A DNA stretch of 64,000 nt from the NCBI GenBank assembly GCA_004335835.1, contig RWJK01001661.1, forward strand, positions 1-64,000. Direction: 5' to 3'. Positions 1 through 64,000 of this stretch are shown here, in pieces (position 1 is the stretch's first letter; each line of letters begins with the position of its first letter). A program made the position numbers and the translations under genes. Under the pieces are notes generated by a model that did not search any database, was not told where the DNA came from, and saw only the letters and a list, made by a program, of their open reading frames with translations. The DNA comes from Scenedesmus sp. ARA3. Its lineage: Eukaryota > Chlorophyta > Chlorophyceae > Sphaeropleales > Scenedesmaceae.

Positions 1-825
1 AGCTGCGACCGCTGCGCGTGCTGCACGAATGTCGGCAGCAGCAGCTGCCACCACCTGCTCGCCAGCAGCTGCATGCACTGCTGCTGCAGCGGTTGCAGGG
101 GTGCCATTGGCTGCAGCAGCTGCTGCAGCAGCAGCTGCTGCTGCAGCAGCAGCAGCCTGAGCATCACCATCACCATCATCAGCAGCAGCAGCCACATCAG
201 CAGCCTGCTGCTGCAGCTGCTGCTCGTATGAGGCAGATCCGCCAGCGTCATCTCCAAGTGATCCACTTGCTGCAGGCGATGCTGCTGCTGGCGGCGGTGA
301 TGGTGCTGCTGCTCCTGATGGTGGTGCTGGTGCTGCTGTTGCTGCGGTTTCTGCTGCGGCTGCTGCCGCTTCTGCTGCTTCTGCTGCTGCTGCTGCAGCT
401 GCTGCTCCAGCTGCTGCTGCTGCAGTGTGCTGTCCGCCACTTGCAGCCTGCTGCAGCACACCTGCAACAGAAGGCAGGCAGCCCACATGACATGCCAGCA
501 GGTGAGTGAATGTTCATGGAAAATGGCGGGCAGGCAACTTCTTCTGGCCATGGGCCTGCAGGCCAGACAGCTGGCTGACAGCTGCAGGTGTCACTGCATC
601 TGTGCATACGGTACCTGCGAGTTCCTGGCGCTCCGTGGCATCTGCTTGTGTGTTTGCAGGTTGACATTTTTCAGGCCCATGCTTTTTGTACCATGAGGAA
701 TAGCTGCAGTCCTCCCATTTGCGGCAGAGGGGGCATTGCCTCTCCACCGTCTCAGGTTGGAGCGTTGATGGACGCGTAGGCGCGTCGTGGTAAGCATTAG
801 GACGTTTAACTTTGGTTTTAGGCAT
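1..825 (-). CDS. Zinc-finger-like protein, 3' part off the window
   Basis: Exon 1 runs 825-615 and exon 2 from 461 past the left edge. The donor reads CAG|GTACCG and the acceptor TTCTGTTGCAG|GT, and the join keeps the frame open to base 1. The N-terminal 70 residues are basic and carry a compact Cys/His cluster (CPLC, then a His 14 residues on and a Cys 4 residues later), suggesting a small C2HC-type zinc site. Exon 2 encodes a long Ala/Gln/Pro-rich, presumably disordered region containing an acidic DDGDGD patch. The family is not recognised. A nucleic-acid-binding or regulatory role would be a guess. The ATG at 825 is the first in frame. Confidence 0.5.
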
Positions 826-1729
826 GTATCACTTCATCCAGGCAACTACTCAGCGGAGGTGGCCGTGAATGATACTGCAGGCCTGGCAGACCGAACTGCT
901 GTCAGTGAAACCTGAACGGCCTTAAAATCTATGTTATTGTACTGAGCAAGCTGAGAAACAGCCAATGCGTTGTCCGATCAACAACACATCGCTTGCACTG
1001 ATGGTTACATGACACGGTAAGCACTGTCGCGCATGTTGCCACAGTAAGGACTCTGGTTCAACTTCTATACAAATAATTTCATATTCAGCTGTACAGAGAA
1101 CAGAGACCCCGCATGGTCTGACAAACCCTACAGCAGGCGTCCGTTAGAGCATATATATGCGGTGAGCTTGTATAAACACAATTTCTATACGTTGTAGGTT
1201 GCTTTCAGGCCATGTATCACAAGTCAACGCTCCAGCAGCAGCACATGTCCAGTCGCAAAGCGCACAGGACATGAGACTGGACCTGCACACCCACCAACTG
1301 GACACGATTTGGTGCGACTGGACATGCCTGGACATGCAGCTGGACATCTCGGTGACCATAGTGAACCTGTCATTCTGTCAGGCATCGCCTCAGTGAACCC
1401 TTGTTGATCTACAGTGTGTTGATTCGATGGCCATTGAAACTGCCCCTCTGACGCGACGACGAATCAAATGCTTCATATTTCGAGCTTCAGCAACCTTCCA
1501 CATCGAAACTGAAAGTGGCAGCACGCTGGACCTGCAGAGCCGGTGCGTGCACAGTCGAGGATGGTGCTTCGCAGTGGTGCCATGTGTCGTGGCATGGTAG
1601 CTTGAAACACATACTTCCAAATCAAACGTCAGAATCGGCAGCAGAAAAATGCCCTTATGCTTCGTCTGACTGGTGCTGCTACTGCTCCTGCTGCTGTTGC
1701 TGCTGTGCAGCCACACCCTGAAACATCCA
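826..1729. other. Intergenic interval between divergent genes
   Basis: No convincing coding exon is seen. It should hold the promoters of the zinc-finger gene (leftward) and of the F-box/LRR gene (rightward). Bases about 1240-1350 contain several scattered copies of a CTGGACATG-like motif (for example near 1273, 1319, 1326 and 1339), which is a short degenerate repeat of unknown meaning. Confidence 0.4.
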
Positions 1730-3428
1730 ATGGCCCTGCAAGCAATATCCATTGCACTGCACCACCCAGAACTGAGCACGGACCCTCAGATCCTGTGCAC
1801 AGCAGCCACAGTATGCAAGGGCTGGAGGCAGGCAGTGCAGCAGTGTGGTGCATGCAACACGCTCATCAGGCTAGAACGTGTGAAGCTGCAACAGCTCGCA
1901 AGCTTGGCCGCCTGGCTGCCAAAGCATGCATCAATGGTCAGAAGCATCACCATTGACAGCCATCTGCAGCCATGCGACAGTGGCTATCCGGAATTCATGG
2001 ACAAACAAGAGTACTCTCACCTAGTGGTCCAGCTCCTGCAGCCAGCACTACTGGCAGCACTGCTGCCAGCTGCAGCAGCCACAGCACAAGCCGGAGCAAC
2101 AGCAGTCCCTGGAGCATCAGTATGCACACAGACAGTAGGCATCCAGCTACAGCAGCAGCAGCAGCAGCAGCGATGCGGCCTGCGCCTGGCCAGCTTCAGC
2201 TGCACTGCGCCAGGCGGTGCGGCCCTGCTGGCCCTGCTGCCTCCACACAGCCTGACTGAGCTGACTTTTGGCAGTTGCTTCAGTGGCCCTGCTGTTGCAG
2301 CAGCGCTGGCGCGCCTGAGTAGCTTGCAGCGCCTGCACCTGATGGATTGCTACGGCATGCCAGGCTGCTGCTCAACTCACACAGCTCACACACCTCAAGC
2401 TAAGTGGCAGCTGGGAGGATGCGGCACAGCAGCTGCAGCAGCTGCTGTTGCAGCCGCTGCCGCTGCGGGAGCTTCACTTGAGTGTGCGTGAGCAGCTGCC
2501 AGCATTGGACTTGTCAAGGCTTAGCCAGTTGGCAGAGCTCAAAGCTAACGGGGCGCTGCCAGAAGAGTCAGTGCTGCCGCCAATGCTGCAGCTGCTGCAG
2601 CTGACACCCAGGACCACCGAGCACCTGTCAATTGTCAGTGGTTGCGGCCCCGGGAGTCTGCAACAGCTGCGGCAGGTCACTCTTGATGTATGGTTTGGTG
2701 CTGAGGGCCGTCCGCAGCTGCTACGCTTGGCACATCTGCCAGCATTGGAGCACGCAGCGTTACATTATGAACATACAGATGCAGCAGTTCACACTGCCTC
2801 AGCCTGGCAGCACCTGCCGCAACTGCAGGTGCTGCATGTTCTCCTCAGGACTGGCACGCCGTGCAAAGAACAAATGGCAGCAATACTTGCAGGCCTGTCA
2901 GCTGCTACCAGCCTGACTGAGCTAGCGCTGGAGGCTGCTGCACTAGCAGATGATGTGAGCGATGATTATGACGATGTGGATGAGTACAAGCTGCAGCCGG
3001 TTGCAGCATGTGCCAGCCTGGCGGGCCTGTCACAGCTGCGGGACTTGAGCTTGAGTTCAGCATCATGTCTCGTTGAAGGAGATGTGTTGGCGCTGACAGC
3101 GCTGACAGGCCTCACAAAGCTGGACTGCTCTTGGATGGATGATGTGGATGACGCGGCGGCGACTGCTTTGGCATGCAGTTTGAAGCAGCTGCGGCACCTC
3201 GACCTTGACTGTTGTAGGCTGGTTGACATGAAGTGCCTGGCAGCCATTGGCCACCTCACGCAGCTGACAGCGCTGTACCTGGAGGGCGAATAGTCACGAC
3301 AGCAGGAACTGATGCTGCTAACAGGCCTTTCGTGCCTGCAGGAGCTGCGTATAGGTGCGTCTCCAGAAGACCTCAATGAATTTTGGGCAGCAGTACGACG
3401 TGGCAGGCAGCAGCAGCAGCAGCAGTAG
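1730..3428 (+). pseudogene. F-box/leucine-rich-repeat gene with frameshift and in-frame stop
   Basis: The N-terminus from the ATG at 1730 looks like the truncated F-box of green-algal F-box/LRR proteins (ILCTAATVCKGWRQAV). LRR-type segments follow (LTELTFGSC, LQRLHLMDCYG, LTHLKLSGSW, LRELHLSV, LRDLSLSS, LTKLDCSW, LRHLDLDCC, LTALYLEG). The frame changes by one base inside the GCTGCTGCT run near 2361-2372. Before it the LRR is read in one frame, and after it the next frame gives an uninterrupted LRR. There is no GT nearby that could make this an intron. A TAG at 3291-3293 then interrupts the last repeats, after which LRR-like coding (LSCLQELRIG) continues to a TAG at 3426-3428. Intact F-box proteins recruit substrates to SCF ubiquitin ligases. 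Either this copy is decayed or the assembly has errors. Confidence 0.6.
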
Positions 3429-4160
3429 CAGTGAGCTGGCACTGCAAACCTTCTATACTGGCGTGCTGCCAGCTCGGGTGATACAACAGGGGTGGTGGGC
3501 CGTGTATGTTGCGTATTTGCTGCTGTCTACAAACTGCGTTGGGGCATTTTCCTTTTGCGTCGCCTCTGCAGTGGCGTCATGCAGTGCACCAATTGCGGCT
3601 GTTGCACTCATGTATTGTTGTCATAGCGTACCAGCTGGTATGCAATGGAACTTGCATCAAGGTTGTGGGAGCCTGCTGTGGCAGTGTCATGAAAGCCTGA
3701 GGCGACCTGCAAACCTCACTGAGGAGACTGTCATTATGGCTCTTATGCTAAAGATTGGGCCTGTCAGGTGGTCTCTGATCCAAGTAATGCATGACCTCGT
3801 GATTAATTACAAGCTTAACTGCAGCATAGTCGCACAGCCACATACTGGGTTCCATGAGCTGCGCATGCACGATGCAAAAGCCCTAAGCACTAGCAGCGCT
3901 GCGGGCAGGTCAGCTTTGTGCCACTGTGACATATGACAACCTGGCCATGGCCACAGCATGATGGCTGTGGTCCTCCATAAAAGCCCAGCACGCACGCGTG
4001 AAAGCATTGCAACAGATAGCATCTACATGTAACAGTCAGCAAACCACACACTCATCCGGCATGCTGATGGCCAGCTTGGTTGTGACCTGCCGACATACAG
4101 TAGCCACAAATGATGGCCTGCGAACCCTACACTACACTGCACGCATCTGCACCACTCTCC
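3429..4160. other. Convergent intergenic interval
   Basis: No supported gene is present. A TGTAA hexamer-like polyadenylation signal lies on the plus strand at 4028-4032 and could end the F-box/LRR transcript. The minus-strand equivalent (TTACA) occurs near 3806 for the RNA-binding protein gene. Confidence 0.35.
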
Positions 4161-5003
4161 TCATTGCTTCTTCCAGGGTGTCTTGCGCTTGGCGCCGCCG
4201 CTGCTGCTGCTGCCGTCGCCCGCCTCCTCTGCTGCTATGCTGCCTGCCAGCTGCTGCCACTCCTGCACCAACGTCGACTTGTCCAGCGGACCAGGCTTTG
4301 CAACAGTCTTGATCATCTGGCCAATACGCTTGCGGCTCCTGCTGGCGTTTGACTCCTTCTTTGCCTCAAGCGCTGCACGCTGCTGCTGCCGCTCTGCTGC
4401 TGCTGCAGCGCGCTTGGTCTTCCAGACTGCCGTATACGCCACTGATGCTTCTGCGAGCGCCAGCAGCTGCTCGTTGGTGCTGCTGCTGCTGCCAAACAGC
4501 AGCGTGCTGCCTTTTGCATGCAGCAGCTCTGCCATGCCAGCAGACTGCTCCTGCAGTGTGGCTGCTGCTGCTGCCAGCGCTGCTGGATTGCCCCTGCAGC
4601 CGTTGTGCTGCACTTTTACAAGCTTGTGTGCTGTCAGCAGCTCCACAAGAGACCTTGCATGGGACTCTGTGACGCCTGTCTTGCCAAGTCGAAGCAGCGC
4701 ACGTGATACGCTGCCCCAAAGTGCTTGCTGCTCGCTTTCTGTAAAGCGGTCAGATGTGCTGATGCCCGCTGCTGCTGCTGCTTCCTCCTCTGCTGCTGCC
4801 TGGGGTTGAACATCAGCACTGCCTGCTGCTGCTGGCTCCTCATCTGCAGCTGCCATGGCAATGCATCTAGCTCCCCGTGAAAGCGAGATCGAAGCTGTTG
4901 CTCTGTCTATGCTGCTGCTTGTCTTGACGGCCACAGCAGCAGCAGCAGCACCCGACTTGCATGCTGGGCGAGCAACATGCACAGTTCGGCTGTCTGCTTT
5001 CAT
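4161..5003 (-). CDS. YhbY/CRM-like RNA-binding protein, probably plastid-targeted
   Basis: Intronless 280-residue frame. The open frame continues upstream, but the ATG at 5003 is chosen because it begins a typical Ser/Ala/Arg-rich transit peptide (MKADSRTVHVARPACKSG, with a plausible cleavage region before MAAADEEP). Residues about 85-160 match the YhbY/CRM fold: a helix (ESEQQALWGSVSRALLRLG), the KTGVTES turn equivalent to the GxxG/'GKNGLT' loop, a helix and the HKLVKVQ strand, and a last strand ending KGSTLLFG. YhbY binds pre-50S ribosomes, and CRM domains act in plastid intron splicing and ribosome assembly. The C-terminus is Lys/Arg-rich (RSRKRIGQM, AKRKTPWKKQ), which fits RNA binding. 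Either role could apply here. Confidence 0.62.
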   Translation of the reverse strand: MKADSRTVHVARPACKSGAAAAAVAVKTSSSIDRATASISLSRGARCIAMAAADEEPAAAGSADVQPQAAAEEEAAAAAGISTSDRFTESEQQALWGSVSRALLRLGKTGVTESHARSLVELLTAHKLVKVQHNGCRGNPAALAAAAATLQEQSAGMAELLHAKGSTLLFGSSSSTNEQLLALAEASVAYTAVWKTKRAAAAAERQQQRAALEAKKESNASRSRKRIGQMIKTVAKPGPLDKSTLVQEWQQLAGSIAAEEAGDGSSSSGGAKRKTPWKKQ

Positions 5004-5419
5004 AACATTGTGCCCCGTTTTACATACTAAGCGGCTGCGCATGAGCTGTGTTTGCATGGTGTCGAATATATGTCTGCGGAACCAAAAGCACGGCCTGCAG
5101 GATAGAACGACCAGCGATGTCTGACGCAAACTGTCTGATAATACAGGCAAGGTCCGTTTTACGTGAATGCCCGCCTCCATCACATCCACGCAGAAGAGGC
5201 AACAACGGCACCGTACCCTGTTACACATGGGGTGACGTGGCAACCCGCAGCACCTCACTCCCCAGCCCTACAGGGCCACCCCATGTCAGCTGTAGTCCTC
5301 ATACTGCTGCTAGCGACTGTCTTGTTCCACATCACCAAAGTGCTGCTCCTACTAATAACTCATGCTTCCAGCCCAGTGACAGCTGCTCCTGGGTCCGTGG
5401 TTTGCTGCGCTGAAGCTCC

Positions 5420-7345
5420 TCATGCATCTGCAGTCAGGAAGTCTGAGGGCAGCTCGATCTTCTTTCCTGGCTCGAAGGCAGGCAGCCCACGGTATGGGCA
5501 GCCAGCGCAGCGGAACGCATCACCCAGCGAGCACTGCAGAACCAGACAGACAGCAAAACACATGGCACAGCAGCATGCAACAGTCAGGTCAGGTGCATCT
5601 GGTATGTTTGCGGGGGCTACCAGCTCACCAGCGCATGCACAACGCAGGTTATTGCCATAGCTCTTCATCGGCTGGCGCAGCGTCGAATGCTTAACAGCTG
5701 TGAGAGTGTGGGCAAAGGGCGCTAGCACGGCCCTGGCTCAGCCTAAGTTGGCCAACAACTTAGGCCAGAGCTGAGTGCGTTGACAACCCTGCACAGTCCC
5801 AGAAAACTGCAGACTATTGCCGACTGCGTGCCGAGCATTGCTGGCTCTACCCACATCCTATCTCTGCTGCTGGGGCAACAATGCCTTGTCCATCCATTCA
5901 CTCTGCTGCGCCCCAACCCTCCAGCCTCAACACGCCTCAAGCAACAAGCCTCAAGCCTCAAGCTGCAACTCACGTTGCCGCAGGCCGACTGCGGGTTGTC
6001 CAGCATGTCCTTTGTGAGCTCCACCTTCACGCCAGCCGCCTCAGCCTCTGCACGCCCGCAGCTGCAGTTCTTGCAGGCCTTGCGCGCGCCGCCAGGCCCC
6101 AGCTCGCAGTCATCCTGCTTGGCTGCTGGCGGAAATGCGGTGCATTGCAGGGTACATTGCAGTGTGCAGCAGGCGACAACAAGGGGTCGATAGCCTGCAG
6201 CACACCTGACATGCATGGGCTGCAGCACCAGCATGTGGATGCATGCACAGTCATGCACAGGGTTTCGTAAGGGCATCCAGCAACATACATGGCACATCAA
6301 GTAGGATACACTGCTTGCAGGCCAACGCGTGTACTCCTTTCGGCAGTACACACAGTGCTGTGTTTAGTCAGATGATGATGATGATGATGAACATGCACAC
6401 ATGCACGCATGAACCCCGCCCCTCCCCAACAACTTCCACTGCGCTGCGCACCTGCTGCCGGCCGCTGCCTGTCCTCCTCAGTGAGCAGCTCGTCATCGTC
6501 CAGCAGCTCCCCGCCATCCTCATCGCCCAGGTCATCGCCAGCCAGCAGCCACGCCTTCTTGCTGCTGCTGGTGTCTGCTGCTGCTGCTGCTGCTGGCTTA
6601 GGCTTCAGCTTGATGCTGTCCTTGGAGCCGACTGCAAAGTCTGGCAGGTGGGCGCTGACCTGTATATAACAGGGCAGGCAGCAGGCAGGGTGTTGGGGTG
6701 AGCTCACGAACAACTCGTAGACAAGAAGCAAGAACCGCTGCTCATGCTCTAATAACAACATCCAAGATACATGCATGCATGCATGCATGCTGCGTTGGTG
6801 CCTTAATGAGCTGTCCAATCAAGCATACCTGTTGCAATTGACTGCCGCCAGCCGCCAGCACCTGGAACTATGCATGCATGCACATGCCATGCTGTGGAGG
6901 TGCTGAACGCCAACCTGAGACTCACTGTGGTTACGCCGCCAGAGCTGCTGGCTTGGCAGTCTGCAAAACCACTCAACAGCATTGCACTGCTGGCGTCAGC
7001 CTGCATGCACTCGACACAGAGGCAGCAAGAGGGTGAGGCGTGGCATACAGTGAGGGTGCTGCTGCTGCTCAAGTGTTGCTGATGCTTCGTAATCACCTCA
7101 CTGCCACCATGCAGCTGCAGCAACGCCTTTGCTCCAGGCCTCAGCAGCTTGGCAATAGCCCCCAGCAGAACGGGATCGGCCTTGCTTGCCACGCACACAG
7201 CCCTGGCGTAACCGGAAGTGCCGGTGCTGCTGGAAGGGTCGGTGGTCACATCTGCCTGGTCAGCAGGGATGCCCTGTTCACTGATCAACGACTGCACAGC
7301 TGCAAGAGGCACGCTGCCCTGAAGTACTACCAGGGTACGCTCCAT
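5420..7345 (-). CDS. DRE2: Anamorsin/Dre2, cytosolic Fe-S cluster assembly factor
   Basis: Five exons: 7345-7097, 7000-6926, 6659-6452, 6122-5974, 5533-5420, giving 264 residues. All splice sites are GT-AG and phases match; the acceptor at 6122 could shift by 3 nt. Residues 1-140 form the SAM-methyltransferase-like domain ([17 protein letters not shown]). An acidic linker follows ([19 protein letters not shown]). The C-terminal CIAPIN domain carries both Fe-S motifs: C183, C194, C197, C199 (the CxC site) and the invariant C225-x2-C228-x7-C236-x2-C239, ending in the family sequence [13 protein letters not shown]. Dre2 with the diflavin reductase Tah18 passes electrons to the CIA machinery. A TTACA at 5221-5225 (TGTAA on this strand) is a plausible poly(A) signal. 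Confidence 0.95.
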
Positions 7346-7791
7346 GCTGCTGATGTATGTGCTACGCAGAGGTCAAACGAACAATGCGAGCAAGTGAATA
7401 TAGGTGAATCCAGTGTACTGCGTATCAGGCATCTTCGTAGCGCGCTCAAACATGTCATCAGAGCAAACCCTCAGAGGGTTCCGTCCCACAGCAACAGCAT
7501 CTTTTGTTCTTGAGGTCTGATGTGACGGCTGACAAACATTTTATCTGCGTAGAATGCTTGTGAACTCCAAGTGCTCGAGCAGCAGTGAACACACGCAGCA
7601 AGGACCATGCTGACCTGACCTGGCACCCCTCAGTTCCTCAGGGCAGTGCAGCTTGCTGCACTTGAGTTTGCAATGATGATCAGCTAGCACATTTATGACA
7701 TTCAGGGCATTGACCTAACCCCAACATAAGGGTCTAGCAGGGCGCAGCGGCAGCAGCGGCGGTGCCACTGGCAGCAGCGCAGCAGCTAAAC
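7346..7791. promoter_or_regulatory. Shared promoter interval of DRE2 and VIP1
   Basis: 446 bp separate the two divergent start codons. No ORF, TATA box or known element was recognised with confidence. The head-to-head geometry alone argues for a bidirectional promoter. Confidence 0.35.
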
Positions 7792-10152
7792 ATGGACGAA
7801 CAGCAGCGCACAGCACCACAAACGCCTCCATCCAGGGCAGGGCCTGTGAAGGTCGTCAGCATGACTGCGACGCATCCAAACACCAGGCAGAAGCGCAAGC
7901 AGATGAAGCGCAGCCGCTCTGTGAGTAGGAGCAGGCGGCATCCGCTGCAAGCACATGCAGCAGCATCAGCAGCTGATCGAGCTGCGCCGTGGCTACCAAG
8001 CAGAACGTGCAGAGTTTTTTGCAATGTAGACAGCGACAGTAGCAGCAAGCAATTGTTGCTGGTGATGCAGCAAGGGCCATGTGATCAGCATGCTGTGTCA
8101 TGTTGCTACGCCGCTGGCAGGACAGCTCCTGGGCAGCAACTTGTCCTGTACACCTTCAGCTGCAAAGACACAGTACTGCGCAGGACATCTGCTGGCTCTG
8201 GGTCTCACTTGCTGGTGTGCATACAGCAAGCTTGCAGGCACCCTCCTGCAAGCATGTATGCATGTATGCATGTGTGTGGCTTGCGCTGAGTTGCGGTTGC
8301 GTTGCTGCAGGCGCCCGACTGCAAGCATGGCCTGGGCAGCAAGATCAAGATCGGGCTGTGTGCGATGGACAAGAAGGTGACAAGCAGCAGCAGCAGCATC
8401 AGCAGCGGCAGCGGCAGCAAGAGTTCCTCAGCAGGTTTCCAATGCCATTGGGTGCTGCTGCAGCAGTGACGTGCCAGCTGCTTTGCAGCTCCTCCACTCC
8501 TCAAGTTGCCAGGGACAATGCAGCGCAGGCTGGCCTGTTCACAACAACCTGCATCAGTGCTTCACCTGGTGGGGGTTGCAGTGGCTTGGCACAACCCTCA
8601 ACAACAACACCCACATAGTGCATGCTCTGCACATGTGCAGCGCACATGTGCAGCAGTGGCCCTCAACACCGATATGTTTATCTTCCTGTAGGCTCAGTCC
8701 AAGCCGATGTGTGAGATATTGGCGCGGCTCACCACAGGAGGCGAGTTTGAAGTGATATCTTTTGGGGACAAGGTGAGCAGCTGCAGGCTTGCAGGAAAGG
8801 GCAAGACAGTCTGTGCTGCATCTGCTGTCCATGGCGCGGCATGGCAGCAACGACGATGTCGTCTGCAGGATGTTATGGTGGCTTTTTGATTGCAGGAGAA
8901 TGAGCTTTGGCATGCACGGCTCTGTCGGTTTGTCCTCCTGCGTCCACCTGCTGGGCTGGTGGTTTGGCAGTTGCTTTCCACCTGTGTGTCTCCTGTGTGT
9001 CTTCTGCTGGAGCAAAACCAACCGGCTGGCCGCATGTCTGCTGCAGGTCATCCTGGGGGAGCCTGTCGAGGCGTGGCCGCTGTGTGATGTGATGCTGAGC
9101 TGGCACTCACACGTAACACTGCCCAATTGTTTTACAATCTCTGTGTTGGCCGCATGCTTGCCGCAGGTCATCCTGGAGGAGCCTGTCGAGGCGTGGCCGC
9201 TGTGTGACGTGATGCTGAGCTGGCACTCACACGTAACAGGCCAAAGTGTTTTCCAATCTCTGTGTTGGCCGCATGTCTGCTGCAGGTCATCCTGGACGAG
9301 CCTGTTGAGGCGTGGCCGCTGTGTGATGTGATGCTGAGCTGGCACACACTTGTTACACTGCCCAAGTATAACCGAAAGGCTTTTTCTACTGGCTGCATTG
9401 CAACAGGTCATCCTGGAGGAGCCTGTCGAGGCGTGGCCGCTGTGTGACGTGATGCTGAGCTGGCACAGTGAGGGCTTCCCGCTGCGCAAGGCGCAGGCCT
9501 ACGTGGCGCTGCGGCGGCCCTTCCTCATCAACGACGTGCACATGCAGGACGTGCTGCTGGACCGGCGCAGGGTGTACAAGACGCTCATGGTGAGCAGTTG
9601 TATGCAGTTTTATATAAAGATGACGTGCACATGCAGGACGTGCTGCTGTACAGGTGGCGGTGTACACAACGCGCATGGTGAGTGTTGAGGTTGAAAAGTG
9701 TTAACAGTGAGGGCAGAACAGGCGGCTGCGAAGCATGCACCACACATCTCATGTTGTTGTTGGTGTTGGAGCATGCAGATGTCTAATGTGTTGGGGAATT
9801 ACAGGAGGGTGTACAAGTGGCTTGTTGTGGGGCAGGGGCAGGCGGCAGTGCACGGAGCTGTGCCACATGCAACAACGAGCTGCATGGCTGCCTTGGCGTC
9901 TGAGCACAAGCATATGAAACAGGTGCAGGCAGGCTGCGACTGCTGTTTGCCACGCTCGCTTACTGCCATATGTCAAAGGGTTGACCCCGATCATTTTCAA
10001 TTGCCCTGCTGCTTGCAGGACAACAACATCCCAGTGCCTCGCCACATCCTGGTCAACAGGCAGCCGCCAGAGGAGCAGCAGCAGCCGGACGACGAGCTGA
10101 CAACTAGCAGCGGCAGTGCAGCCAGCAGCCCGCGTGCTGGCTCTCCTGCGCC

Positions 10153-10184
<32 letters not shown>

Positions 10185-13100
10185 TGTCACGGATCTCACA
10201 CAGCAGCAGCGGCCCGCTGCAGCAGCAGGCCTCTGCAAGCGGCCAGGCGCTGAGCCAGCAATCCTCTTACTGCTCCTCGCAAGCAGGCGGGCAGCAGCAG
10301 CAGCAGCAGCTGCAAGGTGGAGCGAGTGGCACGATGACTGCTGCCAGCAGCAGTGCGCGCAGCAGCATGCGCGGTAGCACTCCTGGTGTTGCGCTGCCTG
10401 ACCCGCCTGGCTTCATTGAAGGGGAGGATTGTGTGGAGCTGAATGGTGTGCGGATTGACAAGCCGTTTGTGGAGAAGCCAGTCAGCGGAGAGGACCACAA
10501 CATCTACATTTACTACCCGCACAGCATGGTGAGCTGTGTGCGAGTGTGTGGGTGCGGTCGCATGCTGTTGCAGTTCTGCTTGAAAAGGCTCGAGGCAGCA
10601 GCTGCTGGTGCTAGTCAGAGCCATGCAGGTGCGCCTGTACTGCTGTGTGATGTATCGGCTCGTTTGGTCACCTGATCATGAAGAGAAGAAACCAAAAATA
10701 CGAACGGTGTGCCCTATGCCGCTATGCGGTGTAAGCCGCTGTTCCACCGTAGCATGTGCTGGGCGGTTGCTGACTGCCGCTGTGGCGGTGCTGCAGGGTG
10801 GTGGCGTGAAGCGGCTGTCCCGCAAATTGCCTAGCACAAAAAATGGCATGCTGGGTCAGTTATCTTTGTCAAATCATTTAGCAACGGGTGTTTAAATGTT
10901 GCTCTGCATCGCTGCGCAGGGTGGTGGCGTGAAACGTCTGTTCCGCAAGGTGGACAACAAGTCGGCAGACTACGACCCGCACCACCCAGGCACTGTGCGC
11001 AGGTAACACATGCTGCTTACATAGTTACGTTGCAAACCTATGCCAGCACAGGGTTCCCTGCTAATTCATGGCGGATCACCACCCGCAGAACCCTGCCGTA
11101 GCGCATCACAGTGACTCGACAATATAGCATAAGTGCAAATGGCGTTGTCAGCTATTTTGCTGGTCCCTTGCTGCCGCAGGGATGGCAGCTACATCTATGA
11201 GGAGTTCCTCACCACCGGGGGCACAGACGTCAAGGTCTACACTGTGGGCCCAAGGTGCGGCATGCATGCTGCAGCACCTTCATGAGCCTTGCAGGCTGCT
11301 CTGATGCAGCAGGCGTTTGCAGACAGGATTTGTACTTCTGTTGTTGTGAAGCTTCAGGACATTCATAGAAGCGCATGCAGCCGTCCGGTGTGAGCTTAGT
11401 GTGTATCGACATTTCCTGCATGTACAGCTTAATCATGCTGGTCAAGGACCTGGACACACGTACAGCAACTCCGTGTTCTCATCACTCAGCCATAGCTCAA
11501 GCCAACCCATGCGCCAATGTGACCACAATAACTACACCAACACGCTGCCGCAGGTACGCGCACGCGGAGGCGCGCAAGTCCCCAGTGGTAGACGGCAAGG
11601 TCAACCGCACCCCAGATGGCAAAGAAGTGCGCTTCCCCGTGCTGCTGAGCCCCCAAGAAAAAGAGATCGCGCGCATGGTGTGCCTGGCCTTTGGGCAGCG
11701 CGTGTGCGGCTTTGACCTGCTGCGCAGCGAGACGGGGCGCAGCTACGTGTGCGACGTCAACGGCTGGAGCTTCGTCAAGAACAGCAAGAAGTACTACGAC
11801 GACGCGGCAGGTGAGGAGTGATAGTTGTGATGAGTGATGGTTGTTTGCTTTCAACGAGTACGGCTGAAGCGAAGTTGAAGAACAGCAAGAAGTACTTCAA
11901 TGTCGCGGCGGGTGGGCTGAAGTCGATTGCTTGCAGGACAGGTTCTTAGAACGCTGCAGCTTGCTGAGATGTCAGGTGGCACGCACCAACATTACCTTGT
12001 CCTGCTGCTCTAGCAGTGAGCGTGGTGTAACGTTGGTGTTCCTGCAGCGCTGTAGCAAACAGTCATAAATCCTGAGCTGCACTATGCGCCTTCCTGCAAG
12101 CATCTTGCGCAGCTTCCTGCTGGTCAACTTGCGCGGCACCGGCTGGCCATCGCACCCGAGGTGGCAGTGCCCCCTCGCAGGGCTTCGAACGCCCACCAAA
12201 GCCTTTCAACCTTATCAATCATACAAGGGCGTGTCTGTCAGCAACCATGTACTCATACCACCTGTCCCATGCGCTGTCCTGTCTTCACGTTGCTGTAGGC
12301 ATCCTGCGCAGCATTGTGCTGAGTCAGCTTGCGCCGCACCGGTTGGCCATTGCGCCTGAGGCGCCAGTACCCCTGGCAGGCCTGCTAGAGGAGGTGGTGG
12401 CAGCCGGCAGCACACCTGGCATGCCTAGCCCTCAGCATGGCAGCACCGGCTCTTTTGATGATGATGTGGGCAGCCCGCCGGCTGGCAGGGGGCCTTTCAG
12501 CGGCGCTGATGCAGAGATGGATGCAGCGGTCATGCGGGAGGTGTCGTCGCTGCAGGTAGGTGGCAGTGTGTCTATGTGTGGAAGTGTGTTGTTCTTACAC
12601 AGCTTGTGCTGTGGCTCATCTCAGATCCTGCTACGCAGGCAAATTCAGAGTAAAAGAGAGCAAGAGAGAATGAGCGATGCAGCAAGGTGGTTGCATGTGG
12701 GTCTGGCCACCATGCAGCGATGACTTGACGTGGCATCAAGACAAGACTTGGTCTGAGATCAGGCAGTGGACAGGAGAACAATGCATACTGTAATGCACAC
12801 CCTTGCTCGCACACTTGTTTATCATCTCTCCTGCATTGAGTAGGCGCCAGTGTAGCTCTGGCAGCACTGGCAGCGGTAGCAGGGCATGTGAGCTGCTCCG
12901 TCAAATGGGCACCTCACGTCCCCTGCTGCGGCGGCCAGTGCTCCGCACCCCAACCTCCTTCCTCACTTCAACACCCATACCCTACACCCTGAAACGCAGC
13001 CGGGCATGCGGGCTCCTGCATACACCCCCGCCAACTCCCCTTTCCTGCAGGACCTGAGCAGCCTGGATGCAGGGTATGATGAGGAAGGAGGTGGCACAGA

Positions 13101-15553
13101 TGACAGCAGCAGCACTTCAGGCGCTGCAGATGGCAAGCCCTGGCTGGAGTTGCGCTGCGTGCTGGCTGTGATCCGGCACGGCGACAGGACACCCAAGCAG
13201 AAGATGAAGGTCACTGTGACGCAGGTGGGTATGAGGTTGGTGAACGACCAATGCTGCTCCCCCGAACTGGGGTTTTGCATTCAGGAGTTGGTGCGGCCGT
13301 ATCTATCATTGGTTAGTGGTTCGCCTGCCGCCACGAACGGCACTGCTGGCGTAGCACCACCCCAAATGAACCAGTGCGCATCCGGCTGCAGAGCTCCCTT
13401 AGGTGTGTTACCCTCGTGTGTCGCTGGACTGCATGTGTCGTACTGCAACCCAGCCTGTCAGGCGCCGCTGCTGGCGCTGTTTGCCAAGCACAAGGACAGC
13501 ACGAGGGCCCTCATTCCTCCCTGAAAACGGGGGTCTGATAGGTGTGTGTATGTTGTCCAACTGCAACCTGCGCTGCCTTCCAGGCGCCGCTGCGGGCGCT
13601 GTTTGCCAAGCACAACGACAGCAAGGACACCCTGTGCTCCTCTCACAACACATCAGAGCTCTGAAGTGTGTGCTGCTTTGTCGAACCGCAACCTGCGCTG
13701 CCTGCCAGGCGCCGCTGCTGGCGCTGTTTGCCAAGCACAAGGACAGCAAGGGCAAGCAGGCCAAGCTGAAGAGCCCCGGGCAGCTGCAGGAGCTGCTGGA
13801 CATCGTGCGGCAGCTGCTGGCAGACATGGAGGCGCGCAGCGCGGCTGCTGCTGCTGCCGCAAAAGCAGGCGTGGTGATCAGTGAGGAGGAGCAGCGCGAG
13901 CAGGAGCTGGTAAGGCTGTGAAGTGGCTGGTGTGATTGATAACTATAAGGAACAGGACTTTAGCGTGTCTAACTCGGTGTTGACTGTTGACTGTCCGGAC
14001 AGTCAGGGATCCCTGAAGAGGGGTGTTGCATTGAACATGATAGGCTCATCCTGGTTGCTGTCGCCTAAGCAGGCAAACCCCATTCACAGCCTTCACTTGA
14101 GCTGTTGCATGTCATCACTGCTTGTGCTGCTGATGCTGATGCTGTTGCTGCTGTCGCGTCTGCTGCTGCAGCACGAGGAGCAGCGCGAGAAGCTGCGCAT
14201 TGTGCGCACCGTGCTGGAGCAGGGAGGCACCTTCAGCGGCATCAACCGCAAGGTGCAGCTCAAGCCCACAAAGTGGTCCCGCCCGAGCAGCAGCAGCAAG
14301 GACGGCGCAGCAGCAGCAGCAGCAGCAGCAGCTGACGCAGAGTCACCCGGCCAGCCAGATCTTGCTGCTGCTAACGGCGGAGAGGTCCGCGGCCGCAGCA
14401 GTAGCACCGGCGGGGGTGGCGGCAGCAGCGGCGGCGCAGGCGAGAAGGCATCATCGGGCAGTAAGGAGAAAGGGGAGAAGGAGAAGGGCGGTGACGAGCC
14501 TGTTGTGAGCGAGCTGCTGCTGATTCTGAAGTACGGCGGCGTGCTGACGCATGCTGGGCGCTCCCAGGCTGAGGACCTGGGCAAGATGTTCCGCATGGTC
14601 ATGTACCCCAGGTGGGAGGAGGGACTGGTTTCAAGAAAATTGCTTCTTTGGGCATGCATGCTTAATGTGGTACGGCAATCGGCCAAGCGGCTCGCCAGGC
14701 GTGCGTGCGCAAGCAAGCATGCTGTGTGCACGTGCATGAGGTGCAGCCCATCTGCAACCCGCTCCCTGGCTGCGTAACAGCTGCTGCCGCTTGCTTCTCT
14801 TCCACAGGTACGGCCCTGCTGGCGGTGGCCTGCTGCGGCTGCACTCAACCTACAGGCATGACATGAAGATCTACAGCAGCGACGAGGGCCGTGTGCAGGT
14901 GTGATGAGTCGTCAAGGGCTCCAGGCAGCATCGTTAGGGTTGTCAGGCGTATGTTGAGCATGTCAGGCAGCTGCTGCGTGTTCATGCCGAACAACAGAAT
15001 ACAGAATAGAAGTTGCTGACCATTGTGTGTCCGTGCATGCCCAACAGATGTTAGCCGCCGCGTTCATCCAGGGCCTGCTGGCACCTGAGGCCGTTGCCCA
15101 CAACCACATCTTGCTGCTGCTGCTGCCGCTGCTGCTGCTGCTGCTGCTGCTGCAGATGTCTGCTGCGGCCTTCATCCAGGGCCTGCTTGACCTTGAGGGC
15201 AGCAGCCTCACGCCCATCCTGGTCAGCCTGGTCACGAAGAACGCCAGCATGCTGGACGCGTTCGGCAAGGTGCGGCAACAGTTAGATTCTGCATGACATG
15301 CTGCACCTGTGTGGCATCACACATATGCGCATCTGTTACTGCGCCGAGCATGCTTCATGTGAGTGTCAGTGCCCGCGCTCGCTTTGGTTGCACTGTACGA
15401 ACTCTCTCCAGGTGATGAGTGACCTACAGGCGCCTCTCAATCTCTCCTGAGTGTGTTCTTGTGCTGCTGCGGCTGCCGCAGAGTGCGTCTGACGACATCC
15501 TGGCCACCAAGGACACGCTGTACCAGCACCTCACTGCCTCCGCCACTGCTGCC

Positions 15554-15587
<34 letters not shown>

Positions 15588-18500
15588 CCCCTCACCTCAG
15601 GGCGCGTCTGACGACATTCTTGCCACCAAGAACACGCTGTACCAGCACCTCACCGCCTCTGCCACTGCTGCTGCTGCTGCTGCCACTGCTGCTGCTGCTG
15701 CTGCTGCTGCCACCCATATCCGCAGGTGCGTCTGACGACATTCTTGCCACCAAGAACACGCTGTACCAGCACCTCACCGCCTCTGCCACTGCTGCTGCTG
15801 CTGCCACTGCTGCTGCTGCTGCTGCNNNNNNNNNNNNNNNNNNNNNNNNNNNNNNNNNNNNNNNNNNNNNNNNNNNNNNNNNNNNNNNNNNNNNNNNNNN
15901 NNNNNNNNNNNNNNNNATTCCCGCAGGGTGCGTCTGACGACATCCTGGCCACCAAGAACACGCTGTACCAGCACCTCACCGCCTCTGCCACTGCTGCCAC
16001 TGCTGCTGCTGCTGCTGCTGCTGCCACCCATTCCCGCAGGGTGCGTCTGACGACATCCTGGCCACCAAGAACACGCTGTACCAGCACCTCACATGGGACC
16101 CTGAGAAAGCGTCCAGCATGTGCAGCAAGCTGGCGCTGCCGCTGGCCACGCCTGCAAGCACCTCGCCGCCGCCCTCGCCCAAGCGCACGCCGGCCGCAGT
16201 AGCAGCGGCTGGCGAGGGCCCCTTTGCGTCTGAGGGTGAGCGCTTGGACTTGTAGACTTTTGTTTTGTGTGTTGGCTGCCTGCGTGTTGGTGCTGTTTTG
16301 TGCGTCTTGAGAGGTATCAGCACATATTGTTGATATTTGCGTCAAGCACTTCACATGGGACCCTGAGAAAGCGTCCAGCATGTGCAGCAAGCTGGCGCTG
16401 CCGCTGGCCACGCCTGCAAGCACCTCGCCGCCACCCTCTCCCAAGCGCACGCCGGTCGCAGTAGCAGCGGCTGGCAAGGGTCCCTTTGCGTCTGAGGGTG
16501 GGTGGCCGAGGCTTGCAGCTTGCATGTTGTGTGCTGCTTGTTGTTGGCTGCGTGGCGGGGCTGTTACAAAGATGAGGGATGCACTTGTAGGTACAGTGTA
16601 AGCAGTTCGGTGTGCTGCGTGTTGCTTTGGCATTGTGTCGAGAGTGCGGGTGTTCTTTTCTGTGCCTCTGTGTGGGTGGTGGGTGGCGCGGTCGATGAAG
16701 ACATACCAATACCTTCTCATCACTGCAGCTGATGAGGGCCTTGTGCCTTCAGCCGGATGAAACAACTGGTCATGCTAAGCTGAGGCGCGCTGCCTGCTCG
16801 CACATGGTTCCTGTGTACATTGGTGCTAACATCCTCGTGCATTTTGCAATGACGGCTTGCAACGTCCTTATGAACCTGTGACGCTGTTTTAGATGTGTGC
16901 AAATGCCTGCTTTCACGTGCCATGTGGCTGACAGCCTGTTGTTGTGATCATCACAATCAAGTGTAGGGCTGGTTGTGGTGCTGAGTGCCGGCCTGAGTGT
17001 GCTTGCCAAGCAACTGTGAACACACTGCATTGTCCCGCTCTGTCTCAACACATAACTGCAGGTGCGCAATCCCTGCCACCAAGACACCGCTCCTTAGGGA
17101 CCCTGGACCAGCAGCAGCCGTCAGCAGGCCTCACTGCTGCTGCTGCCGGCCTGCCCACCACCAGCAGCTGCTTAGACCTGCTGACAGCTGGCAGGATTGC
17201 CTCAGCCCCCAACAGGCCCAGCAAGCTACAGCCAGCAGCAGCAGCTGACAGCAGCGGCAGCAGTAGCCCTGCACCCCAGCAGCAGCAGCAGCAGCAGCAG
17301 CGGTCCTCATTAGATGGCATCGCGCCGGCCGTGCTGAGCAGCATTGCCAGCATGAGCAGCAGCAGCCAGCAGCAGGACAGCAGCCGCAGCTTATCAAAGC
17401 TTGGCAGCATGAATGCCAGTGGTAGCGTGGCTTGGAATGTGCGGCAGGCGGAGGCGCGCGCTGCTGCGCTATCGGGCATCCGGGCCATGCCGGAGCGGCC
17501 GCTGGCGCTGCTGTATCAGCTGGTGGAGCTCATGAAGGTGCGCTGCTGCTGTTGCTGCCGCTGCTGCTGTGCACTGCATACACTGTGTTAAGGACATCCG
17601 ACTGGGATACGTGTCTTGCAATGTCAGCAGAGCGCATTGCGCTGCAGATGCTGCTGACATGCTGTCTGGCGCTGTCATGTCTTGCACTTGGCCTGCACTT
17701 GGCCTGCAACATAATGCACCTAGTACTCTCCTACCCTAGCGTGCTTTGCCACTACCGCGCACATCTGCTTCAATGCAGGTGCTGGTCAAGCAGCTGCATG
17801 AGAAGTGCCTGGAGGAGGGACTGAACTCTGCCCTGTGGACATGCTTTCACTTCACTCAATTCACAAGCTGGCATAACTATCTGAATGCCGTTGAGCTGCG
17901 CTCTTGGTGTGGCTTCCGGTGCTATGCTGACCCTAGCACTTTCTCAGCAACAATCATCAGGCCTCTCCATGCACTTCAACTTCTTTGTGACTTAATCAGT
18001 GCCCTTGGGCGTGATGGTGGACTGTGCTTCAGGTGCTGGTTGACCAGCTGCGTGAGAAGTGCCTGGAGGAGCGGCTGGACCTGGCAGGGCCTGCAGCGGC
18101 AGCAGCAGCGGCGGCAGCGGGCGGTGGCGGCAGCAGCAGCAGCGCGTACAGCAGCCTGACCACCTCGCACGATGATTGGCGGCTGGATGAGCACAAGCCG
18201 TGCAGCGGGGAGCGCCTGCTGCTCATGTTTGACCGGTGAGCAGCGCTTCCGTGTTTGCCAGTGGCATGGCTTCCTACTGTCCTTGAGAAGTGTATTGTCG
18301 TCCAATCAGGTGCGCCCTTTCGCCTTACAGCGCATATATGTGACAGCTTGCGTGGCCTGCAGCCTGCAGCCCCATTTTTGTTGCTGTGGCTCATCAATAG
18401 ACACCGGCACGCCAACCGTGTCTTTTGGTGTGACGTCGATGCTCACGAATGCGCCATACTGTCATACATCTGCCATGCTGCTGGCCGCAGCTGGCGCAAG

Positions 18501-21500
18501 CTGCTCAAGTCCTTCTTCAGCGAGAAGAAGCAGCAGTTTGACATCAGCAAGGTGCCAGACATCTACGACTCCGCCAAGTACGACGCCATACACAACAGCC
18601 ACCTGCAGCTCACATGCCTCAAGGTGGGTGTATGAGTTATGCTGCATTGCAGATAGTGGTTGGCCGCAGTGCTGTGTGTTCTTGACCTTGGCATGGTATG
18701 CTGAGGCTTTGTGAGTTTGCTGGATGTTGTTGTATGGTAAGTGACATATACGACTCCGCCAAGTACGACGCCATACACAACTCCCACCTGCAGCGCACAT
18801 GCCTCAAGGTGCGGCTACTCTCATCTGTCATACTCTAGCAATGCGATGGCTGGGATCCACTGGGTCCGCTGCAGAGCCACAGCAACACCTGTAAAAAAAA
18901 CATGGAGTTTGCAGAGTTTTTAAGCATGCAAAGCAAATGGATCAAGCTTACAGTATTCAGCAGTAAGCAGTGTGTTGAACTTGAGGCATGCGTACGCAGT
19001 TACCTTGTTATGCTCTGCTGGATGTGACTCGAAGCTACAGCCATGCCTGGTGGGGTGGGGGCAAGGGCTGCTGGTTAGCTGCCCAGCCTGTGCATTGTGC
19101 AGCTTCAGCTGTTCAACGGTTGCCAAGGCTTGTCGCCACGCCCAACCAATTTTCTTGCTGTCCCGCCTGCCCCGCCCTGCAGGAGCTATACGGCGTGGCG
19201 CGCACACTTGCCAGCGTGGTCGTGCTGTTGCTTCGTACCGCCTGTTGATCACCTCACATATATTGTTTTTGCTGCCCAACTCACAGGAGTTGTATGACGT
19301 GACATGCAGCCTGGCCAGCGTGGTAGTGCTGTTGCTTCGCAATGCCTTTTATTCACCTCTATTGCTGTTGCTGCACCCTGCAGGAGCTGTACGGCGTGGC
19401 GCGCACGCTTGCCAGTGTGGTGGTGCCGCACGAGTACGGCCTGGACGGGCCCGGCAAGCTGCTGATTGGCTCCAAGATCTGCGCAGAGCTGCTGGGCAAG
19501 CTGCTGTGCGACCTGGACTCAATGAAGGTGAGCGCCCGTGTTATTTTGGAGTACTTTGATGTTTCTGGGGTTCGGCCTGTGGGGTTTGAGCTGGGTGCTG
19601 CTGCTGAGCGAGCTGTTGTGCAACCTGGACTCCATGAAGGTGGGTGCTCCTGTTACTTGACGTTTCTTGAGTTTTCCCTGTAGCATTTGAGCTGAGATCG
19701 CGGCTGCTGGGCAAGCTGCTGTGCGACCTGGACTCCATGAAAGTGAGCGCCCGTGTTACTGTGGAGTACTTTGATGTTTCTGAGGTGGCCGGTAGGGTTT
19801 GAGCTGGGTGCTGCTGCTAGGCGAGCTGCTGTGCGACCTGGACTCCATGAAGGTGCGGTTTGGGCAGAGATTGTACTGCTCTTGCCTGCTGGAGCTCTTA
19901 CATGCGGCAGCTGTTGCTTTGTCTGGGGGCGGCGGGCACTGCTGCTGGGCAAGCTGCTGTGCGACCTGGACTCAATGAAGGTGGGTTGTATGTCGTTGTT
20001 GCGTTTGTTTTTGGAGTTCATGGGTAAAACAGTGAACGGACAGCTGCTGCTGTGCTGCTGCTATGCATTTGGACAGCAGAAAGGCTGCTGGTTGTGATGC
20101 TGTGAGCACTCCTCATGCAAGCACAGCGTGTCGTTTGCTGCAACACGGCTTGTGTGTCGCCATCTGCATGCTTTGCTGCTGCCTTATGACTAAACGATGA
20201 CTGATATGTAACAAGGTATAAAATCACATGTCTGTTCTGCGCGGCATGCAGGAGGAGTCCATCGTCACAGCAGCTATTGAGGCAGACACAGCAGCAGCGC
20301 GCGCAGCAGCAGCAGCGGAGCGCGCAGCCACCGGCAACCTCAGCCGCAGTGCGCGCACGCGCGCCACCTCACACGCCAAATTCTTGGATGGTCGATACGA
20401 TGCATTCGATGCCGAGTTTGGGCAGATGAGTTTGGAAGATGAGCGGATGCGGCCAGTCAGGCCGGGCTCTGCTGCCAGGTCATCGAGCTTCTCAGCTGCC
20501 AGCAGCAGAGCCGCAGCAGCAGCAGCCGATCGGGAGCGCGAGAATGCGGCTGCAGGCGCGCCAGACGATACAGCGGGCGCGGCGGCGGTAGCATTGTTAG
20601 GCAAGCGCATGGGCGGCGGCAGCAGCTGCAGTAGTGAGGCGACGCAGCAGCAGCGGCAGCAGGGTGGGGACGCAGGCGGTGGTGAGCAGCAGCAGGATGA
20701 TCAGGAGGAGGAGGAAGAGAAAGAGACGCTGCATCGGCTGTGTCCAACATATGCCAGCGATGTGAACAGCCCTCTGCGGCATGTGCGTACGCGCATCTAC
20801 TTCACCAGCGAGAGCCACATCCATTCGCTGGTGAATGTGCTGCGCTACTGCCACCTGCCGCCGCCTCCTGGTAGCACTGGAGCAGCAGCAGCAGCGTCTG
20901 CGACCAGCAGGGGCCTCAGCACGCCGACAAGCAGCATCAGCCCGTGTCCCTCGTATAACCCAGGGTGCAGCAGCGTATCAAGCCCTACGGCTGCTGCTGG
21001 CCGCACTGTAGCAGCAGACGGCTGTGCAGCGGCAGCTGCTGCTGCTGTTGCGTCAGTAGCTACTGTTGGGAGCGGTGGTGGTAGTGTGTTCGCGTCGGCT
21101 GCTGCAGCTGCTGCAGCTGGCGTGGCAGGCGATGGACCTAGTGGGCAGCAGCAGCAGCAGCAGCAGCAGCCGCTGATCACCCCTGAGGCTGAGGGCCTGC
21201 TGGCTGACACCTCTGAGTTCGACTACTTGACACACATTGTGTTCAGGATGTATGAGAACAAGCAGGTGGGTGCTTTTGTAGAAAGTGGGTGAATTTGAAG
21301 CTAGCTGGCCAGGCAGTGTTGTGGTGCTCGCAGATCACGGCTGGTAGTGTGCGGATAGCCAACCTTGTACCTTGCAGCGGTGTGCGGGGTGTTCGTAAGC
21401 ACTGCTCAACATACTTGGGCTGCACCAGAAACCCTATCCAAGCAGTATCTCAGGCAGGGCTAGCTGACACCAACCACTACTGATTTCCTGTTGTCTGCTG

Positions 21501-22683
21501 ACTCCTGCTGCTATCTCTGCTGCCCATTGCATCTGATGTCGCCGGCTTTGCTTCTTTTTGTTCTGTCCAGGTCCCTGTGGACTCTCCGGACCGCTTTCTA
21601 GTCAAGATCCAGTTCATCACAAACCATGCTAAAACCTGCTGCCTGCACTGCATACCTCTGTCTTTTATCCCCCCTTCAGGTCCCTGTGGACTCCCCGGAC
21701 CGCTTCCTGGTCGAGATCCAGTTCAGCAACGGAGCCAACTACGACCCCACGCACGAGCCCTCCATGCTGCAGTCCGCGCCACACACGCTGCCCACGCAGC
21801 CGCGGCGGCTGCTGACGCCCGTGCCTGGCGTGTCGCTGCACGGCTTCCAGGAGCTGGTGCGCAAGTATGCGCGGGGCAAGAACACGCCCAGCAACTACCA
21901 GCTGCAGGTGAGGCTAAGATGGTTTGTATGACTACTATACTCTAGTAGCTAAGGTCTCAGGGCTGGCGTGTCGCTGCATGGCTTCCAGGAGCTGGTTAGG
22001 AAGTATGCGCGGGGCAAGAACACGCCCAGCAACCACCAACTGCAGGTAATGGCAGATGGCTCATATGATTTGTAACCTATATAGCAGCAGCCTCAGGGTT
22101 GGCGTGTCGCTGCATGGCTTCCAGGAGCTTGGGCAAAAGTATGTGGGGGCAAGAACAGTCCAAGCAACACAGGTGCTTTGCATGGAGGGAGTAGCCAGCT
22201 GTTTCTGGTCCCGGGCAGTTGTGCTGCATGCTGTTCCTGTTGTGTGGTGCTTTGGGCTGGCTTGTATGCTGAGGTCATCAATGCATGCCTGTATTCTCCC
22301 TGCTTCTGCTGCAGGTGGCGCTGTGCGCCCCCCTGAGTGGCACCAACAGCCACGCAACCAGCAAGCCGCCCACCCCCGGCTGGTATGTTGATGCCATCTG
22401 CTGACGTCATCAAAAACATGCCTGCAATCCTCCTGCTTGTGCTGTGCAGGTTGCGCTGCGTGCACCGCTGAGTGGCACCAACAGCCACGCACCCAGCAAG
22501 CCACCCACCCCTGGCGCAAGTAGGCAGGCCAGCGGCGCAATGCCGCAGCCGGCAGCAGCAGCGGCGGCAGCAGCGACAGCGCTGGTGGCGGTGGGGCCTG
22601 GCATCACCAGCTCGGCGCCGCTGCCTGCTGCTGTGGTGGCGGCAGCGACAAAAGCGTCTGCAGCAGCAGCAGCGGGGAACTAG
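7792..22683 (+). CDS. VIP1: Inositol hexakisphosphate/diphosphoinositol-pentakisphosphate kinase
   Basis: 22 exons: 7792-7920, 8311-8376, 8692-8772, 9407-9589, 10019-10528, 10920-11002, 11180-11254, 11554-11810, 12299-12555, 13051-13224, 13709-13909, 14172-14611, 14808-14898, 15156-15269, 16040-16235, 17062-17537, 18033-18235, 18491-18623, 19384-19527, 20252-21265, 21680-21907, 22450-22683 (stop TAG). They total exactly 1,763 codons (1,762 residues). The N-terminal ATP-grasp kinase has KPFVEKP (301-307), [20 protein letters not shown] and DVNGWSF (443-449). The histidine-acid-phosphatase-like domain has RHGDRTP (589-595), YRHD (His836-Asp837) and [10 protein letters not shown]. The enzyme makes and removes 1-InsP7/InsP8, which signal phosphate status through SPX proteins. 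Poly-Gln and poly-Ala/Ser insertions make it much longer than plant VIH (about 1,050 residues). Exon 1 is inferred only from frame and splice sites. Confidence 0.95.
9020..9475 (+). repeat. Four tandem copies of the VIP1 exon-4 start
   Basis: The acceptor and first about 65 bp of exon 4 (real copy from 9407) are preceded by copies starting at 9047, 9167 and 9286, a spacing of 119-121 bp. Each copy reads VIL(G/E/D)[12 protein letters not shown] in frame. Each keeps an AG immediately upstream and also shares intron flank (TGTGTTGGCCGCATG). Copies one and two end in CAC|GTAACA, a possible donor. Only the last copy continues into the rest of the exon. Confidence 0.9.
9530..9690 (+). repeat. Duplicate of VIP1 exon-4 end and donor
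   Basis: The exon end encoding [19 protein letters not shown] with its donor (9590) is repeated at about 9621-9683 as GACGTGCACATGCAGGACGT followed by a diverged match and another ATG|GTGAGT. A short third remnant (GGAGGGTGTACAAG) is near 9804. Confidence 0.8.
10797..12370 (+). repeat. Ghost copies beside VIP1 exons 6, 8 and 9
   Basis: Three separate partial copies. 10797-10830 copies the start of exon 6 (GGGVKRL then divergence). About 11873-11915 copies the end of exon 8 (KNSKKYF versus KNSKKYY). 12101-12175 copies about 75 bp of the start of exon 9 at 12299 (ILRS..L version). Each lies in the intron next to the matching exon edge. Confidence 0.75.
13430..13757 (+). repeat. Three tandem copies of the VIP1 exon-11 acceptor region
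   Basis: Copies of CAG|GCGCCGCTG...CTGTTTGCCAAGCACAA begin at 13462, 13584 and 13709 (period 122-125 bp), and about 30 bp of upstream intron (CTGCAACC...) is repeated with them. Only the third copy opens into the long exon. Confidence 0.9.
15048..15195 (+). repeat. Ghost copy of VIP1 exon-14 start
   Basis: ATG...GCCGCGTTCATCCAGGGCCT at 15048-15092, preceded by an AG, resembles the true exon 14 start at 15156 ([15 protein letters not shown]). A CTG tract separates the two copies and serves as the pyrimidine tract of the real acceptor. Confidence 0.75.
15480..16100 (+). repeat. Array of at least five VIP1 exon-15 acceptor copies, broken by the gap
   Basis: Units of about 115-123 bp begin near 15482, 15602, 15725, 15927 and 16040. 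Each contains GCGTCTGACGACAT(C/T)C, the ACCAAG(A/G)ACACGCTGTACC stretch and a (CTG)n/(GCC) tract leading to the next AG. The last unit is the real exon 15 start. The identity between units is very high, so more units probably lie in the gap. Confidence 0.92.
15826..15916. other. Assembly gap (91 N)
   Basis: A run of 91 N lies inside the VIP1 intron between exons 14 and 15, with near-identical tandem units on both sides. The gap was very probably caused by the repeat. Confidence 0.98.
16082..16500 (+). repeat. Duplicate of VIP1 exon-15 body and donor
   Basis: About 150 bp of exon 15 from TCACATGGGACCCTGAGAAA (16088) to TTTGCGTCTGAGG|GT (16236) recur at 16351-16497 with only a few changes. The copy has its own donor GAGG|GTGGGT. 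Confidence 0.92.
17779..18080 (+). repeat. Ghost copy of VIP1 exon-17 start
   Basis: CAG|GTGCTGGT..AGCAGCTGC.TGAGAAGTGCCTGGAGGA at 17779-17822 matches the real exon start at 18033. The copy has diverged ([14 protein letters not shown] versus [14 protein letters not shown]). Confidence 0.85.
18555..18815 (+). repeat. Duplicate of VIP1 exon-18 end and donor
   Basis: The exon end encoding [16 protein letters not shown] and its donor at 18624 recur at about 18745-18811, ending CTCAAG|GTGCGG. Confidence 0.88.
19183..19425 (+). repeat. Three copies of VIP1 exon-19 start
   Basis: CAG|GAGCT.TA.GGCGTGGCG-type units start at 19183, 19287 and 19384 (spacing 104 and 97 bp). The last is the true exon 19, which continues into [13 protein letters not shown]. 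Confidence 0.87.
19480..19990 (+). repeat. Five serial copies of VIP1 exon-19 end and donor
   Basis: The sequence GCTGTGCGACCTGGACTC.ATGAA followed by GT occurs with donors at 19528 (true), 19640, 19743, 19853 and 19981. The copies share about 60 bp of intron after the GT (GTGAGCGCCCGTGTTA type) and GGGTTTGAGCTGGGTGCTGC before the exon part. The unit is therefore the whole junction, not just the exon. Confidence 0.92.
21571..22520 (+). repeat. Ghost copies around VIP1 exons 21 and 22
   Basis: The start of exon 21 (21680) has an upstream copy at 21571 ([11 protein letters not shown]). Its end plus donor (21908) is repeated at about 21963-22045 (donor 22046) and about 22098-22172 (donor 22173). 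The start of exon 22 (22450) has an upstream copy at 22315 ([17 protein letters not shown]). Confidence 0.88.
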
Positions 22684-23014
22684 GCTTGGCTGTGCAGACT
22701 GTGACAGCCATGCAGCTGCTAGTTGTGCAGACGGTTGGTGGTGCCCTGAAGCTGTGTGTTTGGGCTACGCAGATGGTTGTGAATGCTCAGTCAGTACGGC
22801 CACTTCTTTGTGCATTGGCATGCACTGCATTGAAGGCTTTGCGCTGTGACGGCGGCTGACTCAGTCAGAGTCTGACGCATGTGACTGGAACATTGTTAGC
22901 TGTTGACATCGTTTGCAGCAAGCATGTACTTGGTACCTGGCTGCTAGCCAACTGTTAGTAACAGTTGATGCTTGGGACAGGCATCCCAAATTGGGACGGC
23001 CACTGGCGCTAAGG

Positions 23015-23045
<31 letters not shown>

Positions 23046-23120
23046 AGCACATTGGCTGCAATGCAGCGGCGGGTGATTATAGATTTCCATGTGCATGGAT
23101 GACGGTGATTTTGTGAGTTT

Positions 23121-23125
23121 TGTAA
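23121..23125 (+). terminator. Putative VIP1 polyadenylation signal
   Basis: TGTAA 438 bp after the VIP1 stop codon is the standard chlorophyte poly(A) signal. The converging MYND gene has its own (TTACA on the plus strand) at 23253-23257, so the two transcripts probably overlap little. Confidence 0.4.
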
Positions 23126-23557
23126 CACTTGAGCACTGACCGTCCAATGTTCTGTCGGGCTAGAGGGTGACATCAGGATGCATCGCCACAGCTGTGCACA
23201 ACATGCTCAGTGAGCAGTGCTGCCTGTTGGGTTTGCAGCAAACGTGAGTTGGTTACATGCGGGCGGATTTTCGCCAGCCGGCCACACACCCTGCTGACTG
23301 TCAGTCGCTCTTGTCGCTCACTAACACCATGTACGATAACGTATCCTGCTGCTGGGTGAACGCTGGTGATTCTCCACCACCACAAAGGTGGGCCCTAAGC
23401 TTTGAACTGAACTGATCAACAGTGGCAACGGCTGCTGCCGCGCGGCCCCTGCGCTACATCACAAAGGCTTGGACCGACAAAACTTGCGTTTTCTTGAAAA
23501 CTCAACCATGTGATGTTACTAACATCAAGTTTATTACGCAACTCTGACTGCTGGGGG

Positions 23558-24098
23558 TCACCCGCACGTCATGCCTGCAGCAGCCATGCAGCGACATGCC
23601 TGCCTGTGACGCCGCCAGTCACCCATCTGGCAAGCCTTGCTGCAGTAGCGGCACCCGCAGCCGGTGCAGGATTTGCAGGACGCTGCTGCCTCACTGACAC
23701 CAGCCAGGTTGCTGCAGCTGGGGTTGTTGCAGACCACAGTGAGCGGCGCTGCAGCTGCCAGTGTCCTGCAGAGTTGCAGCGCATTGTGGTACAGCTGCTG
23801 CGCTGTCGCTGCTTCAATGGCACAGCAGCTCAACAGATGCTGTTCCAACTTCTCCCAGCTGTAGCTGTGCCACTTGGCATCAAATACTGCAGCTGCTGCT
23901 GCCCAATGCTTATTGACAAGCGGCAAGTGCAGCAGGTGGGCCCACTTGGCCTGCTTGTTGCTACTGTCACTGCTGCTGCTGCTGACAGCACAGGGGCAAC
24001 TGTTGTTGGCTCCTGACCTGCTGCTGCCATTGCTGCTGCTGCTGCTGCTGCTCAAGATGCCATGGCTTTGTTGGCCAACAGCAGCTGTTGTTGTGGCA

Positions 24099-24134
<36 letters not shown>

Positions 24135-24477
24135 GGCAGACGCTCTGCTGCTGTTCCTGCTGCTCCTGCTGCTTTTGGCGCCACACCCAAGAGCCGCAAC
24201 GCAATCAGCAGGGCTCTAAAGGTCTGCAGTACTGTCCATCGCCACACACGCCATTGGCCGTCCACAGTGTGCAGCTGCTCGTCCCTACTGCAGCCGACGC
24301 TACCCCTCAAGAACACCACTACGTTGCCTACACAGCTCCAAGCGAGCCCGTTGGCAGCATCTGCGTTCAATGACTTGAACAGCAGCTGAGGCCCAGCTGC
24401 CTCCACTGCATCAGCCAGCTGCACAAGGCTGCGTGCGTGCAGCACAGCCAGAAATGCTGTGCTGGCAGCCGCCTGGC

Positions 24478-24508
<31 letters not shown>

Positions 24509-26146
24509 CAGTGAACGCGCTGCCGTCAGCACTGCATGAGGAAGCTGCGGACATATAAGAGTTTTGGCAGCAGCTGGGAAACATGCCACAGCTGCCGGGC
24601 CCCCAACTCCTGCCTCTACTGGCCCTCCCGGCGCTGCTGCAGCAGCCACCCCCTGCGCCAATGCTGCATTTGCAAACTGCACGGCTCGCTTGCTCAGGCT
24701 GGTCAGCGCAGATGCCAGGCCAGCCACTGCTGTTGTGTTGCTGAGTGCTGCCTCACCACCCAACAGAACACCAAACGCAGGTTGCAGCACCTCCGCAGCT
24801 GCCACCGCATCTTCTGCTCTCAGCAGTGGTGAGCGCACGCAGCAGTCGATCAGGGCGCAGTAGGCCTCTGGGTGTGCTGCTGCTAGAGCGGGTAGCTGAC
24901 CCTCAGGACAGCGATCTGCAGACAACAGCAGCAGCAGCAACCAGCTGCAACTTGTGACTGTCAACATTCGCCTTGGTGTGCAGTGCACAGGGCGCGGCAT
25001 GCAACCAGACATGCCGCGCACACACCTGCTGTCAAATGCAGCGCATGTTGCAGAGGCTGCTGGTTCACCAGAATGACACATCCACAAGCCATCGGCTGCG
25101 TGAGATGATGTGTTTGAGCAGTAACAGTAATTGACGCGAGCATGGTTAACACATGACCACGGCACCAACAACACGTCAGAGGGTAAATTGCTGACACACC
25201 ATGTGCAATGCATGCAGGCCCTACCATGTACGAGGCAACAGCTCTTGTGCGTGCCATTCAGCAGAAAAACAACGCAGGAAAGACAGCGACCGCCGGCCAG
25301 ATCGGTACAACTGTCTTTGCACACCATAAGTTCAGACCCATCTACTCAGTGGCAGCAGCAGCAACCAGCCGCGCTCACCTACGCTGCTGCCAGGTGATGG
25401 CGCCATATTCAGCCCCACCGCTGCTGCTCTCAGCGCAAACAGCTGCTCCTCCACGCCGCTCCCAGAAGCAGCAGAGATCAGAGCCGAACTGTCTGTGCTG
25501 CTCAGCAGCAGCTGCTGCACTGGCGCTGCGAGTGCCTGCAGCAGCTGCAGGCCATGCCGCTGCAGCAGCTCAGGTGGTAGGCAGCCGCCGCTTGCTTGCA
25601 GGAAACGTTTCAGCAACAAGTGCAGCAGCTCATTCGTGTCCAGCAGCAGGTTATAATTGCTACTATTGTCCGCTATTTGCTGCAGTGCATCTTCTGCCAC
25701 CTGCTGCCAGCGCAGCTGCTGCTGCTGCAGTTGCTGCTGCTGCTGTGGTGGTTGCTGCTGCGGCTGCTGCTGTGGCGGCGGCGGCAGCCGCACTGCCCAG
25801 GCAGCAAGCAGCTGCAGCTCTAGCACCAGAAGCACAGCCGCCACTGATACCACAGGAGCATCCTTGCCCAACAACTGCCGGTATTCAGCACAGTTGAAAG
25901 CAAAGTTTAAGTCGGCAGCGTATCTATTGGCCTTGGATACGCTCGCTGCAACTGCTGCATCTTCATCATCAAGCAAGGCTTCTGATGACAGAGTTGCTGC
26001 TGTATCCAGGTAGGCCTGGCCACCTGGCAGCAGCTGCAGCACGTCCCTATGCTGGTTAACAGCAGGGATGGTCAGCAGGCGTGCTGGCTGCCGCTGCTCG
26101 CCTGCTTCCACAGCCTGCTGCTGCCCTCCCTGCGCACAAGGCTGTG

Positions 26147-26180
<34 letters not shown>

Positions 26181-26667
26181 GCTGTGCTCTGACGAGCGCT
26201 GCAGCGGCTGCTGCTGCTGCTGCCGCTGCTGCTGCATGTAGGTAGTGTGCCGCTGGTGCAGCAGCTGCACAGTTGCTGGGTGGCCCAGCGCACTCGTCAC
26301 TTGCACCCAAACCTCTTCTGACAGCCTCTCTTTGCCGCATCGAGACAGCTTGCAGAGGCGGTTCACAACCTGTCCTGCCGTCCCCTGCATGAGCTGGAAA
26401 CATCTGTGCGCAGCAGGTGCACATGCTGCTGGCAGGGGAGGCCCAAACTGCAGCTGCTGCAGCAGCGGCAGCGCTGCATGCACCACAGGTGTCACTGCTG
26501 CTGCTGCTGCTGGTGCTGGTGCTGCTGCTGTGGATGCTGTTGCTGCAGAGGCAGGGCCCTGCAGTCTGCTGAGGGTGGCTGTTAATGTGGCATTCCACAC
26601 CTGCTGGATCCGCATCACAAGCTTGCCAACAAACTGGAACATATCAGTATCAACAGGCGCCGCGGGT

Positions 26668-26709
<42 letters not shown>

Positions 26710-27622
26710 AGCTGCTGCTGCTGCAGCTGCTGCTGCTGCAGCAGCTGCTGAGAGCACTGCTCCAAAGCTGAAGGCAGCCGCTGCAACAGGCCTGCACAGC
26801 ACAGTGCAGCAGCAAATGCAGTAAACGCCAGCAGCACCAGCACCATCTATGAGTAAATAGCAAAGGATCTGCAATGCATGCTGACGAGAACGGCCTTAGC
26901 ACACAAGATGGATGGCAGCGCTAGGGCATTGAAAAAGCAAAAGTAACAAGCTGCCAACCTGCGGCGCTGGTTGCGGCACATGCAGAGCCTGACACCCTGC
27001 ATGTGCTTGCTGCACAATGCAAGAGTTTACGGCAGATGACCAAACCAACTAGATTTAGACCAACGCTTTGGATCAGCCGTAACATGCACCATACAACAGT
27101 GCGACACAGGATCATCTTGCCATCCTCATCCTTCTCACCTGACCGTTCCAGCTGCTGTGTAGCATCAATCGCCAGCTGCGCCGCGCTGCTGGAACCGAGT
27201 TCAACCACCAGGCCTAACTGAGTCATCACAGCAGGGAGAGCGAAGGCCCAGATAGCTGTCAGGGGGTCAGTGATGACGGCTTGCATGCCTACCCTCTGCA
27301 GCTGCTCTTGTCGTTGCAATGCCCAGGCAACCAGCGCTGCTGTATTATGCACTGCATCGAGGCGCAGAAGGCTGCCCAGCAGCTGGCCAGCTGCTGCTGC
27401 TGCTGCTGCTGCTCCACGAGCCGCTGACAGCGCTTGATCTAGCCTCTGCACAGCGAGCATGCAGGTGACCATCACCTGCCGCTGTTGTGCTGTTGGGCTG
27501 GCAGGGGGCGGGTGCTGTAGCAGCTGCGACAGCCTTGGGCCGCGCATCAGTTCCTGCAGCTTGTGCGCTGCGGGCACTGCCTGCTGCTGCTGGTGCTGCT
27601 GCAGACCATTGGTGGAGGGCAT
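23558..27622 (-). CDS. MYND-type zinc finger protein
   Basis: Three exons: 27622-27139, 26791-25379, 24915-23558 (1,084 residues; all phase 1 junctions). The ATG at 27622 starts MPSTNGLQQHQQ. The only recognisable domain is the C-terminal MYND finger (about residues 1027-1073): CNNPSC, CKSCTGCGCRYCSKAC, then QMGDWRRHRQAC. MYND fingers mediate protein-protein contacts with proline-rich partners. The rest is helical and Leu/Ala-rich, broken by poly-Gln and poly-Ser tracts, as in large MYND families expanded in chlorophycean algae. No catalytic domain is seen, so a function beyond binding cannot be assigned. The exon 2 acceptor (TGCTGTGCAG|GC) was chosen because earlier AGs put exon 2 out of frame. 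Confidence 0.85.
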
Positions 27623-28774
27623 GGCTTGGCTGCACACAGCTGTATATGATCGGACGTGTGCCTGCTGCTGCTGCTGCTGCTGCTGTTACTGTTGCTGCTC
27701 TGTTGCTGTGTTGACAGAGAGCAGGATCAATTGCTGAATCTAATTTGAGTCTATTGCCGCACGGTCGCTCTGATCGCCAACATCAAGGCTTAGAGACGAT
27801 AAGCGTGCGTTCGAAGCGCAGCTGAACACTGAAGGTCTTGCACTAGAGCACATGCGATATGCACCTGATCACGCGCTTCAACATAGATCAGGTGATCAAT
27901 GATCTCACACGTAACCATGGAGGCCCTGAAATTTGTGCACGGAGGCGCTCGAACAGAAGAGGAGGCGGGCGGGCTTTATGCACTCGCGGGGGTTCATGGC
28001 CGAAAGGAAACCCTGGATCGTGAAAATGTCAATGACACACAGCATTTGCTGCTCGCACAATATTTCTTTTCCTTGTAAAAAATTGTAACGGAGCTAAAGG
28101 GTGGCAAGCGAAGCTAGGTTAGTGCATGACCCAGAAGGAGCAGGGGAAACAGGCACAGGTAAATGCCAGTGCTACTGTGCTACGTGTGACCCGGTATGCT
28201 TTGAGAGTTGCACGTCGATTCCCACTGTTTCACCCTTCTCAAAGTCTTCAGGCACGACATGCCCTGAAATCCACAACACTGCAAACACCAGACGTGCCAT
28301 ATGTCATGACCGTTGTGATGGTGTGACACCAATCAGACTGCTGGTAAACCCGGCTACAGGGTGTGTGTGTCCTGGAATACAATGCAAACACTACAGGAAC
28401 AGACGTTACATCCTGATGAAGCTGCACGCCCTGCGACTCTGGGAAGTTTGCTGTGTGGCGGCTGCAGCCGCCTCAGATGATATCTCCCATTAGTAATGGC
28501 AAGGCACAGAACATCATCATCATGTTACCCATCAACGCCATCGGCCCTGCGCCCCAATGGAGCGGCAACAAGGCAACAAGGCACAGAACGACAATACCAA
28601 GGCAAGCGTCAAAGCAGCAGACCTGCTGCGCAGCTGTGCTGCTAGGTACTCCTGCAGAAGTGCATGGTGTTGCAGCTACGCTGAGTTTGTCGGCGTTTGC
28701 TGATGCAGATCACGCACTGGCCACCGCCCCTGCTCGCTGCAGCGCAGACAACCGCGCCGAGCCTCTAGCTCCGC
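27623..28774. other. Intergenic: MYND promoter and methyltransferase 3' end
   Basis: No convincing gene in 1.15 kb. TTACA at 28406-28410 (TGTAA on the minus strand) is a plausible poly(A) signal for the methyltransferase gene. A (CTG)n tract lies at 27661-27683. Confidence 0.4.
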
Positions 28775-31700
28775 TCATGCTGCTTTGCTGGCTGCTGCTG
28801 CTGCTGGCTTCATGAACAGGTAGTGGCCCACGCCCCACTCCTCGCCCCCGTTGTAGTTGAACAGCTCGCTGCAGGCCAGGTAGAACAGCCGCCAGTACAC
28901 AAACCACTTGAGCGCCGCGTCGCGCCCGTACGTCTGCAGCAGCACCGGCAGCAGCAGAGACAGCAGAAGCAGCAGCAGCAGCAGCGGTGAGTCATGCATG
29001 GGCAGCAGTCCGTGGGCGCCTGAACCTTGAGTGCCAAAGTGTACATGGCCGCCATGCAGAGGGAGGAGGCTATGCTCATCACGCAGGATCCTGCAGGCCA
29101 GGGTCTTGCACATGTGCAGTGCACTGCTGACATGTTGGTAACCTGTAGACGGCCGCGCTGCAGGCAGAGGAACGGCCAGCACACAGCCAGCTGCCCAGCC
29201 CAACAATAGCACTCAATAATTTCACTTGTAAGTTCATGACCTGCATACACCAGCCGTACCTGCTCGAACCTGGGCATGATGGCTTTCCTAAACTTGTCTT
29301 AGTTGACCAGCCACGCCTCTACCAGGACCGCACACGGTCAGCAATCACAGCCAATTGCAAGCTGCAGCACCCTAGCTGTGCACAAAGCATACACTGCCGC
29401 CATACTTTGAAAGATCCACATCATGGCCAGCTGCCCAGCCCCGCATCCCCCAACATGCGTCACATAACATGTTAGATGTGTCATTTTCAAGCCCTAAGCC
29501 CCACCTGTGCAAAGATGGGCATGATGGCCTTCCTGAACTTGTCCTGGTTGAACAGCCACGCTTCTAAGGTCCTGCTGTAGTGGCACCCGTTGACCCACCA
29601 CTGCTGCTGCAGCGCGAGGTGCTGTTGGAAGTACAGCAGCAGGTCAAGGCTGGGCATGGTGCCCCCGCTGAAGAAGTAACGCGCCATCCAGTCAGACTCG
29701 TCCTTCACCTGCAGCAGCAAGTTACAAGAGAAGATGAGAGGTCAGCGGAAGTAACGGCAGGCAACAACAGGAAGCAACATGTATCACCGCTGAAGAAGTA
29801 GCGCGCCATCCAGTCAGACTCGTCCTTCACCTGGAACAGTACATTACAAATAAAGTGGAGAGGTCAACAAAGGAGTTAAGTCAGCAAAGGAAACTGCTGA
29901 AGAAGTAGCGCGCCATCCAGTCAGACTCGTCTTTCACCTGCAGCAGTAAGTCACCTGCAGCAGTAAGTCATGAGAGTCATCAGATGTTGGTTTAGAGATG
30001 AGCAACAGTGACGGCAGACACCAACACAGATGTCTGAGCGGTCCATACGTCAGGTCTCCTGGAACTAGAGCCGTGATCAGGTCACGAAGCAGCAAGTGCA
30101 GGCTGACCATGGTGGGCTTGGCAGGCACGCTTTTGGCTGATAGCTGCGCTGGCGGCGTCATCAAACAGGTGAACAGGATTTGGCTGCAGCCTCAAGTCAA
30201 CTTTTCAACACCACCACCACCAGAGCTGCCAGCGCACCTCAAAGTGGTATGGGTTGCTCTTGTGGCAGAAGATGTGCACGAACAGCGCGCCGCCAGGCTT
30301 GAGCCAAGTGCTGATGCGGCGCATCAGCTCCTGCAGCAGCGGCAGCAGCAGCAGCAGCAGCAGCAGCAGCGGCGGCGGCGGCAACAGCAGCAGCACAGGA
30401 AGGCAGGAGGCGTGAGCAATGATGGGAGGGCTACACAGGCCTATGACAGGCTGCTGCTGCTGTTGCTGCTCCTTACATCAGCTGCTGCCATGCGCACAGC
30501 ATGCAATGGCTAGCGCATGCTCGATTATGTAATGTCAGGGGCAGTTGCTGTGTCCACGATCGTTGCTGCTGCGTAGCAGCTGCAGGTGTCCTCCCTCTGC
30601 ATGAACTCACTGCGTAATTCTTCATGTGCTCAAACATCTCAATCGACACAATGCGGTCGTACGTGCTGGGTGCCTGCACGTAAACAAAAAGCGCATAGAA
30701 AGCAGCACTCAGAAGAGGGCAGGCAGCTGGCGAGGCTGAATCACAGAAAGAGCAGCTGACGTAGCAACGACAGTACTGAGAAGGAAGGGGTCAAAGCTGG
30801 GCAGGTTGAAACATGGCAAGGCACCAGCCAAACACATGCCGAAAAGCCCACCACAGCTGCTAGGGTGCATGAACAACGAAACTCAGACCAAGTTGTGAAA
30901 AATGCACACATAAATATTTCTCACAGCACAACATCTGTGTAAGACGCCCGCGTTGCTGCTGCTGTCGCTGCTGCTGCCGCGCAAGCAGCCCACCTGGAAG
31001 TCCACCATGTCCGCCGTTATAACCGTCAGGTTTGTTACATCCAGGTCCCGCGCGCGCCGCTGGATGAACTCGCGCTGCGTGGAGCTGTTGCTCACTGCTG
31101 TGATGCTGCTGTTGGGGAAAGCCTGAGCCATGAACAGACTCATGCTGCCCCAGCCACAGCCTAGCTCCAGCACTGACTGGCCATCTGCTAGCCGCGCCCG
31201 CGCGCAGCACAGCGCTGCAGGAGATGTTTGGTGGCAGCAGCAGCGCGACAGTAGAAGATGGGTGAGGATTAGCGCTACAGCAGGGGCACATGACTGCACG
31301 CCAGCCGCAGATCCTACAGTGCCAGGCACCATGCCATTTGCTCCGCCACACACCAACTGTTCCTGCATGCCTCCTGGTCAACCCTGGTCAAACGTTGGTC
31401 AAAGTAACGGTGCCAGCCAGCATGTTGCGTAGCTGCTCACCCAGCATGTTGCGCTCAAGAGTGCTTTGCAGCCTGTCACCTGCTCAACAACAAACAAAGA
31501 GAACTTCTTGCAAGCCTCCGGGTCAAACCTGGTCAAACCTTTGTCAACCCAACACTGCCAGCCAGCAGCTGCTCACCCAGCATGTTGCGCTCAGCCTCGT
31601 TGAGCCCCTCCCCGGGGTTGTTGTACAGGCAGGAGCTGTACTTGAGGTGGCGCCCCAGCACCAGCACAAAGTACTCCGTAGGCACCTGCAGGAAGGCCGT

Positions 31701-32589
31701 GTTAATTTCAATGTTATGTATAATTCAAAGGTATCTCTCTGACAGCTGCTTAGCAGAGCGGGCAGGTGCTGCGTGACGAGTCTTCATGAGGGCACTGGCT
31801 GAACTAGGGGGATGTGCTGCTGCTGCTGTTGCTGTGGAGGAGAGTGCTGGTGCCTACAGGAGCTCCAGCTGCACAAGGCGCTGCCTCCGACAACAAGCAC
31901 ATCATCATTCACATTTGAATCAGGCACCCCTGGAGTCTGCTAGCTGGTGACCGCACCGCCTGCGCTGCCGGCAGCCGCTTGTACTGCTGTTATGATTCAT
32001 GTACTGCAGGGCCTGCAACTGACCTCGTAGTGCTGCTCGTTTGCTGCTGCTGTCTGCACCGCCACCGGCAGGCACTTGAGCTCCTGCACGAATGCCATCT
32101 TGCGCTCCAGCTGCTGCTCAAGGCTGCCAGCCATCTGCACAGCAATGACAATAAGAGACAGCATCACAACACAAGTTAGCACAGGCAGGTGGTGTTGATG
32201 CCAGGCTGCTAGCACGCAGTTGGAGAGCACCCGAGTGGCACGTGTATAGATAGGTGAGCAAAATGATCATATTACAAGCTTTTCGCGGTGAGTGATGCTA
32301 TGAAAGACCTTGCAGCAGCGAGTGATTCTCCAGTCACCACACATTCACTGCTGCCAGTTGCCAGTGCTACAACTGCCAGCACCTAGTCACCAGCACTCAC
32401 AGACTGCAGCCTGATGTTCAGCAGCAGCCGGATGCCGCGTCTAATGATGAAATCCGGCACTACGTCTAGCTCTGTGACCCGCATGACGACTTTGAGGAAA
32501 GCATCAAAAACAGCGCCAAGCTGCAGCAGGTCATACAGCCATGTGAGCAGCCGTATAACCACTGCTTGTGCGTGATACACGAGGCTCAT
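28775..32589 (-). CDS. SAM-dependent methyltransferase, CFAS/coclaurine N-methyltransferase-like
   Basis: Eight exons: 32589-32401, 32134-32024, 31685-31577, 31214-30994, 30673-30611, 30330-30238, 29708-29505, 28933-28775 (382 residues, frames consistent). Motif I is LELGCGWG (152-159), followed by ITAVSNS. Other family signatures are YDRIVSIEMFEHMKNY, WLKPGGALFVHIFCHK, ESDWMARYFFSGGTMPS, WWVNGCHYSRTLEAWL and ELFNYNGGEEWGVGHYLF. These mark the plant/algal branch of the cyclopropane-fatty-acid-synthase superfamily related to coclaurine N-methyltransferases. It methylates a small molecule or lipid using SAM. The substrate cannot be read from sequence. Residues 1-60 are hydrophobic/amphipathic and could bind membrane. 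Exon 7 is flanked by ghost copies on both sides. Confidence 0.9.
29258..29945 (-). repeat. Ghost copies on both sides of methyltransferase exon 7
   Basis: The 3' part of exon 7 (real at 29505-29566) recurs in the downstream intron at about 29258-29320 (GGGCATGATGGC.TTCCT.AACTTGTC). The 5' part with its acceptor (real at 29666-29711) recurs in the upstream intron at about 29787-29832 and 29895-29940 (CGCGCCATCCAGTCAGACTC). Confidence 0.9.
31369..31600 (-). repeat. Duplicate of methyltransferase exon-3 end, donor and intron
   Basis: A unit of roughly 140 bp containing CCAGCATGTTGCGCTCA (exon 3 end), CTGCTCAC (donor on minus) and intron TGGTCAAAC..TGGTCAA occurs at about 31370-31460 and 31516-31600. 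The right-hand copy carries the real donor. Confidence 0.8.
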
Positions 32590-32927
32590 TTTGATCACTG
32601 TAAGCAGATGCAAAGCAGCTATGGGATCGCAAAATTGGCTTGTGCTAGCTGCTACTCGGCCCGTTCCGGCCAACCAGGCACCGCAGAAACTAAAACAAAC
32701 GAGTCGTAGGAGTGATCGCGCCTGCTTGAGAGCGCCTGTATGACCGTTTTGTTCAGTTGACAGTGACATGTGGTAAAAAGAAGGGTTCTTCCGGTGCTGC
32801 TCATTCAAGGGCCGCATAAACAGCTGAAGTTGCAAATCTCCTCAGGTAATACCTCGCTCATTATCAATTTAAACAAACTCCCTGGCACGCTGCACAAGGA
32901 GCAGTAGCAGCAGCTGCCCATGTAGCT
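32590..32927. promoter_or_regulatory. Shared promoter interval of methyltransferase and cyclophilin genes
   Basis: 338 bp lie between divergent start codons. No specific element was recognised. Confidence 0.35.
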
Positions 32928-35900
32928 ATGGCAGTGCTATTGGAGACCAGCAAGGGGGACATCATCATAGATCTATACGTGGAGGATGCCCCCAACACTT
33001 GCAAGAACTTCCTGAAGCTGTGCAAGTGAGGCAGCAGTATCCCACAGCATGCCAGCACAGCAGCAGGTGCACACCAGCTGCTGTATCAGTGCCTTTTCTC
33101 ACAGTACAGCACCCATGCGGCTCATCAACTGTTGACATTCAAGAGACAAAATGCTACATGTACAATCACTTACAGAAGCTTCTGACACTAGGCTACACAA
33201 TGAAGCGCAGCTGTTGCATCCTCTACGTGCCCACCTCACTGCATGGCCTGGCCCTGCCCTGCATGCAGGGTCAAGTACTACAACAACTGCATCTTCCACA
33301 ATGTGCAGCGGGACTTCATTGCGCAGACGGGCGACCCCACAGGCACTGGCAAGGGAGGGGAGTCAGTGTACGGGTGAGGCACTGGCGCAGCAACCAGCAG
33401 CAACGCGTGGCAGATTTTCCACAGGTCACACATCGGCTGTTGTCATCAGGACTGCAGGGCTAGCTGCAGCAGTGGCAGCAGCACACCCATTCCACCCTGG
33501 CTGCAGCCTTGCACATGCATCCAGGTACCTGGGGTTAAAACCTCAGAGTGACAGCGCGAGCTGAGCTGCTTGCAGCTTCCTATTTTACCAAGTGTCTGTG
33601 GTGGCGTATGCCGCATGAATACACCGTGTAACCCCTCTATCTCTCTCATGCATCCAGGGCCTGACTCCCCAACACTCAAACTCCACCAGCACTTGAATTT
33701 TCGTGACCACTTCAACTGGTCTGCTTTACCATTGTGTAACTCGACCACCATCTATCTTCGGCTGTCGTATCTACGCTGCAGGCTGATGTATGGCTCGCAG
33801 GCGCGCTTCTTTGAGGATGAGATTAGCCCCAAGCGCAAGCATGCCAGGCGGGGTGCAGTGGGCATGGCCAGCGCCGGGCCGGGGCTGAATGCGAGCCAGT
33901 TTTATATAACGCTCGGGGACGCGCTGGACAGCCTGGATGAGAAGCACACGCTGTTTGGACAGGTGAGCCAGCAGCAGCAGCAGCAGCAGTGGGGGCGGCG
34001 GCAGAGACGGCGGTGGCGGTGGCAGCAGCAGCAGCAGCAGCAGCAGCGGGGGCGGTGGCAGCAGCAGCAGTGGCAATGGCAGCAGCGCCAGCAGCAGTGG
34101 CATGCGTGGTGCAGCACTGCAGGACTGCAGCAGGAACTGAAGGTCAGCTGCAGCACATGGTTGGAAGCGGTGACAGGAATGCTGCTGATGCCACATAGTT
34201 CTGGCTCAGCAGCAGCATCAAGTGTCTGGTGCTGCTGCTATGGCACAGGCCTTGTGGCTGAAGCAGTTGCCATTTGTTACATGACTGTTACCACAATGTT
34301 ATGTAACGCAGGTCAGTGAGGGCCTGGAGGTGCTTGAGGCGATGAGTGAGGTGCCTGTGGATGGGGCTGGCCGGCCCATGCAGAACATTCGGTGAGCAAG
34401 CAAACCACAACATGCAGCAAGGCTCTGCAAATGGTTCTTGTTGCGCTGTGCAGTGCAGCCCAGCTGCTTGTACTGTTGTGTGGTTCTTGGTGCATGTTTG
34501 ATGCTGCGCGTGCACAGCGTCGCGGGTTTAGTGCTGGATCAAGTGCTTGTTGTGTGTGCCTTGCGCAACACACCATGCCTTCTAGCAGTGCTGCACTACA
34601 GATAAAGATGCCCCTTCACATGTGGCTGCACATGCGTGACTGCCTGCTTGCTGTGTGGTTCATGTCATTGTTCGTGCCGCACACACTATGGGCACACGCA
34701 CACCTCCTGGCCATTCACCACCTTCTGCATCTGCTGTTTGTGTCGCGCAGCATCCGCCATGCCATTCTGCTGGACGACCCTTTCAACGATTGCCACACAC
34801 AAGCACTGTCACCTGGCCATACCCAAAATTCTGCATCTGCTGTTTGTGTTTTGTGCCCCCGCAGCATCCGCCACGCCATCCTGCTGGACGACCCATTTGA
34901 CGACCCCCCACAGCTGGCTGACCTCATCCCTGATGCGTCACCCGCGCCACAGTTTGAGCATGTGAGTGCAGCAGCAACAGCAGCAGCAGCAGCAGCAGGC
35001 ATGACGCATGGGTACTGGCAGATGATGGGGCGCTACCAACAGCTGCAGCTGCCAGCGGGACCTGCTGGTGCTGCATGCGTTGCAGCACCGACGAACAGGT
35101 GTCATCCTGTTCAGCAACGACCTTCAAGGTGCAGTGCTGGCACATGCTCATTTTCAGCTGTCACACTCTCACCCTTTACTCTCATCTTTCTTGCTCAAAC
35201 ACACCGGTGGGAGCCGGTGGAAGATGCGCGACGTGCTGAAAAGTTTAAAGTAGATTGGGATGCATCGTCAAAACTCCACAGGAGGCGTTTGTTTTCGCAG
35301 GGCGACAGCCTGGAGGAGGACAGGGTGCCTGTTGAAACCTCCCGACTGGCTGAAGAGAAGGATAGCTGCCAGGCTGTGCCTGTGTGCTCACCACCAGGGG
35401 GGACACTCTCAATCTTACCCTCACTCCTACGCTCATTCTCCTCCATCCCTGAGTAGTCCTCACGACAATACGATCAACAATCTGATTGTGATGTTGCTGC
35501 TGCAGGGCGACCGCCTGGAGGAGGACTGGGTGCCAGTTGAGGACTCCCGGCCAGCAGAAGAGATTGAGAAGGAGAGCCGCCAGGCGGAGGCAGCTAACCG
35601 CGCGGTGGTGCTGGAGATGATTGGGGACCTGCCCGAGGCCGATGTGAAGCCGCCCAGCAACATGCTGTTCATATGCAAGCTCAACCCCGTCACAAGTGAA
35701 GAAGATCTGGAGATCATCTTCAGCAGGTAACCTGGAATAAATTATGTGTGGCAGCTGAGTTCAGAGGTCAACAGGTCGAGCGGAGCTCGTTGGTTCGATT
35801 GCCGTTGCATAGCTCTCAACAAGCACCAGCGCTCCGTGCCTCAACTGGTACTGCAACACCGCCCACAACTGCCGCAGGTTTGGCAACGTGACGTCGTGTG

Positions 35901-36356
35901 ACATCATTCGCGACTACAAGACCGGCGACTCGCTGTGCTATGGTTTCATCGGCTATGACAATGATGCCGCATGCGAGGCTGCCTACTTCAAGATGAACAA
36001 CGTGCTCATCGATGACAGGTGGGGGCCTGCGGCAGCAGACTAATGGCTGGGAGCTGTGAGACAGGCAGCAGAATTTAGGGGAGAAAAAAGAAACGAATGT
36101 AACCAGCTGGCAGCTCCAAGCGCCTGTGCAGGGGGTGTATGAGTACTAAAGCAATCGCGCAGGCATGTGATGTCGGCACTACGTCGGCAGAGGGGGTGGC
36201 TGGCATGTGCACAGTTCAACGTGTGTACTGCTGCGCAAGCTGCATTGCCAGCAATCACCTGCTTGTGTCACAATCATCGGCCGTCAGTGTTGCAAACATG
36301 GGCAAGTGCAGGCCAGCCGATCAACTCCTGAGAAAGCCTGCTACTCGCAATGCTGC

Positions 36357-36387
<31 letters not shown>

Positions 36388-36622
36388 GCCGCTGCCGCAG
36401 GCGCATCCGCGTGGACTTCAGCCAGTCTGTGAGCCACATCTGGAAGCAGTTCAAGCGCCACGGCAAGCGCGGCGGCACCAGCGACATGGCAGCAGAAGCC
36501 TCCGGCCACGAGCGCGGCAGGCCGGGCGGAGACGGCCGCTTTGAGCGGAAGAATCAGCCGCCGCCGCAGCAGCAGCAAGGTGACAGGGGTCTGCTGCTGT
36601 TTGACCACCATGATGCTCGCCT

Positions 36623-36654
<32 letters not shown>

Positions 36655-37220
36655 TGGAGCGGAATGGTGGCGGGGAGCGGCAGCAGCGGCGCTGGGATGC
36701 GCCGGCAGCAGCAGCGGCTGGCGGTGGTGGCAGCAGCAAGCGCAGCCGCAGCAGGAGCCGTGGCAGGAGCCGCAGCAGCAGCAGGAGCCGCAGCCGCAGC
36801 AGAGATGGGAGCAAGAAGCACAAGAAGCAGAAAAAGGAGAAGAAGGAGAAGCATAAGAAGGAGAAGGCACACAAGCACCACAGCAGGGAGCGCAGCAAAG
36901 AGCGGGTGCCAGCAGCAGCAGCAGCCGCAGCAGCGCCCTACAGCAGCCGCGGGCAGCAGCAGGAGCAGCGGGATGGTGGCAGCAGACACCACACACGTGA
37001 GGAGCAGCACAGGGGTGGTAGCAGGGATGAGCGAGACAGGCGGGAGCACGCGCGAGTAGGCAGCAGGGATGGGGACAGGCATGCAGCAGGCTATGAGCAG
37101 CGCAGGCCACGCAGCAGAGAGCGCTCGAGGGAGCGGTGCTATGAAGGCGGGGATGAGAGGGATAGGGATAGCAGGGATGCTGGCGGGCGGGAGCATGGTG
37201 GCAGCAGCAGGTATCGCTAG
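32928..37220 (+). CDS. PPIL4: PPIL4-type cyclophilin with RRM and RS/K-rich tail
   Basis: Eight exons: 32928-33025, 33269-33373, 33782-33962, 34312-34391, 34865-34961, 35506-35726, 35878-36018, 36401-37220 (580 residues). The N-terminal cyclophilin domain (1-165) contains [20 protein letters not shown]. The usual catalytic Arg after FH is Asn, as is typical of the PPIL4 subgroup, so isomerase activity may be weak. [20 protein letters not shown] linker residues precede an RRM at about 238-320 (RNP2 LFICKL, RNP1 SLCYGFIGY). The tail is Arg/Ser- and Lys-rich ([28 protein letters not shown]) with poly-Gln. Such proteins are nuclear and act in spliceosome/transcription-coupled RNA processing. The CCHC knuckle of plant CYP59 was not seen. 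Confidence 0.93.
34751..34912 (+). repeat. Ghost copy of cyclophilin exon-5 start
   Basis: CGCAG|CATCCGCCA.GCCAT.CTGCTGGACGACCC occurs at 34751 and again at the real exon start 34865. The flanking CTTCTGCATCTGCTGTTTGT is also repeated. Confidence 0.88.
35196..35590 (+). repeat. Ghost copies of cyclophilin exon-6 start
   Basis: CAG|GGCGAC.GCCTGGAGGAGGAC occurs at 35301 and at the real start 35506. A more diverged remnant (GAGCCGGTGGAAGATGCGCG) lies at about 35211. The copies read [18 protein letters not shown] versus the true [19 protein letters not shown]. Confidence 0.85.
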
Positions 37221-37757
37221 ATGGCATGCTGTGCTGCTGTGGTGCAACCCCACAGGGTGCTCCTGACTCCGGCGCATTTGCGAGGTTTCTGGCGTTTTTC
37301 GATTGATGCGGCGGTGATGCTGCGTTCTGTGGTGAAACACTCAGCTTCTGCCCGCTTCTGGGTTGGCTGGCGCTTCCTGCCCTCGCCTGACGGGACCTGT
37401 AGTGCCCGTGGTGTGCAGCGTCTTGCCTGAGCAATTCGGCTGTGTTCGTGCCCTCACACATGGACTGAAATGCTTATCAAAGCTTCTTAGTAGGCCCCGC
37501 TACATGCTTCGCCCAAGGTCCGGCAGGTCGCCCTACTCCGTAGGTCCGGTCCGCTTGCAGCAACGATGCCACCACCTGTTCTCAGTCCAGCTTGGCACGG
37601 TTGAGGCCTATTCCAAGCATCTTCGTGAGTTCCTAGTGTTGTGTTGCTGCCGATTGGTCGTGCCGGTGCGTGCTACCCAACTTGATCGGACTTCCACTCA
37701 AAACGAACCATCACTACAGGCCTGCAGCAGCGCTCAATACATTATTTCAATCTAGGC
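37221..37757 (+). other. Intergenic: cyclophilin 3' UTR and next promoter
   Basis: 537 bp with no supported ORF between two genes in the same direction. No clear TGTAA was found, so the cyclophilin transcript end is not defined. Confidence 0.35.
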
Positions 37758-38838
37758 ATGGCGCAGCGCGTGGCGTGCGTGCTGATGCTGGTGCTGGGTG
37801 CTGCAGCACACGCTCACGCCACCAGAAGCTTGCAGCAGCAGAACAAGAAGGCGCCTGCTCGGCAGACCGTGACGCCCGCAGTCTGCAAAAACAAGATTCC
37901 ATCGTGCGAGGCGGGGAAATGCACTGCGCAGGGAGCGAACGTGATTTGCAGTCAGTGCAGAGCCACATACGTTAGGACGAACGGTGGACAGCACTGCGGT
38001 GAGTTATCAGGAGCAATAACGCTAGATATAAGAACTACAAAGGGGCTGCGAATCATTTAGACCGTGTGCCTTGGTGCCAGACGGTAGCAGAAAGGTTGCT
38101 GGTGCTGTCCATATGAACTTCACTCTCACCAAGTGCTGCCATGTCATCACCACTGCTGCCACTGCCCTACAGTGTGCCCTGTCGGCACATACGAGCGCTG
38201 CACTAGCGGCAGCTGCAGCTGCGTGCAGTGTGAGCAAGGCTTCTTCTGCACGGGCGGCGTGCGCACAGCCAGGAACGGCGCCAAACCCATGCAGCGTGGC
38301 GCGCGCCGCTCCTGCTTCGGCTTGGAAGCAGACAGCAAATCCACCACAGCAGATCTTGCAGCGAAGGGTGTGACAACAGCAGGGCCGGGCGCCAAGCAGG
38401 CATCGGAATGCCTGCCTATGGCGGGCTATATCATGCCTATGACATGGACGCAGCCGGCCAAGTGTGCTGCGGGCACCTGGAGTGCCGGAGGGACCAGGGA
38501 TGCATCCTGCACGCCCTGCCCGGCAGGCTTGTGGGAAGATGAGACTGTTTTCAGCTCTGCAAACGCACTGCGCACCAGCCAGGAATCAGTCTGTAGTGAG
38601 TGGCGGTTGATGTCATGTAACAGGCGGTTGATGTGAAGCATCAGCAGCTGAGATGGCTGCTGGTGCGACAGCGCAGGATGCAGCAGCAGCAGCAGCAGCA
38701 GCTAAGGCAGCAGTGCTGGTGCTGGGGACATGTTAGGCTGGGCATCGCAGCTGCTGCTGCTGCGTGCAGGTAGCAGTGAACAAGCGCTTATATCAGGTGC
38801 AACAGCTGCGGCAGGCACATCACCATAATCATGTCTGT

Positions 38839-38870
<32 letters not shown>

Positions 38871-40269
38871 TTCTTTGCTTGGCGTAAAACAATGCTGTGC
38901 CTATTTAAATAGACAGTGCTGCCCACAGCCGGCAACATCGCAAAGATACCCATCTGCTGACCCCTGCCGCTGCTTGCGTTGATGTGTTGCCTGCTGTGCA
39001 GTGGTGCCGCCGGGCGCTTACCTGTCAGATGGCGAGGTGTACAGCTGCGACCAGGGCACTTTCAGGGCCAGCTATGTGAAGGTCAGCTCGCCAGCTGCAC
39101 CCAAATGCTTCTCATGCCCCAAGGGCGTCACCACAAAGGAAGAGGCCGGCGCAACAAGCATGGCAGCGTGCAACGGTGAGTTGAAATATTCTAGGCAGCA
39201 GCCACAGCAGGCTAGCAGAGTGTAACAGACAGCACACCTGGCAAGCTCCTCAAGGCAGGGCACATGACAGCAACTGCTATCAACGCTAGATTGTTGCGTT
39301 GAAGTGGTGCGGTGCAGTGCCGTGCGCTGCCACGCTCTCGCATCGTCAAACACATCTCTAAGCGTGAATATGCCTGCCTTTTTTTGCTTTCTTGCAGTTG
39401 CCCTGCCTGGCTTCAACATCAACCAGGACACCATTGCCAGCCAGGGCGTGGATGGCCTCGGCAGTGCAGAGCCGGACCCCTGCCCCAAGGGGACCTTCTT
39501 TGAGGGTGGGGCGGTGCCTGCTGATGGTGCCTCCACCTGCCAGCCGTGCCCCCTGGGCACTACTACACTTAGCACAGGCACGAGCTCTGTTGCCAACTGC
39601 GGTGAGTGAAACAAGGACACATGTATACGGCTCCTGGATTTTAGAAACAGAGCGTGTGTGGCTGGGAGTTCAGCGGCTGCTGCTTGGAAGGGTTGCATGC
39701 AAGCGGCTGCTGCACGTGGCAATGAGTGCAACCAAGCTGGTCACACAATGCAAGCTGCGCCTGCATGCCTCTCATAGCTCCTGACTTGCCCCCAGCACAC
39801 CCTCGCTTATACAACTGCTGCTGCTGCTGGTTGCTGGCTCTGCAGGTGTGGCACCCGGCTACTTTTTGGATGCAACAGCCGGCAAGCTTGTCAAGTGCCC
39901 TACAAACATTGCTGGCCAGGGCTATTACCGCAACGGCTGGGCGCGCTGGGACAACACAGCAGTGCAGGACACGGATGGCACCAAGGCATGCACTGCCTGT
40001 GGAGCTGGCATTCTCAGTGCCTGGACTGAGGCTGACAGCTCTGGCTCCGACAACACAAGCTTGGTGGCGACATCAGCAGACGCATGTTGTGAGTGCTGCT
40101 GCTGTTAGTATGCGCGCTTGGTTTGATTGTGACACACTGCAAGCAGCTTGCACCCCTGCTGGCATGTCATGCTGCATTGCTGCGCAGCATTCAAAGCCGC
40201 ATACGCCAAGTGAGGGGTAGGTTACAACTGTTCCAGATGCCAGGGGTCTCACCTGTTCTCCCCTGCTGC

Positions 40270-40339
<70 letters not shown>

Positions 40340-42047
40340 ACAGACATCGAGGCAGGCTGGGGCATGGAGAAGGTCCCAGGCACCGAGGACCCCGAGCAGT
40401 TCCGTGCAGCGATCTGCCCCAACGGCACCTACAGCGCACAAGACAAGCGCTCCTTCGGCCTGTGGAACCAACCCTGCATGGCATGCTTCCCAAACCAGAT
40501 CACCCTGCGGCTTGGCGCGATCAACTACACCGAATGCACGAATGCGGCCGGCTGGGGTGTGTTTTCGGCTGATGGGAGTGTGGCGGCTTGCCCGAGAGGC
40601 ACATGGAACCCTGCTGGATCTGGCACTGCCTGCACTGCCTGCCCTGCTGGCCGCACCACAGATATTAACCCGGAGGATTTTGATACTGCTCAGGATGGCC
40701 AAGAGGATTGTGTGGTGGCCCCAGGCTACGGCATTCCAGAGGATGTGCAGCTGACGGGGACAGCCAGTGATGCCACGCTGCCGCCTGCGCTGTGCCCGAT
40801 TGGGACGTACTCAAATGGCGGAGAGATTGGCACGCGCTGCACTGCATGCAGCGCCAGCTTCACCACTAGCAAGGATGGCACCCAGGGGGCCGACAACTCC
40901 GCCTGCAACAGTGAGTAATATATCTGCTTGAGCTAGCAGCGAGCAGCAGCTGTGTTTTTAAGCAATGTGTGCTGCATGTGTCTAAGCTGTTGCATGCTTT
41001 GCATGGCCTGCAGCTCTTGCCTGGGCGCCAGAGGTAGCTGCAACACCAGCTGCACTCCTTGCATCATCGCTTCTTGCTGCTCTGTGGCACTGCTCCATGT
41101 GCTGCCATCCAACTATTTATATCGCTGCTCTGCCTCCTAACACCTCCTTGCTTTGCCTGCTATCCCTTTACTCTACAGAGTGCATTCCAGGCTATGGCCG
41201 CACTGACTCCAAGGCAGCTGTCAGCTGCAGCATGTGCAGCTACGGCTTCTACCAGACAGGCTACAATGGATGGGATGCACTCAACCACGCAGGAGATGGC
41301 GAGATCTGCTTGGCTTGCCCCCTCACAAAGTATGCCTACGTGTCATCAAAGGGACAAAAGGAGCTTTATGATTCAGAGGGCATTACCTTTAGCCAGGGAT
41401 CCACTACGATTGACGCATGCACGCCGCGGCTGTCGCAGCAGGCCGTGCATGCTGGGCAGGTGTGGGGTTTGCCTGACAGTGTGTTCACTGCTACACAAAG
41501 CATCCCCGCAGAAGCCTGCGTGGCAGGGTGCCGGACCAAGTCAGACAACGGCGTCAGCTGCTTTGCTGAGTATGACTATGCTACAGGGAAGTGCAGGAGC
41601 GGCACAATGCAGCTAGCTGCTGAGGGTGCTCCTGCAAGGCTGCTGGTGAAGCTGATTCCGAGCGGCATTGTCAGCGGCACGATCAGTGCTGTGGGTGCAG
41701 TGGGCCAGGGGTCTGAAAAGGGCTCTTTCATGGGTTCAGGGTTCATTGGTGCTGTTTCAGGCAGCAAGAGTGGCCTGTACAGGCAGCTGGACATCTCCAG
41801 CTTCAGTTCTTTTGACCAATCAAAGATGGGAGTGCCTTTGGCTGATGATCAGGGAGTGGTGGCATCCATGCCGGCTCCAGATGCAGCAGCAGTTGAGGCT
41901 TGCAGGTCCTGGTGCGACAAGAACCCAGGCTGCTGGGCTGTGACTGTTATCTCAGGCACGTGCACACTGCGCACAGGTGCTCCGCTGCTTGATGTGCGCT
42001 CGTTCTATGTGAACCCTAAGCCAGGGAGCGTGCCTGCAGGCGTTTAA
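37758..42047 (+). CDS. Secreted cysteine-rich modular protein with GCC2/GCC3-like repeats
   Basis: Seven exons: 37758-37998, 38173-38595, 39002-39175, 39398-39601, 39846-40088, 40344-40910, 41179-42047 (906 residues). A clear signal peptide (VACVLMLVLGAAAHAHA) starts the protein, and there is no transmembrane segment or anchor. The body is a series of Cys-rich modules of the ephrin-receptor-like (GCC2/GCC3) type, such as CPVGTY, CPAGLWEDE, CSCPKG, CPLGTTTLS, CTACPAGRTTD and CPIGTYSNGG. Near residues 850-890, CRSWCDKNPGCWAVTV with CTLR resembles a PAN/apple module. All six introns are phase 1, so every internal exon is symmetric. Likely an extracellular matrix, cell-wall or adhesion protein; the ligand is unknown. 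Confidence 0.85.
40263..40343 (+). repeat. (CTG)n tract acting as polypyrimidine tract
   Basis: About 25 CTG units run up to the acceptor CTACAG of exon 6 of the cysteine-rich gene, with one interruption (CTTCTG). Confidence 0.9.
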
Positions 42048-43513
42048 TGGTTGAGAGTTTGGTCCCGTATGTGTGTGTATCGGACTGTTTGTGTTGTTCA
42101 TGTCTATATGCATCATGCCTCGTCTGTCAAGGGCACATGGCTTCAAGCCGCTGCTTGCAGGATTTAGTTTGGCACACTGTGAGGTGTGCTGATCCGGCTG
42201 TGCATGTTCCTGTTGTACAGCTAACAGCACTGCCCAAACCGATTATTTATGGTCTGTCTGGCAGTCGAGACGCTGGCTTTGCCTAGCTGTGTTGCACTTG
42301 CATGCCTGATTTGTGCTGTTCTTGCGAGCGTTAGCGCCCTTTCTTTGTCTGTTGATGCCTTCTTTGTTCGTGGCATGCAGAGGCACGCCGTGGCATATAG
42401 CTTGCTTGTGTGTCTGCGCTGTGCATTGCCAGCAGCCGTTCTACAGCAGCAGGTCCATACCTTCGCACAGCACCCTAGGAACTCGCATTGCTTGCATATT
42501 TCATACGACTGAACTGGGAACTCTATGGTGCAGGAGCATAAAACTGTTGTGCTGCTGCTGAGCAGTTACACCTCATAACAGCGGATATCATGTATAGGCT
42601 GTGTGCGCGGCAGATGTTGACCCACACTGTGGCAGGTGCTTGGATGGTCACTGGCAGCAGTTTGTTGCTGCTCTGCTGCTTCAGCAGAGATGGCGTTTGA
42701 CTCTGCGCAAGCATGTCTTTCTGTCCACACAGCATGAATGGTTGCGTATCAGCATGCTGGGGCTTGCAACTCTGTTCTGTTGCTCAGTGCATGGTCTATA
42801 AAAAGCATCAGGATGCTCAGTGCGTGGTCTATCATAAGCATCAGGATGGTGCAGGGCTCGTTTGCCCAGTATAGTGTGAGGCCATTGCTGGCTTAATACA
42901 CATGTGCCGGTGTTGGCACCTGTTCTGGCGTGTGCATGGGCACTGTATGCCAAACTCTTCTGGTGTGCGTAATGCGCTGTATGCCCAACTGTTGGCGCAG
43001 ATTGTCAAGCCCCTAGGGGCGACTTTGCTACCTGGCACACCTGGCTTGCCATCATCATCATAACCAACATGTTACCTGGTAGCATCACTGCCATTGCCTG
43101 TGCGCACCACTTTTGCCGAATGACAGAGGCACACCGCAGTACTCTGCCAACAGCTGTGCCAGTACACTCGCAAGACACAATCCTGAACAGACAGGCTATG
43201 ATTTGGCTGCAGCAGAGGACCATCTGTTTCTGGGAACACACAATGCAAGCTTCCACTAAGCAAGCACATGCGGTCAAGTTGTAGTACATCTGGTAGTAGC
43301 AATAACAGCAGTCCCATCTGTCTGACACATCATCGTACTATGACAGTGCGGCGCTGTGTGCATGTCGACACATGGCCCCTGATCCGACCCACAGCAAGCA
43401 CTGGTCCAAGTCGAAACACGGCTCATTCAGCAGTCAGCTGCTGCAGCTGCACCGTGCCGACTTTACGACCCAGCCTACAATCCGGCTGCTGTTCACGGGC
43501 AACACTGCTGTGT
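42048..43513. other. Tail-to-tail intergenic interval with short tandem repeat
   Basis: No convincing gene. A two-unit repeat of about 33 bp (GCTCAGTGC.TGGTCTAT..AAGCATCAGGAT) lies at about 42783-42848. An imperfect pair (CTGTATGCC.AACT.TTGG) lies at about 42944-42992. Confidence 0.45.
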
Positions 43514-43970
43514 TCATTTGCGTGCACGTGCGGTGACGTCATCCAGCCGCTGCAGCCGCTGCGTGTGGTCAGAAAATTCCAGCAGCAGCTGCTTCAGCTC
43601 CTCATCAACAAGCTTCAGCGGCACCTGCAGCTTCAGCAGGCACAGTCAGCAGACACAGCATGTCAACTTGAAACAGCTGCACTTGGCTAGGTTCTGCAGG
43701 AGGTCTTGACGCCGCTGGCGTCACGAAACACACACCTGCGATGCGCTGAATGTGCATCTGAACATTAGTTATGTAGGTCCTGGTGCCACGCACAGCGCTG
43801 AGCTCAGCTGCTGACACGCCTCAGCAGCAATTTTGCTGGCCCTGTCACAGCCACATGCTGTGCTGGCTCCTTCAGCTGCCTCACCTGCACCAGCAGCTCC
43901 TCTGGCACCTCCGCCTGCTGCACAAGGTCATGCACTTCAGCCAACAGGGCGGCCTGGGACAGCACAGCCT

Positions 43971-44006
<36 letters not shown>

Positions 44007-47000
44007 CATTATAGTTTTGCCAGGAATGCACGTCAAGCGCCTGCGCACCCTCCAATAAGACACATGTCAACCGTGAAGCACATGTATGTTCAGCCACGCT
44101 CCGTCAATCCAGGCAAGCGCTCCAAACTCACTGTAGTGCCTGCTCACCTTTGCACTCTGCCGTAGCCGCGTCTGCTTGCTGCCTGCTGCCAGCTGCACAA
44201 GCGCCGGTAGGCAGCCCGCAGCAGCTACCCTGTAGCAATCCGCGTTTTCGGCGGCTGTCATGAACTTCAAGCACACGCACACGTTGCACAGGTATGCTTC
44301 ATTCTCAGGTGTCAGCGTCAGGCTGCCGCCTTTCTTCTTTTTCTTGCTCTTGACGCCCTTGCCTGCACAGCACATCACAGCAGCTGCTGTTGAGTCACAG
44401 TGGCCACTTTGCCTTCTGTGAGTTACTAACTCACTGCCGGGCAGTTTATGTGATGCTTCAACTCACAGCACAGCAGTGGGCAGATTAATCACGAAATCAC
44501 AGTGCACACTTCTGAACAAGTACACTACCATTACAGAACAAGTCAAGGCACCCACCTCCTCCACCTTCTGCAATTGCCTTCATAGCTGCCGCCAGCAGCG
44601 CAGACAGCCGTGACGCGCCCAGCCTGTCATGCACGGCCCTGCACAGCTGCGGCAGCTGCACCAACTCCGACAGCACGCCAGCAACGGCCGCGCGTGTGGC
44701 ATCTGGCACAGGGCCTTGCCACTTCAGTGCTGTGCTGTTCTTGCATAGCAGCGGCTGCGTTGGCTGGGGCAGCTCTGGTGCTTCCCCGGCAGGGCAGGAT
44801 ATGGTGAGCTGGCGGAAGCCCTGCAGCAGCATTCATATGGTCAAACAGTCAACACTCGGTGCACCAGTCAGCAAAGAACAGAACGCACCAGGCTTGCTTC
44901 TCTCTCCGGCCGCCCCATCATACACTGCAAGGCAAGGGAAGATGCTGCTTGACCAACTTGCCAACCAGTGGTAACCAACAAAGACCTTCATTTTTGTATA
45001 GATTTGATGTCTGCAGCAGCAATTGCCCTGGTCACCCTCACCTTTGCTTTCGTGCGGCCGGCCGCAATGCTGCCAGCCCCATCCGAGCCGGTGCAGGAGC
45101 CGCCCCGCCGCGCCACGCTGCTCTTGGAGTTGAGCGCGCAATCAGACAACCTGGCCTCAGTTGCTGCGCCAGCGCCCTCAGCCTCACCTATGTCGGGCAG
45201 CCGAATCGACCTGCGCGCCAACATGCATGGCAGGTCCTGTTGTTGAGTTTGTAGCATAGGTTTAAAGCAGAGGCGCTTGATGGCCTGTTCAAGTTCGTGC
45301 CCTGTCTCGAGCAGAGAGCATCAAGCTGAGTGCACGCCTCAAAGCAACACCGGAAGCAGGCGTGCTATCGACTACTAAGCAGCGCAGCTGCAGCTGCAGC
45401 TCACTTGGTAGGCTTAATGCTCCGCGCAGCCTTGCTCTGCCCCAGCGCCCCCACATCCTCCAGCGCACCCGTGCCTGTCCTGCGAGGCGTCATGCTGCCC
45501 CGCAGGATGCCGCTTGCAGGATTCCCGCCAAAAGTGCGCATGCTGCCCGTGCTGCTGCCACCCGGCAGGCGCCTGCCTGACGCTGTGCGCTGCATCTGCG
45601 CATCATGCTGCTGCTGCTCGGCGCCGCCTTGCTGGTTGGAGCCTGGCAAGGCAATGGTTACGTGAGGTGCTTGGGACTGTGCTGCCGCTCCTGCTGCTGC
45701 TGCTGCTGGTGGAGGTGGCGGGTGTAGGATGTGTTTGTACTCCTGCTGCTCCCAGGCAACAATGCTTGCAGGAGGCGGGCCCAGTAGGTCCACAAGAACC
45801 TGAATGGCACCTGGACAAGGCAGCAGACAGCAGGAATGTAAGACTGTGATTTGACGCTTCCTGGCGCATACCAGGAGCAAAGGTCCCAGCAACTTCACGC
45901 TGCAGCATACAAAACAGATGACACACCATGAGAATCCCAGGCTCACATTTGGCCTCCGGTGCTCACACTGCCTGTGAGTTTGCTGTTCCTACAACAGCAG
46001 CTGCGCATCAAACACCAGGCGCTATACTTGAGGACTTCCTGGTGTGTAGAAGAAAGCAGCTGGCAGCACTCACCTGGCAGCTCCCCTAGCTGTGCCCTGT
46101 TGCAAGGCGCGGCCTCACACAACGCCTGCAGGGCGGCAGCTGCAGCTGCCACAGCAGCAGCACTCTTGTGGCTGGCTGCGCATCTCAGCAGCGCCTGCAG
46201 CAGCCCATTGGCTGCAGCCTCAGCAGCAAGCACTTCATGCTGCAGGCCATCAAACAAACAGCAGCAGGAGCAGCAAAAGCAACAGGAGGGATCAGAAAGG
46301 GCAACCCATACACGCAGTGCTGCTGCATATCGGGTATTTTCACGGCGTCCAGCACTTGCCAACCACGCTTAGCAGTGCGCTGCACTCAAGGGTCTGCTGC
46401 TCACCCCTGTAACTAGGCTGCGCACAAGGTCTGCTGTGCTGATGGCGGTGGCGTGGTCCTTGCTGCTGCCTGCAAGCAGGCGGCAGTACGCGGCCCAGGG
46501 CACCTCACCCTGCAGCGCCTTCAGCAGCACAGCCAGGCTCTGCGTGCTTGCAGGAAACGGCAAGGGCAGCAGGAGAGTGTAAATGTTAAACGAGTATTTC
46601 ACAAACAGATGCTGCACTGCTGCCTAAGCGCTACCTATGCATGATCCGTCAGAGCAACTGCTACAGCTGCTGCTACTGTATCTGCGTGTGTTTGTGCAGT
46701 ACCGCTGTGCTAGCTCTGCCAGGGTGCACTGTCGTGTGCAGGAGCTGCACATCTGCTGCTTGAACTTATCCACTTCTTTGCTGATCCAACAGCTGCAGTA
46801 GTCATAATGAATCATACTCACGGGTGGGCTGGCAGCCAGGCTTGCGAGCAGCGCCACAACATGGCGCGGCATGCAGTCCCCGCAAGCCAGGCAGGCGTGC
46901 AGCACCTGGCAGCAGCTGTCAGGCCCTGCCTTGGCCTTCACCACTGCCTCCTTCTGCTTGGGGTCTGCCTGGCACAGCGTGAGCAGGATGCCTGCAGCAG

Positions 47001-47983
47001 AATGGTTCAGAAGGGAGCAGGTACGCTGTGTTGCACACGCACACCTCGTAACCGTTGCACTGCTGGGGGTGCTTGGCTCCTCTGGAGTGTGTGGTTGCTG
47101 GCTGCTGGCGTTATTGGTTGCTGCAGGACACATCAAACTACCCTATACTTATGGTAAGTTCCCTTCTGCCTCCATCAGCTTGCAGGAGAAAGCCCATGTT
47201 CCTATGGCAGCGTGCATGACCTCAGCTATAGCGAGCACACCTGCTGCAATCGACTTGTCTGCTGTCGTGGCATCCTGGCTGTTGAGAGTGGCCAGGCAGC
47301 TGTTGATGACGCCTGCTGCTGCAACCTCTGCCTGTCCATCCTCGCCTCTGTGGCAGTGGTACCACAGCAGCAGCCCAGCCTCTTGCTGCAGCAGCACAGT
47401 ATGAAGCACATGCAGGCGCAGCTGCTGCTGTCAGATGACAAATCACCAGCTAGCCAGCACAGCATGAGCACTGCTGGTTTGATACGCCAATGACCTGGTA
47501 CATACCATGTTTATATTGCCTCACGCATTCTATAAACACAGCTGGTCTTCAGGCTGACGCGTTGATGCATGCTGTGATTCAGGGGTGTTGGCTGGTTGCC
47601 TGCGACACCTGCTGCATGCATAGCACCACTGGCACAACACGCTCGGCTGAGGACACACCTTGCTTACTGGCCCATGGCCAGACCTCTGCATAGCACATAC
47701 AACAATAAATAAAGATAGGCTCAGCAAGCAGCAAGAGGTTGGATAGGCTGTACACGGCATGTGCGTCAAGCAGTACCGTACTGCAGTGACAGTGCTGTAC
47801 TGTCCCTACTACGCGGCAGGTGTGTGAAGTGCTCACCCAAACAGCTGCAAGCTGCACTACATCTCCCTTGATTTCGCACGTGCTGGCATTAAAGTACACT
47901 GAATGCTGCAGTGCCTGTTCTGCAAGCGAAAGGGGCTTATCAGTCACTGCTGCTGGTTGCTGTTGCTTGGATGCCATGGCCAT
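43514..47983 (-). CDS. Armadillo-like helical-repeat protein
   Basis: Eleven exons: 47983-47837, 47385-47241, 46991-46822, 46539-46405, 46239-46074, 45810-45405, 45210-45042, 44820-44556, 44362-44148, 43968-43885, 43624-43514 (670 residues). The joins are all GT-AG and phase-consistent. The sequence is rich in ARM/HEAT-like helices ([78 protein letters not shown]). A disordered Pro/Gly/Ser insertion falls in exon 6 and a Lys tract (KSKKKKKGG) in exon 9. ARM proteins are scaffolds, and some algal ones are ciliary. The TGA just inside exon 6's end is removed by a donor (AA|GTGAGC), which is why two apparent genes are joined here. Short exons between 47385 and 47837 could have been missed. Confidence 0.75.
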
Positions 47984-48369
47984 GCAGCAGCGCAGCTCGC
48001 ACTGCCAGCAGCTGTTACGCCATTCTTGACTTAAGATGTAAGCAACCTAGGCACACTTAGCGTGCTCGACCTGAAGGGTGGGCAGTGCTCAGCACTGCTG
48101 ACTAGGAGTGAACAGTAACCCTGTCACTCACGGGCCAGGGTGAAGCTGGGTTATTAAGCTCGGTGCGAAGTCAGCTGACATATCGTTTTATTATTTGTAG
48201 GTTGCAAAGGCTCGTGCCTTCAGACGCAGCCTGGCGTAGCAACACGTGGGAAGTGCTGAGTGACTTCTGTCAGGACGCCTAGCAGTCGCATGATGTTTCA
48301 TCATCGTTAGTTAACACATTGGCGGCATATTTTTGAAAGGATCGTGATAGCTGAAGCTGGAGTCGAGCG
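47984..48369. promoter_or_regulatory. Shared promoter interval of ARM and OPR-like genes
   Basis: 386 bp separate divergent start codons. It is AT-richer than its surroundings (for example 48178-48200), with no recognised element. Confidence 0.35.
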
Positions 48370-50507
48370 ATGCAGCAGCTCAGCAGCAGCAAGGGCAGAG
48401 CAGCAGCTGCTGCCAGCCAACCTGGGCCACGTAGACCGCGCAGCATAGCTGCAGCAGCCCTCAAGCGTGCAAAGCAGTATGTAGCTCGCAAAGAGCTGCA
48501 GAATGCGGCCAAGCATGAGTACTTGAAGCAGGTGTATGAGGTGCGCTGGCTCTGCTGCTGCATTGTTGGTACACCTCAGGATGCTTCAGCTAGGCATGCC
48601 CTGTGCTTGTGCAGCGACAGCCACTGAACAGCAGCCGCCACTGCAGCAGCCGCAGCAGCAGCAGCAGCTCAACTGCTTCCTGTGACACGGGGCACCAACC
48701 ATGATCGTTGTTGGAAGCGCGCATCCGCTTGCATTCTAGGCTGCTCGCAGGCACATTGCCATGAGTTGTTCCAGCCCCTTTCTGCAGTGGTGACTGAAGG
48801 TGCCGTGCCACGGTTCTGTTACAGGCTGCCGACAGTATCGAGTCTGACCATCTAGTGTTTGAGCTCAAGCCCAGCAGCCCGAGGCTGCAAGCACAGCAGC
48901 AGCAGCATGCAGCAACAGCAGAGCTCAACAGCCAGCTGGCACAGCAGATACCCGCGCTGGCAGACTGGCAGCAGCTGCAGGGGTTCCTGCAGCAGCATGG
49001 CAGCGTGCTCAACTTCCTGGCAGTCACAGCAGTTGCGTCACAGGCTGCTGTGCTGTACAAGGTGGGTAGCTGCGCCCCTGTTGCAGCGCAGGCACAGTGT
49101 TGTGTTGGTCCATGGCTTTGTCCCAGCAGCTGCCAAAACGGCAACAACACGGCAGCAAGAGTGTATGATGCAATGCTGCAGCTGGTTCCTTGCTTGTTGA
49201 AGCAGTACGTGGACAGCTATGTCGCCCAAGTTGCAGCAAACAGGACTGCCAAACTTATGCAACAGCAGCTGTTGCTTTGGACTACCCAGCCGCACAAACC
49301 AATGCCTGCCAGGCCCTCTGCCTGCTGCCTACTGCCTGCTGCTGTTACTGCTGCTACTGCTTGCAGGAACTGGGCCCTCCCCCAGAGCCCGAATGCGCAA
49401 TGCTACTGCAGGAGCTGTCAGCACTACTGCTGCAGGCATCCAGCTGGTTCCAGCCAGCGCACTTTGCAGCAGCTGCTGCAGCCATGTGCAGCTGCGGCGT
49501 GACAGATGCAGCGTTCTGGGAGAACCTGGTTGCTGCTGCGGAGCACAAGGTCGGCGCGCTCAGCTTTGCGCAGCTGGCGCAGATGCTGACTGCACTCGCA
49601 ATGGTCGGGTGAGTTGTGTGTGCAGTGCAGCGCCGGCTGTTGCAAGTACTCAGCAGCAGTGGCAGCAGCACCAGCAGCAGCAGAAGCGGCACCAGCGGCA
49701 GCAGCAGCAGCATGCCGGTGTTCTCCTGCTAGTCGTGGGCCTTTTTGAGCTCCTCTGGCAGCAGCACGACATCTCAGCAGGGAGGGGTGTTGGTGGACGC
49801 ATTCCTAGGCAGCATTGCAGCCTGTGCTGCAGGCAGTTAGGGAAGTATAGCAGCTGCATGCATGCCATCCTGCACGTCTGATGCCAGCATGCTGCAGCAG
49901 CATGGCGCGTAGCTGCGTCCCATAGTGTGCAGCTGTAGCTGCTGTCACCTCACAGCGATGCCCCTCAGTTTTAAGGCATCCTGGCGGCCGCCCTGTGCTG
50001 CCCTGCATGCAGCTTTGTGCCGGACCTGCTGTGGGTGGAGCGCTGACTTATGACTCCTGCAACTGACTCTGCTGCTGCTGCTGCTGCTGCTGCCTGGTCA
50101 GGTTTGTGCCGGACCTGCCGTGGGTGGAGCGCTGCTACCGGCAGGCCTCCAAGCACCTGCATGCAGCTGCCCCTGGGGATGTGTGCGCGCTGGTGTGGGC
50201 GTGGGGCGAGCTGGGGTACACACCACGCGACATACTGTTCCTGAACCAGGTGCGGTTTGATTTGTTGCAGATGTGCGGCATGCAGTGTGTGGAATGCACT
50301 CCGTGGTGGCTATGCCGTAGTTTAGGTACACTCTGCTTGCTGAACAGCGCTGTAGCGGGCCTTGTACAGGTGTGCAGTCTTTCCTGGCTGACAGTCACAA
50401 GGGGGCTCTGGGCCAATTACATGCCTGGTGCTTACGCGTTGCAGCTGCCTGCATGTCTGCTGTCTGCTAAGAACCCCGAGCATCTCTGCCTGCTTCCCTG
50501 CCTGGTG

Positions 50508-50551
<44 letters not shown>

Positions 50552-51242
50552 CAGGTGAAGATCATCACCCGGCGTGCATTTGATGCTCAGGAGCTCAGTG
50601 GCCCTCAGCTGGTGCACCTGATGCATGGCCTGGCCCGCATGCCCAAGTATGCACCCAATGCGGGCTGGCTAGCAGCGCTGTGTGAGCGAATGAAGCCGCT
50701 GCTGCAGCAGGTCTCACCAGGTGCGGCTGGTGCACTACACTGCTGCTGCGGGTGGTACTTGTGGACTAGCCAACACAGCAGACACAGGCAGTGCTGGTGT
50801 TTATGTGTGGTGCTGAAAGCAGCGTGCGCCACTTGTGTATGTCCTATGCTAGCATCGCGTGTTTGCTGGCTCCTCCTGTTGTAGCAGCTGCTTGCGTTCA
50901 GCTACACATCATGTGATGCCGAGCAGTGTGTGTGCATCGCCAGTTGCTGACACTGTCCTGTGCTGTTCCTGCCGTGCTTGCCTGCCTGCTGCTGCAGGTG
51001 ACACTGTGGATCTGCTGCTGTCGCTTGCTTCTCTTGACTACAAGCCAAAAGACAGCTGGATGCGAGCAGCACTAGCACGCGCTCAAGACGGCTTCAGCAA
51101 CAGCAGCAGCAGCAGCAGCAGCAGTGACCAGGCTGTGCTGCTGCTGCCGCCGCAGGAGCTGCAGCAACAGCTCTGGAGCAGCAGCAGCCCAGCAGCGGTG
51201 ACACAACCAGGGCATCTGCCTTCAGCTGAAGCTGGCAGTAGC

Positions 51243-51276
<34 letters not shown>

Positions 51277-52733
51277 GTCAGGCGCCTAACGGGCTAGCGG
51301 CGCCTGGTCAGGCTGAGCTGCGGCAACAGCAGCAAGATCTGTTGGCGGCAACAGCAGCAGCTGTGGATGCAGCAGGCGTAAGCAGCAGCTCTTCAGCAGC
51401 CACAGCAGCAGATGCAGATGCTGCTTCAGAGCAGCAGCAGCAGCAGCAGCAACAGGCGCTCAGCAGTGAGCTTCCAGGCATGTCGCAGCAGCAGCAGCAG
51501 CAACAGCAGCAGGAAGGTGGGTTAAGCACGGAGCAGTTTGGTGTGCTGTGCTGGTGCCTAGGGCGGCTGGGGCACCTGCCTGACCCTCAGTGGATGCAGC
51601 AGCTGGGGCAGCAGCTGCTGCAGCACTGCCCTGCAGCACCTGCCCAAGTGCTGGTTGATGTACTGCTTGGGTGTGTGAGCCTGGACTATATGCCTGTGGG
51701 TCAGCTGCAGCAGCAGCTGCTGGCTCGAGCTGTGGAGTTGGCCTCCACTATGCAGCCTGAGACTCTCAGGAGGCTGTGTCAAGCTGGCGTAATGTTTGAA
51801 CAGGGCCTCGCAACGTATGCAGCGGCACATGCAGCTGACTGGCATGTTGCGGTTGCAGTGGAAGTGCAGCAGCAGCCAGCGCCGGCACAGCGAGGCAGGG
51901 GCAGGAGCAGACAGCGCAGCAGCAGGGCGGCAGGTAACAGCACCAGCAGTGGCACCAGCAGCAGCGGCATCCAGATCAGTGCAGATGCACTGGCAGCTGC
52001 CAGCTTGCAGCAGTACCAGCAGCAGCAGCTGCCGCAGCTGGTAGAGGCTGTGATGCAGCGGCAGGGCTTCATCCTATGGCAGAGCAGCACGCAGCAGCTG
52101 GCTGATGTGTTTGCATTCGTTGCAGCATCTGGCCTGAAGCCTCATGCAGAGTACATGGCTGCAGGTGTCAGCAGAGCAGTCGAGAAGATTGCTGACGGCG
52201 CTCCAACCACCTCGCTTGCCACGCTGCTCTGGGCCTGCGCCAGGCTGGGCTTCAAACCGCATCCGCAGCTGCTGCATCAGCTGCTGACAGCGCTGCAGCG
52301 CGGGCTGCATCTACTGAGCAGCCAGGATCTAGCAGATGTGGGCTGGGCATTGTGCACCCTAAAACACAGGCCGGGGGCGGCCTGGCTCAAAGTGTACCTG
52401 CATCAAGCTGCATCTAAGGCTGGGTACATGAGCGAGCAAGCGCTGACAGATATGCTGTGGGCGTTGGCATGCTTTGCTGCTGAGCCAGATAGGGAGTGGC
52501 TGAAGCAGGTGCTGTTGGCTGCAGGAAAGCTGCAGCTGACCAGCCGGAATGCAGCTGTCATGCTGTGGGCGCTGCAGCAGCTAGGGTTTCAGCCGCAGGC
52601 GGAGGGATGGGGCCTGCAGCAGGGGGCAGCGGGGCAGGAGGTGCAGGCGGCAGTTGCAGGGCTGCTGCAGAGCGTGCTGCAAGCCGAGGGTGATGGACAG
52701 CAGCAGCAGCAGCAGCTGGCACTGGCAGGGTGA
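48370..52733 (+). CDS. OPR-like helical-repeat protein, probably organellar RNA factor
   Basis: Six exons: 48370-48540, 48825-49061, 49367-49608, 50102-50249, 50555-50720, 50998-52733 (899 residues). From about residue 160 onward it is built of repeats of roughly 36-40 residues. Their common core is L-W/L-A-x3-L-x-(F/Y)-x-P-x4-W: LVWAWGELGYTPRD, LLSLASLDYKPKDSWM, LCWCLGRLGHLPDPQWM, LLWACARLGFKPHP, MLWALACFAAEPDREWL, MLWALQQLGFQP. This matches octatricopeptide (OPR)/Tbc2-type proteins, which stabilise or translate single chloroplast or mitochondrial mRNAs in green algae. The basic Ser/Ala N-terminus (RPRSIAAAALKRAKQYV) suits organelle targeting. Long Gln/Ser/Ala stretches sit inside exon 6. 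The target RNA is unknown. Confidence 0.75.
50013..50140 (+). repeat. Ghost copy of OPR-like exon-4 start
   Basis: CAG|.TTTGTGCCGGACCTGC.GTGGGTGGAGCGCTG begins at 50013 and again at the true exon start 50102. The first copy runs straight into a stop (GCTGACTTATGA). Confidence 0.88.
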
Positions 52734-55088
52734 TGTCTACTGCATTGTTGCAGTGAGTAGCTTGCTTCCGCGCTGCCGGCAGGCAGCTGACGTGTCCAGT
52801 GCTGTCTACAGCAGCAGGTATGCACCAAAGCGTTGCAGTAACATTTTTCCTAGAGCGTGAACGTGCCTCGCATGCGCTGCAGTGCGGCGTTTGCAGCTTT
52901 ACTGCTGATGTAAATGGCCGAATGTGTACGGCTCCAGTATCCCAAACGACCGTGGTAAAAATGCATAGCTGCACACCTTCAAGCAATGCTGGACCAGAAG
53001 ACCCCGGTCCAAGTCTCCTTGGCTCCAAGTGGGCTGTTAATGCAGGCACGGCTGCCCATCAGCATGGCATCAAGTGATAGACATACCTGATGTGTAATAG
53101 AGTGGAAACCATGTGTTGGGTTACACAGCACTAGATCACGCAGGCACAAACACAGCCCCCAAACAACATGGAGACAGCACTGTATGCCACTGCGGCACTA
53201 CGTGCCTAGGCACATATAACAGATACAATGCGCTCCAGCCAGCCATGCAGGTGCGTAATTGATAGCTGCAGTGGAGCTGCAGGAACTCGAAGCGGCAGAC
53301 ACATCAAGCATGGCAGTCCCGAGATGTGATGATCAGCCTGATGTGCTGAGCACCGCACTCTGACCCCGAGTGTGCCTGGCAGTCTGCCTGGCAGAATCTC
53401 CCGGCTTATCTGTATTCTCCACACTGCTGTAAACGATGCATCTCATATGCAGAGTGCATACTCCGCTGGCGGCAACTTGGGAAAAGTACAAGCTATGTAG
53501 CGCACGCATCAGCCCATGCAGCATGGACGTGCCTGCCAGGATGCAGATGCATAACACAACCTGGTCTGCAGATGGCTGCTTGCATTGCAGCAGCTACAGA
53601 ACATGTGGTCCAGGTGGAAGTCCACTTGCTTTTGGTGTGTAGATTTGATACAATATAAGCTTGTGACAAGTAGGCCAGTGACATATGTCTGATCGTCAAA
53701 GTGCATCTATGCTGTGGCCACAGAGCTGGGGAAAGAGGCAGCACACCTGTGCAGAGTGCGCGACAGCAGCGCCCACATGTAACAATCGCAAGTGACAGAA
53801 GCCAAACAACGTGTATGGATGCCATCTAATGCGCAGATCTATGTCTTCTCAACGTGAGACTTCCAGAAAGCTGCTGCTGCCAGCAGCAGTGCTGATCCGT
53901 TGATACTGTGACAGTAACATGCAGTGAGCAAAACAACACGGCCAGCTGCGATGCATGTCATGCATGTCATGCCATGCACGTGTTGCACACCATAAGCCTT
54001 TGCAAGCTTCGGTGTTATCTGCTGGAATGCAGAATCATTGCCAGACTGATGCCCATGTAACCCCAACTGAGGGTGTGCCCTTGCAGTCATCTCAGCAGAG
54101 GTTGAACAAGTGCAGTGAGAACTACGCTAGATCAGCTATGCAAGCTCGGTGAATTAGCCCCCGCAGTGCTGGCAGGCAGCATGGATGTCAATCGTTGCAA
54201 CAATGCCTTTGACAACAGCATGCAGGCAGACACGAGCTCAATGACTCTGTGTACAACTGTAAGTGAAGAATAACCACTGCAGACAGGCATTCAGCCGACA
54301 TCCACACAACACTCTGCCCCCCTTCATTCTTGACAGCCAACACAGGCTGTAATGGCCAGAGGTGGTGGGAACACACAGACATTCGTGGTACAATCGCACC
54401 ACCAGCAGCTGGAAAGCAAAGCGCTGAAACAAAAACACGAGCAATCAGCTGGTTGGAGCCTGGAATTAAGTTGCCATCAGGGCAGCAGTCAATTGACACT
54501 GTCATGGCTTGTAGCACACACAAACCTTGGGGGTGCGCAGCAGCAGTTGCAGCATGCCTCCCTGTCAGAGCCCTTTTCAAGGCCGTTCAGACGATCTTGA
54601 AGCATTCATACACACTCGCATTCTCGACTGCTTCTTGCCTGCTTCTTGTCTGCTGTACTGCTGTCGCCGTCCATTGAGGGCACTGGCAGCTGAAACAGAT
54701 CTCCTAGGATATTCTGATTGTCAACCATACTGGATTAGTAAAGATTGTCTGCGACTCGCAGAATCCCAACGGGGCTGCCTGGCGCTCCACGCCTTTGTCA
54801 CCTGTGGTTACCGCCAAATCCGTACAGGACATACATGGGGTGCCCTCAATCCGTCTTGGGCGCGTCTGCGTGCACATCAGCAGTCAGCCAGATTCCAACT
54901 AGTAAGCAGTGTAGAGGGCTTCGGCAAAGCATACTGCGGCAGCGCTATGGCACCACAAAGATATAATTGTTGCTCTGCATTGTACCAGGTCATATTGGAG
55001 ATCGCACAGCCCTGTAGTTAGTTAGCCGGTGCAACAGCGCGTGTGGTGAACACCTGCTGCAAGGTTGACATCATGCATGCGATTGCGC
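52734..55088. other. Tail-to-tail intergenic interval, 2.35 kb
   Basis: No coding pattern could be supported on either strand. TGTAA at 53093-53097 is a plausible poly(A) signal for the OPR-like gene. Confidence 0.4.
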
Positions 55089-55600
55089 CTATGCTGTTTG
55101 AAAGAGCATGAACAGCAACTGGTGCGTCATTCTGTACAACTCACCCATGCTTGCTTTGGACCTGACCGCAACAGCAGCAGCAGCAGCATCCGCTGCCACG
55201 CCCTCCTCAGCGGTGCTGCCAACACCTGCTGCTGCTGCTGCCTGTGCTCCTGCTTGCTTCACCCCCGGTGCTGCAGCCGTCCCTTCAACTGACTTGCGCC
55301 AGGCACTGCCAGGCACCCTGCCAGGCCACTCCAAGCTGACACCCCTGCTGCGGTTAGTGTTAGCACCTGCCGCACTGCCTTCAGCTGCTGCTGCTGGGTG
55401 CACGCGCCTCACGCTACCAGCCAAGCTGCTGTGCCAGCGCGGGTTGCCCAGGAGGAACTGTGCAGGAAGGATGTACTCGATCTCATCATCATCATCTGCG
55501 TTTGCTGGCTGGTTGCCGGGTGTGGAGGGGTGTGGGGACTTGGGGGTGATTGCAGCAGCAGGGCTTGTGAGGTCCAACTCACAGCAGTGCTGGCCCTGCA

Positions 55601-55695
<95 letters not shown>

Positions 55696-58605
55696 GCAAG
55701 ACAGCCACAGCTGAAGCACGCAGTCATCACACATGCACATGACTCTGCAGTGTGTGCTTTGGGCTTCATGAATGAATGAATGTTTTCATCATATATGTGT
55801 TTGGAAGTCCGCCAAGCTAGCACCAGCATGCCTATGCAAAAGCAGCATGGTAAACAGGCAGCATGCCGGAGTGTGCTACTAGCAGCAGCACAAATGCATG
55901 CCAGGGTTCACCACTCACCTTGGCTGTCAGGTTGCTCCTGGCCTTCTGGATGCTCTTCCTGCGAGCCACGCCAGCCATGGAGCTGCGCACAGCCCCCGGC
56001 AGGCTGTCATCCTCCACAAACGTCTCAACCTGCAACCCAATTCAGTCCAATTTCTGGTCTCAGACCATGTGGCTCATACCATCTAAGATGGTGCCAGGCC
56101 CCACATGTGATTTCCTTAATACAATACAGTATATCTCAGGACTGAAACCCTGCCTCCGGCAGTAGCCCAGCGAGGCTACGCACCAGCATGGCTAGGCGAT
56201 TGGGCAAGTCAAAAGCACTGTCTGTCTGGCTGGCTACGTGGCTGTGTATCTGGCTGTGTGCCTGTCTGCGGGCTGGCTGACACCCAGTCTGCAATGCCGC
56301 ATGTAACCCTGCAGGTGATGCATTGATGTTGCACTGCACAACGCTTTAACTGCTGCCATGCCGTGTTCCCATCAGTCAGGTTGACACTACACACAGCTGC
56401 TAATGACTGCTGATCTGAGCAGCTGAAGTCCTACTGCTGCTGCTGCTGCTGCTGCCGCTGCCGCTGATGTGCTGCCGTCGCCGCAGTAGCAGCTGCTGCT
56501 GCCGCCGCCGCTGCTGCCGCCGCCGCTGCTGCCGCCGCCGCTGCTGCCGCCGCCGCTGCTGCTGTGCTGCTGCTGTTGCTGCTGCTGCTGCCCCCGCCTC
56601 ACCTCCAGCTCAAACAGGCCAAGAACTTTACGTACTCGCCGCACCCGCAGGATGCCATGCATGGCAATGTGCTCTTGGACCTGCAGCTCAGCAGCACGCC
56701 ACAGCCAGCACGTAGAAATCCTTGGATGCGTGCTGTGACACGCATTACTTCTGCAATTGTGTGTTTCCCACAAAAATGAAGTTGTGCAGCGCAGGCATGG
56801 CATTTATATGTCACCAGGCGCAAGGCTCACTGCTGGTGCGGCAGTTTTGCGTGCCACAAGTGCTTTATTGTGACCATATATGGTGACTGCCTTGCACACG
56901 CCTAGCAAGCAGTGCACTCACATGTAACTGGAAAACTGTCAAATGATTGTATGTTATTGATTCTAAAAAGGCACTCACATGGATGCGAAGGTGGTGCCCC
57001 AGGAAGCCCCACAGCTGCACAGGCACAGACACCAGAAGCAGCAGCAGCAGCAGCAGCAGCAGCAGTTTGTCAGTTGCTGCTGACGCTGACAAGTGAGCCG
57101 GTGTCATGCAACTCCAAAAACAATGCCCAGTCATGCTGGAGACCGCGTGAATGGCAAAAAACTTGACCGCCAGCTGCATAGCTGCATAGCTGCCAGCCGG
57201 GCTCCCAATTGAGATAACGTACCAGACAGCGGCACTCCATCACCCCTATCATGATTAAAAGAGCTATTTCTGTGCCCCCAGCGACTCACATTTTTGCTGA
57301 GCAGGTCCACAATGCAGTGGCCCACCACACTGCCCCAGGGGCTGAGCACGCGAAAGAAGCCCTCAGTGCCCAACACGAACAGCACCGGGTAGCCTGCAAG
57401 CGTTGTGACAACCGTTATAACAGTGCTAAGAAAATTTCAGCATGAACAGCACAGCGTAGCCTGCAGGCACCACAGCAGCAGAAACTTGCTGACTCATCGC
57501 TTTGTGCAGCTCCCTGTGTTGACACAGGGAGGAAATCTGGCAGCAAATTGCTGTGGCTGAATTACTTTTTGCAGTACTGCTGTGCAGGCTGTGCAAGTTA
57601 GGTGTGCATATGCATTGTTGCATATGGCGGCGCTGCTCCGCCATATGGCGGCGCCACATGGCGGCGCTGCTCCTGTTGCTGCACCCGCGCCTGCATTGCC
57701 GTATGACATGTGCCGCCCTTACTCACCCAGCCATGATGTGAAGAACACCTGCAGCGAGATGCACAACATACACTCAGCCATAAGCAAGACATGGTGTAAG
57801 CATAGGCAGGGTTCTGCTGCTTAACAGCCTGGGCCAATGTCTGCAGTGAACATATGGTGAAGCAGCAGAAGCTGCATGGCTGACACTCTGCCTTAGACGC
57901 AGCCACAACTTGTAACAAACTGCAGGCTAACCCACTGCAATTCACCAACAGCTCATATAGGAAGCCGCCAGTTGACGACAGCTGCCTGGATCAAAGAATA
58001 CGCCTTATCAGGTTGCAGGACACTACTGACACTGAAATAGGCTATTTCAACTGTAGCCAGAAAGTTGCTCACCAATGCCATCCACTTCACCAGTCGCCTG
58101 CACTTGCCACGTGGCATTGAATAGAATGCCTCCAGATGGATCTGGCCAGCAATCTTGAACGTGACGCAGCCGTAACACAGACCCAGCAGGAAAAATGCCA
58201 GCTGCACATGCCAGGCACCACAGCAGCAGCAGCAGCAGCAGCAGCAGTGAGAGGTCAGCAGTGCTGCGTACACAGTCCTGCGCAGGGCCTCCAGTTCTTG
58301 CACTGTACAAACGCTGTAAGTGCGTCAGTGCAAGGAGCTCTACCCTTATATACCCTTATATAATCATGCCGCATCAGCACCTGCTGCTGCCGTACACGTG
58401 TTGCTGCTGCAGCTGCTGCTGCTGCCGCCTGCCGCGCACCTTCACATAGCCGCTGGCGATTGCTGCTGTCACGCCCATCACTATGGTGCCTATGTCTGAC
58501 ACCAGCAGCGACATGGTGCGCTTGTTATAATCGTCAGCCAGGCCTGTCAGGTTGCTGAGGTGGATGAGGATCACCTGCAGCATTTGTAGCAGCAGCAACA
58601 GCAGC

Positions 58606-58670
<65 letters not shown>

Positions 58671-59404
58671 GGAATGGATGTGCAGATAGATTGGCATGCG
58701 TCGCCGGAAGCCGCGGGTAGTGCCTGGCAGTCAAGTGACGTGGGCTGGCAGCATAATACTGCTGTTGTGCTGCAGCTGGTTGGAGTGGCATTGCTGCATT
58801 CGTAACGTATAACAGACAGGCCGGCGCCTCACCGGGCATGTGAGCAGCCACTCAGCATATCGGACCCAGACGATGAAGTTGCCGTTTGTTTCGTAGAATG
58901 TGACTGGCACGCAGTACTCCAGAAAGATCTCAATGAACACCTTCATCACTGCAGCAAGGCAGCATGCCAGGTTCACTTACAATACAAACTTACAAGCGGC
59001 ATGTCAAACAAGCAGATTGCTGCACTGTTTGATGACATGCCGGGTAACTGATTGCTGCTGCATGTCGATGCACATTTACCACGCGGCAGCCGGTGGCAGG
59101 CACTGTCCACAACTGCTGCACTGCTGTCTTCAAACCCAACATGCTGCATGCGCTGCCTGTTACAGCATGTGCCAAGTGTACTCCCAGGCTTGTTACACTC
59201 ACGTTCCACCACGCACACATACACTTCCTCCCAGCCACATGTGGACAGGTAGGAGTGTGCTCCATAGAACGCCAGCGACAGGATGCCAACCACAGCAATG
59301 ATGATGTTTGCTATGGTAGCCGCCAGCTGATCGGCTGGCATGCCAGCCCACTGTGGTATATATACGCAGCTTGAGCCATCTGTTCCGCCCACTGGAACAC
59401 CCAT
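55089..59404 (-). CDS. ChR: Channelrhodopsin, light-gated cation channel
   Basis: Ten exons: 59404-59203, 58948-58833, 58574-58440, 58201-58073, 57748-57727 (22 nt), 57393-57290, 57014-56979 (36 nt), 56680-56603, 56029-55919, 55595-55089 (479 residues, exact frame). Seven-helix microbial rhodopsin of the algal ChR type. CGWEEVYVCVVE is TM2, RYAEWLLTCPVILIHLSNLT is TM3 and LLVSDIGTIV is TM4. VDLLSKN carries the retinal lysine (K235). Key residues, with Chlamydomonas ChR2 numbering: E59/E60 (82/83), E67 (90), E74 (97), E78 (101), counterions E100 (123) and D231 (253), C105 (128), H111 (134), D133 (156). The set predicts cation rather than anion conductance. After TM7 come the conserved HHLRIHVQEHI..HG and VETFVEDD segments, then a disordered tail shorter than in Chlamydomonas. 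Expected in the plasma membrane over the eyespot. The start at 59404 gives a short N-terminus and an upstream exon is possible. Confidence 0.95.
55605..55694. repeat. Perfect (CAG)30 microsatellite
   Basis: Thirty uninterrupted CAG units (CTG on the coding strand) lie in the last intron of the channelrhodopsin gene, ending ten bases from the exon 10 acceptor. It is the longest perfect triplet run in the window. Confidence 0.97.
56486..56575. repeat. 15-bp GC-rich minisatellite in channelrhodopsin intron
   Basis: About four units of GCCGCCGCCGCTGCT-type sequence followed by CTG repeats, in the intron between exons 8 and 9. Confidence 0.85.
57374..57470 (-). repeat. Ghost copy of channelrhodopsin exon-6 start
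   Basis: The acceptor and first about 25 bases of exon 6 (real at 57374-57400) recur at 57441-57467 in the preceding intron. The copy would read GYAVLFML versus the real GYPVLFVL. Confidence 0.8.
58588..58668. repeat. (AGC)n microsatellite
   Basis: Nearly uninterrupted AGC repeats in the intron between channelrhodopsin exons 2 and 3. On the coding strand this is CTG/GCT, the usual pyrimidine-rich tract ahead of an acceptor. Confidence 0.92.
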
Positions 59405-60534
59405 CTTGTTAGGCTGTGTGTGATGTTAGCACAGATGGCACAGCAGCAGTAGCAGCGTTGCTGACCAACAAGAGCTGGTGCGACGATGACACAGGTGTAT
59501 GGGGCCAAGATTCAAGCAAAATCAATGTTACTAAGATTGCAATGACAGTAGAGGGGCTGGTCGTACGCGCAGCAGCAGATCGCCTAGCTTGCAGCTTTGC
59601 ATAACTATCCGGGGCTTCAGGCCTGAAATTTATGTTGGCAGAGAGGAGCTCAACGCCGATAACTAAAAATTCGTTTTGCTGTACAACCAAATTAACAGGC
59701 TTACCGGGTGTGTCACCGCTGAGTAAAGTTCCCGCGCGATGATCAGTACACGTTTGACCGGCTGCTCCGTCGACTATAACACGTTCATGCACACGAACGC
59801 ATCGAGAGCGGACGACAGCAGTCAGGTAGAGCAGTCATTTCACAACCTGGCCTCTGCTGACTGCCTCACAGCTGGGATACCCTTGCACTGTCCGCAGGCA
59901 TCTGAATGGCATCTTGTCTGCTTGCCAATGTTTGATCCTGTCTGCCTTCAAATCTCCCACTACCCAATCAGAATGCACACCATTTTCCAACAAGATTAGA
60001 AATGATGATCCATCAAAACGGCGCCATAAACATTCAAGGTGGTGTGTGTGTCATCACTCCTGATCAGCATCATCATTTAGTCATGACAGCACGTGGACCA
60101 CACTTACAGGCTGTGGCCCAGCAGGGATGTAGGCTGTCCCACTGTCCACAGCTGTCTAACACTCTGCACACTCTCACACTCTGCCCTGAAAAACTTAGGC
60201 CAAAAGCTGCCTTCGCTACATTGGCAGAACTGGGTTGCAGCAGTCCCTCAGGGACTGCAGCAGGGCCTGCTGCAGCACAAACATTGACAGCAGGTGCGCT
60301 GCAAGTGCAGCATGTGATGGAGTCCGATGTGTGTGGCAAGCAGTGAGTGCAGGGTGGTGCCTGTCCACTTGCCTTGCACGTCTGCCTGACAGATATCCTG
60401 TAATGGCTCAAAGCCCTTGAAGCCTAAGCTACCTACATGCTTCAACAGCGCTGCATGGGCTTGCTGTGCACAACATTGCGCCAGCAAAGCTCTCAGCACC
60501 GCATCACCCCCGTTGTCCCACCACAACCTTGCTG
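59405..60534. other. Channelrhodopsin 5' region and tektin 3' end
   Basis: 1.1 kb without a supported gene. An open minus frame at 59792-59409 has no family features and stops just before the channelrhodopsin ATG, so it may be 5' UTR or an unrecognised first exon. TTACA at 60104-60108 (TGTAA on minus) is a likely tektin poly(A) signal. Confidence 0.4.
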
Positions 60535-63500
60535 CTAAGCGCCCCTGCGGCTGCCTGTAGCGGTCGCTGGCTTGTCCTTCATTGCTGTGATCGTCTTCTG
60601 CAGCTGCTCCGTCTCAACCTTAGCTGCTGCCAGCTCCTGCTCGAGTGCTGCAATCCTGGCAATGGCGCTGCTGGTGACAGATGCGCCTGCGCAGCTGCCG
60701 CCTCCTCCTCCTCCTGCCCTGCTGCCGCCAGCCCCGCCTGCCCTCCTGGCCATGGGTGTGCTGACGCGCGAGCACACCTGTGAGGCTGACTCCCCAAGGC
60801 CGCTGTAGCCAGACGCAACGCTGCTGCACACCTGCGGGCAGCACCAGCATACACAGTCAGGCAAAAGGGTCAATCATCAGTGCTTCCCGAAGACACTCTG
60901 CTTAGTTGCCAGCCCATGCACAGCCATAGCAACCATGTGTGTGACAGACGCACTGCCCATGCATCCGCACCGCAAGCTGCCGCACAGTCCCTGTGACGTA
61001 TCAGCCCTGAACTCCGCATCTCTGTGGTCCCCCTGCACTCACACTGAGCACGCTGGGTGTGGGCGGCACCGCAGGCAGCGCGCGGCCATCCATCAGCGCC
61101 ACCTTCTCCTCAAGGCTCATGGCAGCCTCCTTGTCAGCAATGTTCTGCAGCAGCGCCGCACTCAGCTCGTCCAGGCGCAATATCTGCGTGTCGGCCGCGC
61201 CCACGCGCTGCGAGAGCTGCGCGGACACGGCCGCCAGCTGTGCTGCCTCTGCTACCAGCGCGTACTGCACCTCCACTGCCTCGCTGTCTGGCCGCGCGGC
61301 GCGCAGCGCGTAGCGGGCCTCCAGCTGCTGCAGCGGCACCCTGCAGGCAATAGCGATGAAGCAGCGATGAAGCATTGTCAGCATGGACCTTCAAGGCAGC
61401 ATGCACAGCATGTGCGCACACAGGGAAGTAGGGAGATGGACATGGTAGGTCTAAGCTGCATGATGCTGTGTGGTTGTGTGGTGCGCTGGATGGTGCAGCA
61501 CATGGAAGCAGAAGGTTGACTGGGCTGGACTGCTGCTGGCTATGCTGCTTGGCGATTTACTCACTGCTTTTCCTGCAAGGATGAGCGCAGACTGTCCCGC
61601 TGCTGTGTTGCATGTGCACGCTCATCTTGGACGTTGCTCAGCTGCGATTTCAAACAACACGGGGCACAGCAGCAGCATCTGGCAGTAAGTTCTTGAACAG
61701 GGCATACATGTAGCTTGCTCCAACAGCAAAATGGGAGTGGTACAGCTCAAACAATGCCAACATAACAAGCTTACCTGTGCCGCTAGCTCATCCTTGAGCA
61801 GCTTGGTTGAGCCCAGCTTTGCAGCCAGCGAGGCGTCCAGCGCCTGACCTGCAGCCTGGCTGGCAGCATGGGCCTCCTGCAGCAGCTGCTTCACAGCCTT
61901 GCGCAGCCTGCACGAGCAGAGGGACAGCCAAACGATAGCAGTCAGCACGCGCAAGTAAGAAAAGCAGGCATCAGCGGCAGCTGCTGAGCTCCCCTTCAAC
62001 CACTTACTCAATGCAATGGTGTATGCAACCACACAGTGTTGACGAACACCATGCCACAGCAAACCTTCAGCTTCATGGCCCACCTAGCAGCATCTGCAGC
62101 CATGTGCTGGGCCTCCTGCAGCAGCATGTCTGTCTGCTGCTTCCAGGAGTGGCTGTAGGTGCTGCCTGCTGTGCGCGCCGCCCCAGCAGCTGCTGCACGC
62201 GCCATTGCCGTGCCGACCTTGATGGCTGTGGGTGCTGCTGCGGTGCTGGCCTCGCCTGGCTTGACTGACAGCACAGCTTCGTCAACCTTCAGCGCGGATT
62301 GCTGCAGCCAACCAAGCACAGCACATTGCGGCGGGGAACGAGCACACAAGCAGGGTCCATAAGTACAAAAAGACGATTGATCCTACAAACCTGGTACCCT
62401 CTCTTGCTAGCGCTGAGATCAAAGCTTGCTACATCAGCTGTCTGGCTACTGCTGTTGCTGCAGCCACTTTCGAAACACAGCTGCAGCCCGCCCTTGCTTC
62501 CCACCACCACACCTACCTTGTCCTTGAGGTCCCTGCTGAGCAGCTGCTTGATTCCTGCAAGCTTGCCGCTGTCCGCTGCCACCAGTGCTACTGCGCGTCC
62601 CAGCCGCTCCAGCAGGCCGCACAGCAGCGTCTCCTGGCGAGCCAGGCTGCGGTTGACCTCATCGCACACCAGCTCACGCTGCGGCCTGTCGCTGCGCACC
62701 TGCAGGGGTGAGAGCGTGCAGCATGGGGACCGGATTGAGTAAGACAGCAAGGGCTTTGTCCAAAAGTGGAACGCCCTGCCATGCTGCAACGCAGTTATCA
62801 ACACCTGAAGAGCAGTGCAGGAGTGATATTCGAGTGACTGCTGGTGTCGGCAAACACTTGCTTGCTGTTGTGGACCTGCCCCATAGCTCCTGACAGCTGC
62901 ACGCCTTTCCAAACACAATGTCACACATACTGCCAGCTGCTGTCCTGCAAGTGCTGTAGGTCGAAAAAATGATTGTGGGTGAATGCTGACATCCAAACAA
63001 CAGGTCCGCACCTGCTGCCTGGACTTGTTGACCGCAACCTTTGCCTGCAAGTGCTCCTTCATGGTGGTCAGCCGCTGCTGTGCCCTAGATAGGCCTGCCA
63101 TCTCGCTGTTGACTGCTGCCAGTGCTGCCTCCAGGCCCCGTGCGAGCGCCTGTGTCTGCGCTAGCTTGCCTCGCAGTGCTGCTTCAACGCGGCCCACGCC
63201 AGCTTCCACCTGCAGCTCTGCTGCAACCTGCAGGACACCAGCATGCAGCACAACGGCAGACCGTCAATGTGGGTGGCAGTAGAGCTTGCAGGACGCACTT
63301 TGATTGCATGTTACATTGAGTGCCGGGTATGTGGCTTAGCATGCTGCTAGTTAGCGCTACTGCGGGCGCTGCCAGCCAGGGCAGAACAGCAACACAGCCA
63401 CCTCAGCAGATACAACTCTGCTGGTACCAGCTCCTGCATGCTGGCTGATGTCTGAGTGGCTAAAGGTAGGTCTTGTGCTAACCTGCAGCTGCATGTTGTC

Positions 63501-63890
63501 TTCTCTCAGCCTGGACGACAGCTGCCCCCTGTACTCGCCGCTCTTCCTGGAGTCATCAACCTGGGCAGATGAAGCACAACATAAACACCATGCAGACAAA
63601 GGGCAATGGTTCAGGTGCCATGGTCAAAGCACTTGCAAGTTGAGGCATATCCCGTGATGCTATTTGATGCTAGCACGTGCTGCTGGTGTGTCTGTACTGA
63701 CTGCAAGGGCAGCAGCCAGCTTGGCGTTGTGCTTGCTGTTGCTGAGTTGCTCTGGGCCATGCCCTGCAGGCATAGCTCAGCTCCTCACCTCTTTCTTCCA
63801 GTCGCTATCGGTCCTGAAACCCCCAGGCAGCACGACTTTCGGCGATGAAGGGCCAGAAGAGGCCAAACTTTTGATGTTCTGCAGCAACAT
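60535..63890 (-). CDS. TEKT: Tektin, axonemal coiled-coil protein
   Basis: Eight exons: 63890-63789, 63560-63483, 63227-63012, 62699-62517, 62301-62084, 61907-61775, 61327-61043, 60831-60535 (503 residues, frame consistent). Almost entirely heptad coiled coil. Tektin hallmarks are SDRPQRELVCDEVNRSL with LLSRDLKDK, and the C-terminal ARPDSEAVEVQYALVAEAAQ block corresponding to the family RPN.ELCRD..QY.LV.E signature, followed by DKEAAMSLEEK. Tektins run along the A-tubule of ciliary doublets and are needed for motility. The C-terminus adds a Gly/Ser linker and a further coiled coil (IAALEQELAAAKVETEQLQK). The start codon at 63890 is provisional, because the frame is open upstream and a first exon may lie at the window edge. 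The exon 7 acceptor could shift by 3 nt. Confidence 0.82.
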
Positions 63891-64000
63891 ACATAGCACG
63901 ATGGTGAGACGTTCTTGGACCTGCCGTAGACAGTGCGAGCTTTAAATAGCTGAAAATATTACGTGCAACATGCCTGCACATTGAAGCCGAGCGCATCGTG
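63891..64000. other. Upstream of tektin; possible further 5' exon
   Basis: An open minus frame continues from the tektin start through VQERLTIVLC to an AG at about 63931-63932, so exon 1 could be longer or preceded by another exon. The window ends before this can be decided. Confidence 0.3.

Follow-up and report, generated by a model that had tools for sequence, protein, structure and literature searches.

In the VIP1/PPIP5K gene that we designate VIP1-A, 16 of 42 splice junctions carry one to four extra, directly oriented copies of their exon edge in the adjoining intron, amounting to 26 copies. Given that similarity mostly stops at the splice site and that change in the copies is coding-like, our comparisons of the sequence suggest that the copies may swap sequence with the working exon. 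The gene lies in a window of 64,000 nucleotides, the whole stretch of DNA that we analyzed, and was modeled manually with a frame that is open throughout. Splice edges of exons 4 to 21, the exon 3 donor and the exon 22 acceptor were placed identically by spliced alignment of the Tetradesmus protein P0001. The encoded protein is 99-100% identical to the T. obliquus proteins P0002 and P0003 over 67-96%, and by this identity the source is Tetradesmus obliquus or an alga very closely related to it. The window holds no tRNAs and no RNA families above threshold, and its only N gap falls inside the exon 15 acceptor array, which makes the copy number of that array uncertain.

Occurrence of exon-edge copies

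Copies were found at the acceptors of exons 4, 6, 9, 11, 14, 15, 17, 19, 21, and 22 and at the donors of exons 4, 8, 15, 18, 19, and 21 (Table 1). Each of these 16 junctions exceeded the maxima of 200 intron and exon shuffles by more than 8 score units, while the donors of exons 11 and 13, which passed those maxima by 1-3 units, were left out of the count. When the paralogue VIP1-B and the valyl-tRNA synthetase gene were included, 38 of 108 junctions were copied, with 59 copies; VIP1-B exons past 16240 of the joined piece and synthetase exons outside 578-8590 were excluded as unreliable. Control searches over the three genes gave 1 match in reverse-complemented introns (108 junctions) and none in the next or previous intron (102 comparisons), and the interiors of long exons gave 5 matches in 32 tests. 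Thus, an earlier note's claim that at least twelve VIP1 junctions carry one to four extra copies is borne out.

Table 1. Exon-edge copies in VIP1-A (positions in the window)
Feature	Position	Strand	Details
VIP1/PPIP5K gene (VIP1-A)	7792..22683	+	22 exons, 1762 aa; manual model
Exon 4 acceptor array	9027..9466	+	copy edges 9047, 9167, 9286, upstream of real acceptor; exon from 9407
Exon 4 donor copy	9622..9682	+	real exon end 9589
Exon 6 acceptor copy	10797..10825	+	real acceptor 10920
Exon 8 donor copy	11860..11914	+	real exon end 11810
Exon 9 acceptor copy, diverged	12100..12184	+	real acceptor 12299; absent from BLAST repeat list
Exon 11 acceptor copies (2)	13436..13629	+	edges 13462, 13584; real acceptor 13709; intron part partly alike
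Exon 14 acceptor copy	15048..15090	+	real acceptor 15156
Exon 15 acceptor array (4)	15476..15979	+	edges ~15482, 15601, 15725, 15927; real acceptor 16040; CTG runs and assembly gap 15826-15916
Exon 15 donor copy	16345..16500	+	156 bp, 96%; real exon end 16235
Exon 17 acceptor copy	17776..17830	+	real acceptor 18033
Exon 18 donor copy	18743..18811	+	real exon end 18623; similarity ends at GTG
Exon 19 acceptor copies (2)	19180..19329	+	edges 19183, 19287; real acceptor 19384; 19287 below counting threshold
Exon 19 donor array (4)	19600..19983	+	copy ends 19639, 19742, 19852, 19980; real exon end 19527
Exon 21 acceptor copy	21568..21619	+	real acceptor 21680
Exon 21 donor copies (2)	21963..22171	+	real exon end 21907
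Exon 22 acceptor copy	22267..22380	+	edge 22315; real acceptor 22450; intron part still alike

As in short tandem duplication, all 59 copies are direct, against the single reverse-complement match. Acceptor copies lie upstream and donor copies downstream, as the note had stated, a side rule that is partly inherent in the design of the search. Searching the opposite side as a control returned 8 alignments that exceeded shuffles (exon 4 twice, exons 6, 14, 15, and 18, and exon 19 twice), which we take to be the same copies since the exons are at most 196 nt long and the 150-nt search span reaches the other edge. The exon edge is met exactly by 50 of the 59 copies and to within 2 nt by 54, and only these 54 were retained for the identity, substitution, and copy-copy analyses. 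At 11 of 35 edge-copied junctions there are at least two copies, with a maximum of five units, some of them with alike spacers. The nearest spacers measure 56-206 bp at acceptors and 32-167 bp at donors, and neighbor-to-neighbor offsets in VIP1 span 88-262 bp rather than the periods of about 95-150 bp given earlier. Divergence varies among copies, and their ages differ.

In ab initio models of other loci, 20 of 314 junctions were copied, a lower bound because the finder over-predicts copies as exons. One 20-exon gene had copies at 0 of 38 predicted junctions, and a test of heterogeneity between genes gave p=2e-10 (a descriptive value, as the 10 gene rows were hand-picked from 21). The pattern thus recurs in other genes of the genome, yet a process that is systematic across genes, as had been proposed, is not supported. 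Counting motifs at the ends of repeats, with no annotation, gave a weak signal on the minus strand, and protein-guided exons were used instead. Gene finders are also led astray by the copies: after training on this DNA, an ab initio model predicted 34 VIP1 exons instead of 22, with nine of the extras sitting at copies, and the spliced aligner set ten zero-length AG|GT exons in VIP1, 8 of them at copy edges, which we left out. Our literature search, which covered few subscription journals, found no earlier report of this pattern.

Similarity across the splice site and substitution pattern

Identity between copies and real junctions was 0.87-0.97 through the last exon base and 0.91-0.96 at intron positions +1 to +3, after which it fell to 0.57, 0.76, and 0.61 at +4 to +6, 0.45 at +7-12, and about 0.3 from +31. 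As a rule, similarity ends some 3 nt past the exon edge, and the view that the copies carry tens of base pairs of intron was mostly wrong. Intron-side similarity reached p<0.01 in 23 of the 54 edge-reaching copies, mostly members of arrays. Of the 17 junctions with a best copy of 93% identity or more across 30 nt or longer, 9 showed no similarity on the intron side (p>0.05). The exon 19 donor copy farthest out is identical to the exon at 40/40 positions, while the adjoining intron shows no likeness (p=0.25). Local repeats confined to the intron were rare (1/66). The splice consensus is retained in the copies, with AG|GT at the edge in 26/54, although copies are no richer in this motif than real junctions (63/108).

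Differences between copies and exons were synonymous in 132 cases and not in 71 (65% of 203 synonymous; codon positions 38/35/130 over 54 copies), compared to a neutral synonymous share of 0.29. The share also exceeds (p=7e-9) the 0.45 that we derived as an upper limit for copies decaying freely next to an exon that is conserved, a ceiling that takes no account of codon-usage selection or GC-biased mutation. When each of 33 junctions contributed a single copy, the ratio was 82:43 (p=3e-6), and a copy-copy comparison gave 55:34 codons. Divergence at third positions was 14% (130/911 sites). Single copies without intron likeness (n=17) showed a weak synonymous excess (38:30). Since similarity stops at the splice site and substitutions are coding-like, simple copying of a junction together with its intron, the earlier reading, does not describe these data.

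At VIP1-B donor 4, copy a2 agrees with the real exon at 10 of 14 informative sites over its final 45 bp, and farther upstream with its sister a1 at 16 of 18 (p=1.4e-5 for a mosaic, in a post hoc test of one array). Mosaic tracts matching another copy, as expected under gene conversion, were seen in this one array, post hoc. In addition, the exon 15 donor copy codes for Val, which the real exon has in P0002 and P0003, while the window exon and P0001 have Ala. The exon 4 acceptor copy with its edge at 9167 is identical to the exon at 60/60 positions, and the unit 9167-9232 is present as 22 extra in-frame residues, among them a spacer-derived SH, in isoform P0002 (alignment read by eye), which comes from a T. 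obliquus record whose contig is 7.6 Mb long. Copy offsets are divisible by three in 18/54, the chance value.

Origin and maintenance of the copies

Our best explanation, to which we give just short of an even chance, is that the copies are junction-spanning short tandem duplications in T. obliquus introns that are kept recognizable by concerted evolution. Errors of break repair or replication would duplicate about 90-260 bp including an exon edge, a change that can be borne since the real, outer splice site is not displaced, and in some arrays units with alike spacers have expanded further. Gene conversion or unequal exchange may then pass sequence both ways between the working exon and the exon part of a copy, a step for which the one mosaic array and the coding-like substitutions in 54 copies are the support. 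Through such exchange, purifying selection on the exon would be felt by the copy and its splice consensus. The intron parts, left uncorrected, would drift until dissimilar, a pattern that the data display, so that old copies appear cut off at the splice site. Longer introns with intact-looking and occasionally usable splice junctions would be a by-product. Edge precision, the identity step at the junction, units with and without an alike intron, the synonymous excess, the mosaic, the Val copy, and the rarity of intron-only repeats speak for this explanation. On the other hand, the close copies without intron likeness (9/17) require that the intron part drifted far while the exon part was refreshed, and exchange frequent enough for selection should also delete copies. 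The weak 38:30 excess, the post hoc mosaic, the assumptions behind the 0.45 ceiling, and the chance-level sharing between VIP1-A and VIP1-B also count against this explanation.

The main rival is an assembly artifact in which exon edges of the two haplotypes of a diploid, heterozygous T. obliquus were set in series. It would account at once for coding-like differences, intact splice consensus, unalike introns, and near-absent intron-only repeats, and the N gap does fall in the exon 15 array. Strain assemblies of 208 Mb and ~109 Mb (PMC5552973) and of 172 Mb in a third strain (PMC7590803, in excerpt), as well as mention of a heterozygous diploid strain (PMC12636532, in excerpt), also count in its favor. 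However, we consider a haplotype mosaic unlikely, since multi-copy junctions with up to five units and some alike spacers, the short nearest spacers, and a single N gap in the whole window all speak against it. Furthermore, P0002 of another T. obliquus record encodes the 9167-9232 copy and the spacer-derived SH, and 14% third-position divergence with non-aligning introns exceeds what we would expect of ordinary heterozygosity. Plain neutral tandem duplication, in which copies arise anywhere, exonic ones are lost, and junction-spanning ones persist and decay with no exchange, needs no new process and fits both the indifference of offsets to reading frame and the direct repeats known from new introns in Daphnia (PMC4202315, in excerpt). 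Yet placement at tolerated sites regardless of exon-intron structure predicts a proportion of 0.57-0.76 (57-76%) intron-only duplications, against 1/39 observed (38 copied junctions plus 1), a comparison in which faster fading of intron-only pairs is unmodeled. With too high a synonymous share and exon parts much more alike than the adjoining intron parts, this reading is already strained, and we regard it as quite unlikely.

Copying limited to the exon, by a step that begins or halts at the splice site (for example, from a splicing intermediate, R-loop end, or RNA template) and drops the exon edge into the nearby intron, would explain the exact edges of 50/59 copies, the 9/17 best pairs with high exon identity beside an unlike intron, and the farthest exon 19 donor copy. 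We hold it to be very unlikely: the copies come with credible donor or acceptor signals, whereas a piece of exon dropped in would have none; alike spacers occur in some arrays; and the differences are coding-like rather than neutral. Moreover, we know of no machinery for such local, same-direction insertions. Selection for use in mRNA, with the copies serving as functional alternative exons or reserve splice sites, is what the synonymous excess suggests if taken at face value, and it would agree with the retained consensus, AG|GT at 26/54 copy edges, and the P0002 insertion. Judged from sequence, it seems highly improbable, since just 18/54 offsets are divisible by three, the copies are partial and run into spacer, and AG|GT is no commoner than at real junctions. 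In-frame alternative exons were rejected because offsets ignore the frame. Spare splice sites, suggested earlier, thus gain from the kept consensus and the isoform but not from frame, which is kept at chance level.

Beyond concerted evolution of duplications, we entertain, as a somewhat doubtful proposition, that exon edges keep private tandem archives in introns, trading sequence with the working exon both ways. The archives would feel purifying selection indirectly and would store synonymous variants and splice sites ready for use, with splice-site-proximal intron replaceable wholesale.

Relation to known systems and to the paralogue

Transposons had been discounted in the note, and dispersed elements do not explain the copies in the three stretches searched against the assembly, whose copies occurred only at their own junction or in the paralogue's exon (the search skips simple repeats and scores best candidates only). 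Intron 15 with its copy matched only itself and the adjacent exon. A transposon or introner origin was rejected on these three stretches; a dispersed family in introns 18-19 matches a different stretch, 18898-18979 of the window. Introners are dispersed families that remodel introns genome-wide, and remodeling is what they share with the copies tested here, which are private to their own junction. Tandem or mutually exclusive exons also involve coding sequence that has been duplicated into introns and is spliced in at times; here, one edge is copied rather than a whole exon, and the frame is not kept. Plant short tandem duplications from paired nicks, ~100-bp direct repeats with or without filler, resemble the copies in their direct, short-period form but are not known to be confined to exon edges or to evolve in concert. 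Rogers-type AGGT intron gain would leave the tail of the upstream exon copied at the end of the intron, or the head of the downstream exon at its start, whereas our donor copies follow the donor and acceptor copies precede the acceptor, beside their own exon.

Daphnia neointrons likewise carry exon-end sequence as direct repeats, along with repeats inside the intron, with break repair blamed and stepwise intron growth, but they come from staggered double-strand breaks, with exon-adjacent repeats of 4-12 bp at the opposite end of the new intron (PMC4202315, in excerpt). The copies here are mostly ~30-150 bp, lie on the same side, often form arrays, and have splice consensus and coding-like evolution. 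Stwintronization by donor duplication in Lipomyces also creates an extra functional junction from a duplicated splice site within an existing intron, although by 4-7 nt duplications that give nested introns, and copied exon sequence is not a theme of the excerpt (PMC7138796). Direct repeats near intron borders, read as signs of intron insertion, also lie by splice sites but are 4-30 bp long and compared between both borders of an intron (PMC11782384, in excerpt).

If real, the process would be an ongoing, datable route of intron growth and splice-junction turnover observable within one species, and would offer a natural setting in which to ask whether gene conversion can place non-coding DNA under coding constraint. 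Mean intron length is 462 bp in T. obliquus and 230-302 bp in four other green algae (PMC5966456, in excerpt), and exon-edge copies could contribute to this length.

VIP1-A and VIP1-B have 6 common intron positions, and 2 acceptors are copied in both, against 5 x 5 / 12 expected. Copies shared by the two paralogues were rejected as a pattern, as sharing is no more frequent than chance. At one shared junction, own-gene pairs matched at 35/48 and 39/48 positions, the real junctions at 38/48, and the copies at 33/48. At one acceptor copied in both genes, the exon-interior break points resemble each other, but the spacer match there consists mostly of CTG repeats.

Junction copies in VIP1

The assembly containing the window comprises 1567 contigs and 87.3 Mb, and we found that the window encodes an intact PPIP5K/VIP1 protein of 1762 aa in 22 exons, with 100% identity across 67% to the T. 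obliquus isoforms P0002 and P0003 and 99% identity across 96% to the Tetradesmus protein P0001. Spliced alignment of P0001 gave identical edges for exons 4-21, the exon 3 donor, and the exon 22 acceptor; 10 zero-length exons that it produced, 8 of them at copy edges, were discarded.

When exon edges of up to 150 nt were aligned against the adjoining intron, 16 of 42 VIP1 junctions scored >8 units above all 200 shuffles of the intron and of the exon, while the donors of exons 11 and 13, only 1-3 units above the shuffles, were left uncounted. The earlier note had put acceptor copies on the upstream side of the real site and donor copies on its downstream side. This rule was borne out in our search, which looks on that side, and an opposite-side control gave alignments only in short exons, with both edges inside one alignment window. 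Such an order is expected under tandem duplication, since only the outer copy can stay working. A later search gave 26 VIP1 copies, and a diverged exon 9 copy missed by the BLAST list was recovered by direct alignment. The window's sole N gap falls within the exon 15 acceptor array. CAG/CTG triplet runs are very numerous in the window's exons and introns, including some spacers, and intron 18 carries an ~80-bp dispersed repeat, possibly a short interspersed element, with at least 38 other matches in the assembly on both strands.

Locations of the features (window positions unless a contig is named)
Feature	Position	Strand
VIP1 (VIP1-A)	7792-22683	+
Copy unit matching an isoform insertion	9167-9232	
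Diverged exon 9 copy	12100	
N gap	15826-15916	
Dispersed repeat, intron 18	18898-18979	
CAG/CTG runs (examples)	10154-10183, 26669-26750, 55598-55694	
Gene-like stretch	28800-32500	-
Its repeats	29252/29497, 29667/29787/29896, 31360/31505	
Cyclophilin-type gene (presumed)	32928-36500	+
Its acceptor-type repeats	34706/34812, 35297/35502	
Ab initio gene with no edge-reaching copy	63590 onward	
VIP1-B stretches (L010/L011)	C1423:98000-117999	

Unequal distribution among genes

Homologous proteins served to annotate two further genes: VIP1-B, a VIP1 paralogue on contig C1423 that contributed 19 exons, and a gene for valyl-tRNA synthetase (L014), which contributed 16. Pooling the three genes, copies occur at 38/108 junctions (VIP1, 16/42; VIP1-B, 14/36; valyl-tRNA synthetase, 8/30), and of the 59 copies, 50 stop precisely at the exon edge and 54 come within 2 nt of it. 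The reverse-complement control gave 1 match, next- and previous-intron controls gave none in 102 comparisons, and long-exon interiors gave 5 in 32 tests. Across 18 more ab initio gene predictions, 20/314 junctions were copied, a lower bound because the gene finder called copies exons; 16 of these 28 copies lay within 2 nt of an edge, and the reversed control gave no matches.

Copy load is strongly unequal among genes, as seen in the contrasting counts: several ab initio genes lack any copy, such as the 20-exon L023 (0/38 predicted junctions; presumably P4-ATPase-like), and of two further 10-kb stretches, L035 holds three local repeats or arrays and L036 none. L015, which we take to be transporter-like, has dense repeats and copies at 9/28 predicted junctions, and in one ab initio gene 0/4 copies reached an edge. 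The pattern is striking and gene-restricted, and it looks real. Elsewhere in the window, a minus-strand gene-like stretch has similar repeats, and a plus-strand gene that we take to encode a cyclophilin with an RNA-binding domain has acceptor-type repeats. In the part compared, VIP1-A and VIP1-B have 6 intron positions in common; many others differ, some by just 5-6 codons, which suggests that intron turnover may be fast.

Resemblance between copies and exons

Among the 54 edge-reaching copies, exon-side identity is 0.87-0.97 through the last base, and intron-side identity is 0.91-0.96 at +1 to +3 and ~0.3 by +31, with intron-side similarity at p<0.01 in 23. Taking each junction's best pair where exon identity is ≥93% across ≥30 nt, 9/17 showed no intron likeness (p>0.05). 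The copies mostly bear a normal splice consensus of their own, and copy and real junction together resemble two orthologous junctions in tandem, alike in exon and unlike in intron.

Copy/exon differences number 38/35/130 by codon position (~915 sites each), 132 synonymous versus 71 not. Under neutrality, with transition bias derived from VIP1, these codons would give a synonymous share of 0.29. The observed share, 0.65, exceeds (p=7e-9) a ceiling of ~0.45 that we derived assuming a freely decaying copy and an exon changing only synonymously at equal rate, leaving aside codon-usage selection and GC-biased mutation. Copies sharing a junction are non-independent in these counts; one copy per junction gave 82:43, above the ceiling (p=3e-6), and copy-copy comparisons gave 55:34 codons. 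Among the 17 single copies whose introns show no likeness, the share is weaker (38:30), and that subset therefore shows no clear excess.

In the VIP1-B donor-4 array, the upstream part is common to copies a1 and a2 and differs from the exon, but a2 changes to the exon-like type over its final 45 bp (switch of informative sites, p=1.4e-5, in a test picked after inspection), a mosaic compatible with sequence exchange. The copy of the exon 15 donor within the VIP1 intron encodes Val, and the exon itself encodes Ala in the window and P0001 and Val in P0002 and P0003, which fits sequence exchange and also a young copy.

Origin, assembly, and use of the copies

With low complexity removed and offsets <800, the three genes (21.6 kb of intron) contain 66 local direct repeats: 57 involve an exon edge and the intron adjoining it, 8 link one copy to another, a single repeat is intron-only, and exon-exon pairs are absent. 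Random placement of units among tolerated sites would give an intron-only share of 57-76%. Either duplications originate at junctions, or junction copies persist much longer; we prefer longer persistence because it follows from exchange with the selected exon.

A T. obliquus strain is described as diploid with extensive heterozygosity (PMC12636532), and a 208-Mb T. obliquus assembly is on record (PMC5552973). A haplotype mosaic in the assembly would mimic several of these features and remains the rival to exclude first. However, multi-unit arrays (11/35 junctions have at least 2 copies, some with spacers alike), the shortness of the spacers, and the presence of a copy in isoform P0002 argue against it. 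The nearest known kind is short tandem duplication with concerted evolution, from which the pattern differs in its restriction to exon edges, a confinement that we have not seen described in the literature searched.

Copy offsets are divisible by three in 18/54 cases and therefore give no indication of selected inclusion. Read by eye, one copy unit is an in-frame 22-aa insertion in P0002, and we regard the copies as probably used in mRNA occasionally.
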